From Coffea arabica (lineage: Eukaryota > Streptophyta > Magnoliopsida > Gentianales > Rubiaceae): a DNA stretch of 64,000 nt. The stretch covers positions 7,378,001-7,442,000 of the forward strand of contig NC_092329.1 in the NCBI RefSeq assembly GCF_036785885.1, given 5' to 3'. The position numbers and the translations under genes were made by a program. The notes beneath the pieces were generated by a model. The model was given only the letters and a program-made list of their open reading frames with translations. It was not told the origin of the DNA and did not search any database. The first letter of the stretch is position 1, and each line of letters begins with the position of its first letter. Shown here one piece after another: positions 1-64,000 of this stretch.

Positions 1-38
1 GCGTGAGGCTTCTTCTCCAGTAAAGCAGTGGAACCCAT
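1..38 (-). CDS. 5' tip of a UGT85-type glycosyltransferase gene, cut by the window edge
   Basis: Read on the minus strand from 38 to 1, this encodes [13 protein letters not shown]. It aligns with the first residues of the minus-strand UGT gene starting at 5889 ([13 protein letters not shown]). The roughly 130 bases upstream of the two start codons are also nearly the same, so this is the start of a further tandem copy whose body lies left of the window. Only 12 codons are visible, so whether the gene is intact cannot be judged. By family it would be a cytosolic UDP-glucose-dependent glucosyltransferase. Confidence 0.75.
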   Translation of the reverse strand, partial: MGSTALLEKKPH

Positions 39-180
39 TCTTCTTGCCAGCGGATTTGAGTGGACAAATTGTACGTTATCACACAGCAGCCACTAGTTGG
101 GAATTGGGTTGATGGTAAAGTAAAAAAAAAACCAATGAAGAGCTAGTGCAAATATTCGAGAAAGGGCAGTGTAACATAAT
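39..180 (-). promoter_or_regulatory. 5' flank of the edge-truncated UGT gene, with altered TATA-like site
   Basis: This stretch aligns with 5890-6020, the 5' flank of the minus-strand UGT at 4259-5889. In that copy a TATATATTT motif (minus strand) lies about 110 bases upstream of the ATG. At the matching place here (150-159) the minus strand reads TCGAATATTT, so the TATA-like core is changed. Functional loss is an inference. Confidence 0.45.
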
Positions 181-436
181 TATGTGTTTGTATTGACTTC
201 TATTTCACTTTATTTATATCTTATTTACATACACTTATTTGCTTGCATCATCAACATATTTTTCAATTATTTTTTTATCTCACATACATCACATCAAAAA
301 AATATTACAGTATTTTTTCACAAAATTATCTCAAATAATTTACAATCCAAATACAATATTTCACATGGTAGCTACTGTCAATTATTTAAAGCAAATTATA
401 ATCTTCCGCACGTTATAGGTTCTATCAATTTTTTAA

Positions 437-1329
437 GGGATAATTTCGGAAACCTCCCTTGTGATTTCTGATTATTTCACTGGTTTTCTCCAAAATTTTA
501 AAAATTACACTAACCTCCCTTGAGGTTAATTATTTTATAATATTTAGGTCAAACCAATAATTAAAAAGTGATATTAGGAGAGAGAAGATAACATAGTTCC
601 ATCATTGCCCATCATCTATTATATTATTTAATTAATTTAATATCAATTCACACATTAAAGAAAAATACTAAAATTTGCTGTTTATCATTAGGGATCAAAT
701 CATATTTATCATCAAAAAAATAATATATCATTTTATATTTTTCACTCAATACAAGAATTAAATTACTCTTTTCAATTATATATCCATTATCAAACATGAT
801 CAACAATAAATAATAATAATAATTTGTAATTAAAATATTATAGAGAACAATTTTTAACATCATAAATATTATTGTCAGCATATTAAGATTAGTTATTGAG
901 ATTTTATGGTATTAAAGTTCACTCCTTATAATATTTTAATTGTAAATTTTTTGATTATTTGTTGTTGATCATGTTTGACAATAGATTCGTAATTAAAAAG
1001 AGTAATTTGAATCTTACATTAAATAAAATATATAAAATGATATACTATTTTTAATACCATATGTAATTTAAATCCTGATGATTAACAACAAATTCTAGTG
1101 TTTTCTTTAATATTTGGGCTAGTATTAAATTAATTAAATAATTTAGTAGATGAAGAGTAATGGTGAAATCATATCTATCTTTTCTCTCCTAACATCATTT
1201 TTTAATTGTTGACTGGACCTAAATGTTGCAAGATAATAAATCTCAAGGGAGGTTAATTAATTTTTAAAACTTAAAAGAGAGATGAGTGAAACAGTTAGAA
1301 ACCTCACGGAAGATTTTTGAAATTATCCC
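437..1329. mobile_element. Foldback MITE with long terminal inverted repeats
   Basis: The two ends, GGGATAATTTC at 437 and GAAATTATCCC at 1319-1329, are inverted copies. The similarity runs inward for roughly 260 bases on each side (about 437-705 against 1067-1329), with shared blocks such as TTAGGAGAGA near the ends and the TTAATTAATTTAATA block further in. The centre is AT-rich and has no credible coding sequence. The flanks CAATTTTTTAA and CAATTTTAA may be a worn 9-11-bp target duplication, which would suit a Mutator-like origin, but that is uncertain. The short ORFs within it are not believable genes. Confidence 0.7.
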
Positions 1330-2272
1330 CAATTTTAACCCACCATTCACATCTCCACAGACGTCGTCATCGAGCAACCAATTATTTTGCTCTTTCTCCG
1401 ATTCAATTTTCTGCACTTTGTGATTTCATTATGCTAACTTGGCCCCACAAGTTTAGACGGCTCAGCTGCTATAATTTTTCCGGATCCAAATGACGTGACA
1501 TTAAAAAAAAAAAAAATTTTGACGTGACATTAGACTGAATACCTGGGTTAGGACGGGTCAGTCTAATACCCAATGAAATGGTGCCATTTTGAAGACGCTC
1601 CGATGTTTCACCAAGTAATAATCTTCCGTACATGGTAACTTCAATCAAATTTTTAAAGCAAATTTTACGTCTTTTAACCGTTGATGCTGTGATTTCTCCT
1701 CAATAGTAATAATCTTCCGTACATGGTAAATTCAGTCAAAGATAAAGTTTAAAAAAATGCTGGAAATTCTTCATTTCTACGTCTCCTGCAGGAATCTTTC
1801 ATGAAGGCGGTAGCAAAAGGGTGTAATGAATATGCAGCAGAAGCTGAATTTTTATTTTGAACTAAATGCTTGCGTATTTATTGCACGGGGAAAAAGACAG
1901 CTCATTGCTCGAGTCGTTACCAACGCCAGAGGGTTACCTCAAAGTCCATAATTAATGCTAAAATGATACTTTGTCCCAAGAAAAATAAATAAATAAATAA
2001 TAAAATATTGGAAATTCCCTGCCACAAGGCATTTCTGATCTCTGGAAGCTACATGTCTGATTTTTCTGCTTAATTAAATTTAGATGAGGGACACGTATGT
2101 TGAGAAGAAATTAATTTCTAGAGTTAAGACACAATATGCTTTTCAAACCATTAGTTAATGACCAGTGCCCAATTGATACTCGTTAGTACATTTATATCAC
2201 AACAAACTTATCATATGACTTCATAATAACAATGATTACTCCGTTTTATATTTATATGTTTGTCTTAATTAA
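1330..2272. other. Intergenic: diverged copy of the UGT upstream module
   Basis: No gene is seen. The part from about 1590 to 2100 resembles 6040-6560, the region upstream of the minus-strand UGT. Shared landmarks are ATCTTCCGTACATG, the CTTCATTTC stretch, GCTTGCGT-TTATTG and the ACAAGGCATTTCTG block. It is another worn copy of the flank that accompanies the UGT genes in this array. Confidence 0.55.
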
Positions 2273-2274
2273 TA

Positions 2275-2603
2275 CTCCCTCCGTCCCATTTTAATAGTCC
2301 TGTATTCCTTTTTTATCTGTCCCAAATTGTAGTCCACTTTCCAATTGAAGAATGTAGTTGTATTTTAATTTTTCTAAAATACCCTTATTCAATGTAAGTA
2401 GTTGTTACTATAAACCTACCCCATTTAATGAGAGTTGATTCTTTTTTTACCATGAATTCAAGTTCCCATAAAGTTGTACCATATTTAATGTGAGGGTATT
2501 TTAGGAAAATAGCAATCTAAATTTATTTTTCCAACAAAGTTAACTACTTTTTCTTAAACTGTGTGAAAAAAGAAATAGAACTATCAAAGTGGGACGGAGG
2601 GAG
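2275..2603. mobile_element. Stowaway-type (Tc1/mariner) MITE, copy 1
   Basis: The element starts CTCCCTCCGTCCCATTTT and ends with the inverted match GTGGGACGGAGGGAG. It is flanked on both sides by the dinucleotide TA (2273-2274 and 2604-2605), the Tc1/mariner target duplication. It is 329 bp long and noncoding. These ends are the standard plant Stowaway termini. Confidence 0.88.
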
Positions 2604-2997
2604 TATTATTTTCTCAAAATATGAACACCTTCCTGGACAGACCCGTGATTAATTATTTGTTTCTCCACCATGCCTCCTCACTCTTCTCTTCTTGGATGGC
2701 GAATTGGGACCATACCTCTCAAAACAGGTCCTTTTTTTTTTTGGGTGGTTGTGCTTTCTTTATGAATAGGATGGACATAGACGGATGTAGCCCAAACGAC
2801 ATATGGCCCTCACTTGGCCAGCAATGCAAAATTTGAAAATAATGTTCGGCTTAGACAATAATATCTTATAATTATTATCATTGTAGGGAGTTGTTAATGA
2901 TTCGGTAAATCTCAAATGACACATATATATTAGCGGTTGGACATAAGACGGTTGTAGCCCAAACCACATAAGGCCCTCATTTGGACAATATCTTATA

Positions 2998-3414
2998 CTC
3001 TATTCGTCCTACTTTGATAGTCTTTTTTTTTTCATCTGTTCCAAATTATAGTCCACTTTCTAATTGAAAAATGTAGTTATTTTTTAATTTCTCTAAAATA
3101 CCCTTATTCAATGCAGATTGTTATTAATATAAACTACCTTATTTAATGTAGATTGTTAACCTATCCCATTTAATACATTTAGATTTAATGTGAAACAATA
3201 TAAAATGAGGATTAATTCTTTCTTGACTATCAATTCAAGTTTTTATGAATAATTAATATAAAGTTGTACTCTATTTAATGTAAGGGTAGTTTAGAAAAAT
3301 AGCAATCTAAATTTGTTTTTCTAACAAAGTTAACTACTTTTTCTTAAACTGTATGAAAGAAATACTAGGACTGTCTGAAAGAAAAACAAAGTTATCTAAA
3401 TGGGACGGAGGAAG
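2998..3414. mobile_element. Stowaway-type MITE, copy 2
   Basis: It begins CTCTATTCGTCCTACTTTGA and ends TGGGACGGAGGAAG, with TA on each flank (2996-2997 and 3415-3416). The interior (the CCAAATTATAGTCCACTTTC and ACAAAGTTAACTACTTTTTC blocks) is shared with the element at 2275-2603, so the two are diverged family members. It is 417 bp long and noncoding. Confidence 0.82.
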
Positions 3415-3416
3415 TA

Positions 3417-4258
3417 ATTATTATCATCATTGTAGGGAGTTGTTAAATATTCAGTAAGTCTCTTCCATGTTGAAAACATATATATTAGCGGGTCTAAATA
3501 CATGCAACGTATTAAAAATTTGGTATTCAAATTTAAATTGAGATTATGTATCATGCATTTAAAGCAGCTAATGTATACATTATCAATGTAAATAAGATTA
3601 ATCCATAAATATTATATTTCTATTCCAAAGATATAATTTGTATTAAATTATAACAGTTGCCCATTGAGCCCCCATTCTCCTGAGTAGGTATATACAAATT
3701 TTACATTCTCTTGAGTAGGTAATTTACTTCCTGTTAGGAGGATTTGTGCACTCAAGGCAAAGGCGTGAAGTTTCTGGCAAAGTTCGTAATGCGCCTTAAC
3801 GTACTCAAGGCAAAGTTTCTAGAACGCAGATAAATAAAAGCTCATCTGCACATGGGCGTATGTTCCACATTTATTCAAGTAAAACTACACGCATGTTTCT
3901 AATAATATCAAATCTGGTTAAACACTGGTTAATAGGAGCCCAAAAGTAAATTCTTAAATACATTTAGTGGTCGAAGTAAATTCTTAAATACTATGAACAC
4001 ATATCAAATTGCCTTTGCACCTTCGAACTCTGGTCAATGAGATGCCAAAGCACATTCATCAATCAGTTACAAAAATGATAGAAATATTGCAGCAAACAAC
4101 GGATCAGCAATGGGAAAAATTAAACAAGAAATAAAGAACTCAAGAAGCATTTTTGAAAACGAACCATGCATGTACGAGTGATTAAAAAGAAAACCTCTAA
4201 CCAAGTCCAAATTCAACGAGCCGTAGAACAACTCTTTAGATTCACGGTTCTTGATGTT
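3417..4258. other. Intergenic 3' flank of the frameshifted UGT gene
   Basis: No gene is seen. The part from 3417 to 3660 (GTAGGGAGTTGTTAAATATT, then the block around ATTCAAATTTAAATTGA) matches 6990-7340 and 15560-15905. It lacks the short SINE insertion present in those two copies, so it serves as an empty site. From 3660 to 4258 it is unremarkable AT-rich sequence. Confidence 0.5.
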
Positions 4259-5889
4259 TCAAATGCTTGGATTGAGAAGCACTTGATGAATCAAATTCTC
4301 AAGATTTGAGTTAGAATCTGTCACAGCCATTTCTGCCAGTTTTTTCCAGTCCATGGCTTTCTTCTTCATTTCCTTGCCCTTCTCCCCAGCCATTAACTCG
4401 CTAACAAGGCTTTCAATTTCATCCCTCTTGACATTATTGTCTATCTCCATTCCAATACCCCATTTATTGCAGCAAAACCAGCAATTAGTTTGTTGATCAG
4501 CAAAAAATGGCCAGCAGAACAAAGGCACCCCATAACTAATACTTTCGATTGTGGAATTCCACCCACTATGAGTTAAGAATCCTCCAACAGAAGGATGTCT
4601 GAGAACTTTCTCTTGAGGGCACCAGCCTGCAAACATACTTCTTTCTTTGGTTTCTTCAACAAATTCACTTGGCAGAATAGCTGAACTGCCTGAGACAAGA
4701 TCTGGCCTTAAAATCCACAAAAAGTTTTGTTTGCTATTAGCAAGTCCCCAAGCAAATTCGACTAGTTGCTCAGGTGTCATAGCAGCAATGCTTCCAAAGT
4801 TGACATAAACCACAGAGTTTGGATCTTTCGAACAAGCCATTCAAGACATTCTGGCTCTTCCTTCCAGAGATTTGATTGAATATCTGGTAAAGACTTATCA
4901 TGCACATGATTCTCTAGCAAGTGTAGTGGTCCAATGGTGTAAATTGGAGGAAGATAAGATGAAAGTGCATCTAATACATCATGTTCCAGTTGTTGAAAGG
5001 TGTTTATAATGATGGCAGAAGCCTTTCTAGATCTCTGAGTTTCTTGCATGACGAATTTCAACATGAAATCATCGGGATTTGTGGTTCCAAAGAAGCTTGG
5101 AAGATCCTTCAAGCGTATACCCTCTAAGTGTGGAATCCAATCTAGAACAGTATCTAGATATCCGTTTGTCAAATAACTAGCATCTGCAAGGCATAAGATG
5201 TACGACACCGAGTATCATCAGAATCAGACAAGAGCATCCATTAAGGAAGAGGCATTAAATGTTCAAGCTATTTTCTTTTTTAAGAAAAGTTTCCAAAATA
5301 TGTGGAAGAAGAGAATAAATGACCACGAAAAATTTTGAACACACATTTTTCATCAAAAAATAGTCGTACCTTTGAGTGGTATGATACCCTTTTCGATAAA
5401 CTTGGCAACCTGGAAATACGCCAAGTAGGAAGGTGCGCTGGCAGTCCACAGAAAAACTTCAGGGATGCCAAGTTCTTGAGCAGCTGCTAGAGTGAAGGTC
5501 ATTGCTCCATCGGAAACTATGCAAGAAACAGGGGGCACTTCTGAGGAAGAGGTATCGTTGAGTTCAGCAAGTAGCTCCCTGAAGGGACCTAAGCAAGTTC
5601 TATCGACAGATTCACAAAGGGTTGGAATATCTTGGGTAGCATCGACATCAGAAGGGGGAAGTCCGTCAGGAATGGCTTTAAATTGGAAATCAGGCAATCC
5701 ATTGAGGGCATCAGGACCTCTAGATTTAAGCAAGCGCCTGTGGTTGAATTCTGTGTTGACAAAGGTGATATGAAAACCTTTTTGGTGGAGGAGCTTGGAT
5801 AGCTTTAGCATAGGGTTTATGTGGCCTTGAGCTGGAGCTGGTATGCAGAGGGCATGAGGCTTCTTCTCCGGTCGAGCAATGGAACCCAT
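4259..5889 (-). pseudogene. UGT85A-type UDP-glycosyltransferase with a one-base frameshift in exon 2
   Basis: Two exons, 5889-5370 and 5183-4259, flank a 186-bp phase-1 GT-AG intron (5184-5369) placed exactly as in the other UGTs here. Exon 1 gives M-G-S-I-A-R, the catalytic His23 in PAQGHINPM and the partner Asp127 in SCIVSDG. Near 4831-4833 one base is missing relative to the paralogues: CTTGTTCGAAAG here, CTTGATTCAAAAG there. The frame breaks after ECLEWL and stops at 4777. Downstream, in the shifted frame, the sequence is intact through the PSPG box (WCPQEKVL to FFADQQ) and a normal C-terminus. The coding length of 1,445 nt is one short of 1,446, the length of the paralogue at 52821. The predicted product of about 308 residues would lack the UDP-sugar site. 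It is either a very young pseudogene or an assembly error. Confidence 0.88.
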
Positions 5890-5998
5890 TCTTCTTGCCG
5901 GGGGATTTGAGTGGACAAATTGTACGTTATTGCACAGCAGCCACTAGTTGGGAATTGGGTTGATGGTAAAGTTAAAAAAACCAATGAAGAGGCAGTGC

Positions 5999-6008
5999 AA
6001 ATATATAC
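5999..6008 (-). promoter_or_regulatory. Putative TATA box of the 4259-5889 UGT
   Basis: On the minus strand the sequence TGTATATATT lies about 110 bases upstream of the ATG at 5889. This is close to the roughly 100-base spacing of the TATATAT motifs upstream of the UGT genes at 10830 and 26830. Confidence 0.5.
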
Positions 6009-6916
6009 AAAGGGCCGATCTATTCCACAACTTGTAAGTTATTGTTTCACCAAGTGGTCCTCAAGAATGATCTTCCGTACATGATAGGTTCTGCCAAATT
6101 TTTAAAGCAAATTTTACATCTTTCAAACGTCGATGCTGTGACTTCTCCTCAATTATCTGTCCAAAAATAAAGTTAAAAAAAATGCTGGAAGTTCTTCATT
6201 TCTTCGTCTACTGGAGAAATCTTTCGTGAAAGCGATAGCAAAAGGTTCAAAGAAATATATAGCAGAAGCTGAATTTCTTGAGCCAAATGCTTGCGTGTTT
6301 ATTGTGGGAAAAAGAGAGCTCATTCCTCGAGTTGTCAGCTCAAATTCCACTGGGAATAAGAGAGCTCATTGGTCGAGTGGTTATCACCGCCAGAGGGTTA
6401 CCCCAAATTCCAGAATTACTGCTAAAATGTTACTTTGTCCCTAAAACAAATAAACAAAATAAAATACTGGAAATTCTTTACCACAAGGCATTTCTGGCCT
6501 CTGAAAGCTACATATGTCTGATTTTTTAAAAATTAAATTAAGAGGAGATAAGCAAAATTAAACTCATTAATTCCTTGAGTTAACACGCAATAAACTTTTG
6601 TAACCAATAGTTAATGGGTTTTTCTAATAGATACCCAATAGGCACTTATTGGTATACATGGATCACACCTAATGAATTCATACACTAACATTTATTACCT
6701 ATCTTGCATTTATATATTTTTTTGAATTAATATTAATTTTTCAAAATATGAATACCTTAACCAGTGTCCAATACAGGCCCATAATTAAGTACCTGTTCCC
6801 CCACCATGCCTCCTCATTCTTCTCTTCTTGGATGGCAAATTGGCACCACACCTCTCAAAACAAGTTTTTTTGGGTGGTTATGCTTTTAGCATGAATAGGA
6901 CGGCCACAAATGGTTG
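6009..6916. other. Intergenic upstream module of the minus-strand UGT
   Basis: No gene is seen. The parts from 6040 to 6560 and from about 6740 to 6916 are repeated at 1590-2100 and 2620-2800, upstream of the edge-truncated UGT. A more diverged version occurs at 7850-8220 and 16440-16790. Short ORFs here (6153-6529) have no protein signature and lie in repeated noncoding sequence. Confidence 0.5.
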
Positions 6917-7103
6917 TAGCCCAAACGACATATGGCCCTCACTTAGCCAGCAATGGAAAATTTGAAAATGTTTGGTTTAGACAATATCTTATAATTATTA
7001 TCATTGTAGAGAGTTGTTAAATATTTGACATTTCTTTTATATATATGCGATGATAGAATATACATTAGCGGGTCTAAATATATGCAACATGTTAAAAATA
7101 TGG

Positions 7104-7197
7104 GGGAAGGGGGTTGAATTGGGTGGTAAAGAGAAGGGATTCTAAGTAGAAAATCCTAGATTAAAAATCTCCTACTTAAAAAAAAAGATAAAAAAAG
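7104..7197 (+). mobile_element. Short tRNA-like SINE insertion (block A copy)
   Basis: About 94 bp ending in an A-rich tail, flanked by ATGTTAAAAATATGG (7089-7103) and ATGTTAAAAATTTGG (7198-7212), a 15-bp target duplication with one mismatch. The copy at 15656 has a clearer polymerase III box B. The related locus near 3510 has a single uninterrupted TTAAAAATTTGG. Confidence 0.65.
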
Positions 7198-7212
7198 ATG
7201 TTAAAAATTTGG

Positions 7213-9569
7213 AATTCAAATTTAAATTGAAATTATGCATCATGTATCTAAAGCTGCTAATGTATACATCATTAATGTAAATAAGATTAATCCATAAATA
7301 TTATATATTTGTTCCAGGGATATGATTTGTATTAAATTATAACAATTGCCCGTAGCCCCAAATCAATGGCTCAAATACTCTTTTTTTAATATCTCATTTG
7401 CGTATATTGTGTATTAATGTATATAGTTCAATAATTACATATTACAATGTTTACACAACTTATAACTTATACATTATTTTATAATATATGATATCAAGAA
7501 GCATAATTGTATTATTTATTAATTGTGAGTTTCAGTCAAATTTGGATTAGGTCCAAAATTCCAATATATTTGTGAGTTAAGTACGAATCTCATAGAGTGA
7601 GGTCGAGGTGAGACCTAAGGCCTGAAAGCATGACTATTCTACTCTTTTTTTTGGGGGGGGGGGGGGGGGTGTGGTGAGCTGGGTTTAATGTTGCCAAACC
7701 GCTAACTTGTAGATCTCATCTAATATCCCTAATTCTGCCCGTGCACGCTGGATTTAGTAGCCAGTTTCCCGTGAAAAGTTATGATATTTTTCAGTCAATG
7801 CTAGGAATTCTTGCCCAAAAAAAAAAATGCTAGGAATTCTTCTTTCTTCTTCCAAGGATTAAAAAAATTGCTTGGAGTTCTTCATTTTTTCATCCACTCA
7901 AGAATTTTCCGAGTAAGCTGGAACAAAACAAAATGGTTATAATATAATAAACAAAAGATTGAAACTTGTGAGTTACGTGCTTGCGTATTTATTGCGGGAA
8001 AAAAGAGGCCATTGCTGGAGTTACTACCAAGACCAGAGGGTTAGCTCCAATCCAAGAAAATCAAAGTTAGATTTCTTTATTCTCCAAAAGAAGAAAAAAA
8101 TAATAATGAACTAGAGATAAGCTCGGAGTTCTTTATCATTAGGCAACTTTGGCATTTGAAATCCCCATGCTTCTGATTTTCTTTAATTAAATTAACCGGA
8201 GGGCTGGATTATGAGAGAATCAAACTCATTCCTTGAAGTTTAGCCAGGATTATACCTTTTCTATTTTTCTACCAATTGATTTAGTCAATTTATAGTTTTG
8301 AGTTTTTTCAATTCATTTGATTCTGCTTCTTGCCTATTCATTTTTCTCTTCTTGATTTAGACCATGCCAATTTGAGGTTTGGATACATCCACTCTTTTAT
8401 TTTTGTATTTGTAAATTTTTATCCACATAGCTCTTTCTCTGCGTAAACAGGATAATGGTTTTCATATTGTACACATTTCTATGTTAGTCTTGGATTTGCA
8501 CCTTTTTATCATTTTTTGTTTCGGTTTTTTGAGGTTCAGACTTATTTTACTACAGCATAACCGATTAGTATCAGCAATTTGTTGTTTCCTATTTTTAAAT
8601 TAGAAATTCAAGTATAGTCTAGTTTTAGTAGTTTACATGTTCAAGTTATGGAGGATTTATTTGATAGTTTCTTGTCTTTGTAGTCTCCCAATTATCAAGT
8701 CTCATGTGCTATATATAGGATGTTTTAATATTATTTTCAGTGGAGAAGAGTGAGAGTAAAATTATGAAAAACTAGTGAGAGTCTTAGTATTTGTAAAATT
8801 TTGTAAAGACATTAGACAATTGATGTTCGTGTGATTTATAAAACTTCTCTTCTCCCACGTATTTTTATATGTACCAAATATCCGCTGCTGCAGCTTTTAT
8901 GTGCTAACATGAAAGTAAAACTTGTGGTGACAAGAAGAAATTAGAGGTGGTGGATTAGTATGTAAGTAGAACTTCAATCCATCAGCACTTGTGTAAGAAA
9001 AACTAGCAATAGCAGGTCTTTTCCTCCAAGTCCTTGTATCCAAATAAAATACATTTCTTTACAAAATACCTTTTCATAACATATCTTACTTAAGTTAAAT
9101 TTAGAAACCCTCGTATCCAAATTGAATATAATAGCGTTCTCCATTACCTGGTTAAATTTATATAATGGTGTTCTACTCGTGAACAAATTGAATATTTTGT
9201 CCATCTCTATCACATTCTAGAACGATTGCCCAGCTCGACACATAATTGCAGAAACACTAGCTCTATGGCTCTATCTTCCGCCTACGCTTTTGACAGTTTC
9301 GCCTATAACGTGTTAATTCATACAATAGTTGGATCTTATGATTTCAAATCTATTTCTTATTTCGATTATCATACCAAACCCCATGTTTCTTTTCACTTTC
9401 TTTTAGATAATTCTGTAACTTGAGATCTCTAAAAAATGTATCAAATCAATGTCAAAGTATCCTCTATTATAACTTTTTCTATTACACTTTTCTTGCACCG
9501 TTTATCTGATTGACACATACAATAACAATTTTTTTTAGCAGAAAGTGGCGCAGCCATTGAACCAATCCT
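7213..9569. other. Intergenic upstream region of the block A UGT
   Basis: No gene is recognised. A poly-G run lies near 7653-7669. The part from about 7850 to 8220 is a diverged relative of the upstream module at 6150-6550. The part from 8580 to 9570 matches 18930-19921 of block B. Short ORFs at 8974-9423 are present in both blocks but have no recognisable domain. Confidence 0.5.
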
Positions 9570-9574
9570 ACTTG

Positions 9575-10470
9575 TGTTGGAAAAAGTGCACTGGTGCAGA
9601 CACACAATATTGGGGTTGGTTCAGAATAAATTACTCTTTTTCCAAGTACCAATGTTCCAATTAAAATAGGAATAAACTAAATCACCAAGCAATGATACTA
9701 ATAGTATTAATAAAATGCAGGAAAAATAAAAGGCACAGGACACCAAGATTTTTACGTGGAAAACTCAAATTGGGAAAAATTACGGGATTTAATCCAGTCA
9801 AAAATCTCCATTATCACAATAATAGAAATACACAGGTCTATCTGAAACATCCAAATACAATAATATCACCAATATCAACTAACTCAAATCGCTACAAAAT
9901 TACCTCCGAAAACTACACCTGTCAAAGAAGTGGATTTGAAAAAAAGTTATCAAACGAAGAGGAAATCCAAAATCTGAATCAGTAGATGAGTAGAGCTTAA
10001 CGAGAGTATAGCATGGATAAAATTTCGTCTCAATCGAATTTCGAATCACCCTCCAATCAAGATCTTGAAATTTCTCTCTGTCTAGCTTCTTTACTTTTGT
10101 CTCTCTCTTCGTTTTTTTTTTCAAGAAAGAAAAGTGACGGAGCCTATATTTCTTCTTCGGTTGATTTCCATCTCTCTCAATCACTGGGCCAATGGCTAAG
10201 TGGCCACCAGGGAGGGGCTTAAATCCCTCCTTGGACTGTAGGTGAGGTTCAGCGAAAAAAATCTAAGGGTTGTGCCATAGCACTCTCTTGATCTAGTTGG
10301 ATCTATATACCCACTAGTCCCCTACCATAGATTCCTTAGGCTCCGCCTCCCCCTCTAGGGTCCTTTGCTCCCAAGAAAGGAAGGCCAAGCTTTCCAAGTC
10401 AAATTTGACTTCAACCTAATGGGATTTATTTTGTGATTTGGCCCACAAATTGGCTGGCCCAAACCCAACA
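9575..10470 (-). mobile_element. Solo LTR of a Ty1/copia element (block A)
   Basis: The LTR begins TGTTGGAAAAAGTGC and ends AACCCAACA. It is flanked by the direct repeat ACTTG at 9570-9574 and 10471-10475. It aligns along its length with the two LTRs of the full element at 19927-26436, which sits at the paralogous position in block B with the same ACTTG duplication. It carries about 190 extra bases (10180-10365) absent from those LTRs. Orientation is taken from the full element. Confidence 0.9.
10180..10365 (+). mobile_element. tRNA-derived SINE-like insertion inside the solo LTR
   Basis: This segment is missing from both LTRs of the block B copia element. It contains TGGCTAAGTGG at 10193-10203, a perfect polymerase III box A. 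About 45 bases on, GAGGTTCAGCG is a weak box B. The composition is more GC-rich than its surroundings. Exact ends and a target duplication are not clear, and a few LTR bases appear replaced. Confidence 0.45.
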
Positions 10471-10728
10471 ACTTGAATCTTGCCTTATAGGACCTGAGAC
10501 GAACCCTGTACCAAGGAAAGATCAAGCAGTGCTTACTAAAGCAATGAGCTCAGTAACTTCAACTTTACAGTTTACAGTGCTAAATTGACATTTTTTGTTC
10601 CACCTTTAGCAACTGGAGGTTGCTTCCACGAAATAATCGGGTCAGATTTTCAGAACCCTGTAAGATTAAAGAATAATCAACGTACTCATGGTTGCATGCA
10701 AATTGCAAACCTCGTAAGTCGATCGACC

Positions 10729-10735
10729 TATATAT
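10729..10735 (+). promoter_or_regulatory. Putative TATA box of the block A UGT
   Basis: TATATAT lies 101 bases before the ATG at 10830. The same motif stands at the same distance before the block B gene. Confidence 0.5.
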
Positions 10736-10829
10736 TTCTTCTTCAGGTTCTCTCATTACTTGCTTATTACAGCAATTTTATATCCATTTCATTGTTTTGA
10801 ATCCTCCTCAAAATTTCAAACTTTAAAGA

Positions 10830-12644
10830 ATGGATTCCATTTCTTTGTTAGAGAAGAAGCCTCATGCGGTCTGCATCCCATACCCTGCTGAAGGTCACAT
10901 AAACCCCATGCTTAAACTTGCCAAGCTTCTTCACCACAAAGGTTTTCATATCACCTTTGTTAACAGCGAATTCAACCACAAACGCCTGCTAAAATCTAGA
11001 GGTCCTGATTCCCTCAATGGTTTACCTGATTTCCAATTCGAAACCATTCCTGATGGGCTTCCTCCTTCTGATGTGGATGCCACCCAAGATACTGCCTCCC
11101 TTTGTGAGTCCACCACTAAGCATGGCTTAGGTCCATTTAGAGAACTTCTTGCCAGACTCAATGATACCTCTTCCTCCAACGTACCTCCCGTTTCTTGCAT
11201 AATTTCGGATGCAGGTATGAGCTTCACACTTGCAGCTGCTGAAGAGCTAGGCATTCCCGAAATTTATCTTTGGACCGCCAGTGCATGTTCCTACTTGGCA
11301 TACTTCCATTTTTCACAACTTATTGACAAGGGTATCACGCCACTCAAAGGTAATGATAAATCCAAAATTCAAGTTCAAAATGTTTCATACTCTTCCGTTG
11401 TTTTTTTTTTCTTGTATATTTTGGGAACTTTCCTTAATTAAAATTTTTACTGCTTTCTAAAGTGTGTTGGACTGTTTTAGTGCCTGAGGCGGATGCAGAA
11501 CTTCTTGATTTTATATCATTTACTTTCACATCCTAAGAAGAGCGTATTGTGTATATAGAATTTTTAATAGTTTCAAGAGAAGGATAAAATTCTTTTTCTT
11601 TTTCTTTTTTTAGCTTCTGCAATTTTGATCAAACTAATCACTATGTTACGTTTTGCAGATGCTAGTTTCTTGACAAATGGGTATCTTGATACAGTTCTTG
11701 AATGGACCATTCCCGGAATGGAAGGTATTCGTTTGAGAGATCTTCCAAGTTTCCTAAGAACCACAAATCCAGATGACTTTATGCTAAAATTCATCCTACA
11801 AGAAACGGAGAGTGCTCAAAGGGCTTCCGCTATTATTTTAAATACTTTTCAAGAATTGGACCATGATGTAATAAGTTCTTTTCCAGCTTATCTTCCCCCA
11901 ATCTATCCCATTGGGCCACTACATGTCCTCGAGAATCAGATTGATGATAAGAGTCTAGAGGTGCTGGGATCAAATCTTTGGAAGGAAGAACCAGAATGTC
12001 TTGAATGGCTTGATTCAAAAGAACCAAACTCCGTGGTTTATGTGAACTTTGGAAGCATTACTGTAATGACACCTGAGCAACTAGTTGAATTTGCATGGGG
12101 ACTCGCTAACAGCAAACAAACTTTTTTATGGATCATAAGGCCTGATCTGGTCAAGGGCGATCTAGCTATTCTTCCTGACGAATTTGTGGAAGAAACCAAA
12201 CATAGAGGCTTGTTTGCAAGTTGGTGCAATCAAGGGACAGTTCTTAGCCACTCGTCTGTGGGAGGATTCTTAACTCATAGTGGATGGAATTCCACAATTG
12301 AAAGTATTAGCAGTGGGGTGCCTATGATATGTTGGCCATTTTTCTCTGATCAACAAACCAATTGCTGGTTTTGCTGCACCAAGTGGGGCATTGGAATGGA
12401 GATAGACAATAATGTTAAGAGGGATGAAGTTGAAAGTCTTGTTATAGAGTTAATGTCTGGAAAGAAAGGTAAGGAGATGAAGAAAAAAGCCATGGAGTGG
12501 AAAAAATTGGCAGAAGATGCTGCTTGTTGTTCTAGTGGTTCTTCTTCCGTGAATTTTGAGAATTTGATCAGTCAACTGCAACAATCCAAGACATTAGACA
12601 CGTTGGAATCCAACCACGATAATGTTAATAATTGGCCTCATTAA
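10830..12644 (+). CDS. UGT85A-type UDP-glucosyltransferase, block A (7-deoxyloganetin glucosyltransferase-like)
   Basis: Two exons, 10830-11349 and 11659-12644, encode 501 residues around a 309-bp phase-1 GT-AG intron. The family transfers glucose from UDP-glucose to small lipophilic acceptors in the cytosol, and the closest group I recognise acts on iridoid aglycones. Visible hallmarks are catalytic His23 in GHINPM, Asp127 in SCIISDAG, and the PSPG donor box running from WCNQGTVL to FFSDQQ with the conserved HSGWNS core and terminal Asp-Gln. Two departures from the usual pattern are Glu21 in PAEGH, where paralogues have Gln, and Asn in WCNQ, where Pro is usual. The C-terminus carries about 20 extra residues ([11 protein letters not shown] and following) relative to the gene at 52821. 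The ATG follows a TATA motif at the expected spacing. The acceptor cannot be read from sequence. Confidence 0.93.
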
Positions 12645-13575
12645 TGTCGGACTTGGTTATTCAGTAATTTTCATCATTAAGGAGTGATTTCTAGTAGCCA
12701 AAAAGCATCCAATAAGCCGCCCAATTTGAGAATTCAACATGATTCGTTGTACTGTCAGTCTCTCGCAGGGTTTGTTTTTTATGTAACTTGAATTCTTGAT
12801 CGAAAACTTGTCGCTTCTGTTTGATGATTTTTTAAAGGTGTAATTGCGGAAGAAGTATACTTCAAGAATTGGAAAATTGTTGGAAATGGACTTCGTCAAA
12901 CAGTTTTAAGGGTCCCTTATGGATTATAATTATAAATTATGATTTATTTTAATTCAAAAGTTGAAAAAAAAAAAGTTTTTTTTGAGATATGATATTCGAG
13001 ATATCTTGGATTTCATTTTTTGACTTTTCAAATTTTCTGAACAGTTTTGACATTTCCAAATTTTTAAAAAACAAAACCATTCTTCCACTAATTCCAAATG
13101 CTATAGCGATAAATTGAAACTACAAGAATGTACTTGATGTGAATGGTGGAATCTAAAGCTTGAGAGTACCAACAGAATAGTATAGATGTACATTCTTGCT
13201 CTGAGTTTTTTTCTTTTTTTTCTTTAGCACTCTAACTTCGTGTTTCCGAAATCAACTTAGTAAAAAGTTTTCGCTATTGCAGGCAAACGCTGCTTAAGCA
13301 AAATATGATCGGATCCATTTGCCGTATACTTTTGTATTGGCACGTCAAATTTTCAGTGCCACTTCTTAGTAGCAATTCAATATCAACTTTTATATTTATA
13401 TTAAGTGTTTTATTATTTAAGTTGTCATGTATTATTTATATAAGTTTTTTTTATTCTAACGTAATAAGCAGGATTGACACTGAATTTACTAGTTCTGGAC
13501 ATGTATTTTCATTTTTTAGGATTAATTTCACAGGTATCTACTACCGAGTAAAAAAAAAAATCAACTCCGTGAATC
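12645..13575. other. 3' flank of the block A UGT, with a 590-bp segment absent from block B
   Basis: The parts from 12645 to 12911 and from 13501 onwards match block B (28650-28932 and onwards). About 12912-13500 is present only here: block B passes directly from TTTTAAGGGT to GTATTTTCA. No terminal repeats or target duplication were found, so it may be an insertion in A or a deletion in B. No gene is seen. Confidence 0.55.
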
Positions 13576-13576
13576 A

Positions 13577-14160
13577 TTTTTTCCTTTTTTTTTTGGAGCA
13601 ACTTTTAACTTTCAATTAATCAAGCATGAAAGAGTATACACAGTTACACAGGAATGGTACGTACATTCCAATTACATCAAGATCTCACTAAACTAAATAC
13701 AAAAACTCATCAGCCAAACTACATCCATCAGCTAAAACAACTATGTGGCAGGCCACTGGCAGCCCAAGTTCCATAGCTAGCTCCCAGTTATCTTTGGACA
13801 GTGGAACTTTACTCCAACTTGCTACTACATCTCGGACTGCAGAGAGAGTTGAACGCACAGTAGCTACAGTAGTCATAGAGGTTTGGTGAAATGCAGCTTG
13901 GTTACGTTCCTAGCCCTCCATAGATGATAAATTTCAACCCTAAAAACCAGCCTCTTCACCTGATCACGGAATGAATTAGTTCGCCAATGAGTGTAGATCC
14001 AATCCAGTTCACTATGCCATGGTAGCACCCTGAATCATTTTCGGGACAGAAGAAAACATTCGAATGAGATGTGGAGGTCGTGGCTTAATAACCCACATTT
14101 TTGTGCGCATGCAAGCCACAACTACGTAATCACTTATGTGGTTACAAACACTGGTTACAA
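13577..14160 (-). pseudogene. 3' end of a LINE (non-LTR retrotransposon), block A
   Basis: On the minus strand, 13876-13688 encodes TVRSTLSAVRDVVASWSKV and a C-terminus ending in DEFLYLV. It matches the better-preserved copy at 29157-29495. A T-rich tract at about 13577-13594 on the plus strand fits the poly(A) tail of a minus-strand LINE. Relative to the other copy there is a short extra stretch near 14025-14055, and the frame is broken. The 5' part is missing, as usual for dead-on-arrival LINEs. Confidence 0.6.
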
Positions 14161-14181
14161 AGTCACAAAGTTAGCCGGCAA

Positions 14182-14208
14182 ACACACACACACACACACA
14201 TATATATA
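14182..14208. repeat. (AC)n/(TA)n microsatellite at the empty Helitron site
   Basis: ACACAC repeats (14182-14200) run into TATATATA and then AAGGCAACC. In block B the Helitron occupies the matching position, flanked by GGCAAATA and TATATATATAAGGCAACC. This locus is therefore the unfilled version. Confidence 0.7.
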
Positions 14209-15475
14209 AGGCAACCATCAAGTAAACCTTTCAAACTTAACATTAATAATGATAGATGCCTTTTTCCTAATTTTTATTTGGCCACATCCGCTCCTTATAT
14301 TATAATAATTTTTACTCTAACAAATGATTCAGTTCTATCATGACAATTTACTTTATGGTGGAGAAAAAGTCTTGACCCTTTTGGTATCAAGAACTCAATT
14401 ATTCGTTCTTAACCCTTTTTATTGAGGTCGATTATCCACTGTCATTGAGATAACTCCAGAATTAACCGGACCCTCTAATGGTTTTGAAGGTGCTCCTTTT
14501 GGTTGGACAAAAACTTGAACTATTGAATACCTACACAAATCCAAAGAATTACCAAATTCTAAATGTGCCACTTATGATATTTGTTTTTACCAGAACTTTT
14601 ACTACTAATACTCAAGACATGTCCGGTTCAGTGCTCAGAGCAACTCCTTTTTTTTTGGGTTCTTTTGTTTTAATTCAGCAAATCATTTTAAATAACAGGG
14701 GTGGAGGATATGGTATCTTATCTCATAACTGCAAGCAACTTTCAGAGTCTATTGGTGTTATTAATGAATGCCTTTTTCAACGCCATCAATTGCAGCTTTC
14801 AATTTTCGGAGTTTTTTTTTCCGTCAATTTGTATAAAGAAGATGCGAATTCTTACTAATATTTATCTTATCACACAAACATTTAAAAGTAGCATTCCTTG
14901 GCATCAAAACCTAAGTTCAATTATTGTTGCAAAATTACTTCCATGTATGTGTAGTGCATTGTAGCATGAATTGTTGGAAAAGACATAATTGGTAAAACTT
15001 TTTAACTTGCTAAATCCGTAGTATTTTTTATTCTCTTCGTACATCTCCAAAAAAAGAAAAAAAAAAAAAGAAAGAGTCGATTGATGTGATGAATTTTATG
15101 CTTGAAATGCACAATTTATGAATTTTATGCTTGAAAATGCACAATTTGATTTGGCATGATCTCTCAAAGGGGAAAAGAAACACGAGTACAAGCAATTCTT
15201 CATTTCTTGATCAATGGAAAAGTTTTTAGTTTTGCTCAAAAAACAAAAGCATAAAATTAATCTTTGAAAGCACAGAATTGTATACTTTATAAAATATAAA
15301 GGTCAATTTCCATTGATTAGGTTCAGCGGCTGCTGTGCTAAGTACAAATAATTAAACAAATCTTAAATGCAATCCTCAACATGATAGACTAATCGATTCT
15401 AAACATCTTATTTAATTGGACGAATTAACACAAACAACGAATCCATTACTCAAACGTATATTACTAGATTTATGT
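14209..15475. other. Intergenic tail of block A
   Basis: It matches 48160-49395 of block B nearly base for base. The longest ORF (14478-14858) is also open in the block B copy but has no domain, signal or codon evidence, so I do not call it a gene. A small local duplication (GAATTTTATGCTTGAAA twice, around 15090-15135) is absent from block B. Confidence 0.5.
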
Positions 15476-15655
15476 AGCCCAAACGACACATGGCCCTCAC
15501 TTGGCCAGCAATGCAAAATTTGAAAATGTTAGGTTTAGACGATATCTTATAATTATTATCATTGTAGGGAGTTGTTAAATATTCGGCATTTCTTTTATGT
15601 GATGACAAAATATAAATTAGCGGATCTAAATATATTCAACATGTTAAAAATTTGG

Positions 15656-15756
15656 GGGGAAGAGGGCTGGATTGGGTGGTAAAAAGGAGGGATTCTAAGT
15701 AGAAAATCTTGGGTTCAAAACCCATTTCTTAAAAAAAAAAAAAGAGGTAAAAAAGC
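15656..15756 (+). mobile_element. Short tRNA-like SINE insertion (block B copy)
   Basis: It is flanked by perfect 15-bp direct repeats ATGTTAAAAATTTGG (15641-15655 and 15757-15771). The body includes GGTTCAAAACC at 15712-15722, a match to the polymerase III box B, and a GGATTGGGTGG stretch that loosely resembles box A. It ends in an A-rich tail. It is orthologous in position to 7104-7197. Confidence 0.75.
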
Positions 15757-17462
15757 ATGTTAAAAATTTGGAATTCAAATTTAAATTTAAACTATGCATC
15801 ATGTATCTAAAGCTGATAATGTATATATCGTTAATGTAAATAAGATTAGTCCATAAATATTATATATTTGTTCAAGGGATATGATTTGTATTAAATTATA
15901 ACAGTTGCCAGTAGCCCCAAATCAGTGGCTCAAATACTTTGTTTTTTTTTTAATATCTCGATTGTGTATATTGTGCATTAATGTGTATAGTTCAATAATT
16001 ACATATCACAATGTTTATACAAATTATAACTTATATATTATTTTATAATATATGATATCAAAAAGCATAATTGTATTATTTATTAATTGTGAGTTTCAGT
16101 CAAACCTGGATTAGGTCCAAAATCCCAATATATTTGTGAGTTTCAGTCAAACCTGGATTGGGTCCAAAATCCCAATATATTTGTGAGTTAAGTATGAATC
16201 TCATAGAGTGAGGTTGAGGTGAGACATAAGGCCTGAAAGCATGAATATTCTACCTTTTTTTTTTTGGTGGTGAGCTGAGTTTAGTCTTGCCAACCCTAAC
16301 TTATAGATCTCATCTAATATCCCTAATTTGTGCCCATGCACGGTGGATTTAGTAGTCAGTTTCCCGTGATAAGTTATGATATTTTTCAGTCAATGCTAGG
16401 AATTCTTTCCTAAAAAACATGCTAGGAATTCTTCTTTCTTCTTCCAAGGATTAAAAAAATTGCTTGGAGTTCTTCATTTTTTCATCCACTCAAGAATTTT
16501 CCGAGTAAGCTGGAACAAAACAAAATGGTGATAATATAATAAATAAAAGATTGAAACTTGTGAGTCACGTGCTTGCGTATTTATTGTGGGAAAAAAGAGG
16601 CCATTGCTGGAGTTACTACCAAGACCAGAGCTCCAATCCAAGAAAATCAAAGTTAAATTTTTTAAGTCTCCAAAAGAAGAAAAAAATAATGCTCTTTATC
16701 ATTAGGCAATTTTGGCATTTGAAATCCCAATGCTTCTGATTTTCTTTAATTAAATTAAACGGAGGGCTGGATTATGCGAGAATCAAACTCATTCCTTGAA
16801 GTTTGGCCAGGATTATACCTTTTCTAAATCTCTACCAATTGATTTAGTCAATTTATAGTTTTGAGTTTTTTCAATTCATTTGATTCTGCGTCTTGCCTAT
16901 TCATTTTTCTCTTCTTGGTTTAGACCATGCCAATTTGAGGTTTGGATATATCCACTCTTTTATTTTTGTATTTGTAAATTTTTATCTACATAGCTCTTTC
17001 TCTGCGTAAACAGGATAATGGTTTTCATATTGTACACATTTCTATGTTAGTCTTGGATTTGCACCTTTTATCATTTTTCGTTTCGGTTTTTTGAGGTTCA
17101 GCCTTATTTTACTACAGCAAAACCGATTAGTACGTACACTTGTATCAGCAATTTGTTAGCCACAACCTTTTAGCCCTCCCTCAAGTCATGTCGAGATGTT
17201 TAGAGTATAACGTGTAAAATAGACAATAAAGCACGGTATTTTCTATGATATAATACTTTAATTAGATTACGCTACAAGTAAGAAATTCATGTTAATTTTG
17301 ATTTTCTAACGACACATACTACATAAGCTGAATCACATGTGATGATAATACGTATATTTGGGTGAATTATGGAGTAAAACTTGTGGTCTAAAATGTTGAA
17401 ATATTGGCATGATTAAACCAAAATTTCTAATAGTTGTTGTTTCCTATTTTTAAATTAGAAAT

Positions 17463-18922
17463 TGATAGGGTGTTAATTGTTAGTAATTTTGTTGTTAATT
17501 TCCCCTTTTATTCTTGCCAAATATTGTTTTAATTATTAATATTTACTTATATTTGGTATTGGGACTTAATTTCAGGAACAAAGCAGAAAATTACCAAAAA
17601 GGAGGGACTTTTATGGGAAAATGGAGACTTCTAAGGACCTTGGACTCTTGAATTGGTGGGGACCACAAGCTAGTGAAAGGCATTTAGTCATTTGGGCTCT
17701 TCAAAGAAAGCAACTTAGAGAGACTTGGGAGAGGAAGTACTTTGGAGGCTTTGTCCACATGTGTGGGGACCACCTAGATAGCTTGAGTCTATCTTTCTTT
17801 TGTTTCTTAAATAGGGATAACGTAGAGAAGGAAGACATCACCTTTGAGTTTTAGTTTTTAGCCTAGTCTTTAGCTTTTTCTTTTTCCTTCTCCTGACTGG
17901 CCTCTGACACACGCCAGGTGTTTGACAATATTCCCCAACGGGAAAAACACCATTTATCCCTTGCTTTCTGGTAAAAAACCGCAATGCCTTTGCAATCCAT
18001 TAATTCGTGTGGTGATTTAATTATGCGGCATGGTTAAGCCTTCCTTCTAGCCGAGGGATCAACTGATGAATTGGTTCAACGATTACTGTGAGATCTAAAC
18101 CGTTTTTAATTATTTTCTTCATTTATTGGTATTTATATGTTCCCTGATTTTAATTGTTATAGCCTTATGTATGATTGATTAGTGCGCAATAATTGATTAT
18201 TCACATAGGCTATTTTGCTAAATAGAGGTAATTGAATCCGTAATTGTTCGTTATCTCTACCTTAGTAGCAACTGGCGTAATTGGGATTATGTCAGGGGAG
18301 CATACGATCTAGTTTAAACAAACCCTCGTAGCGTGTTTGTTGGTTAGGATTGGGTCTTTCTAATTATTAATGCAATCTAGAAATTAAATCCTACGGTCGT
18401 ACCTAGGATTGTTTTTGGGTTAGGGAAATAGCTAACGGTCGTACCTTAGCTATCGATAAATTAAGGAAGGGTTGGTTGTTTAGCGCGTGCGAGACAACTA
18501 TAACCAATCTATTAATAAATGTTGGAATTATCTGTGATTCGATGATCAGTGCATGAACCATTTCTGAAGTGTACCCTTGGATAGAGTTTCTCCAATTATT
18601 TCTTCAAATTAATTATTTTCTGCAATTACTTTATTTTTAGCATTTAATCGTGGAAACCCCCATTTGTCTTGATTCGAAAAGGAATAAATTTCTCTCCAGT
18701 CCCTGAGGAGACGACCCTGCTTACCACTGTCTACTAGTTAGTGAATTCAGTTAAATAATTAATTCAAGTATATCGGATTAAGCAAACTCTTCGGGAACAG
18801 GGTGAATCAAGTAACCCATTGCACACCTAGAGTCCCTGCTCCAGTACTAGAATTGATTATTGACTGCTTCAGGTGGTAGTTAGGTTTTATTTATTATTAT
18901 TGCACAGGTTCGGCACCTGTCA
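17463..18922. mobile_element. Solo-LTR-like insertion in block B
   Basis: Block A reads AAATTAGAAATTCAAGTATAG without interruption at 8600-8622, but here 1.46 kb separates the halves. The insert starts TGATAGGGTGTT and ends GGCACCTGTCA, so both ends fit the TG...CA rule. It contains GAGACGACCCTGCTTACCAC, a stretch I associate with Ty3/gypsy (Tat/Athila-like) LTR regions. There is no coding capacity: the ORF at 17621 has no domain. A clean 5-bp target duplication is not seen, so the boundaries are approximate. Confidence 0.6.
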
Positions 18923-19926
18923 ATTTTTGAAAATTCAAGTATAGTTCAGTTTTAGTAGTTTACATGTTTAAGTTATAGAGGATTTATTTGATAGTTTATT
19001 GTCTAAGTAGTCTCCCAATTATCAAGTCTCATGTGCTATATATAGGATGTTTTAATATTATTTTCAGTAGAGAAGAGTGAGGAAAATTATGAAAAACTAG
19101 CGAGAGTCTTAATATCTGTAAAATTTTGTAAAGACATTAGACAATTGATGTTTGTGTGATTGATAAAAACTTCTTTTCTCCCACATATTTTTATATGTAC
19201 CAAATATCCATTGCTGCAGTTTTTATGTGCTAACATCAAAGTAAAACTTGTGGTGACAAGAAGAAATTAGAGGTGGTGGATTGGTATGTAAGTAGAACTT
19301 CAATCCATCAGCACTTAAGTAAGAAAAACTAGCAATAGCATGTCTTTTCCTCCAAGTCCTTGTACTCCTTCTTTGTATTGAAAGTCCACCTCTAAATAAA
19401 ATACATTTCTTTACAAAATACCTTTTCATAACATATCTTACTTAAGTCAAATTTAGAAACCCTTGTATCCAAATTGAATATAATAGCGTTCTACATTACC
19501 CGATTAAATTTATATAATGGTGTTCTACTCGTGAACAAATTGAGTATTTTGTCCATCTCTATCACATTCTAGAACGATTGCCCAGCTCGACACATAATTG
19601 CAGAAATACTAGCTCTATGCCTCTATCTTCGCTCACGCTTTTGACAGTTTCTCCTATAACGTGTTAATTCATACAATAGTTGGATCTTATGATTTCAAAT
19701 CTATTTCTTATTTCGATTATCATACAAAACCCATGTTTCTTTCACTTTCTTTTAGATAATTATGCAACTTGAGATGTCGTAACAGTAAAAAAGTATCAAA
19801 TCAATGTCAAAGTATCCTCTATAATAACTTTTTCTGTTACATTTTCTTGCACCGTTTATCTGATTGACACATACAATAATAATTTTTTAGCAGAAAGTGG
19901 CGCAGCCATTGAACCAATGCTACTTG

Positions 19927-20647
19927 TGTTGGAAAAGGGGGTAACGGTGCAGGTACACAATATCAGAATTAACCCAAGATAAATTATTCTTTCTCCAAAA
20001 TACAAATTAAAATAGGAATAAACCAAATCACCAAACATTGATGCCAACAATCATAATAAAATGCAGGAAAAATAAAATCTACAGAATGCCGAGATTTTTA
20101 CATGAAAAATCCAAATTACGAAAAATTACGGGATCTAATCCAGTCAAAAATCTCTATTATCACAATAAATGAGAATACACAAGTCGATCTGAAACATCCA
20201 GATGACAATAATATCACCAATATCAATAAAGGTAAATCGCTACAAAATTACCTCTAAAAACTACAACAGTAAAAAAAATAGATTTGGAAGGGTGTTACTA
20301 AACGAAAAAAAAAAATCTAAAATCTAAACTAGTAGATGAGTAGAATTTGACAAGAGGATCGTGTGGGTAAAATTTCATCTCAATTGTGTTTCAAATCACC
20401 CTCTAATTAAGATTTTGAAGTTTCTCTCTCTCTAGCTTATTTACTCTTTTCTCTCTCTTCATTTTTATTTTAAGAAAAAAGTGACAGTTGCTATATTTCT
20501 TTCTTGGTTGATTTCTATCTCTCGGCTGAAGTTTTTGTCCTTTGTTTCCAAGAAAGAATGGCCAAGCTTTCCAAGTCAAATTTGACTTCAATCTAATGGT
20601 ATTTATTTTGTGGTTTGCCCTACAAATGAGCTACTCTAAATCCAACA
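19927..20647 (-). repeat. 3' LTR of the copia element
   Basis: It runs from TGTTGGAAAAGGGGG to AAATCCAACA, 721 bp. The polypurine tract (minus-strand GGAGGGGGAGAT, 20648-20659) abuts it. It aligns with 25755-26436 and with the solo LTR at 9575-10470. Confidence 0.88.
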
Positions 20648-20659
20648 ATCTCCCCCTCC

Positions 20660-23600
20660 AACTTATTTGGGGGGTTCTACAAAACTTGCTTCCTGTCGAC
20701 AAAACAAGAGTTTTTTCCTAGACAATATCTTAGTCAACATGTCAGCATCATTATTATTTGTATGCACCTTATCAAGTGTCTGCAACTTGAAATTCAGTAC
20801 CACTTGAATCCAATGATATCTCACATCAATGTGTTTGGACCGAAATGAAATATAAAATTTTTACACAAATGAATGGCATTCTAACTGTCATAGTAAAGAT
20901 TATGCTTCTTTTATTTCATACCCAACTCTTGAAGAAATTTCTGCAACCAAAGAGTCTTGTTGCATATTTTAGTGGTTGCGATATACTCTACCTCCGTATT
21001 TGAAAGAGCAATATATTTCTGTAACTTATTTTACCATGACACTGCTTCTCCTGTAAAAATCATCCAAGTACCTAGATATGCACTTCCTATTATCAAGATC
21101 ACTGACCATATCTGTATCGGTATACCCATCTAACATAATTTTATTATTGTTGAAATGCAAACACAATTTGAAAGTTCTCTTGAGATACCTGAGAATTCAC
21201 TTGACAGCATTCCTGTAAGTCCCAAAGACAACCAAGAGGGGGGTGAATTGGGTTGATTAAAATCTTAACCAAATTTATGCACTTTTTCTTTAATAAAAAT
21301 TTACCTTCTTTTCTAGTAAAGATCAACCAAGTAGATTAGAAGACAATAGCAATATTGATCAGAAAAACAAGTATAGATAAGCAATGAGAATTTTATTAAA
21401 CAAAAAAGAATAAGATAGAATATCAAACCGATTGTCTACCAAGCTTTCCTCAAACTTGAAGACCAATCACTAGGTTGAGCAACTTCTCTTTGATGAAAGA
21501 TGATCAACTAGATGTACAATGGAGGGAGCACTTCCTCCTTGCCCTAAGCCTCACTTAGTCAAGCTAAGAAGTTTTACAATCACTCAGATAACCCTCAACA
21601 AAGCTACACTAATGAAACTTTCAACCACAAGAGAAATGCTCACAGGAAATTCACACCACTTAGAGAACAAATCTAACTTTGGAGACTATTTTCTAGCTAA
21701 AATATCTCTTGAGATCTTGTAGACAAAGTGTGCAAAAGTCCCCACTTCGTTCAGAACAGTTTGATTTTAAAGGGGAACAGAAATGGACTTCATTAAAGCT
21801 TCCAACGGATAGAAGGCAGATGAAGAGTCAGCTAGCCGTTGGGGCTTTCGGACATCCGACGATCAGATTATCGTCCGAACCAATCGTCCGAAAACAGCCA
21901 AGATGAAGTTCGGAAGTCCGATGAGTTTTTGTCGTCCGACAGTACAGCGTCCGATCGTAGGCCGAGAGTTGACAAGTTATCTTGGAATTTTTCGGACGTC
22001 CGATCTGGTTGATATGCGTCCGAGGTGTGCGTCCGATCCTTCCGGACGTCCGATGCTTCCTTATGAGCGTCCGACAGAGCTTCCTTCCTGATGTTCTTTA
22101 TCCTTTCGGACGTCCGACAGATTCCTTTCGGCCGTCCGACATGAGTGTCCTGTTTTTGCTTCTTCTTTTGGTTGACATTTTAGTACCTGATTCTTTGATA
22201 GACAAAAACACTTATATTTGAAGAAGGTTAGATAGATATTTCAAAGAACTTTTGTGATCATCAAAACCAAGAATAACAATTCCAATGTTCCTTACCAGAA
22301 TTGAAAAGATATCGACTAACTACCCCAATTGCATGAGATTTTATCTGGTGTAAACCATAGCATACATCAAACTACCAACAACCGAAATATGAGAAACCTT
22401 CTTCATGTCTTCTTTATTTTTCTTACTTGCAGGGCACTAGTTGATGCTTAGTTTAAAGTGATCCGCAAGTGGAGTAGAGATTTTCTTAGCCGTGCTCATG
22501 TTAAATTTATTAAGTACTTCTCAATATACTTTTCTTGAGACAATCAAAACTTTTCATTTTACCTGTTTCATGAGATTTTCATCCCCAGTATCTGTTTAAC
22601 CGAACCCAAATCCTTCATTACAAAGGATTTACTTAACTCCCTTTTCAGCTGTCAATCTTCATAGTATCACGGCCAACAATCAACATTTCATCAACAAACA
22701 ACAAGAGAATAATAAATCACTATCTAAAAATTTTTTCACACAAACATAATGATCAGATGCAGTTCTATAGTATTTGTGGTCTGTCATGAAGGAATCAAAT
22801 TTCTTGTACACTGTTTTGGTGCATGTTTTAGCCTATACAAGCTCTTTTTGAGATGGCATATAAGATTTTTCTTATCACTTTCTTTCAATCCCTCCGATTG
22901 CTCTATATAAATCTCTTCTTTTAAGTCACCATGCAGGAAGCCTATTTTCACATCAAGTTACTCGATTTTCAAATTCAAGTTAGCTACAATACCCAGAACA
23001 ATTCGAATTGACTACATCTTTATTATATGAGAGAAAATTTCTTCAAAATCTATAACCTTCTTCTGACTAAATCCATTCACAACCAATCTTGCTCTGTACT
23101 TTGGTTGTGAGCTGTGTTCCTGACTTTTCAATCTGTGACTCATTTGTTCTTCAAAACTCTTTTGCCCTTAGGTAGTTTCACTAAATCATAAGTGTGATTC
23201 TCATGCAGAGACATTATTTCTTCTTGCATGGCTCTTAACTAATCTTCTTTATTCTCATGCTCTAAAGTCTTAGAATAGGACTATGGCTCTCCTCCATCTA
23301 TCAGCAACACATATTTATAGAAATTATATCTGTTAGAAAATCTTCTTTCTTTGGTAGATTTCCTAAACTCATTTTGTGATGGCTATGGTTGAGTAAGTGA
23401 CGCCTCATGCTCACATTCATTAGTAACAGGATCATCACCATCATCAACATCCTCTTTTTACTCTGTCTCAGCTCCCAATTGATTAAAATCAACAGGTATT
23501 GAAACTGGATCTAGATTTGAATTGACATGAACGTCATTTGAGGATCTTGGCTTCTCATTTTTGTCCATTTCTTTAGTGATTTGATCTTCTAAGAAGAACA

Positions 23601-25740
23601 TCTCTACTCCTAATCACATTCTTTTCAACAGTATCATACAGTCTGTAGCCAAACTCTTCATGTCCATAACCCAAAAAAATGCATTGCTTGAATTTCATAT
23701 CAAATTTTGACCTATCGTTTTTGGAAATATGAACGAATGCTCTATAATAAAAAACTCTCAAGTGCTTATAGCACACATCCTTTCCTGTCTATGCTTTCTC
23801 TGGAATATTACCATCCAAAGGAATTGATAGAGAAAGATTGACCAAGTCAACCACAGTCCTCATTGTCTCACCCCAGAAGTATTTTGGCAGTTTAGCATTG
23901 GAGAGCATACATCTGATTTATTCAGTAATAGATCTGTTCATCCTCTTAGCTACTCAATTCTCTTAAGGAGTTTTTGGTACAGTCTTTTTCAATATGATTC
24001 CACAGGACTTGCAATAATTTTCAAATGGTCCTCCGTACTCACCATCATTACCAGTACGTACACACTTCAATTATTTTTTCGTCTCCCTCTGAACCTTGCT
24101 ATGAAAGTCTTTAAATGTATCCAAAATCTGATCTTTGATTTTCAAAACAAAATATTATATTTTTCTAATAAAATCATCAATAAAGGTCATAAAATAAACA
24201 GCATCACCAAGAGACTTATCTTTCATATAGCAAACGTCAGTATGCATCAATTCTAAAGGATTCAATTTTCTAGATGGAGAAAAATTCTAAAATGCGACTC
24301 TATGTTGTTTTTCATAAATGCATTCAATATAATATTTAAGTGCATTACCTCTAATTTCAAGTAGGAGTTGTTTATGAACAAGTGTTTGAATCTCTTTTTC
24401 ATCCATATGTCCAAGTCGCCTATGTCAAAGGTTAATTGAAAAATCACGAACTACATTTATTTCTCCCTTTCCCAACTTAGCTTGCATCAAGTAGAGAGTA
24501 TTCTACTTCTTTTCTCTGGCAACAATGAGATTTTTTTTGCTGAGTTTTTATTTGCCTCCATTTTGAGAGTTATGGTAGCCCTCGTCATCAAGTTTTTCTG
24601 TAGAAATAAGATTAAAACGATAAGGAACATGTCGAATATTTCTCAAGATCAGCTAGCGCCCGGTATCTGTGTCTAAATATATGTCTCTCATACCAATAAC
24701 TTTACACAAGACTTTATTTCCTATCCTAACATAACCAAAATCTCCTTCGACGTAGGCTGAGAAGAAATACCTATAAGAAATAACATGGTAGGATGCACTC
24801 GAATCAACTATCTAATAATTGTCATAATAAATAATATTCATATGATCGTCATCATAAAACACAAACATATCATCATAAACTGCTATAATTGTTGTAGTTT
24901 CCTCATCATCTTTTTCTTTCGCCTTATCTTTTTTTTTGGCTTGTTCCTATTTTAAAATTCTACACTCCTTCATATAATGCTCATTCTTTTTGCAATAAAA
25001 ACATGCAATAGTTTTTCACGATTCAAACCTACCTCTAGAATTGTCATTCCTATTGTGGGGTTCTCTATTTTTGTTTCTCCCCATTCTTTCTTTCTTTTCA
25101 GTGACCAGAGTCTGGGACTCATAAACAATTCCTTGTTTCTTCCTTTTGAATTTTTCATTCATCACGGCCTCTTTTGCAATAGCCATGGTCAACACATCAT
25201 TGGGAGTTGAAATGCTGACGGAGATCATCATGATTGTCCAACTATCCGGTAGTGAATTGGACAATAATAGAGCTTGCACCTCATTATTCAAGTTCAAATT
25301 TAATGTAATTGTTTGGTTTTATCAATCCCTGAAAATTACTTAAGTGCTCAGTCATATCTTCCCCATCTCTATATCTCATCCGAGTAATCTGTTTCTGACA
25401 ACTAGTCTTGTTTAAACCGGTCTTCCATTCATACATGCTCTCCAGCTTTTTTTAAAATACATCAATTTTAGTATCATTAACAAAGTGTTGGAAGATACTC
25501 TGTCCAATCTACTTTCTAAATTATCAACAATTTTTCTGTGCATAACTATCCATTTATCATCACTCATATCAATTGATTTAACCACATCCCCTAGAACAAT
25601 ATCAAACATATCTCTACAATACAGATAGTCTTCTATTCTAGGTTTTTAAGTCGAATAATTAGTTGCATTTAGTTTAATCATATAACCACTATCCGAATTC
25701 TCCATTTTAACCAGTACAATTGAGTAGCACAACCTGACTG
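20660..25740 (-). pseudogene. Degenerate copia gag-pol
   Basis: Read right to left, short open stretches give recognisable pieces in the expected order. A gag-like segment lies at 25297-25016 (ALLLSNSLPDSW, then a basic RKKQG region). An integrase C-terminal/linker region lies at 23776-23573 (FVHISKNDRSKFDMK, CIFLGYGHEEFGYRLYD). Reverse-transcriptase sequence is recognisable only as fragments toward 22900-20700. Stop codons and frameshifts are frequent. The RT region is interrupted by another solo LTR. No functional protein can be made. Confidence 0.75.
21214..22278. mobile_element. Solo LTR nested in the copia element, with a GTCCGA motif array
   Basis: It starts TGTAAGTCCC and ends GAATAACA, and is flanked by ATTCC at 21209-21213 and 22279-22283. 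Removing it restores the continuous copia reading GCATTCCAATGTTCC. It is 1,065 bp with no coding capacity. The right half (about 21845-22140) contains a dozen or so copies of GTCCGA, several as the palindrome CGGACGTCCG. No internal retroelement domain is present, so it is a recombined LTR or a short non-autonomous element. Confidence 0.8.
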
Positions 25741-25741
25741 T

Positions 25742-25751
25742 TCTGATACCA
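25742..25751 (-). other. Primer-binding site of the copia element
   Basis: On the minus strand TGGTATCAGA complements the 3' end of initiator tRNA-Met. It starts three bases inside the 5' LTR, which is typical of plant Ty1/copia elements. Confidence 0.85.
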
Positions 25752-25754
25752 CTT

Positions 25755-26436
25755 TGTTTGAAAAAGAATACCGGTGCAAGCACACAATATCAGAATTAGT
25801 TTAGGATAAATTATTCTTTTCTCAAATACCAATTAAAATAAGAATAAATCAAATCCCCAAACAACGATGCCAACAGTAATAATAAAATGCAGGAAAAATA
25901 AAAGGCACAGGGCACTAAGATTTTTACGTGAAAAACCTAAATTGAAAAAAATCACTGGATCTAGTCCAATAAAAAATCTCCATTATCATAATAATGAAAA
26001 TATACAGGTATATTTAGAACATCCAAATGACAATAATATAACCAATATCAACCAAATTAAATCGTTACAAAATCACTTTCAAAAATTACAACCGTCAATG
26101 AAATGGGTTTGGAAGGATGTTACGAAATGAAGAGAAAATTCAAAATTTGAATCGGTAGATGAGTAGAGTTTGACGAGAGGATCGCATGGATAAAATTTCG
26201 TCGCAATCAGATTTCGAATTACTTTTCAATCAAAATTTTGAAGTTTCTCTCTCTCTAACTTCTTTATTCTTTTCTCTCTCTTCCTTTTTTTTTAAGAAAA
26301 AAAAGTGACGGCTGCTATATTTCTTCCTCGGTTGATTTCTATCTCTCGGCTAAAGCTTTCCAAGTCAAATTTGACTTCAATCTGATGGGATTTATTTTGT
26401 GGTTTGGCCCAAAAATGGGCTGGCCCAAACCCAACA
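25755..26436 (-). repeat. 5' LTR of the copia element
   Basis: It runs from TGTTTGAAAAAG to AACCCAACA, 682 bp. The ACTTG target duplication follows directly. Confidence 0.88.
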
Positions 26437-26728
26437 ACTTGAATCTTGTCTTACTCTGATAGGACCTGAGACGAACCCTGTACCAAGGACAGATGAACGG
26501 TGCTTGCTTCACTTGAATTCGACCTTATTACTAAAGCAATGAGCTCAGTAACTTACAGTGCTTAATTGACTTTTTCCGTTCCACCTTCAGCAACTGGAGG
26601 TTGCTTGCTAAATTGACTTTTTCTTCCACGAAATAATCGGGTCAGATTTTCAGAACCCTGTAAGATTAAAGAATAATCAACGTACTCATGGTTGCATGCA
26701 AATTGCAAACCTCGTAAGTCGATCGACC

Positions 26729-26735
26729 TATATAT
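26729..26735 (+). promoter_or_regulatory. Putative TATA box of the block B UGT
   Basis: TATATAT lies 101 bases before the ATG at 26830, in a flank nearly identical to that of the block A gene. Confidence 0.5.
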
Positions 26736-26829
26736 TTCTTCTTCAGGTTCTCTCATTACTTGCTTATTACAGCAATTTTATATCCATTTCATTGTTTTGA
26801 ATCCTCCTCAAAATTTCAAACTTTAAAGA

Positions 26830-28649
26830 ATGGATTCCATTTCTTTGTTAGAGAAGAAGCCTCATGCGGTCTGCATCCCATTCCCTGCTCAAGGTCACAT
26901 AAACCCCATGCTTAAACTTGCCAAGCTTCTTCACCACAAAGGTTTTCATATCACCTTTGTTAACAGCGAATTCAACCACAAACGCTTGCTAAAATCTAGA
27001 GGTCCTGATTCCCTCAATGGTTTACCTGATTTCCAATTCGAAACCATTCCTGATGGGCTTCCTCCTTCTGATGTGGATGCCACCCAAGATATTGCTTCCC
27101 TTTGTGAGTCCACCGATAAGCATGGCTTAGGTCCATTTAGAGAACTTCTTGCCAGACTCGATGATACCTCTTCCTCCAACGTACCTCCTGTTTCTTGCAT
27201 AATTTCGGATGCAGCTATGAGCTTCACACTTGCAGCTGCTGAAGAGCTAGGCATTCCCGAAATTTATCTTTGGACCGCCAGTGCATGTTCCTACTTGGCA
27301 ATCTTCCACTTTTCACAACTTATTGACAAGGGTATCACGCCACTCAAAGGTAATGATAAATCCAAAATTCAAGTTCAAAATGTTTCACACTCTTCCGTTG
27401 TTTTTTTCTTTTTTCATGTATATTTTGGGAACTTTCCTTAATTCAAATTTTTACCGCTTTCTAAAGTGTGTTTGACTCTTTTAGTGCCTGAGGCGGATGC
27501 AGAACTTCTTGATTTTATATCATTTACTTTCACATCCTAAGAAGAGTGTATTGTGTATATAGAATTTTTAATAGTTTCAAGAGAAGGATAAAATTCTTTT
27601 TCTTTTTCTTTTTTCAACTTCTGCAATTTTGATGAAACTAAATCACTATGTTACCTTTTGCAGATGCTAGTTACTTGACAAATGGGTATCTTGATACAGT
27701 TCTTGAATGGATCATTCCCGGAATGGAAGGCATTCGTTTGAGAGATCTTCCAAGTTTCCTAAGAACCACAAATCCAGATGACTTTATTCTAAAATTCATC
27801 CTACAAATAACTGAGAGTGCTCAAAGGGCTTCCGCTATTATTTTAAATACTTTTGAAGAACTGGACCATGATGTAATAAGTTCCCTTCCAGCTTACCTTC
27901 CCCCAATCTATCCCATTGGGCCACTACATGTCCTCGAGAATCAGGTTGATGATAAGAGTCTAGAGGTGCTGGGATCAAATCTTTGGAAGGAAGAACCAGA
28001 ATGTCTTGAATGGCTTGATTCAAAAGAACCAAACTCCGTGGTTTATGTGAACTTTGGAAGCATTACTGTAATGACACCTGAGCAACTAGTTGAATTTGCA
28101 TGGGGACTCGCTAACAGCAAACAAACTTTTTTATGGATCATAAGGCCTGATCTGGTCAAGGGCGATCTAGCTATTCTTCCTGACGAATTTGTGGAAGAAA
28201 CCAAACATAGAGGCTTGTTTGCAAGTTGGTGCAATCAAGGGACAGTTCTTAGCCACTCGTCTGTGGGAGGATTCTTAACTCATAGTGGATGGAATTCCAC
28301 AATTGAAAGTATGAGCAGTGGGGTGCCTATGATATGTTGGCCATTTTTCGCTTATCAACAAACCAATTGCTGGATTTGCTGCACCAAGTGGGGCATTGGA
28401 ATGGAGATAGACAACAATGTTAAGAGGGATGAAGTTGAAAGTCTTGTTATAGAGTTAATGTCTGGAAAGAAAGGTAAGGAGATGAAGAAAAAAGTCATGG
28501 AGTGGAAAAAATTGGCAGAAGATGCTGCTTCTTGTTCTAGTGGTTCTTCTTCCGTGAATTTTGAGAATTTGATCAGTCAACTGCAACAATCCAAGACATT
28601 AGACACGTTGGAGTCCAACCACGATAAGGTTAATAATTGGCCTCATTAA
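26830..28649 (+). CDS. UGT85A-type UDP-glucosyltransferase, block B, with an altered donor-site residue
   Basis: Two exons, 26830-27349 and 27664-28649, encode 501 residues around a 314-bp phase-1 intron. I count about 20 amino-acid differences from the block A protein. The catalytic pair is kept: His23 in PAQGHINPM and Asp127 in SCIISDA. The PSPG box runs from WCNQGTVL to FFAYQQ. Its penultimate position, normally Asp or Glu, is Tyr here (codon TAT at 28353-28355), where the block A gene has GAT. In the family the Asp/Glu-Gln pair at PSPG positions 43-44 contacts the sugar hydroxyls, so donor binding may be impaired or changed. The frame is otherwise fully open and the promoter matches its paralogue. 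Acceptor and activity are unknown. Confidence 0.93.
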
Positions 28650-29008
28650 TGTGGGACTTGGTCATTCAGTAATTTTCATCATTAAGGAGTGATTTCTAGG
28701 AGTCAAAAAGCATCCAATAAGCCGCCCAATACGCCACGGAATTTGAGAATTCAACATGTTTCGTTGTACTGTCAGTCTCGGATGGTTTTTTTTTTTATGC
28801 AACTTTCTTGAATTCTTGATCGAAAACTTGTCGTTTTCTGTTTGATGATTTTTTAAAGGTGTAATTGCAGTAACAGTATACTTCAAGAATTGGAAAATTT
28901 GTTGGAAATGGACTTCGTCAAACAGTTTTAAGGGTGTATTTTCATTTTTTAGGATTAATTTCACAGGTATCTACTACCGAGTAAAAAAAAAATCAACTCC
29001 TTGAATCA
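28650..29008. other. 3' flank of the block B UGT
   Basis: It matches 12645-12911 and then 13501-13576 of block A, skipping the 590 bp found only in A. No gene is seen. Confidence 0.5.
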
Positions 29009-29557
29009 TTTTTTCCTTTTTTTTTGAGCAATTTTTAACTTTCAATTAATCAAGCATGACAGAGTATATACAGTTACACAGGAATGGTACTTACATTCCA
29101 ATTACATCAAGATCTTACTAAACTAAATACAAAAGTCACCAGCCAAATTACATCCATTAGCTAAAACAACTATGTGGCAAGCCAAGTTCCATAGCTAGCT
29201 CCCAGTTATCTTTGGACAGTGGAACTTTACTCCAACCTGCTACTACATCTCGGATTGCAGAGAGAGTTGAACGCACAATAGTTACGGCAGTCCTAGAGGT
29301 TTGGTGAAATGCAGCTTTGTTCCTAGCCCTCCATAGATGATAAATTGCAACCCTAAAAACCAGCCTCTTCACCTGATCACGGAACGAATTAGTTCGCCAA
29401 TGAGTGTAGATCCAATCCAGTTCACTATGCCATCGAATGAGATTGTGGAGGTCGTGGCTTAATAACCCACATTTTTGTGCGCATGCAAGCCACAACTACG
29501 TAATCACTTATGTGGTTACAAACACTGGTTACAAAGTCACAAATTTAGCCGGCAAAT
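29009..29557 (-). pseudogene. 3' end of a LINE (non-LTR retrotransposon), block B
   Basis: On the minus strand, 29495-29157 encodes 112 residues including HSELDWIYTHWRTNSF and RLVFRVAIYHLWRARNKAAF. This resembles the segment after the zinc-binding region at the C-terminus of plant LINE reverse transcriptases. T-rich sequence at 29009-29025 fits a minus-strand poly(A) tail. The upstream endonuclease and RT core are absent. The copy is shared with block A (13577-14160) and is cut at its 5' side by the Helitron insertion. Confidence 0.65.
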
Positions 29558-29558
29558 A

Positions 29559-30905
29559 TCCTTTATATATATAAGAAGCACTTGGCGCTTCTACTGTTGC
29601 TGGGATTTCGAGTGCATCTCCCTGCTTTAGGATGTTGTACATTGCTTCAGGATGTTGTACGTCGGACTGCGCTTTCTGGTGCTTGTGCTTTGTGCATGCG
29701 TTGGTTTGTGCTTCTGCTTTGTGGTGGAGCCCACTTCAACGTTCCACTGCAACATTCGGCCTCTCATTGTATATGCGTTGGAGATGGGTTGACCTGTGCT
29801 TCTCTTCAAATTAAAATGATAATGGATGTTCCAGATTATTTGTTCAATTAAAAATTATTAATTTTCAATTAAAATTCCTAAAAACAAAATTAAAATTAAA
29901 CTTTGGAAAAAATTAAAAATAAACTTCAACTAAATTATTGAAACATGAGGAATTATGGTAATTGATTTAGAAATATTAAAATTGAGAATTAAACTCCAAT
30001 TGTAAATTAAAAGATGGAGAATTAAACTCCAATTAAATGATAATGGATGTTTGCAAATTATTCAATTAAAAAATATTAATTTTTTTAAAGAATTAAACTG
30101 TATTTATACTTTGCAATGAAAATTAAAAATAAACTTTTGGCAAAAACTAAAAATATATTTCAACTAAATTATATATAAAGGATAATATATAAGTAATGAT
30201 ATTTTGAGATAGGTTTTTGTGATGAAGATAAAGATCACATAGATTTACTGTTGAAATTTGGCCAACAAGTTAAATCATCTAGCTGGAAAGTTAAATCAGT
30301 TGTCTTCCACTACCTTTGGATTTTTACTCTTTTGGCCATTTAGATGCTTATTTTCTGCTTTGCTATGCTCCCAATTTTGCCTATTTTTGTCATTTTGACT
30401 TCCTTTGTCTCGGTTTTCCATATTTCTTCTTTACTGATGGACCTACAATACACAGCTAGAAGAGATACGTGGAAATATTTTGGTATACATCCACAGAACC
30501 AGTTTACATGCAAGTTTCACTGCATTTCACTGCTTCCTTGACATCAGGTACTCTTTTATCCTCAGCCAAATTTACTTCAGATCAGCTGTTCATTTGTTTC
30601 ATAGTGGTATGTATTTGTTTCATCTGAATGTTTGGTCAGGTTTTTGAGCTATATCTTTCATAAAGTCTCTCAAATCAGCAGTTATTTTCTGTCTTCATGG
30701 AGGTATTGTACTGTTTGTGCTTGGTTTAACTGCTTTCTACTTATGTATTCACTGCCTTCCTGTTTTTACGTACATAGTTTGTTCCTTACGCATCAATATA
30801 TATAGCTGTGTACATGCATATTTACACACAATATATATCTGTCTATACGGCTAGATTTTTCTTCCTGTGTCTTTGTTTCGTGCTTGGTTTCTCTGTATAA
30901 GAAAC
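29559..30905 (+). other. 5' noncoding region of the Helitron
   Basis: It begins TCCTTTATATATATAAGAAG. The part from 29850 to 30200 is a very AT-rich stretch with repeated AATTAAAC and ATTAAAAAT blocks. No gene is seen. The promoter of the RepHel gene must lie here, but no site can be singled out. Confidence 0.5.
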
Positions 30906-33900
30906 ATGAGCTGCTCTAAGCTGTCCGTAAGGGATGATCGTGATAAACTTCGTGAGAAAAAGGATAATCGAAATCGTAAAAAAAGGGAAAAATTTGCTGC
31001 TCTTTCGGCTGAAGCAAAAGAAGCTTGTCGAAAAAAGAATAGAGAGGCCTATCATAGAAAAAAATTCGAAAAAATGCTTTGCAAGTCCTTGCCACAACAA
31101 TTTCAACAGGCTCGCAAATCACCAACTTCTGCATCCGTTATGCATACCTTTGCTGCTGAACAATGTTCTCATGGTACATGCTAATATCAACACTCTTATT
31201 ATATTTTTATCATTTGTATGTTCACCATTCAGTATTTCCCTTACGTGCTTCATGTTTGTCTTTGAATGATAAAGGTAGTAGAGTAACTAGTTCTCAAACT
31301 CTGAAAGACATAGACAATGTTGATCGAATTATTGATTGTAATCAAGGTTAGCCACACTATTTATTCTTCTCTAAGTAATATATTTAGCTATACTCAGCTG
31401 ACATTTTTTCTGAATCATTATTAGCTGCTTCCCCCAATCAGTTGTCATCCTCTGAATTTACAAGACACTGCAGAGGTACTATTTAATAGGTCCTTTAATA
31501 GGTCCTTTATTTAAGAGGTACAATTTACACTTTTTATCCTTTATTATGCTGATAATTGATTTTAATAGGTCCTGCAAAACCTGGTATTCGAACTTCTCAG
31601 TCTGCAAACAATAATGCTAAACTATCTTATACTGAGTCAAGTAAAAAGTTAAAAGAACAGATTTCTTCATTCTCAAGTTATGAGAAAGGTAGATTACATA
31701 ATTCATTTCCAATGTATTGTTTACAGTCAGATTATAAGCATTATTGTATTTATGCAATGATCTACTTTCAATTTTTAAACGCAGGATCTGCATCTAACTC
31801 TGAGACAAAGCATACGTGTGTAACTTCGACACAGAGTGCAGGTCATTTAGTCTTCAAAATGCATTGTGATTGCCATTCCTTATATATAACCATCAACATT
31901 ATCATTAGCACTCATATTAATTAGCTTCTTTCTTATCAGATAAATCATTCATATGTATGAACTGCTACAAATTCTTGACAGAAATTGCTGAAGAGGCTTC
32001 AGGTCATAATTCTTCTTGCAACTTTTTTAAAAAAGTTCTGATATCATTATTTATAAGAATTTGATCCACTTTATCTTTAATAGATTTGTCAACCATGCTT
32101 CCAACATACCAAGTGTACCAGCTTCCCCACAGTGGCTCTGCTAGAACAAGGACAAGTAGAGGTTACTACCTTCAATCTGACCAATCATTACTAGCACGCA
32201 TCCAGAAATTATGCTGATTCTACCTATGATGGTCATACAGGCTTTAATACCTCATCCAAACACATTAAAGTCTTTAATTCCTTCTGCTATGGATCAAAAT
32301 ATTTCAGTTCAATGATGCAAATGATGTTCATGATTATTACTCACATATATTCAATGCTATTACATACATTGAATATCAGCATATCTGACTCATTGACAAA
32401 TTATCCAAATACCTTCATCATGTTTCCACCGGCATGTACATACAGGTTTTTATGTGTGATTCTGATTATATATAATTGAACTATTCAGCCACAAGACAAT
32501 CATCAGTGAAACAAAAGAAAGCCGTCAGTAACAGAAAGGAAAAAAAAAGAGGTATAGATTACAAACCATTACTTGTTGCTTTTCCACATACTTATTTTCA
32601 CTTTCAGTATTTAGTTTGACTCAAGTAATTGGTAATTTTACAGCTAATCAAGTTGTCGATGGAGTTTATGCACTGCAGTTTATTAATGACAAGGCAGATA
32701 GATTACCTAGCAAACCTGATTGTCAATTCTGTGGAGCAAAAAGGATGCACTCTGAGACACCTAATTTCTGTTGTTCTGACGGACAAGTAGTTCTACATGA
32801 AAATAACCTTCCAGACATTCTTATAGAATTATTTACTGGTCACTCTGATGAAGCTTTATCCTTTCGTACGTATGTCAGAACATATAACAATATGTTTGCT
32901 TTCACTTCCTTTGGTGTACACTATGATAAATCGCTTTGCAGGAGAACAAATGGTATATATACATTCAAAGTTCAGGGACAGACCTATCACTTCATCAAAG
33001 ACCTTATTCCGCATGGAGGATCTGGACTATATCTGCAGCTGTATTTTCATGATACAGACCATGAGCTCCAAAATAGAATGGCAGTTTCTGAAAGATTAAC
33101 AGAAACTATAGTACTGAGGATCATGGAACTGATGAAATCTAATCCATACGCATGCTTTCTGCGAAGCCTCAGAAATGTTCCAAATTTAGATTCATATCAG
33201 ATAGTGCTGAAATCACATTCAGAAAATGATCAACGAGTATTCAACCATCCAACAGCCTCTCAAGTTGCAGCTCTTTGGACAGAAGCCCAAAATTCAGAAT
33301 CAGGTTATGCAGACACATCCAAATTTATACAAAAGAAGGAAGGGATCACCTGGTGCAATATTATTATGGCTGTTACGATCCTCTGCAGTATCCACTATTA
33401 TTTGCACTTGGTGAAACAGGCTGGCATCCTGGCATCAGAAGAGTGACCACAGAGAATCCAAAAAAGAGAAAAAGATGTATTCAGAAAACCAGAACTACTG
33501 CTGTTCTAACCAACTACAAATCTGCTGAAGAAATGATATCTGCTGAACAAGAAGGTAGTTCCAACCTCCAATGACTCATACATTAGTCATATGCAAATGA
33601 CTTATATATTACTTATATACATTAGTTATCCATTACTTATACAATTAAACATGTGCACTGATTTATATGCAGAATATACTACTTTTATTGATTATATGGA
33701 GAACACAGATCACTTATATTTTGTCAATGTATTCAGCTTCATCCAATTGAATCAATAACTTGTAGCTTATGTATGTAATTTTCAGCTTGCAATGATCCTG
33801 AAAACAACAGTGAATCTGTGTCAATGCGAGAATATTATGCTTATAAATTGCAGATGAGAGACAAATATTGTCCAAATATACTCAACACTGGAAGATTACT

Positions 33901-34465
33901 TCAGCAGTATGTTGTTGATATGTACATAAAAATCGAAAGCCAGAGACTAGATTACTATAAGAATAAACAAGAATTTATAAGAAGAGAGGAACTACAAGGC
34001 GTTATGGATAGCGTCATAGCAGGTCAATGCCAAGGTTCAAAGGTAGGCCAGCGAGTGGTGCTTCCAGTTTCATTTATAGGAGGCCCGCGTGACATGAAAA
34101 GGAGATATGTTGATGCTATGGCTTTGGTACAGAAATTTGGTAAACCAGATTTATTCATTACGACCACTTGCAATCCTTCATGGCCAGAAATAAAGGATCA
34201 TATGCTCGGAACAGATGAAGGACACAACAGACCAGATTTACTCACTCGAGTGTTTCATGCAAAGCTTGATATGTTGAAGCAAGAATTATTCAAAAAAGAG
34301 ATATTTGGATCTGTTGCTGCTTACACCTATGTCATTGAATTCCAGAAGCGCGGTCTTCTTCATGCTCATTTCCTCATAATCTTGAAGCCATGTTCAAAGC
34401 TTTACTCTACAGATTCTTATGATCAAATCGTTAGTGCAGAGATTCCAGATGAGAGCAAAAATTAA
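30906..34465 (+). pseudogene. Helitron RepHel: N-terminal exons and first part of the Rep domain
   Basis: The first exon (ATG at 30906) encodes a basic region with KKREKFAALSAEAKEACRKK. Small exon-like pieces follow between 31270 and 32160. The Helitron-like N-terminal domain runs from about 32613: CQFCGAKRMHSETPNFCC, then FTSFGVHYDKSL. Near 33300-33312 the frame must shift to reach RHIQIYTKEGRDH and CYDPLQYPLLFALGE, a lesion. An intron at 33555-33785 joins in phase. The next exon holds the Rep motifs: DLFITTTCNPSWPEI (motif 1) and FQKRGLLHAHFLII, with the HxH (HUH-type) metal site. A TAA at 34463-34465 then interrupts a frame that continues into the helicase half. The intact protein would nick DNA and drive rolling-circle transposition. 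Confidence 0.8.
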
Positions 34466-34477
34466 CATCTTTTCAAC

Positions 34478-37144
34478 ATGGTTCGTAGACATATGATTCA
34501 TGGTCCTTGTGGCAAAAAAAATCCAAACAATGTCTGTATGCAAGGACAACGTCAGAAAAAATGTAGAAACAATTATCCAAAGCCATTTTCTGAAAAAACA
34601 TTTCATGGGGATAATGCATACCCCACTTACCAAAGAAGCAACAATGGATACAAGATGATGGTTCGTGGACATGAAGTGGATAACAGATGGGTTGTTCCAT
34701 ACAACCCTTACCTTCTTGCAAAATTCAACTGCCATATAAATGTTGAAATCTGCTCTACAGTGAAAGCAGTGAAGTACATATATAAGTATATCTACAAAGG
34801 TCATGACAAGATCCATTTTCGAGTGAATTCAGACAGCTCTAATGACTCAAATTCTGATGCTAATTTATCTACAGTTGATGAAATAAAAAACTACCAGTCA
34901 GCTAGGTGGGTATGTGCAGTCGAAGGTATATGGAGGATATACAGATTCTTGCTATCTGAAATGCATCCTTCTATTATTCACCTACAACTTCACCTAGAAA
35001 ATTGTCAGCCATTGAACTTCAGAGGAGATCAAGACTTACGCGATGTAGTAAGAAACAGATTTGCTAAGAGAACTATGTTAACAGAATTCTTTTACATGAA
35101 TTCTACTGATCCTCTAGCTCAGAACCTCAAATGCACTTATAAAGAGTTCTCTGAACATTTTGTCTGGTATCCAGGAAGGAGAAAATGGGAGCCAAGAAAA
35201 CAAAAAGATTCTATAGGTAGGATAGTGACAGCAAGTCCAATGGAAGGAGAACGATACTTTCTCAGATTACTCCTCACACATGTCAACAGTCCAACTTCAT
35301 TTGATGATTTGAGAACAATAAATGGAGCTTATGTACACACTTTTCGTGAGGCAGCAATCTTGAGAGGTTACTTTGAGTTCGATAAGTCACAAGAACAATG
35401 TCTTGAAGAAACAAGTTTGTATCACATGCCATATAGTTTGAGAAGATTATTTGCGACTTTTCTCGTTCATTTTCCTCCTTCAAATCCAAGATATCTTTGG
35501 GAGCAATTTGAGCAGCCATTATCTGAAGATATGAGCAACATTCCAGAAATATCAGTTGATCAGATTCGTTTGCAGGTACTATGTCAAATAAATGAGTTTC
35601 TCCAATCAATGGGAAAAGACATTAATCAATACGCTTTAGTTTCAAATACCCTGTATTTTGATGCCTTGAACAAAAACACCCGTGATACAATAGCTGAAAC
35701 AAGAATCTCTGTACCAGAGCATGATCTATTAGCAATTAAACAACTAAATGCTGATCAGAAAAAAGCTTTTGACATTATTATGAATGCAGTTTTTGTTCAC
35801 AAGAAAGGGATCTTCTTCATTGATGGACCAGGTGGAACAGGAAAAACATTCCTCTATCGAGCACTACTAGCAGAAACCAGATCAAAAGGATACATAGCTC
35901 TTGCTACAGCATCCTGTGGAGTTGTGGCTTCCATTTTACCAGGTGGAAGAACAGCTCACTCAAGATTCAAGATACCAATTGCTGGAACACCAGATAAGCA
36001 ATGCAGAGTTAGTAAACAAAGCTCATTAGCAAAACTCCTTCAATCTGCAATTCTTATAATCTGGGATGAAGCTCCAATGGCGCATAAGGGCTCAATTGAA
36101 AGTGTTGACAAACTTCTAAGAGATATAATGGACTCAAACGATTTGTTTGGATCAAAGGTCATTGTTCTTGGAGGCGATTTCCGTCAAGTCTTGCCAGTGG
36201 TAACAAAGGGATCAAAATCTGAATTTATTGATGCAAGCATAGTCAATTCGTACATATGGCCACAGCTACGTAGATTACATCTGACTGAAAACATGAGAGT
36301 AAGACATGATCCAGAGTTTACTCAATATCTACTTCGCATTGGAAATGGAATGGAGCCAGTTATCTTCAAGAATTCTATCCAGATACCTCCATCAATGCTG
36401 ATAAGATATACAAATGAGGAACAATCACTGACTGCACTCATCAGGACAGTATTTCCAGATTTGAAAGCATTTTCTGACCAAAATCTCTCTGCAGTTAATC
36501 GTGCTATACTGACAACAAAAAATGACTTTGTTGATCAAATTAATGAGAGACTCATTGTACATTTAGAAGGACAACTCCAAGAATATATCAGTCGAGACAA
36601 GTGTATAGACAGCTCTGACCAGACAATCATGGAGGACTTGCTGAACAGTTTAACTCCAAATGGTTTTCCACCTCATAAGCTACTTCTTAAACCATATTGC
36701 CCTATCATGTTACTCAGAAACATTGATGCTCCTCAGGGATTATGCAACGGCACTAGACTGATATGGAAATCCTTGAGCTCCAATATCATACATGCGGTCA
36801 TAACATGTGGTGAATTTGCTGGAAAAGAGGTCTTCATCCACAGAATATCTTTCAGAGTAGAGAACAGTTCAGACTCACCAGTACCATTTGAACGTATTCA
36901 ATTTCCTATCCGGCCCTGTTTTGCTATGACAATAAACAAAGCTCAGGGACAAACGCTTGATTTTGTTGGCATATATTTGCGTGAACCAGTTTTTTCACAT
37001 GGACAGCTATATGTAGCAATGTCAAGAGCAAAGAACAGTAGTTCTGTGAAAATTCTTATCAAACCATCCATATTTGATGATGAACAAGACTCGATTACTG
37101 AAAATATAGTATATACAGAAGTACTAGATCTAGCTTACCAGTAA
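34478..37144 (+). CDS. Helitron RepHel: Rep tyrosine motif and PIF1-like helicase (888-residue open frame)
   Basis: This frame is in phase with the preceding Rep exon, separated only by the TAA at 34463. It starts MVRRHMIHGPCG, the usual Helitron block after the HUH motif. Near residue 100 it carries the tyrosine motif KYIYKYIYKGHDK, the likely nicking tyrosines. The PIF1/RecD-like SF1 helicase follows: Walker A GPGGTGKT (about 35826-35849), TAHSRFKIPI, Walker B IIWDEAPMAHKG, GGDFRQVLPVV, and C-terminal RPCFAMTINKAQGQT with LYVAMSRAKN. This is the best-preserved part of the Helitron. Because the nicking site and helicase are separated from the HUH domain by a stop codon, the transposase is probably not functional. 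Gene predictors would likely name this an ATP-dependent DNA helicase PIF1-like gene. Confidence 0.88.
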   Translation: MVRRHMIHGPCGKKNPNNVCMQGQRQKKCRNNYPKPFSEKTFHGDNAYPTYQRSNNGYKMMVRGHEVDNRWVVPYNPYLLAKFNCHINVEICSTVKAVKYIYKYIYKGHDKIHFRVNSDSSNDSNSDANLSTVDEIKNYQSARWVCAVEGIWRIYRFLLSEMHPSIIHLQLHLENCQPLNFRGDQDLRDVVRNRFAKRTMLTEFFYMNSTDPLAQNLKCTYKEFSEHFVWYPGRRKWEPRKQKDSIGRIVTASPMEGERYFLRLLLTHVNSPTSFDDLRTINGAYVHTFREAAILRGYFEFDKSQEQCLEETSLYHMPYSLRRLFATFLVHFPPSNPRYLWEQFEQPLSEDMSNIPEISVDQIRLQVLCQINEFLQSMGKDINQYALVSNTLYFDALNKNTRDTIAETRISVPEHDLLAIKQLNADQKKAFDIIMNAVFVHKKGIFFIDGPGGTGKTFLYRALLAETRSKGYIALATASCGVVASILPGGRTAHSRFKIPIAGTPDKQCRVSKQSSLAKLLQSAILIIWDEAPMAHKGSIESVDKLLRDIMDSNDLFGSKVIVLGGDFRQVLPVVTKGSKSEFIDASIVNSYIWPQLRRLHLTENMRVRHDPEFTQYLLRIGNGMEPVIFKNSIQIPPSMLIRYTNEEQSLTALIRTVFPDLKAFSDQNLSAVNRAILTTKNDFVDQINERLIVHLEGQLQEYISRDKCIDSSDQTIMEDLLNSLTPNGFPPHKLLLKPYCPIMLLRNIDAPQGLCNGTRLIWKSLSSNIIHAVITCGEFAGKEVFIHRISFRVENSSDSPVPFERIQFPIRPCFAMTINKAQGQTLDFVGIYLREPVFSHGQLYVAMSRAKNSSSVKILIKPSIFDDEQDSITENIVYTEVLDLAYQ

Positions 37145-37221
37145 TTGCTCTAAGCATGTTCATACGAGTTATTTATCCATGTCTATAATCATATACCTCT
37201 TATAGTCTTCATTCTGTACTC

Positions 37222-39495
37222 ATGTATTCTTATTACAAGTCACAGCAAGAAAGAAACATCATTCCATTCAGTGAGATAATCCCTGGACTACAAAACTGGA
37301 CAGCTCTGGTTCAGGTTCTGGACAAGCAAAAGGCATTACTTTCAAAAGCCGGCAACCGATATCAGAAGCTGATATTAATTGATTAGCATGTAATCGAAAT
37401 TCTGAACTCCACTCTATATACTTTATTACTCAACCTTTATATTCAGATCAACGCAACTATATTTGTTACCAGGGTACAACAGTTGAAGCAATGATTTATA
37501 AATCAGACATCTACTTCTTCAAAAACCATTTCCAACTCTACAAACGATACATTCTCTGCAATGCTAAAGTTGAGTACACACCATCAGAATATCGCAGTCA
37601 TCCAAATCAGTGTACATGGTACATAGATAATTCTACTGTTGTTCAAGCAATAGATGAAGTCCAGCCACCTGAGATTCCAGCTGTCTTCAGATTCTCGCCC
37701 TTTACAAAATTCCACCAGCACATAGATGATAATACAGATATAGGTAAGTCACAAAACCATGTCCTCAACTGCTAATATGCGTAGTCTTCATAACAGTTAT
37801 AACTAAGCACATTCCAAAATCAGATGTCTTAGGCATTGTCGCTGAAGTTCATCCTCGAATACAGAGAGCTACTACTGCTACCAGGGAAGTAGTGATTATA
37901 GACAAAAGATATGTAAAACCATCCATTTATTCTATACCAACTCTATACCATCACAAATTGATCAAAATATCCTTTTCTAACAAATTGTCACTTATCAATA
38001 AAACACAATGCAGCATGATGCCAGTGATTCTGACTCTGTGGGGTGAGCATGAAACAGATGAAGGCCAAACGATTGCAAATATCATTGACACAATGCCGCT
38101 CATTGTTGCACTTCGAATTAAAGTATCATCATATCACAGTGAGTGCATAACAAATTTCTGATGCTCCGCATGTTTAGTGACTTAGTATGTATTCATAATA
38201 CTATGTACCTTACAACACATAATTATTGCAGCACTGAATCTCTCAACAAAATTTGGATCAAGCATTCTGGTTAATCCTCCGATACAACAAACTGCTGATC
38301 TCAAACACTGGTACTACTTCTTCTCATAAGTAATCATTTGAAAATATTTTCTATCAAATATATTCTAAACGTTACAAATGAAACTTTTATCTTGACTCAC
38401 AAGGGCTACTGAGACACAAGCAGAAATCAAGAAACTGATGGCAGAAAAAGCATACCACAACCGAGCTAAGCTTCTGCCACAACCAAGAGATGATGAGCTC
38501 ACAACTATTCAAGATTTCCTTGCGTTTCCTACGGTAAATTGTACCCCTCATGCTTTATCACCAAAAACATTTGAAAGATACACTTTGTTTTTTTTGCCAG
38601 CTTCATCACTTGATTCCCTACTCTTGACCTCTTGTACCAATAACTCATCCAATAACTCTTATTTTCATCCCTTTTTACTTCAGGATTTTTCATTTTCTTC
38701 TTAAACATGTTAAATATTCACATCTACATCTCAATTTCCTTATCAATGTAAGCTGAACAATAGTGACTTTAATACAGAAAAAAGCCTACTGGTTGCGTGG
38801 TACTCCAAGGTTACTAGACAAGAGCCAACGATTATGGTATAATGCTTGTCCACAATGCCACAAATCATTCAGAGGAAAGCCAGCGTGGAAAATTGTTTGC
38901 ACTTCATGCAACAAACAAGTAAATATTACTGCAAGATGCCGATTAACTGTAGAACTTGCTGATTATTCTGGAGTTTTGACGCTTGATCTTTATGACAACG
39001 ATGCTCTTCAGTTACTACCTTTCACCTTATTGGAGATGCAAGACTTAGAAAACAAGGTAACAAATCGGATTTTTATATGCATTCAGAATACTATGAGTAA
39101 AAACTAAGTGTACCATATCTGATCAAAATCTGTTTATATTACTTTCACAGCATGAACTGAACTATGAAGCCATTGAAGAGGCCATTAACAGCACTGTGAT
39201 AACATGCTTTGTGAAGAAAATGATAAACACCCATGCATCCACCAGTACTGAGAAATACTCAGCCATTATCCTGCACAAAACATCCATGGCAGAGATTCTA
39301 TCACAAGTTTCTTCCACCATTGCTTGGTCAGAGTCAAGTACAGAAGCTGCAATCACCACTCCACAGACCAATGAAACTCCACTCGCTACTGCTCCAAAAG
39401 ACACAAATGTGCACAGCAGTTTGCTATCAACTCTGAAAATCACAGAGAGCCCAACTAAAAAGCAACGTACCAAAGAATCTGAAAAGGAAGAATGA
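37222..39495 (+). pseudogene. Helitron-borne RPA70-like single-strand DNA-binding protein
   Basis: Eight exons can be traced with GT-AG joints and consistent phase: 37222-37389, 37473-37743, 37824 to about 37911, about 38014-38138, 38232-38310, 38404-38533, 38778-39056 and 39151-39495. The product has OB-fold segments like replication protein A large subunit (NWTALVQVLDKQK, DIYFFKNHFQLYKRYIL, DVLGIVAEVHP, PVILTLWGEHE). A four-cysteine zinc ribbon (CPQCHKS and CTSCNK) and a Ser/Thr-rich tail ending KKQRTKESEKEE follow. Plant Helitrons often carry such a gene next to RepHel. A TAG at 37384-37386 falls inside exon 1, probably replacing a CAG codon, so this copy is likely dead. The exon 3/4 junction is uncertain. 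Confidence 0.75.
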
Positions 39496-40037
39496 AACTG
39501 TCATATAATACTTTTTGTTAGCAAATATTTTTGGACATCTACTAGCATTCCACAACTTTTGATTCTTGAACTTTGGCTCCTCAGCTTTCTACCCCTAAAC
39601 TTTTTGTTGCTGAACCTCTACTACTCTTTATCATTTGTATAGCTACTGAACTTTTGATGCACTTTTGCTTAAAGATAGTTAGCTGAGCTTTGTGGAACTG
39701 AAAACACCCGCTGTATTATGTATACTTATTGTAACTATTTTGCCTCCACTAGCTGTGTTTGAATTTTTTCTATGCTTGCAAATCCATTCCAATTTTACAA
39801 TAGTTTATTCCTTTCACCTTCATTTGAAAAAAAACTAGAGCACAAACTACAATCAAACCGAGTATTAACAAACCATGAAACACAAAAACATTTCCACTAC
39901 CTATGAACTTCATGCAACTAAACTTCCTCAACACAAAATCTAAACAGAAACTTTTACATATAATACAGTACATCACAACTGCAAACAATTCCACGATACA
40001 AATCATACAGATCAATGAAAAGATACATAGCACTGCA
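39496..40037. other. Spacer between the convergent Helitron genes
   Basis: No gene is seen. The RPA-like gene ends at 39495 and the minus-strand small ORF ends at 40038, so this 540-bp stretch should hold both 3' ends. Confidence 0.4.
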
Positions 40038-40412
40038 TTACAAATTTCTTCCACACGCATCAGAAGAGCCACTCATCGCACTTTGAACTGCTTTCCTCTG
40101 TTCTTCAACTTCTACTTCCATACGACGAGCAATGATTTGAAGAAATAGAAGGTGTCCAATATCCCCTAATGCACTTTCCAGCACACGAGCCTTCTCTGGA
40201 TGTCGATAAAAAGATTTGAACAACTCATATATCTCATTCCTAAGTAAAATATTATTTGCTAAAAGCCGATCTGCACCACTTAAGATCCCATTATCTCCAC
40301 TATGTCCTGCCAAGTTTCCCAACACACCACTTATTGATACTCGATTGAGCATAACTTCAATATCTGGATGCAAATCACGTAACACTGCAATACGATTATG
40401 AGTATAATCCAT
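40038..40412 (-). CDS. Unknown Helitron-borne small protein, member 1 (124 residues)
   Basis: I do not recognise this protein. The chosen start is the ATG at 40412, giving MDYTHNRIAVLRDLHPDIEV; a TTG two codons upstream is not used. It has no signal peptide, membrane segment or zinc motif. The middle and end look helical and charged: LLRNEIYELFKSFYRH, then ARVLESALGDIGHLL, then IIARRMEVEVEEQR. The same pattern recurs in the protein at 41576-41947 (LLKNEICNLFKEFYRH, ASVLEAAF, LIASRMRLEVLEER). Both genes lie on the strand opposite RepHel, in the Helitron 3' half. Two related open frames are better evidence of real coding than either alone. Function unknown. Confidence 0.6.
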   Translation of the reverse strand: MDYTHNRIAVLRDLHPDIEVMLNRVSISGVLGNLAGHSGDNGILSGADRLLANNILLRNEIYELFKSFYRHPEKARVLESALGDIGHLLFLQIIARRMEVEVEEQRKAVQSAMSGSSDACGRNL

Positions 40413-41575
40413 CTTCAAGTCACAAAGAAGTACAAAAAAATCACTAATAAAGTATACAAAAACCTATAACAATACAGCAACTAAATAACCAAATCACAAA
40501 ACTAACGCATTTATACACATCAACTACATCACAGAGCAAAAAGAAACAAATACAAAAAACAGAATGACACTATACACATGTGAACTAAACAACACTGACA
40601 AAAAGATATGTGCCACACAAAAAACTACTGTATTCACATGAATTCTTTTACTCTGTCTCCAAACCAAAACAAAAAGAATCAGTGGTCAAAAACAGATGTC
40701 AACCTGTCCAACATCAATTTCCCTGATCATATTCTTTCTCCATCTATAATCAAACATACCACTCTGTTTAGTCTATCAACATTTACCCGAAATATCCTAC
40801 AACTATTCATTGTTGATTCATTTAAAAATCTGATACATCGCACCAAACAATTAAAAATATCAAATAAATCTTCTTCATTTTATTATCCATTCAATCAACT
40901 TTTAAATTTTTAAACACCTCCATATATTTTATCTATCATTCATTAAACATTCGACTCTTGTCAAAAACTGCAGATTCAATTCGTATTCTGTTTCAAATTT
41001 CCTACAAATTTTCATTGAACAATAATTCACTCTACGCTGGTTCCAAATCTCATACATGCGATGGAACATATGAACATATCGCAGAAATATCCTTCATTTT
41101 ATTATGGATTTAATCTACATATTTTATTCATGTTAATTGTATAAGTTATTATATAAGTTAATCTACATACATGATAATAGACCTAATCTACATATTTTAT
41201 TCATGTTCATTAGCTCTGATACACCTAATAAAATTCTTTTAATTCATGTTAAAATTCCAAACAACTTCCCAAAAACTGCAGGCTACATTCGCATGAGTTA
41301 TGAGCAATCTAAAACCAACACATTGCAAATCTTAAATTTCCTCACAAAATTTCACTACATGCTATTGTACCACACTTCTACAAATAAAAACTTCAGTACT
41401 TCATAAAATACATACATATACATATGATGCTACTTTATGTAGCAAATAGAAGATCATGATATTCTCCAAAAACTCACAAACACTTCTTACTAGCTAAACA
41501 CCATACGCTAAAAACCATACGTCAAAAACCAACAATACACAAACCAAGAAACACATCTTCGCAAAGCCAAAACCT
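40413..41575. other. Spacer between the two small minus-strand Helitron genes
   Basis: AT-rich, with only short plus-strand ORFs that have low-complexity composition. The upstream promoter of the 40038-40412 gene should lie at its left side, but no motif stands out. Confidence 0.4.
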
Positions 41576-41947
41576 TCAATCAGTTTCGCCACCCAAGTCA
41601 CTAGAAGATGGCGGACTGGGAAAGTAATATCTTTCTTCTAACACCTCCAACCTCATTCTACTAGCAATCAATCCCAAGATCGGATAGCCCCTTCCGACCC
41701 TAAACGCAGCCTCTAGAACCGACGCCCAATCATCATGCCTATAAAATTCCTTGAACAAATTACATATCTCATTTTTCAGCAAAACATTTGCCACATGTGC
41801 TCGTGCAACAGGTTCAGCTGGACGATTCCGACACCCATTTCCCAAAGGATAAGCTGCTCCACGAACAACAGCCAGTTGATTCACCTCTTCATCCACCTCT
41901 GGATAATACAATTGAGCAGTCGGAAATCTCCCACTTCCACCCGCCAT
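41576..41947 (-). CDS. Unknown Helitron-borne small protein, member 2 (123 residues)
   Basis: I do not recognise this protein. The start is the ATG at 41947 (MAGGSGRFPTAQLYYPEVDE). Residues about 55-105 align with the protein at 40038-40412 over the pattern LL-(K/R)-NEI-x-x-LFK-x-FYRH, then VLE-A, then I-A-(S/R)-RM-x-x-EV-x-E-(E/Q)-R. The tail is Ser/Pro-rich (FPSPPSSSDLGGETD). The N-terminal half has no shared motif I can name. The region is more GC-rich than its flanks, which supports coding. It sits about 340 bp from the left end of the nested CACTA element. The host gene or Helitron family it comes from is unknown to me. Confidence 0.6.
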   Translation of the reverse strand: MAGGSGRFPTAQLYYPEVDEEVNQLAVVRGAAYPLGNGCRNRPAEPVARAHVANVLLKNEICNLFKEFYRHDDWASVLEAAFRVGRGYPILGLIASRMRLEVLEERYYFPSPPSSSDLGGETD

Positions 41948-42570
41948 TTGCAAACGTTAACTATCTACAGACAAATACTAAACGTACACTTCTTACCAGT
42001 ATCCCAGCTTCAAATATATAACCAAGAAACACCACTAGACACACGTGAATTTTCAGAACTGCCTACCGTCCTTCCACACAAGAAATTACACGTCTCATAC
42101 TACCTACACATGCAAACAAATATCTACCATGCACACGTCAATACAGCATAGATTCTGCTAACTTCATAACAGTAATATGCAGTAATATATATAAAAAATA
42201 TATATATAATATACATGTATATAACAGTAATATACACTGAAAAACGTATATATATATATAATATACATGTATATAACAGTAATACACTACAAGAAAACGG
42301 GCTTTTTGCAATGCTTTTGCTGTGGCACAAGGAGAAAGTGCGGTAAATAAGCAGCAAATTTCAATTTGTGCTGCAAATTTCACAACGGTTCCTAATTTTT
42401 ACATAAAAATGACATAGTTTTAATAAAACCCATAAAAGAAAAGAAAAGAAAATAAAGCCCAAAAAAAGGGGGAACAAACGATCCTTTCTAAAGATAACTA
42501 AACACCTAAATAGCTAAATACCCAAAAATCTGATCCTTTCCAAAGTCTGAAAGCAAACAACCTAATTCCA

Positions 42571-42592
42571 CCTCTCTCTCTCTCTCTCTCTC
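42571..42592. repeat. (CT)n microsatellite
   Basis: Eleven tandem CT units in the 5' noncoding part of the CACTA element. The stretch 42599-44263 around it has no credible gene; the ORF at 43192-43560 lacks any domain. Confidence 0.8.
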
Positions 42593-44263
42593 TTCCATCT
42601 CTCAATTCCCTTTGATTTCTAATGATGCAGTAGAAATACCTTCGGTTCCTAATTCCTGGTTAATTAATTTTTGTGTTTGTTTCTTAGTTTTATATCTGCA
42701 GTAGAAATATCAAACCAAATTTTCTTTCAATTTTAGGTCATTTTTCGAAAGGTGAATAAATTGGATATCCTCGGTTGGATTTGGTTCTCTATCGATAAAC
42801 CAATTGTAGCTTTGAGACAACTCAATCAACAATTTGGAAACATTGCAGCTTTCTAGTTTCTTGAATGGTGGGCTTGGTTGTCAAGAAGGCAGAATCAGTT
42901 GGGGGGGCAGTACGTGGCGTTCTGCTCAGATTAATACGCCCCGTGATTCCCGAAAACTAGGTAACCTTGTATTTTTACTTCTAATTGATTTCTGTTATCG
43001 TTGAAGTTCTGAGCATTTTTGTTTTGTGTTGGCTATTTTAGTTTCTAACAAAAGTGATTGACGTATGCTTATTTTAATCTGTCAAAGCCAGTCCTTTTTT
43101 CTTTTATCTCTTTTACTCTCATATTACTACTGCCCAATTCACATGATTTTCCTAAGGGAAATTAGTCTGCTCAGTATTTAATACATCTGCCATGATTATT
43201 TGTGTCGAGTGTTTGAAATTTGGCACTGGTCTTTGTTTTTACTTGCTCATAAGTAATAGTCACAGGATTGATCAGAACCAAACTTATTTTAGGAATTTAT
43301 GTAGGATTAAATGCAAGTCTGTTTTTTCCAGGCTCACGATAACTCAACGAAGTTTTACTGAAGGCTACTATTCATTCTCACCGAAGCTTTTGTTTATTAG
43401 CAATACACATGGCTTTCAATATTCTGTGCTTACTCTTACCATTGCTGATAGTGTGCCAAGACCTTTTACCTCATGGAAAATGAGCTGTATTTGCTACACT
43501 GGATCGGGCTTATGGTGTCTTTTTATTTCAATTATTTCACGAATCGCTTTTTCAAGTTGATTTCTCTTCTTTTTCTATTTCTATATATTTTAAGGGCACA
43601 GTAAGAGGAATTTAGTGATTAGTAATGGTCAACTTGAGTTATTTATGCTTTTTATTGGGTTAAGATGGAGAACGACTATATGATTTTTAAATGTGGATTT
43701 TAATGGATTTTTTCAATTATTTGAGACTTAATGTGATTTAAGGTGGAATTCTAGAGTTTTAGTTTGAAAATTTGGACTTCTGTGTAAATTGTTATGTTGT
43801 CATGCATTTGTTACTTCTCCTTTTTTTGGCCACTTTTATCCGGATTATGTCTTTTTCAATACAGTAGACAAGTTCTTGTACATAGTTGAACAGCAATCTA
43901 ACTATCTGAATTGCCCATAACCATCATTTTTATCTGCCTAGCAATTGTAGCTTGCTAGCAATTAAATGTTCTACCAAGTTGCAATTAGGAATTTGTAAGA
44001 CAATCTAGCTCCCCTGATTTATCTATGTTTCTTTTTCTTGCAAACAAAACACTGGTTTGCATATTGACATAAATTCACCACATTCTTTTGGCATTGAGAA
44101 GTTGGGTTAACTGTTAACATCGCATTCCACTATGAGCATAGCAAACTGGGATGCACATGCTGCACTTTATTTTTTATTTTTTTTGCATGTTAATAAATTT
44201 GCTATTTTTCAATTCTGTTTATAAGGTCTCTTTTCTTGCCTTCTCAATCTTGTTTCTTGTAGA

Positions 44264-45271
44264 ATGGATGATAGGTCTTGGATCTTTATTGAAGACCGAG
44301 TCAATAATCCATACTTTGAAAAGTGTCTGAGTGACTTCCTTAAATTTGCCTACAAAAAGAAGGAGGTTGGGAGTAGAATATATTGCCCATGTAGGCGATG
44401 TAAAAACTCAGAATGAAGAAAGGAAGAAACTGTGCATGCACATGTAACAATGAAGGGCTTTTTGACCACTTATACAAATTGGATTTATCATGGTGAAGAT
44501 CCATGGGACTTCAATCAAGAAAATATGAACAATGGAGTTATACCCTGGATGTAAAAATTTTACTCTTCTATCATTTGTCATCAAGTTGTTGCATGTCAAG
44601 TCTCTTTGTCGATGGAGCAACAACTCAATGACAATATTACTGGAGCTTCTCAAGGAAGTTTTTCCTGAGAATGAATTATTTCCAAGCTCTTATCGTGATG
44701 CTTGGAAGATTGTTAAAGACTTGGGTCTTAGCTACCATAAAATTCATGCATGCCCCAATGATTGCTTGATTTATTGGAAGGAGACAGAACATGAAACCTT
44801 TTGCAGAAAGTGTGGAACTCCTAGGTATAAGCAAATTGTAAAACAATCCGATGAATCAAGTGAACAAGCTAACAAAGTTCCAGCAAAGCTTGTTCGCTAT
44901 TTTCCTTTGAAACCACGTCTCCAAAGGCTGTTCATGTCATCAAAGACTGCTTCATTAATGAGATGGCATGAAGAGGAGCGCATCAAGGATGGAAAATTGA
45001 GGCATCCGGCAGACTCTTTAGCTTGGAAACATTTTAATGACCGGCACCCAAGCTTTGCTAGTGATCCTCGCAATGTTCGTGTTGGACTTGCAGCGGATGG
45101 ATTTAACCCATTCAAAGCAATGAACAATAAATACAGCACCTGGCCAGTGATTTTAGTGCCATATAATTTACCCTCATGGATGTGCATGAAGCAAACATCA
45201 TTTATGTTGTGTTTGCTAATTGATGGGCCTAAAGCTCCAGGTAATGATATTCACATATATCTTCAACCATG
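44264..45271 (+). pseudogene. CACTA transposase (TNPD-like), truncated
   Basis: The ATG at 44264 opens MDDRSWIFIEDRVNNPYFEK and a CPCRRCKN zinc-type motif, the transposase-associated domain. A TGA at 44414-44416 interrupts; the frame then continues in phase as RKEETVHAHVTMKGFLTTYT. After a deletion and frame change the main block starts at about 44532 with ELYPGCKNFT, WSNNSMTILLELLKEVFPEN, KIHACPNDCLIYW, and later RVGLAADGFNPF and STWPVILVPYNLPSWMCMKQ. It ends in a stop after GNDIHIYLQP, where family members continue into the rest of the catalytic region. The product cannot be an active transposase. Confidence 0.85.
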
Positions 45272-45298
45272 ACAAAATCATTTATGTTGTGTTTCCTA

Positions 45299-46762
45299 TT
45301 AGCACACTGTCCTGCAAGAGTTGAGGAGGATCAATGGCCTATTTTGGTTGATTATTGGAGCTCAGAAGATGTCAAGGCATGTATTTATTGTCACATCTCT
45401 TTTGCTTTTGAATTAAATTCTAGTGCTATTATGATTTTAATGTGTTGTTAACTACCTTTTTCTATTTTGTACATAATTAGAAGCAAAGCAAGATTAATAG
45501 CAAGAATTGAAAAAAACAAAAGATGCCACATCGAACAGGGCGAAAAGATCATGTGAACCTCAGGGAAGAGGTATATTAAATTCTAATGCTTATGTTTCTA
45601 GCAATTTTTTCTGGAAAATAGTCTTATTTAGAAATATTAACACTTTAGTATGTAACTTGAATATGTGGCAGCTTCGGATTAAAACTGGAAAAGAGCCTTC
45701 GAAACTAGACGTTTTTATTCATTCAAGACAAGGAAAACAAATGGATGAGTTGACTTCACAAACAATTGTAAGAATAGCTTTTAGTCACTTTTTATTGGTT
45801 TTACTTCATAAATAATTCTTTCTTCTGTCTGTTTTTCAATTTAGGCAACTATGAATGAGGAAATACAAAAACTGCCAGAGACATCCAGGGATGATAATTT
45901 TGTGAAAGATATACTCTATGAAAATATCCTTGGACCTGAAAAACCAGGTCGTCTTCGAACTTATGGGGTAGGTGCGACTCCAAAAGACGTGTATAGGATG
46001 TCAGATAACATGAATGCTGGACAAAAGAAAGCATTTGAGGATGCAGTGAATGATAAAGTGGAAATCATACGTGGTGAACTACGAGAAGAAATGAATTCGA
46101 AATTGGTAGATTTTAAGGAGGAGTTGATTGCTCAATTTGAAGCAAGAATGGTTTGGGATAACTATTTGGTTAAATATTATAGTTTTTCTAATTTTTTTAT
46201 TGCTTTAGTTACTATTGATCTTTGTTCTTCCAGAGGGCATCCACATGTGACTTGGCATCACTCCAAAGAAGAGAAATGAATGCAGCAAAACAATCTCAAA
46301 TTTCGGACTCATTAGAGGTTGTATATTAATTCATACAATTCGATTTTGTGTTCAAACTCTCTGAAATATCAGTAGCTATGGCCTGATTTTCTTTTCTTCA
46401 CACTTTGTTGATAATGTAGCAGGTTGGTGATAGAATGAACAGGGAAGTTGGAACAAATGATGCTGAAATGTACAAGGAAGTTGGAACAAATGATGCTGAA
46501 ATAAACAAGTGTGAAATGAATAAAAAAGTTTCTTCAATTGCTGATATTCTTGAGGTATAGTATGCGTACTTTGAGTTGGTCCTTCTATAGAAGACCAATT
46601 TTGCTGAGTTCCTTGTTGATATTGAATTGTGCATGACTTCCTTGTTGATGATTATTTGTGCATGAGCTCCTTGTTGATATTTAATTGACTAGTCTTTTGT
46701 TATACCAGAACCATAATACAAAGAAGAAAAGGAGTAGGACTACTTGCAAACGACTTGCTTGA
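45299..46762 (+). pseudogene. CACTA TNPA-like (Transposase_24, Ptta/En/Spm) gene remnant
   Basis: Exon-like pieces read RVEEDQWPILVDYWSSEDVK. Next comes KQSKINSKN, a stop, KKQKMPHRTGRKDHVNLREE, then KLDVFIHSRQGKQMDE. The best-preserved block is 45846-46150 with NILGPEKPGRLRTYGVGATP and a coiled EEMNSKLVDFKEELIAQFEA. Later pieces end in KRSRTTCKRLA and a stop at 46760-46762. The sequence GAAGTTGGAACAAATGATGC occurs twice in tandem near 46443-46498. This family binds the subterminal repeats of CACTA elements. The in-frame stop makes this copy nonfunctional. Confidence 0.7.
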
Positions 46763-47324
46763 GGTACTGGAAAAGTTTCTGGAAATAACTCTATTCTGTC
46801 AAGTTTTCCATTGAGTATTTGTATGATTGGGAAGACGAGCTATTTTTGTTAAGATTTAGCCAGCTATTTATGGGACATAATGTAGTAGAAGTGGTCTTAA
46901 TTTTCAGTGTCTATGAAAAGGTTGAATTACAAATTCCGTTTCAGTATCTATTGTTATATTAACGTTTTCTTCATGCTTAATGGGCTGGGGTTATATGAGC
47001 AGGGGACTAATAGAATACACTTTGCAGCCCTGGACTTGATGGTACATTGGAAGCACGCGGATTGGGAGATATGAAGATGTTTTTGAGAGATGTATGATGA
47101 AGTGTTGTACTTTTGAAGACAAGCACATTTTGGAATATATGAAACATCTTGTAATTGGAGCGAACAATATTAAATGATAAAGTTTGTAGAATTTGACTAA
47201 AACAATGTATGATACTTTATTCTAGTGTATTGTGGAACTATATTTTGTTATAATATTCAATTTTAGGATATTTGAGCATGATAATTATTGTACCATGAAA
47301 AAATTGATTTCTGGTCTTTATATT

Positions 47325-47570
47325 GGTGACTTTTTTGTGACGCAAGTTTTTGTCGCATGACATTGTGGACATTTTGTAGCGCATTTTTTGTGCCGCAAAT
47401 AGAGTGGTGACACTCAAAATTGGCGTCGCAAAGAGTGATGTAAATGCATGCGACATGTTGAAAAATTGTGTCGTTTTCTTTTGTAATGGCTACTTTTGTG
47501 ACGCAATTTAATTCCGTCGCATTTGTGCCGCAAAAAGGTTTTCGCGGCGGTTTTTGGACTTTTTGCAGCA
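47325..47570. repeat. Subterminal repeat cluster of the CACTA element
   Basis: Short related units such as TGACGCAA, GTCGCA and GCCGCAAA occur repeatedly in both orientations just inside the right end. Plant CACTA elements use such arrays as TNPA binding sites. The matching left end (42298-42365) has only weaker GCAATG/GCACAA units. The few hundred bases before this cluster (46763-47324) hold no gene. Confidence 0.6.
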
Positions 47571-47608
47571 TATTTCTGGCGTCGTGAAAAGTCAGTTTTC
47601 TTGTAGTG

Positions 47609-48120
47609 ATATATACCAACAAACGTACACAATAATTATACATATATACATTTATACATTACAGATATATATAAATATATATAGATATATACTAATTAAT
47701 ATAAATAATAATCATTCATACACAAGTATGGCACATATATACAATCATATATAGATATATATACAAATATATATATAAATATATATACATATAATACTCA
47801 TACGTATCACAATTGTACATATATACAAATATATATATAAATATATATACAAATATATTTCCACCACTTATCCAATATATTTAACTCACAATATACAAAT
47901 GATATTTCCACCGGTTAACCTGAAAAAAAAACTTACGCAACATATTTAACTCACAACAAATAAAAACAAAAATCACATAGATTTTACTCTTGAACTTCCA
48001 CAAAAAAGCTACAAATACTCTATTTAATTAAAATTCTAAAATTATCCATTCAAAGCATTTAACCACACGTGCACAAATTGAAAACCAAATTTTCCCACAT
48101 TTATCACCTACTACCCAGCA
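47609..48120. other. AT-rich 3' part of the Helitron
   Basis: Imperfect TATATA/ATACAAATATA repeats fill 47640-47870. They continue the similar tract left of the CACTA (42181-42284), so the CACTA inserted into one TA-rich tract. No gene is seen. Confidence 0.6.
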
Positions 48121-48149
48121 CCCGCGCGTTGCGCGGGATACCCACCTAG
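48121..48149 (+). other. Helitron 3' terminus: hairpin plus CTAG
   Basis: CCCGCGC, loop GTT, GCGCGGG forms a perfect 7-bp stem (48121-48137). The element ends at CTAG (48146-48149), with host T next. This is the standard Helitron termination signal. Confidence 0.93.
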
Positions 48150-49395
48150 TATATATATATAAGGCAACCATCAAGTAAACCTTTCAAACTTAACATTAAT
48201 AATGATAGATGCCTTTTTCCTAATTTTTATTTGGCCACATCCGCTCCTTATATTATAATAATTTTTACTTTAACAAATGATTCAGTTCTATCATGACAAT
48301 TTTACTTTATGGTTGAGAAAAAGTCTTGACCCTTTTGGTATCAAGAACTCAATTATTCGTTCTTAACCCTTTTTATTGAGGTCGATTATCCACTGTCATT
48401 GAGATAACTCCAGAATTAACCGGACTCTCTAATGGTTTTGAAGGTGCTCCTTTTGGTTGGACAAAAACTTGAACTATTGAATACCTACACAAATCCAAAG
48501 AATTACCAAATTCTAAATGTGCCACTTATGATATTTGTTTTTACCAGAACTTTTACTACTAATACTCAAGACATGTCCGGTTCAGTGCTCAGAGCAACTC
48601 CTTTTTTTTTTTTGGGTTCTTTTGTTTTAATTCAGCAAATCATTTTAAATAACAGGGGTGGAGGATATGGTATCTTATCTCATAACTGCAAGCAACTTTT
48701 AGAGTCTATTGGTGTTATTAATGAATGCCTTTTTCAAAGCCATCAATTGCAGCTTTCAATTTTCGGAGTTTTTTTTTTCCGTCAATTCGTATAAAGTAGA
48801 TGTGAATTCTTACAAAAATTTACCTTATGACCCTAAAATTTAAAAGTAGAATTCCTTGGCATCAAAACTTCAGTTCAATTATTGTTGGAAAATTACTTCC
48901 ATGTATGTGTAGTGAATTATAGCATGAATTGTTGGAAAAGACATAATTGGTAAAACTTTTTAACTTGCTAAATCGGTAGTATCTCTGTACATCTCCAAAA
49001 AAAGAAAGAAATAGAGAGAGAGAGTCTATTGATGTGATGAATTTTATGCTTGAAAATGCACAATTTGATTTGACATGATCTCTCACAGGGGAAAAGAAAC
49101 ACGAGTACAAACAATTCTTCATTTCTTGATCAATGGAAAAGTTTTTAGTTTTGCTCAAAAAACAAAAGCATAAAATTAATATCTTGAAAGCACAGAATTA
49201 TATACTTTATAAAATATAAAGGTCAATTTCTATTTATTAGGTTCCGCGGCTGCTGTGCTAAGTACAAATAATTAAACAAATCATAAATGCAATCCTCAAC
49301 ATGATAGACTAATCTATTCAAAGCATCTTATTTAATTGGACGAATTAACCCATGCAACGAATCCATTACTCAAACTTATATTACTAGCTTTATGT
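48150..49395. other. Block B flank resuming after the Helitron
   Basis: It matches 14201-15475 closely. No gene is seen; the ORF at 48432-48794 is the counterpart of the one at 14478 and has no domain. The match ends at TTACTAGCTTTATG. Confidence 0.55.
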
Positions 49396-49719
49396 TATAT
49401 TCAATTGTTATCTGCAGTTCTTGATGAGGACAGCGTTGAACAAATCGCTGTCCTCATGGTTATAATGCCTGAATTGCTGATCTGTTGAGTGCTTGAAGGC
49501 ATTATTCCAAAGAAAAAAAAAAAGGACCACTGGATTGTGTGTAACTCATGACCCAGTTGCACCCATTCAACGATCAATTCAACTCCTGCAGAGTCTGCAG
49601 AATGGTTGATGGGGTTTAGAAATGTGTGCATATCAAATGGATTGGCGCTTGTCGAACAGGCAGGACCATCCTTCTGATCACAACCTGGTCTTGGGACAGA
49701 AGCAAATATTGGGATGAGA

Positions 49720-50560
49720 TTTCGGACATCCCACATGTTTGTGCACATGCAAACCCTAAACACTTAACCTCATCTCATCTGTTAATTTTATGTATATATA
49801 GTTGAACTTCCTCTTCCTAATTTTTAGTCTAGGTATCTATACTTCTCCAATTTTCATTAGTTCTCAACAGTTATCAGCGTTAACGGGTGTTTCAATTCCA
49901 TCATGAAAATTTTACTCCACAGTTGAGAACAATTCTGACAACCAAATTTGATACAATTTAGAGGAAACTATTCACCGGACTCCTAGATTATTTTCTTTAC
50001 ACTCTTTTGTCCCCTTAATAATATGTTGTTTTCAAACAGTCAGTTGCCTGTTTTACAACTTCATCAAATTTGCATTGTTATGAAGACATCAAAGGTACAG
50101 TTAAAAAAAAAAAGAAGAGAAAAAGATATCAAAGATTCATTCTTCAACTTTATATATGCTGTAGAGTTTATGTGCCTTCATTGAGATATATCCAAAATTA
50201 GCCTGACAAATAACATGCTCCAATAATACTGGAGGTGATATTCCTTTTAGTTGGACCAAAACTTGAATTGTGTTGAATGCGTACACTCAATTCTAACAGG
50301 TATCAAAGTCTGAATACGCCACTTATTATATTTTTGTTTATATCAGAATTTTGTTTTATCATCCAACCCAGATGTCCGGATCAGCGTCCAAAGCGTGTCC
50401 TTTTTTCAGTTCAACAAATCTTTTTTAAATAATGAGGTTGAAGATATGGTATCTTATTTTACAACTGCAAGAAACTTTCAGAGTCCAGCGGTGTCATTGA
50501 TAATTGCCCTTTCCATGTAAGACAATTGTTGCTTTCAAGATTCCATGTTATTTTGTTCCA
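49720..50560. repeat. Older, diverged copy of the UGT-flanking sequence
   Basis: It resembles 14200-14870 with many substitutions. Shared order includes CATGACAATTTTACT-like, CTTTTGGTTGGACAAAAACT-like and ATGTCCGGTTCAGTG-like blocks, and ATGGTATCTTATCT. It belongs to the region left of the UGT at 52821 and points to an earlier round of duplication. From 49396 to 49720 nothing is recognised. Confidence 0.6.
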
Positions 50561-50746
50561 ATTCATATAAAATATCTATGAATTCTTGCTATACTTTATT
50601 GTAAGACAATTTTAGCTTTCGAATTTCCAAGATATTTTCTTCCAATTCATATGACAAAGTAGATATGAATATGATTTGATAATAGTATCTATAGATATTA
50701 CACCAAAAAAAAAAAAAACAAAAGAGATTGAGAGTAGAGATCTAAT

Positions 50747-51005
50747 GGTCAATTCATGCAAACCCTCTAAGATATTTGCAAGTTGAGACAACGTATTGCG
50801 TGACAATTTCAAGAAGTAGTACACTATAGCCACTTTGCGGGTGCTTCTTTCTGTCTCTATTGAATGCTTCTTTCTGGTCAATTCATGCAAACCCTCAAGT
50901 TATTTGCAAGTTGGGACGACGTATTGCGTGACAATTTCAATGAGCAGTACACTATAGCCACTTTGCTGGTCAAACCAAAATATGCTTCTTTCTGTCTCTA
51001 TTGAG
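50747..51005 (+). repeat. 129-bp tandem duplication
   Basis: Two units (start 50747 and 50876) share GGTCAATTCATGCAAACCCT, GACAATTTCAA, AGTACACTATAGCCACTTTG and TGCTTCTTTCTGTCTCTATT, with a few differences. No coding content. Confidence 0.8.
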
Positions 51006-51747
51006 AGCGCCACTATCAAATTCAACTTTCGCCTTCAGAAATTCAAACTCTGTAAAATTTTTCCTTTTTAGAAATGGAAATTTGCCATTTTATCAAAGAC
51101 TTTGACAAAAACCCCAATAGCTTTGCAATAACTTTGACAAAAATACATAAATAAGGCAAGCTGCTAGAGTACGTAAATTACGATCAAACAAGAAGAAGGG
51201 TTATTGCACCAAAGAGGGCAGGCTGCTAAGGGTACGTAAATTAATTTAGAGTAATGATGTTTTTTTTTTTTTTTTTATAAAGTGAAAGATCTTGAATTCA
51301 ATATCTTTTATATACAATATTATCTATCTTATCATCTAACTCAACCTTTCTCGAAGCGACAAAATGACATTTCTTTCTGTACAAAATACATATTAACCTA
51401 AGAGATTTTGTTTTAAGGATGAAGCTCAAACATTGATAAAGTAATAAAAGATTTTCTCTGTCATGATCACTTTAACTATGTGTGACAAATCCTGGGGTCA
51501 TTATGTTCTTGTATATTTCATTATTTGTCAGTTCTGAACATTTTTATAATCTCTTCTCGGTGCTGGCAGACTTCCACCCTTTCTTTTTCATAGGTCCCTT
51601 TTCAATTAATTTTCAAGAGTCTCCGCAATGATTTGCATTTTTAATAGGGCAGGTGGCGCCATGAACTGAATCAAAAGCATCAATTAAAGCCTAACTGCGA
51701 GATTGACTACCAAACAAATCAACTTTTGGTTTTGGTTTCTTAATTTG

Positions 51748-51894
51748 GGTTGTGTTTGGATTGCATTTTTCTAGATTTTTTGTAGAAAAATTATTATAGC
51801 GATTTGATATATGTGAGGTAAAAAGGTGATTGAGAAATGTGTTCACGAAAAATATAACAATTTTTCTTTAGAAAATGGCTGTCCAAACAAGGCC
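51748..51894. mobile_element. Short MITE-like element
   Basis: The left end has TTGTGTTTGGATTGC. The right end inverted reads GGCCTTGTTTGGACAGCC. The AT-rich core is about 110 bp. The flanks (TAATTTGG and TTGATTGG) may be an imperfect 8-bp duplication. The surrounding 51005-52730 otherwise shows no gene. Confidence 0.45.
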
Positions 51895-52734
51895 TTGATT
51901 GGCCAACAGGTATGCAAGTCTGGAAATGTGAAAGCATGTCACTTGGGCTCAATTTCACGTTCACATCAATAACCCTTCTTGTTAAAAATCAGATTCTGAC
52001 GGATCAGATCTGCAATAATTCGAGATCATTTACGTCTTCATCCATTTTTTTGCCATTGTGTGATCCGTGTAGGTAGGATGTCCTGAGATTTCATCCCTGC
52101 ATAGGATGAAATTAATTTTCCAGCGCTTGAGAGTTTGGACTTTAAAGTATGTAAATTACCATCTACTCGTATAATATAATAGCTTTATATATTATCACAC
52201 GATCTTCTACGTTTCAAAATATCTACACAAACTTCTTTGTAATTTATGTAGGGTGAAAAAATGAAAGCAACTCAAGCTATAGCAATTGACCTAGATACGT
52301 TTCAGAAACACACGTGCTAAGATTACATTATCCACTTAACTCCTCCGTTGCTTTGCATATATTTACATAATCTCCCTATAAATTTACGTAAATTGGTTAT
52401 CCCTAATCATGATTACTATCTACATAAATGACAATACTAGCATTTCAACTGAGGATATTACGGAAGCTACTTTTCGTCAAATCTTCACTGATAAATTAAA
52501 CTACATGGGTTATGTGAATACTTTATAACGTTTGGGGAGAAGTGATCAATAGACAAAATCACATGGAGATTTGCAGTAATTTACCCAAATTAAAGTCGGA
52601 GCGGTACTATACTGTGGGGTTGGCCTTGCCATGTCGACAAGGGGCAGCAGACCATTTTGTCGTTGACTTCTAATTTTTCATTATTACGCACGCTAAATTT
52701 TGCTTTTTCAATTTTCACAAATTGCTTCGCCCGC

Positions 52735-52741
52735 TATAAAT
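52735..52741 (+). promoter_or_regulatory. Putative TATA box of the 52821 UGT
   Basis: CCCGCTATAAATTTGG lies about 85 bases before the chosen ATG, a usual spacing in plant genes. Confidence 0.6.
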
Positions 52742-52820
52742 TTGGATAGATAGCCATAGGCTTAAGCATCAAAACTCATTCCAACAACAAAAGAAAGTGA
52801 AGGGGAAAAAAACACAAGCA

Positions 52821-54483
52821 ATGGGTTCCATGTCTCTGCCAGAAAAGCCTCATGCTGTTTGTATTCCATATCCAGCACAGGGTCACATAAACCCTATGCT
52901 GAAACTAGCCAAGCTCCTTCATCATAAAGGGTTTCATATAACCTTTGTTAACACAGAATTCAACCACAAACGTTTGCTCAAGTCTAGAGGTCCTGATGCC
53001 CTCAATGGCTTGCCTGATTTCCAATTTAAAGCCATTCCTGATGGGCTTCCTCCTTCTGATGTTGATGCCACCCAAGACGTTCCCTCCCTTTGTGAATCCA
53101 CCACTACTCATTGCTTAGGTCCATTTAGAGATCTCCTTGCAGAACTTAATGATCCCTCTTCATCACAAGTTCCCCCTGTTTCTTGCATAGTTTCTGATGG
53201 TGTCATGAGCTTTACTCTTGAAGCTGCCGCAGAACTAGGCGTCCCAGAAATATTGTTTTGGACTCCTAGTGCATGTGGATTCCTGGGTTATATGCACTAT
53301 GCTAAGCTCATAGAAAAGGGTCTCACACCACTCAAAGGTACTCTTCAGTCCCAAGAACTTTTTGTAGTATTTCTCTTTTGAGCTCTCGTGAGAGAGACTT
53401 TTTAGCACTAGTTGGACTTCTGAACTTCTGCACTGCGAATAGATATAATATAACCCCCTTGGCAACTAGCTTAATGGCATTTAAGAGAGTAATTCCTGTA
53501 TCTTCTTTTTTATTTTTTAATCGAGTTAAAATTGTAAATCCTTGTTAATTGCAGATGCAAGTTACATGTCAAATGGATACCTTGAGCAAGCTATAGATTG
53601 GATTCCCGCGATGAAAGATATACGTCTGAGAGATCTTCCAAGTTTCTTAAGAACTACAAATCCGGATGACTACATGACAAAGTTCGTATTGCAAGAGACT
53701 GAGAGATCCAAGAAGGCTTTAGCTATTATTTTGAACACATTTGAGGAGCTGGAAGATGATGTTATAAACGCTCTGTCTGCCATCCTTCCTCCCATCTACG
53801 CCATTGGGCCTCTACAGTTTCTCCAGAAAGAGGTGAAAGACGAGAGGTTATCAGTTTTAGGGTCAAATCTTTGGAAAGAAGAGCCCGAGTGCCTAGAATG
53901 GCTTGATTCAAAGGATCCCAATTCTGTTGTCTATGTAAACTTTGGAAGCATCACTGTTATGACTGCTGACCAGCTTGTGGAGTTTGCATGGGGACTTGCA
54001 AACAGTAAACAAACATTTTTGTGGATCATTAGGCCTGATCTTGTCTCTGGCGACTCTGCAATTCTTCCTCCTGAATTTTTGGAGGAAACTAAAGATAGAG
54101 GCCTACTAGCAAGCTGGTGCCCTCAGGAACAAGTTCTTAGCCATCCTGCCATTGGAGGATTCTTAACTCATAGCGGATGGAATTCAACTCTCGAGAGCAT
54201 CTGTAGTGGGGTGCCCATGATTTGTTGGCCGTTTTTCGCCGAACAACAGACCAATTGCTGGTTCTGCTGCACTAAATGGGGCAATGGATTGGAGATAGAC
54301 AATAATGTTAAGAGGGAAGAGGTTGAGAGCCTAGTGACTGAGTTGATGGTTAGAGAAAAGGGAAAGGACATGAAGAAAAAAGCCTTGGAGTGGAAGAACA
54401 AGGCTGAAGAAGCAGCTAAAAGTTCGGGTGGCTCTTCTTACTCCAATTTGGAGAAGGTGGTCCAGGTGCTTCTCTCCAAGTAA
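52821..54483 (+). CDS. UGT85A-type UDP-glucosyltransferase, right-hand copy (7-deoxyloganetin glucosyltransferase-like)
   Basis: Two exons, 52821-53337 and 53555-54483, encode 481 residues with a 217-bp phase-1 GT-AG intron. I chose ATG 52821 ([10 protein letters not shown]), which fits the paralogues and the TATA at 52735; an upstream GTG is not a plausible start. All hallmarks are standard: His22 in PAQGHINPM, Asp126 in SCIVSDG, and the PSPG box from WCPQEQVL to FFAEQQ with HSGWNS and the terminal Glu-Gln pair. The length is typical, and there is no C-terminal extension like that of the block A and B genes. This copy has the most canonical donor site in the window, so it is the best candidate for an active iridoid-type glucosyltransferase. 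The acceptor remains an inference. Confidence 0.95.
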
Positions 54484-54528
54484 AATCAGAATAGCATATT
54501 TATGTAACGAATTTCTTTCAATTCTATA

Positions 54529-54534
54529 AATAAA
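54529..54534 (+). promoter_or_regulatory. Putative poly(A) signal of the 52821 UGT
   Basis: AATAAA lies about 45 bases after the stop codon. Confidence 0.45.
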
Positions 54535-56490
54535 TTATCTCTATTTTTCATATTTGTAATTGTATACGGGAGTTATAATCCTTTGATGTTCTTTTGTGCT
54601 TATCCTTTCCTAGAGAGTTAATATTATTGATTTCGAACTCCCATCTAGTAAGCTAAGCAAACCTTTGGAATATATTGAGGTCCCTGTCTGCATTATTAAA
54701 TGCAAAATACTGCAATTTGGCATGGAATACTGCGTCGGCAAACATTTGATCAGGTCCTCGAGTCCAAGGACTACGCTCAGATTATGTGAAGTTAAAGATT
54801 TTTTTATTGAATATATGAATTCATTAAAGATTTTTTTATTGGATGTACTAATTCATAAAAAAAAAAAAAAAGAGTTGCAATATCAAGTTATACACAGTTA
54901 CCGACCAAAAAATCATGAAACTAACTTATTTAGGATATGGTACTCTTCAATATTTAATTCATTTATAAAGTGCAGGGAGTTTAATTATAGCAAATTCCCA
55001 CTACTCTCAACATTTTTTTTTACCATGTAAATGAAAGGGTTTGAATTCAAAATCGTTTATTTACACTCTCTCCTCTAAACTATCCAACCTATCACTACCT
55101 CCATTACTCTTAACTTATTAATAAAGCAGGTTATAATGCTGAATGTCAAATTCCAACCCTTTTTACTTTTTTTTTTTCTTCTTTTTTATGTGAGAAAAGG
55201 AAGGCCTCGTTCTCATGGAATTTCCAGCTGCCACATCGTTATTTTTTTAATAAGTGAAAGATTTTGAATCCAAAACCTTCTACTTTTACCACCCAATCCA
55301 ACATTTTTCGTAACATTGATAGGCGATGGCAACGATTGAATGCACAAACTATAAGAGTGAAATTTTTTTCTTTTTTTTTTAAGCATATAAGAATGAAAGG
55401 TTTTGAAGAATGGCCGTCCTAACATTGGTAGGCGATGGCAATTATTGAAGGCATTTTATAGTTTATTATACAACTACAATACTAAGGTCAACAATCAACG
55501 CCCCCACCCAACCCTGCCGTTAGCCCGCAACCATACCACTCCATGCTTACATCTGCGTTTTTTAATCTCTTTGTTTTCTCCTCCATTATTGAGGAAGTGA
55601 TTATGCTCGCCTTTTTGTCATACATTATCAACCCCTGGAGAAAATCAAATTGACCCCTGATAACCAAATGGAGAAAATCTGTATTTGCTCATACACGATC
55701 CAAGAGGCTCTATCCCACTAATCCTTCGAGTTAGACAGACAATTAATTGCACCTCCCATTTGCACTTTTAATTCTTTCCTTCCAGATCCCATTAACAAGT
55801 TTTCATCTCACTTTTTCTGATCGGTTACGTTCATAAACTAACTCTGATGTCTCAAAGATTTCCACTACAAACAGAATCGTCATGGACGTTGGACACCAAA
55901 ATTGGTGTTAAGCAGATGAGGTGAACATTGTTGTACTTGACATTTACCTTAAAAATTGTGACAGAAAAAAAAAATGACGAACTTAAGTTTACTTGTAGTG
56001 AAATAACAAAGAAAAGAAGAGGAAAAAGATCCCATCAATTACGCAATAATCGCTCTAATTCCTCATCTCTTTTCTTTTTTCCTTTTTTCCTTTTTTGTAC
56101 GGCGATTCTAAAATAGCAATTGTAGTAACCTCTGTGGGCGGTGACTGTTTTCAAAGTGCTCACCACACAACCCAATATGTGACCCTTTATTTAAAAAAAT
56201 AAAAATAAAAATAGTAAATCTTATATACACTGACAGTATATACACTGTCACCATTGAATGACGTTAAATTTTATAAACAAGACTTACTTCAAATTTATTT
56301 ATAGGTAATAAGTTATTTATTTATTATTTAATATCATATACACTCAAATATATTAGATTTAGTACTTAACAAACAGAAATGAAAGTACATAAGATTCAGT
56401 GTAACAAACAAAATGAATTTTTCAGTTACTTATCGCTGAAGATAACATTTTCTGACAGCATTAGTTCCATCGCCCTCATGTTTTTACCCA
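54535..56490. other. Intergenic, no gene recognised
   Basis: AT-rich. A short motif like GTGAAAGATTTTGAATCCAAAACC recurs in worn form near 51280, 55030 and 55255. A TATACACTGACAGTATATAC near-palindrome lies at about 56224. None of the ORFs has a domain. Confidence 0.45.
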
Positions 56491-56498
56491 AAAAACAC

Positions 56499-57404
56499 TA
56501 GAGGTGGCAAAATGGGCGGGATGGGCGGGATTTGCTTGGGTTTGAGATGGAACCGAGTCATATGGGTTTGGGCCCAACCTTACCCATATGTGTTTTGGGA
56601 CTAACTTGGGCGGGATCATTTTGGGATGGGTTTAGATTGATCCCGCCCAATACCCAAATCCATTTTCTACATATTTTTTTTCCTTTAATTCATTTTTTAT
56701 TTTTATATAATTTTAATATTTTTGATTTATTAAATTTCTTTTAGTTTTATTAAATAAACATGCAAGTGCTTTATACTCAAGATTCCCACCAAAAATTGGA
56801 TTAACAAATAAAGGAAAAGATAGATATACAGCCATATTCCAACATATATCAAGATGGCCAAGGTCCTTAGGATGTTGAATATTTATTCTTATCATTGTCC
56901 AAGGATGACAGGTCTAAACTAACTGAAATGCTGGAAATTCTTGTGGATAATGACTAGGAAGACTACTAGATTATATTCGTTGGTATGACTATAAAAATTG
57001 TTAAAGATAATTTTTTAATCTAAGATTCCGTTTGGATTGACTTTTTTTTCAAAAAATAAGTTTTTCAAATACAATGTTACAGTAATATACAATAACTCAA
57101 GAAACATCCCATCCATATTAATATATCAAATATTTCAAAAAAATTTTATAGTAAAAATTTTTCATAAACACTGCTACAATAAAATATTTCAAAAACACCT
57201 ACCAAAAACAGCTAATCCAAACGGAGCCCTTGCCATTTGAGCCCAATGGGTACCCAAGTATTTCCCATCCTTTCCCATTCATTAATGGGTATAGTTGGGA
57301 TGTGTCCCAACTTAAACCCAATACCAAATTATAATACCCATCCCGCCCAAAGTTCCTTTGGGCATGGGTAGCCCATTGGGACTTGGGACAAATTGCCAGC
57401 TCTA
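56499..57404. mobile_element. Non-autonomous hAT element
   Basis: The ends TAGAGGTGGCAAAATGGGC and (inverted) TAGAGCTGGCAATTTGTCCC match the hAT terminal style. They are flanked by perfect 8-bp duplications AAAAACAC (56491-56498 and 57405-57412). GGGCGGGATGGG-type subterminal repeats occur at both ends in inverse orientation. There is no transposase. A second small MITE is nested inside. Confidence 0.88.
57025..57230. mobile_element. MITE nested in the hAT element
   Basis: The left end reads ATTCCGTTTGGATTGAC and the right end, inverted, reads GGGCTCCGTTTGGATTAGC. The core of about 170 bp has inverted-repeat character (AAATATTTCAAAAA and its like). The target duplication is not clear. Confidence 0.55.
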
Positions 57405-57412
57405 AAAAACAC

Positions 57413-58329
57413 TTCAATCCTTAACCTATTTTTCACTTAAATGATGGTAGTTATTTTGCAAACTTTGATGGAAAAATCATTAGTAATTGAAGACATATAT
57501 AATACCCGGATTTGTGAAATTTAATTAGAGGAGCAGATTATTCCACACAGCCATCAGAAAGGATGAACACCAGACATGACCAGTTCCATGCCTTCCACTG
57601 AGTCAACTTCTTGATAGTTCCATCCGGGGCAATGGGGCCCTAGACCCACTCATGCAACCTGTCTTGAGTCAGAATTGCCGATTTCAATGAAGTGAGAAAA
57701 GGCAGCTCAAATACCAATTGGCCGGATGGATGGATGTGTCTTGTGGTCCTGCTTAGATTACCTTCGGATCGGTTAGCTGCTAACTCCTGCGTGTTTGCTA
57801 ACTCCTGCGTGTTTGTTTGTATTATTGTGTGTGTGTGTCTTATTCCGTTTCGCAAAAAAAAAAAAGAAAAGGCAGCTCAAATAACCGCATCGTCAACCAA
57901 CGGCTCTTCGCACTATTAATCACCGCCAAAGATTTTAAATTTTTACGAGCGAGAGGTTAAAAATTTAAAATCTTATCTTTTATTAATGTGTTATTATACG
58001 TGACTTTTTCTAATTCATATGTATGTGTAGTGCATTCGTCTAGTTCCATAATAGTTTAGTTTCTGTCGATTTCTTTAAGTTTCATTGGGTCTCTCCCATC
58101 CCTTGGTGTAGGTTAGAGTAGAAATAAAAATAGATTAGTCTAACTATTGCCCTCTGATTAAAAAAAAAATAACCGCTTTGTCCTGTTACCAACCCAGCCC
58201 AGGATTTTTCCTCGGGATGATGAGTTAAGAAACACCAACACTTGCCAGCTCCCAATCACACTAATCTGTTAAAGGAGTATGGTGAGAAACTGATCATGAT
58301 GTTCTTGTTCTCAACTCATAAGATTGTAG
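57413..58329. other. Intergenic, no gene recognised
   Basis: A short direct repeat (AACTCCTGCGTGTTTG twice at about 57782-57815) and a GT run are the only notable marks. ORFs here lack domains. Confidence 0.45.
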
Positions 58330-58620
58330 GATCTCTCTACCGTACCTCACATTAGGGACTCAACTGATGTAATGGTTCAGATTAGGACGAGCAATATGGG
58401 AATCCCATAAAGGATCTGCAGTAATTATGCATGCATTCCGTGAGTTGGAGGTTCGAGTCATCCAAGAACTTGATTCCATGATCCCAGTGCTGCTAACCGT
58501 TGGCCCTCTTCAGTTTCTGGAAATTAAGTCACATCTTTTATTTGTATCATTTAACTTCAGGTTATTATCGTGGACTTTGGTTCAAGAGGAAGTTTAGAAT
58601 GTTGGACATGTAAAGGTTTT
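58330..58620 (+). pseudogene. Relic fragment of a UGT exon 2
   Basis: The plus strand at about 58402-58530 reads GSAVIMHAFRELEVRVIQEL, then VGPLQFLE. This fits the UGT pattern seen in the intact genes as [12 protein letters not shown] followed by IGPLHVLE or IGPLQFLQ. About 40 bases later VIIVDFGS recalls VVYVNFGS, which follows at a longer distance in the real genes. Sequence before it (around 58340-58400) fits the preceding region only weakly and contains a stop. No exon 1 or PSPG box was found. It is the remains of a further, older array member. Confidence 0.55.
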
Positions 58621-58760
58621 GAGGATACACAGGATTGCAAATGACTCCAACTGCCAAGTGAAATAGAAACATAAACTTAAAAGTGCAATTTACACAAAAT
58701 TTTGCTGGTAATTATAGCAGGGATCCACGAGGCCTGGCCAAAGGTAAACACGGTTGCATC

Positions 58761-59105
58761 CACGGTTCAAAGTCACGGTCACGGTCGCGGTCACGGCTTG
58801 GACCGTTCCACATCGGTCTCGACATATCGGTCGCGGTCTCGGCGAGACGTGAATTTTTGAAATATTTAATATTCTAAAAATTGTAAAAAATATGATAAAT
58901 AAAAATAATTAAAAATTAATAAAAATTCAAGTTAATTCGGGATGACTCGGAGTGACTCGATGTGACTCGGCTGTTTCAACTATTCACGGTGACGTCTCGG
59001 CCTGTCACGTATCTCGGAAACGTTTCGTCGCGGTCTCGTCTCGGACTAAGCCGAGACGGAGACGACTCGGCCGAGACCGAGACGTCTCGGCCGAGTCTTC
59101 GAACC
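58761..59105. mobile_element. GC-rich foldback element
   Basis: The ends, GGTTCAAAGTCACGG at left and (inverted) GGTTCGAAGACTCGG at right, are flanked by TGCATC at 58755-58760 and 59106-59111. The arms are rich in short CGGTC and CGAGAC units that pair with each other across an AT-rich middle. No coding capacity. The family is uncertain. Confidence 0.6.
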
Positions 59106-59111
59106 TGCATC

Positions 59112-59731
59112 GGTGGAATTAAGGAGGGACAGGGATGAAGGAAATTCGAAGTTGCCGGGAAGATGTCAAGGCGCTCATTCTCGTGAGGCAAATGGCCAAT
59201 GGCCAATGTCTGGCGGGAAATAAATATCCCATTTGCAAGACGCGAGAAAGAGACTTCCCGAGATGAGTTCTGATGAATTAGTTAGGAATGCTTATTACTG
59301 ATGGTATGTTCCAATCCAATAATTCATTAATTAAATGCATCCAAGCAAGAGTGCAAGACTTGGCCTTCTTCACATCGCGAGCGGTTGGGGTCAAAAGTCA
59401 GAATTTTCAACTGGGATGGACTCCGTCAGTATCGCCTCTCTGCCCTCTGGCCCTTCTCCAGGCACCAGTGATCATCAGACCCAACTGATAAAACAAAATC
59501 AGCTTACTGGGATTTCTTGGACTGCCCCAAAACACACCATAGGGTTCTCCGAATTTATTTGTTCAAGTTCCCAGAAGTTATTAGGCTAACATAATTGTTT
59601 TATTTTCTGGTTGAAGAATAGTTGTTTGTCTGTTTTTTTACCTCTCTTTGAAAGGATACTTGCAAATCATATTTAAATGAAATATCCCTTTTTTTTTCAA
59701 GGATAGCATTTGCATCTTTGACATATAAGAG
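59112..59731. other. Upstream region of the LRR kinase gene
   Basis: No gene is seen. It should hold the promoter and 5' leader of the gene starting at 59732. There is no clear TATA motif, which is common for receptor kinase genes. Confidence 0.45.
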
Positions 59732-62700
59732 ATGTTGGACAACTGTGGACAAATGAATTTTCTTGGGATTACATCAATGCCCTGCTCACGAGTTTCGATA
59801 CTAGGAGTGAGTGCGATTGCGGGGCTTTTCTGGGCTTTGCTTCTGGCGGGAGCAGATGGCCAAGTAACAGATCCTACAGAAGGTAATTTATCTACATGAA
59901 ACTAAAACGGAGATCCATCTATGAATGGTTAAAGTTGTGCAGCTCTATTATGATGTCTAATGTTGTCTGCAAATAATGCATGGTGTAGAAAACTGTGCAG
60001 ATGTATATGAAGCATTTTACAGCCGTATATGAGTCGTCATCAAGATGTATACGTACTGAATTTGTTATCAATTTCTGCATGATCAATTGATCTGACTCAT
60101 GTTCACTGTAGACTATGAGAAGTTCAACTTGAGAGCTTCTGGGATTGTACATATTCTAATATATTTTGTTTCCACAAACACCGCATTTTTTTGATTAACC
60201 ACACTTTGCTTGAATCATCCGTCATCTTAGTAATATAGAAAAGATTTTTAGTGACAACCGATCACGGATATGATATACTATGTGATATTAATTATTGAGC
60301 AGAGAGATTTCGAGGGAGTGTGCATATTCAAAACCTTTGGCTAATTGACATTTAGTCTGTTAATCAAATGAATAAGTAACATAATCATAATAGAACAACC
60401 GCAGGATGTTTACCATGCAAGAGGAATTTCGTTTAAGCATCTGCATTTCTATGCCATTTCTATACAGGAGCTTGCAGCAAAGTTTGTAGCTGTTGAAATT
60501 TAACTTGGAAAGATCCCAACAATTAAATTTATAAAATCCAAAAAAAGAAAAAGAAGAAGCTAATCTAACTTGCACAAATATTTCAGTTGCATGATGAAAT
60601 CGTAACAAGATTTTGAATTCAACATGCAGTCAGAGCATTGCAGGCTATAAAGCTAAATTTGATTGATCCAAATGGGATTCTCAGTGGCTGGAGTAGAGGA
60701 GACCCATGTGTTTCAAATTGGAGAGGAGTCCTGTGCTTTGATAGACAAGTCGCTAATGGCTATCATCATGTCAGAGAATTGTATGATTTTATTCTTTCCC
60801 GAGCTTTATCTTTCCTCTGTTATTATTTTGTTGAACCTATATATTTGGATGCCAATTTCATATGTCTTACTATTTGTGTTTCACACAGAACCCTTGGTAT
60901 TGTAATTTTATCATGCAGTAATTGCTTTCCAAAATATATCCTTCGTAGGTAAAACAATACAAATAATAGAACTGGATTTTGGCATAAAGCATACTTAGCA
61001 TGAACGCATTCTTCAGGAATAAAGTACCGTATTTTGGCTGAAAATGACAGGCACGCACGCACATGTATGCACACTGCATATAGATATTACTTGTACTACA
61101 GAGTAGCATTTTTTTCTTTGTTGAGAGGACTACCGGAACAAAAGAGAACGGAGTTTATGGGAGGATTGCCATTTACCAGTGCTGAGTTTCAGATAGCTCA
61201 TAACCATTCCTTGACCTTCAGGAGTGTGTGTAACCTACCAATCTCTAGGATACTTTGTTTGGCAACGGGAATTGCAGAATATATAGCTTAAGTTCTTTAG
61301 GTGTCTTATGTGAGCTGCTCTTCATGCCTATGGGCCACAAATGTTGACGAGTAAGTGTTGCACTTTTGTGCATATAACATTTGGAAATATGTGTTGAAGC
61401 TATGCCATGGGCCTTAATTGATGACTCTTTTGCGTTCGCAGCCTGGCTCCATGCCTGCAGTGCATTTTCATTGTAAATCAGTTGGTGGGTATACAATCCA
61501 TGACAAGATGTTGGAGCAGCCTCCATGGTAGGGGAGGAGGACCGAGTTGGCAAGCCTAGTCTTTAATTTTCTGTTCCATTAAACAACAATAGAAAGTACT
61601 TTAGGTAAACTATCTTTTTGATGCTTGGAAAATTTTTGATCAATTTGGCTCCTGGATATTCTTTGAGATATCGATGAATTAGTGATGAGGAACAGAAACA
61701 AAATGTTTGCATCTTTTGGGCTGTGTAAATGAAAGGTAAGCTTCTGCGAAGGATGTGGGTGCATGGCATATGCTGCATTCTTTTTGGGGGCCCAATCCAA
61801 ATTAGTAGACAGGAATTGACAATAACTATCCCGCCTGGTAAAGTTTTCAGTAACTTTCTTGGATTCAAAGATTTTTGGGGCTGATGTTTTTCTGAAACCT
61901 CTAATTGGAAACAAATTGTAGTAGTGGTTTTGGTTGTAACGGAGCAGACCCCAGAATGGATAACCTAGATGAGATTTCTTATGTGAACAAATTTCTTGTA
62001 ATCATTTACATGTATACGATGACAAGTATCCAGTGCATCATGTCTTGTGTATCAAGCAACAAAATGCAATATGCTGTAATTATGGTGCCTGTTATTATAC
62101 TCTAAATTATGGAAAGTTTTCGTAGTGGTGAAAATGATGCTTGTAAGGAGCACTAACTTTCTCCTTTTGATAGTCTTGTACGTTGACAGAGGAAAGCATG
62201 TTTAGGGAAGTTATTTACCTGTATAAGATCTACATTCGCAAGATGCTCAATTTTTTTGCTGCTCTATGCATCTAAAATTGTTTTAAATTTCCAGAAAATC
62301 TTACAAATGTTTCCGTCCAAAAGTATCTTGCAATTGCTTGAACTCGTATGCTTTAGTAATCATCTTAGAGAAGTTATGTGACATATCTAGTACTCACCTG
62401 GAAATGAAATTCTTTTTTTATATTTCATGTTGATTTAAAACTGTATGATATTCAATGGTTTCTGTCTCTGAACAGGCATTTACTTAACCTGAACCTGTCA
62501 GGAAGCTTATCAGCTGAGGTTGGCCGTCTAGCTTACTTAAGGATACTGTAAGTTGGAGTTTCTTTTTGGAACTTGTTTGATGAAAATGCAAAATGATTCG
62601 TTTTCCAAGACAATTAATTTTGGGTTTTTTCATTGGGTCGCTGCAACTTTATTGTTCTTTTTTGTTTTATAAATGCGTGTTTCATGTTTGTTTTACAGCG

Positions 62701-63495
62701 ATGTCATGTGGAATGCAATTGGTGGGTCAATACCCAAAGAGATAGGGAATATGACCAACTTAGAATTGCTGTAAGCTAACGCAGCTTTAGTTGAATGCTT
62801 CTATTCTCTAACAAATCTGTGGTATTTGTTGTTGTTTGTTTCTAGTTTAGTGCTATGATGGAATCAAATTTGTAATCACAAAACATTTTTTGTTTAACAA
62901 AAATAAGTATGCCACTTTTATCTGGCCTACCTGTAACTGTTCTCTTTTTACAGGCTCCTAAGTGGTAATCAATTCACTGGTTCCTTGCCTGAAGAGATTG
63001 GTTACCTTGAAAACTTGGAAAGGATACAAATTGACCAGAACCAGATATCTGGACAGTTACCTAAATCATTTTCAAACTTGAAGGTGGCAAAGCACCTGTG
63101 AGAAATTTTCTCTGTGTTTGCTTGTTCCAATTTCCCCTTTGGCCTCAAGTTTACTTTCATACTGCAGTGAAACTGGATCTGTCTTCTTGTTACTAGTTAC
63201 TATAATCAGTAACTTCATTTCCTCTTGTTTGTTACGCTATACTCCAACAGCCACATGAATAACAACTCACTTAGCGGTCAAATCCCACCTGAGCTATCTA
63301 GAGTTCCGAGTCTTGTTCACCTGTGAGTAAGAAATTGAGTTTTTATTTGTTTATTTCTTTTATAATACATTTTGCACTAGATTATTTGAGATTTAGGAAT
63401 TGTAAATGGCATATATTTTTCAGGTTACTGGGTAATAACAATTTGTCAGGGTATCTACCACCGGATTTCTCCTTGCTTCCAAATTTGCTTATACT
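59732..63495 (+). CDS. LRR receptor-like kinase (At1g06840-like, subfamily VIII-1), 5' half; continues past the window
   Basis: Seven exons join in phase: 59732-59882, 60630-60780, 62476-62547, 62699-62770, 62954-63097, 63251-63322 and 63424-63495. Each has GT-AG ends. Exon 1 gives a signal peptide ([19 protein letters not shown]) and GQVTDPTE. Exon 2 is the LRR N-cap: [19 protein letters not shown], then [14 protein letters not shown]. The later exons of 72 nt, or 144 nt for two repeats, encode one 24-residue LRR each, such as [32 protein letters not shown] and [16 protein letters not shown]. An in-frame stop just before ATG 59732 supports that start. The membrane span and kinase domain are not in the window. 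The protein would sit in the plasma membrane; its ligand is unknown. Confidence 0.9.
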
Positions 63496-64000
63496 GTACG
63501 CTATCTTTCTTCATCACATATGTCACGTGAGTTCATTGTTATTGCTTTTATGTGTCTCTGTAACGCCTAATCTCAAATTACTCTGCTTGCACATTATCTT
63601 CATTTGCTCGGGTTATCTGATTTTGTTAAAAGAAGTTGCTCATCTGGATATCAAAAGTAGGCATTCTCAAAGAATGCATTCGCTTAATTTTGCAAGAGGA
63701 ATAAAAGCAGGAAAAGGCAATCACAGGAGAAGTCTTGATGAGAGTATATACTTGTGTTGCAAACTTTTGATGGGAGAAATCACAGAGATCTGATAATTTC
63801 ACATTCTAAGCAACGAGAACCTTGAAGTAATATTCCTAATCACCATAAGCAATGTGTGAATATGGCCCGAAAAAATGCCTGTCTTGTGATTGAAGCAGCT
63901 ACTGCCTGTAGCATTTGGAACATCAAGTATTCCCATATGTTCATTTGCTTGCTAGTAGTTCATTTTCCTTTCAAATGGGCACATAAAACTCCATACTTTT
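63496..64000 (+). other. Start of intron 7 of the LRR kinase gene
   Basis: Exon 7 ends with a GTACGC donor at 63496. I could not find the expected next LRR exon, so this is most likely intron. The ORF that runs through it is the read-through of exon 7. Confidence 0.5.

Follow-up and report, generated by a model that had tools for sequence, protein, structure and literature searches.

Two small genes on the minus strand of a plant Helitron, gene 1 (40038..40412, 124 aa) and gene 2 (41576..41947, 123 aa), are almost certainly genuine accessory genes of the transposon and form an anciently duplicated pair from an unrecognised family of small proteins. The evidence directly establishes where they lie and how they are oriented, that they are inherited together with RepHel and occur in many separate insertions, and that both are under purifying selection.

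The gene pair and its carrier Helitron

The window, i.e., the whole 64-kb stretch of DNA that was analyzed, contains a Helitron at 29559..48149 on the plus strand (18,591 bases, or 13,267 without a nested CACTA element), which begins with TC at 29559 after a host A and ends with CTAG at 48146-48149 before a host T. Its 3′ end (48121..48149, plus strand) carries a 7-bp GC hairpin (CCCGCGC/GCGCGGG; fold z = -4.05) just internal to the CTAG, and a scan of the 64-kb window recovered just one such hairpin-plus-CTAG end. The empty site is AAATA/TATAT, with insertion between A and T and without target duplication. The RepHel gene (32532..37144, plus strand) is broken; its open frames contained matches to PF14214 (Helitron_like_N, E = 3.4e-57) in 33779-34462 and to PF05970 (PIF1 helicase, E = 4e-69) and PF21530 in 34466-37141, separated by an in-frame stop at 34463-34465 that leaves two abutting open frames. 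An apparent frame change lies between 33230 and 33446, and the open frame is 892 aa in the window versus 1,121 aa in the two closest copies. The RPA-like gene (37260..39492, plus strand, exon limits approximate) consists of several exons, with PF08646 in 38757-39107; the exon piece starting near 37260 has a stop after its 41st codon, at a place that is open in 18 of the 20 other copies, while L015 and L018 stop earlier so that the place is unread there. By its domains, termini, and dispersed copies with unrelated flanks (described below), the window element is a canonical plant Helitron.

Gene 1 and gene 2 are both intact and follow RepHel and RPA inside the Helitron, on the opposite strand; each was recognised by its open frame, homology to the other gene, genome copies, and selection. 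The coordinates and lengths of the two minus-strand ORFs in the original prediction were confirmed, as was their placement opposite to RepHel and RPA in a Helitron, given that PF14214, PF05970, PF21530, and PF08646 all matched on the plus strand and the Helitron termini were located. The proposed kinship of the two ORFs through a spaced common pattern also held up: the same blocks were seen, and the proteins were 33% identical over 110 residues (BLASTP, E = 8e-16 in a single comparison). Identity by codon position was 44/57/37% over 114 codons and 55/71/42% in a 55-codon core, which appears as in diverged coding sequence, and dN/dS between the two genes was near saturation (dS 2.2). The spacer between them (40413..41575) contains diverged direct repeats, e.g., 40826-40899 and 41045-41118 (73%). 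An ATG-to-stop ORF of at least 123 aa appeared on the minus strand in 1 of 1,000 dinucleotide shuffles of the 2,784-base region. The original prediction had further pointed out that both frames are open despite the RepHel and RPA lesions; the lesions are real and the ORFs intact, but as evidence from a single copy this counts for little: with three lesions over ∼6 kb of coding sequence (an estimate), well under one would be expected in 0.74 kb.

Several other features of the region were noted. A CACTA-type element is nested at 42285-47608, between gene 2 and the Helitron 3′ end, with matching 13-base inverted termini (CACTACAAGAAAA), a 3-bp ATA target duplication, and a PF02992 (Transposase_21) piece at 44529-45272. 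GC skew on the plus strand ranged from -0.33 to -0.54 (C over G) at 39493-42284 and 47609-48149, alike in genes and spacers, and was opposite in sign (+0.11) in the nested CACTA element. Glycosyltransferase-like genes flank the Helitron on both sides (4259-5943, 10827-12644, 26827-28649, and 52740-54483); the piece at 27642-28646 matched PF00201 (UDPGT), and the other cluster genes were similar by eye. Near each of its ends, the window element carries the motif CACATAGATTT, which turned up in L009 but in none of L012, L016, L018, and L023 (these loci are short of the 5′ end). A sigma-70 promoter scan of the region did no better than shuffles, is meaningless for plant DNA, and was discarded.

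Copies elsewhere in the genome and selection

The search for copies covered the genome of the window itself, 131 contigs totalling 1.2 Gb, where gene 1 had 107 matches at E ≤ 0.001 and gene 2 had 105; the two lists overlap because each gene also picks up the other. Stretches of 10 kb were fetched around the gene 1 matches ranked 2 to 21, i.e., 20 of the 107. All 20 loci contained RepHel, gene 1, and gene 2, with both small genes opposite to RepHel, and all 20 contained RPA exons, with RepHel fragmented or interrupted by stops in several. Gene 1 had an uninterrupted ATG-to-stop frame in 17 of the 20 (broken in L019, L025, and L028), and gene 2 was open at 123 aa in 16 (broken in L015, L017, and L025, with an altered end in L028). 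The 3′ hairpin and CTAG followed beyond gene 2 in 16 loci, or 15 by a stricter scan. When the 3′ flanks of 17 copies, including the window, were compared with low-complexity sequence masked (three flanks being <110 bases), only L012 and L013 shared flanking DNA, so the gene pair moves as part of the element. Outside the genes, strong conservation within the last 260 bases of the 3′ part examined was limited to about the last 40 bases. Tandem arrays lie between gene 2 and the 3′ end in L009, L014, L015, and L017, and their differing periods (e.g., 24, 124, 155, and 10 bases), called without a shuffle control, reflect fast turnover of the noncoding 3′ part.

Both genes are under purifying selection while the spacer decays, and the proof of this comes from the other copies rather than from the open frames of the window copy. 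A comparison of dN/dS between Helitron copies, as the original prediction had suggested, was made by maximum likelihood under a GY codon model with 13 distinct copies per gene (L028 excluded) and gave omega values of 0.235 for gene 1 and 0.156 for gene 2, with lnL gains of 37.3 and 44.6, respectively, over the best omega = 1 fit across five kappa values; the best kappa for gene 2 was at the edge of the five-value grid. Among pairs with dS >0.15, NG86 omega ranged from 0.18 to 0.35 across 11 gene 1 pairs, from 0.06 to 0.24 across 10 gene 2 pairs, and from 0.13 to 0.15 across 6 pairs of the RepHel C-part; in distant pairs, the two-gene module is thus about as constrained as RepHel. Close pairs were uninformative or near neutral: window/L009 gave 0.16 for gene 1, 0.06 for gene 2, and 0.31 for RepHel; L018/L023 gave 0.47 for gene 1 and 0.28 for gene 2; and window/L010 gave 1.40 for gene 1, 0.89 for gene 2, and 0.71 for RepHel, values that fit relaxed constraint after insertion and lend no support to selection. 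In seven distant pairs, the spacer was 65-80% identical with 170-428 gap columns, whereas the genes were 84.5-91.1% identical with zero gap columns; in the close pair window/L009, the spacer and both genes were alike (97.7-98.4%). Distances of gene 1, gene 2, and RepHel correlated at 0.988-0.993 over 66 non-independent pairs of 12 copies.

Distribution over RepHel lineages and breadth of the family

The two-gene module is a marker of one RepHel clade rather than a universal feature. Scoring of the RepHel C-part covered the best 51 of 1,709 candidate places, with gene 1 as the query for nearby family members. Among these best 51, all 26 RepHel copies of at least 73% identity had a family member 2.1-4.4 kb beyond, on the opposite strand; 23 had both genes, and the other three, a subclade of 76-77% identity, had gene 1 alone. 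In L029, a member of this subclade, gene 1 lies at 597-938 and a CTAG at 1770, ∼0.8 kb after gene 1, and a search for gene 2 before the 3′ end found none. The RepHel C-part frames were full-length and open in the three listed copies of the subclade, so gene 2 is not indispensable; the L029 subclade is a natural gene 2 loss and suggests that gene 1 can suffice there. Of the RepHel copies of at most 69% identity among the best 51, 24 of 25 lacked a family match within 15 kb and one had a match at 9.2 kb; inspection by eye of the gene 2 and third-type match lists yielded no extra member within 15 kb of these 25, one of which (C9:1684623) had family members ∼21 kb away. Fifty-seven of the 107 gene 1 matches were unassigned to any of the best 51 of the 1,709 RepHel places.

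Shorter stretches fetched around 15 further matches yielded diverged gene 1 and gene 2 types. Additionally, a third and distant type of paralogue with the core LKNEILNLFGTFYSTPAWTPTLEAAL was observed on the strand opposite to a gene 2-type gene (L037:2209-2592, L038:979-1362, L040:97-503, L041:52-435, L042:2677-3001, and L043:2581-2997); it had 20 genome matches, several with stops. An RPA exon also present in L037 shares 54% identity with its window counterpart, so the third-type group is probably Helitron-linked too; RepHel was not found in 5.5 kb beside another member of the third group, L044. In an alignment of 19 members (A3), N59, E60, F65, Y69, and A95 (gene 1 numbering) were invariant, and 18 of the 19 had a pI <6.5, i.e., were mildly acidic. 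In the family tree, which had a midpoint root only, support was 0.97 for the gene 1 members, 1.00 for the third-type members, and 0.87 for the split of gene 2 types from the rest, with one deep node at 0.41. No clearly single-copy host gene was found among the fetched members, L034 and L035 being ambiguous: in L034 (226-2395), a gene 2-type ORF lies ∼1.4 kb from a Hydrolase_4 (PF12146) ORF, the two loci are 97.6% alike over 3.67 kb, and no Helitron parts were found in these 4-kb stretches, which would be either a capture carried by a mobile copy or a duplication of host DNA.

The family went unrecognised in database searches, as in the original prediction. Neither gene matched a Pfam family at E 10 or an NCBIfam family, and none of the 19 members matched Pfam at E 1; an APG6-like identity was rejected, as PF04111 was matched by neither gene 1 nor gene 2 at E 10 nor by the 19 members at E 1. 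The only PHROGs row for either gene, at E 0.25, belonged to gene 1. No usable match came from the PDB sequence search: gene 1 returned nothing, the rows for gene 2 had E ∼1, and those for the 19-member profile had E ≥ 1.8. Viral and genome contigs held no relative of the small genes, as expected for plant sequence, plasmids held none of gene 1 (the only one searched there), and RepHel had no match among viral contigs. An AlphaFold2 model from two sequences was of low confidence (mean pLDDT 57, pTM 0.39; 74, 72, 60, 70, and 75 for the ten-residue blocks from 61 to 110), with predicted helices at 4-14, 16-34, 46-69, 72-84, and 89-117, which suggests an all-alpha protein; Foldseek of this poor model against the PDB returned 24 rows at E 10 and none at ≤0.001. 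An OB fold is a feature of the RPA32 and RPA14 subunits; for comparison, the low-confidence model is all-helical, and gene 1 and gene 2 have no Pfam match.

Proposed role, alternatives, and known systems

We propose that both proteins fold as mildly acidic helical bundles, the core of which would be formed by LL-(K/R)-N-E-I-x-x-L-F ... F-Y-R ... V-L-E ... I-A-x-R-M. The proteins would most likely be protein-protein adaptors, either homodimers or heterodimers of the pair, and would act in trans to assist or regulate the machinery of RepHel and RPA. They would be neither enzymes nor classical basic DNA-binding proteins, since a mildly acidic character and the absence of any recognised enzyme domain argue against both catalysis and DNA binding of the classical kind. 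This adaptor mechanism is put forward tentatively, at somewhat less than an even chance; as a joint working explanation, accessory genes acting through such adaptors seem probable to us. Opinion is evenly balanced on the broader proposal that the family, undescribed in the literature searched, comprises two to three ancient paralogues and is a selected part of a plant Helitron lineage, that the RepHel and RPA set is incomplete, and that these genes would control silencing or rolling-circle assembly.

The main rival mechanism, rather unlikely in our estimation, is that the proteins are anti-silencing factors that, by analogy with VANC of VANDAL, would bind the fast-diverging 3′ noncoding repeats, or recruit a partner to them, and remove silent chromatin marks. 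Tandem or diverged repeats with periods varying by copy do occur in the 3′ noncoding part of most copies examined (called without a shuffle control), and the target regions of VANC consist of tandem repeats that diverge rapidly (PMC10398659); however, the proteins are small, mildly acidic, and unlike a classical DNA-binding protein, and no common binding motif was found, the candidate CACATAGATTT being absent from four of the five other copies looked at.

Two further readings deny the genes a function in the element. According to one, raised in the original prediction, they are captured host exons, two neighboring host genes carried as functionless passengers. Helitrons often capture gene fragments (PMC3288121), an undescribed host source is conceivable, the searches having covered described families and structures, and the gene 2-type ORFs of L034 and L035 lie close to the Hydrolase_4 ORF in stretches without Helitron parts. 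Nevertheless, the family extends across the whole RepHel clade, its gene distances track those of RepHel, omega is well below 1 for both genes, the ORFs are without introns, and no member has a Pfam match; the functionless version is refuted by the likelihood omegas, the gap-free genes beside a decayed spacer, and the RepHel-tracking distances. With no match to a described family and inheritance with the element over the clade, capture is very improbable. The other reading, chance open frames in an AT-rich region bearing repeats, could draw on the diverged direct repeats that surround both ORFs, and is practically excluded: frames of the required length are as rare in shuffled sequence as given above, and the omegas and the contrast in gap columns between genes and spacer have already refuted it. 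The alternative offered in the original prediction, a diverged accessory pair of a Helitron lineage, is borne out by the same place and orientation in all 20 loci, purifying selection, and RepHel-tracking distances; homologues in other Helitron copies were found, and no described family was matched in searches of Pfam, NCBIfam, PHROGs, and the PDB.

These transposons appear to use more than helicase and single-strand-binding genes. Little is known about the assembly of plant Helitrons, their regulation, and their escape from silencing, and the work consulted centres on RepHel and RPA. A constrained two-gene module is a direct handle that can be deleted, expressed, or pulled down; natural elements without gene 2, or in which no family member was seen, serve as ready comparisons, and the module labels a Helitron lineage. 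It also cautions against dismissing small reverse-oriented Helitron ORFs as captured debris.

The Helitron literature searched, which covered few subscription journals, yielded no description of the gene 1/gene 2 family, and its novelty is provisional, the family being known here from one genome. Plant Helitrons are described as RepHel and RPA plus captured fragments (PMC3288121), and the available text of a paper on an active wheat Helitron family does not mention ORF, accessory, or replication protein A (PMC13286980). The window Helitron shares TC/CTAG ends, a 3′ hairpin, and RepHel followed by RPA on one strand with plant RepHel/RPA Helitrons such as maize ZmhelB and PHRPA-bearing elements; however, it has two extra opposite-strand genes, unmentioned for the latter in the available portions of those papers (PMC3288121; PMC4683698). 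Like VANC of VANDAL, gene 1 and gene 2 belong to a plant DNA transposon, do not encode its transposase, and adjoin fast-diverging noncoding repeats, although VANDAL belongs to another transposon superfamily, the comparison is by description, and anti-silencing here would be an analogy (PMC10398659). In rice Mothra, a reverse-oriented ORF of 96 aa weakly matches the APG6 domain and is assumed by the authors to be a functionless capture; it is likewise a small reverse ORF beside repeat blocks in a plant Helitron, present in the family consensus (PMC4683698), but differs, as far as descriptions allow comparison, by that weak match from the window family, which has no Pfam match. FoHeli3 of Fusarium oxysporum differs in being a fungal Helitron2-like element with a single extra ORF upstream of the transposase gene; compared by description, this ORF resembles the window pair in its opposite orientation, its lack of known domains, and its occurrence only in Helitrons (PMC5148889).
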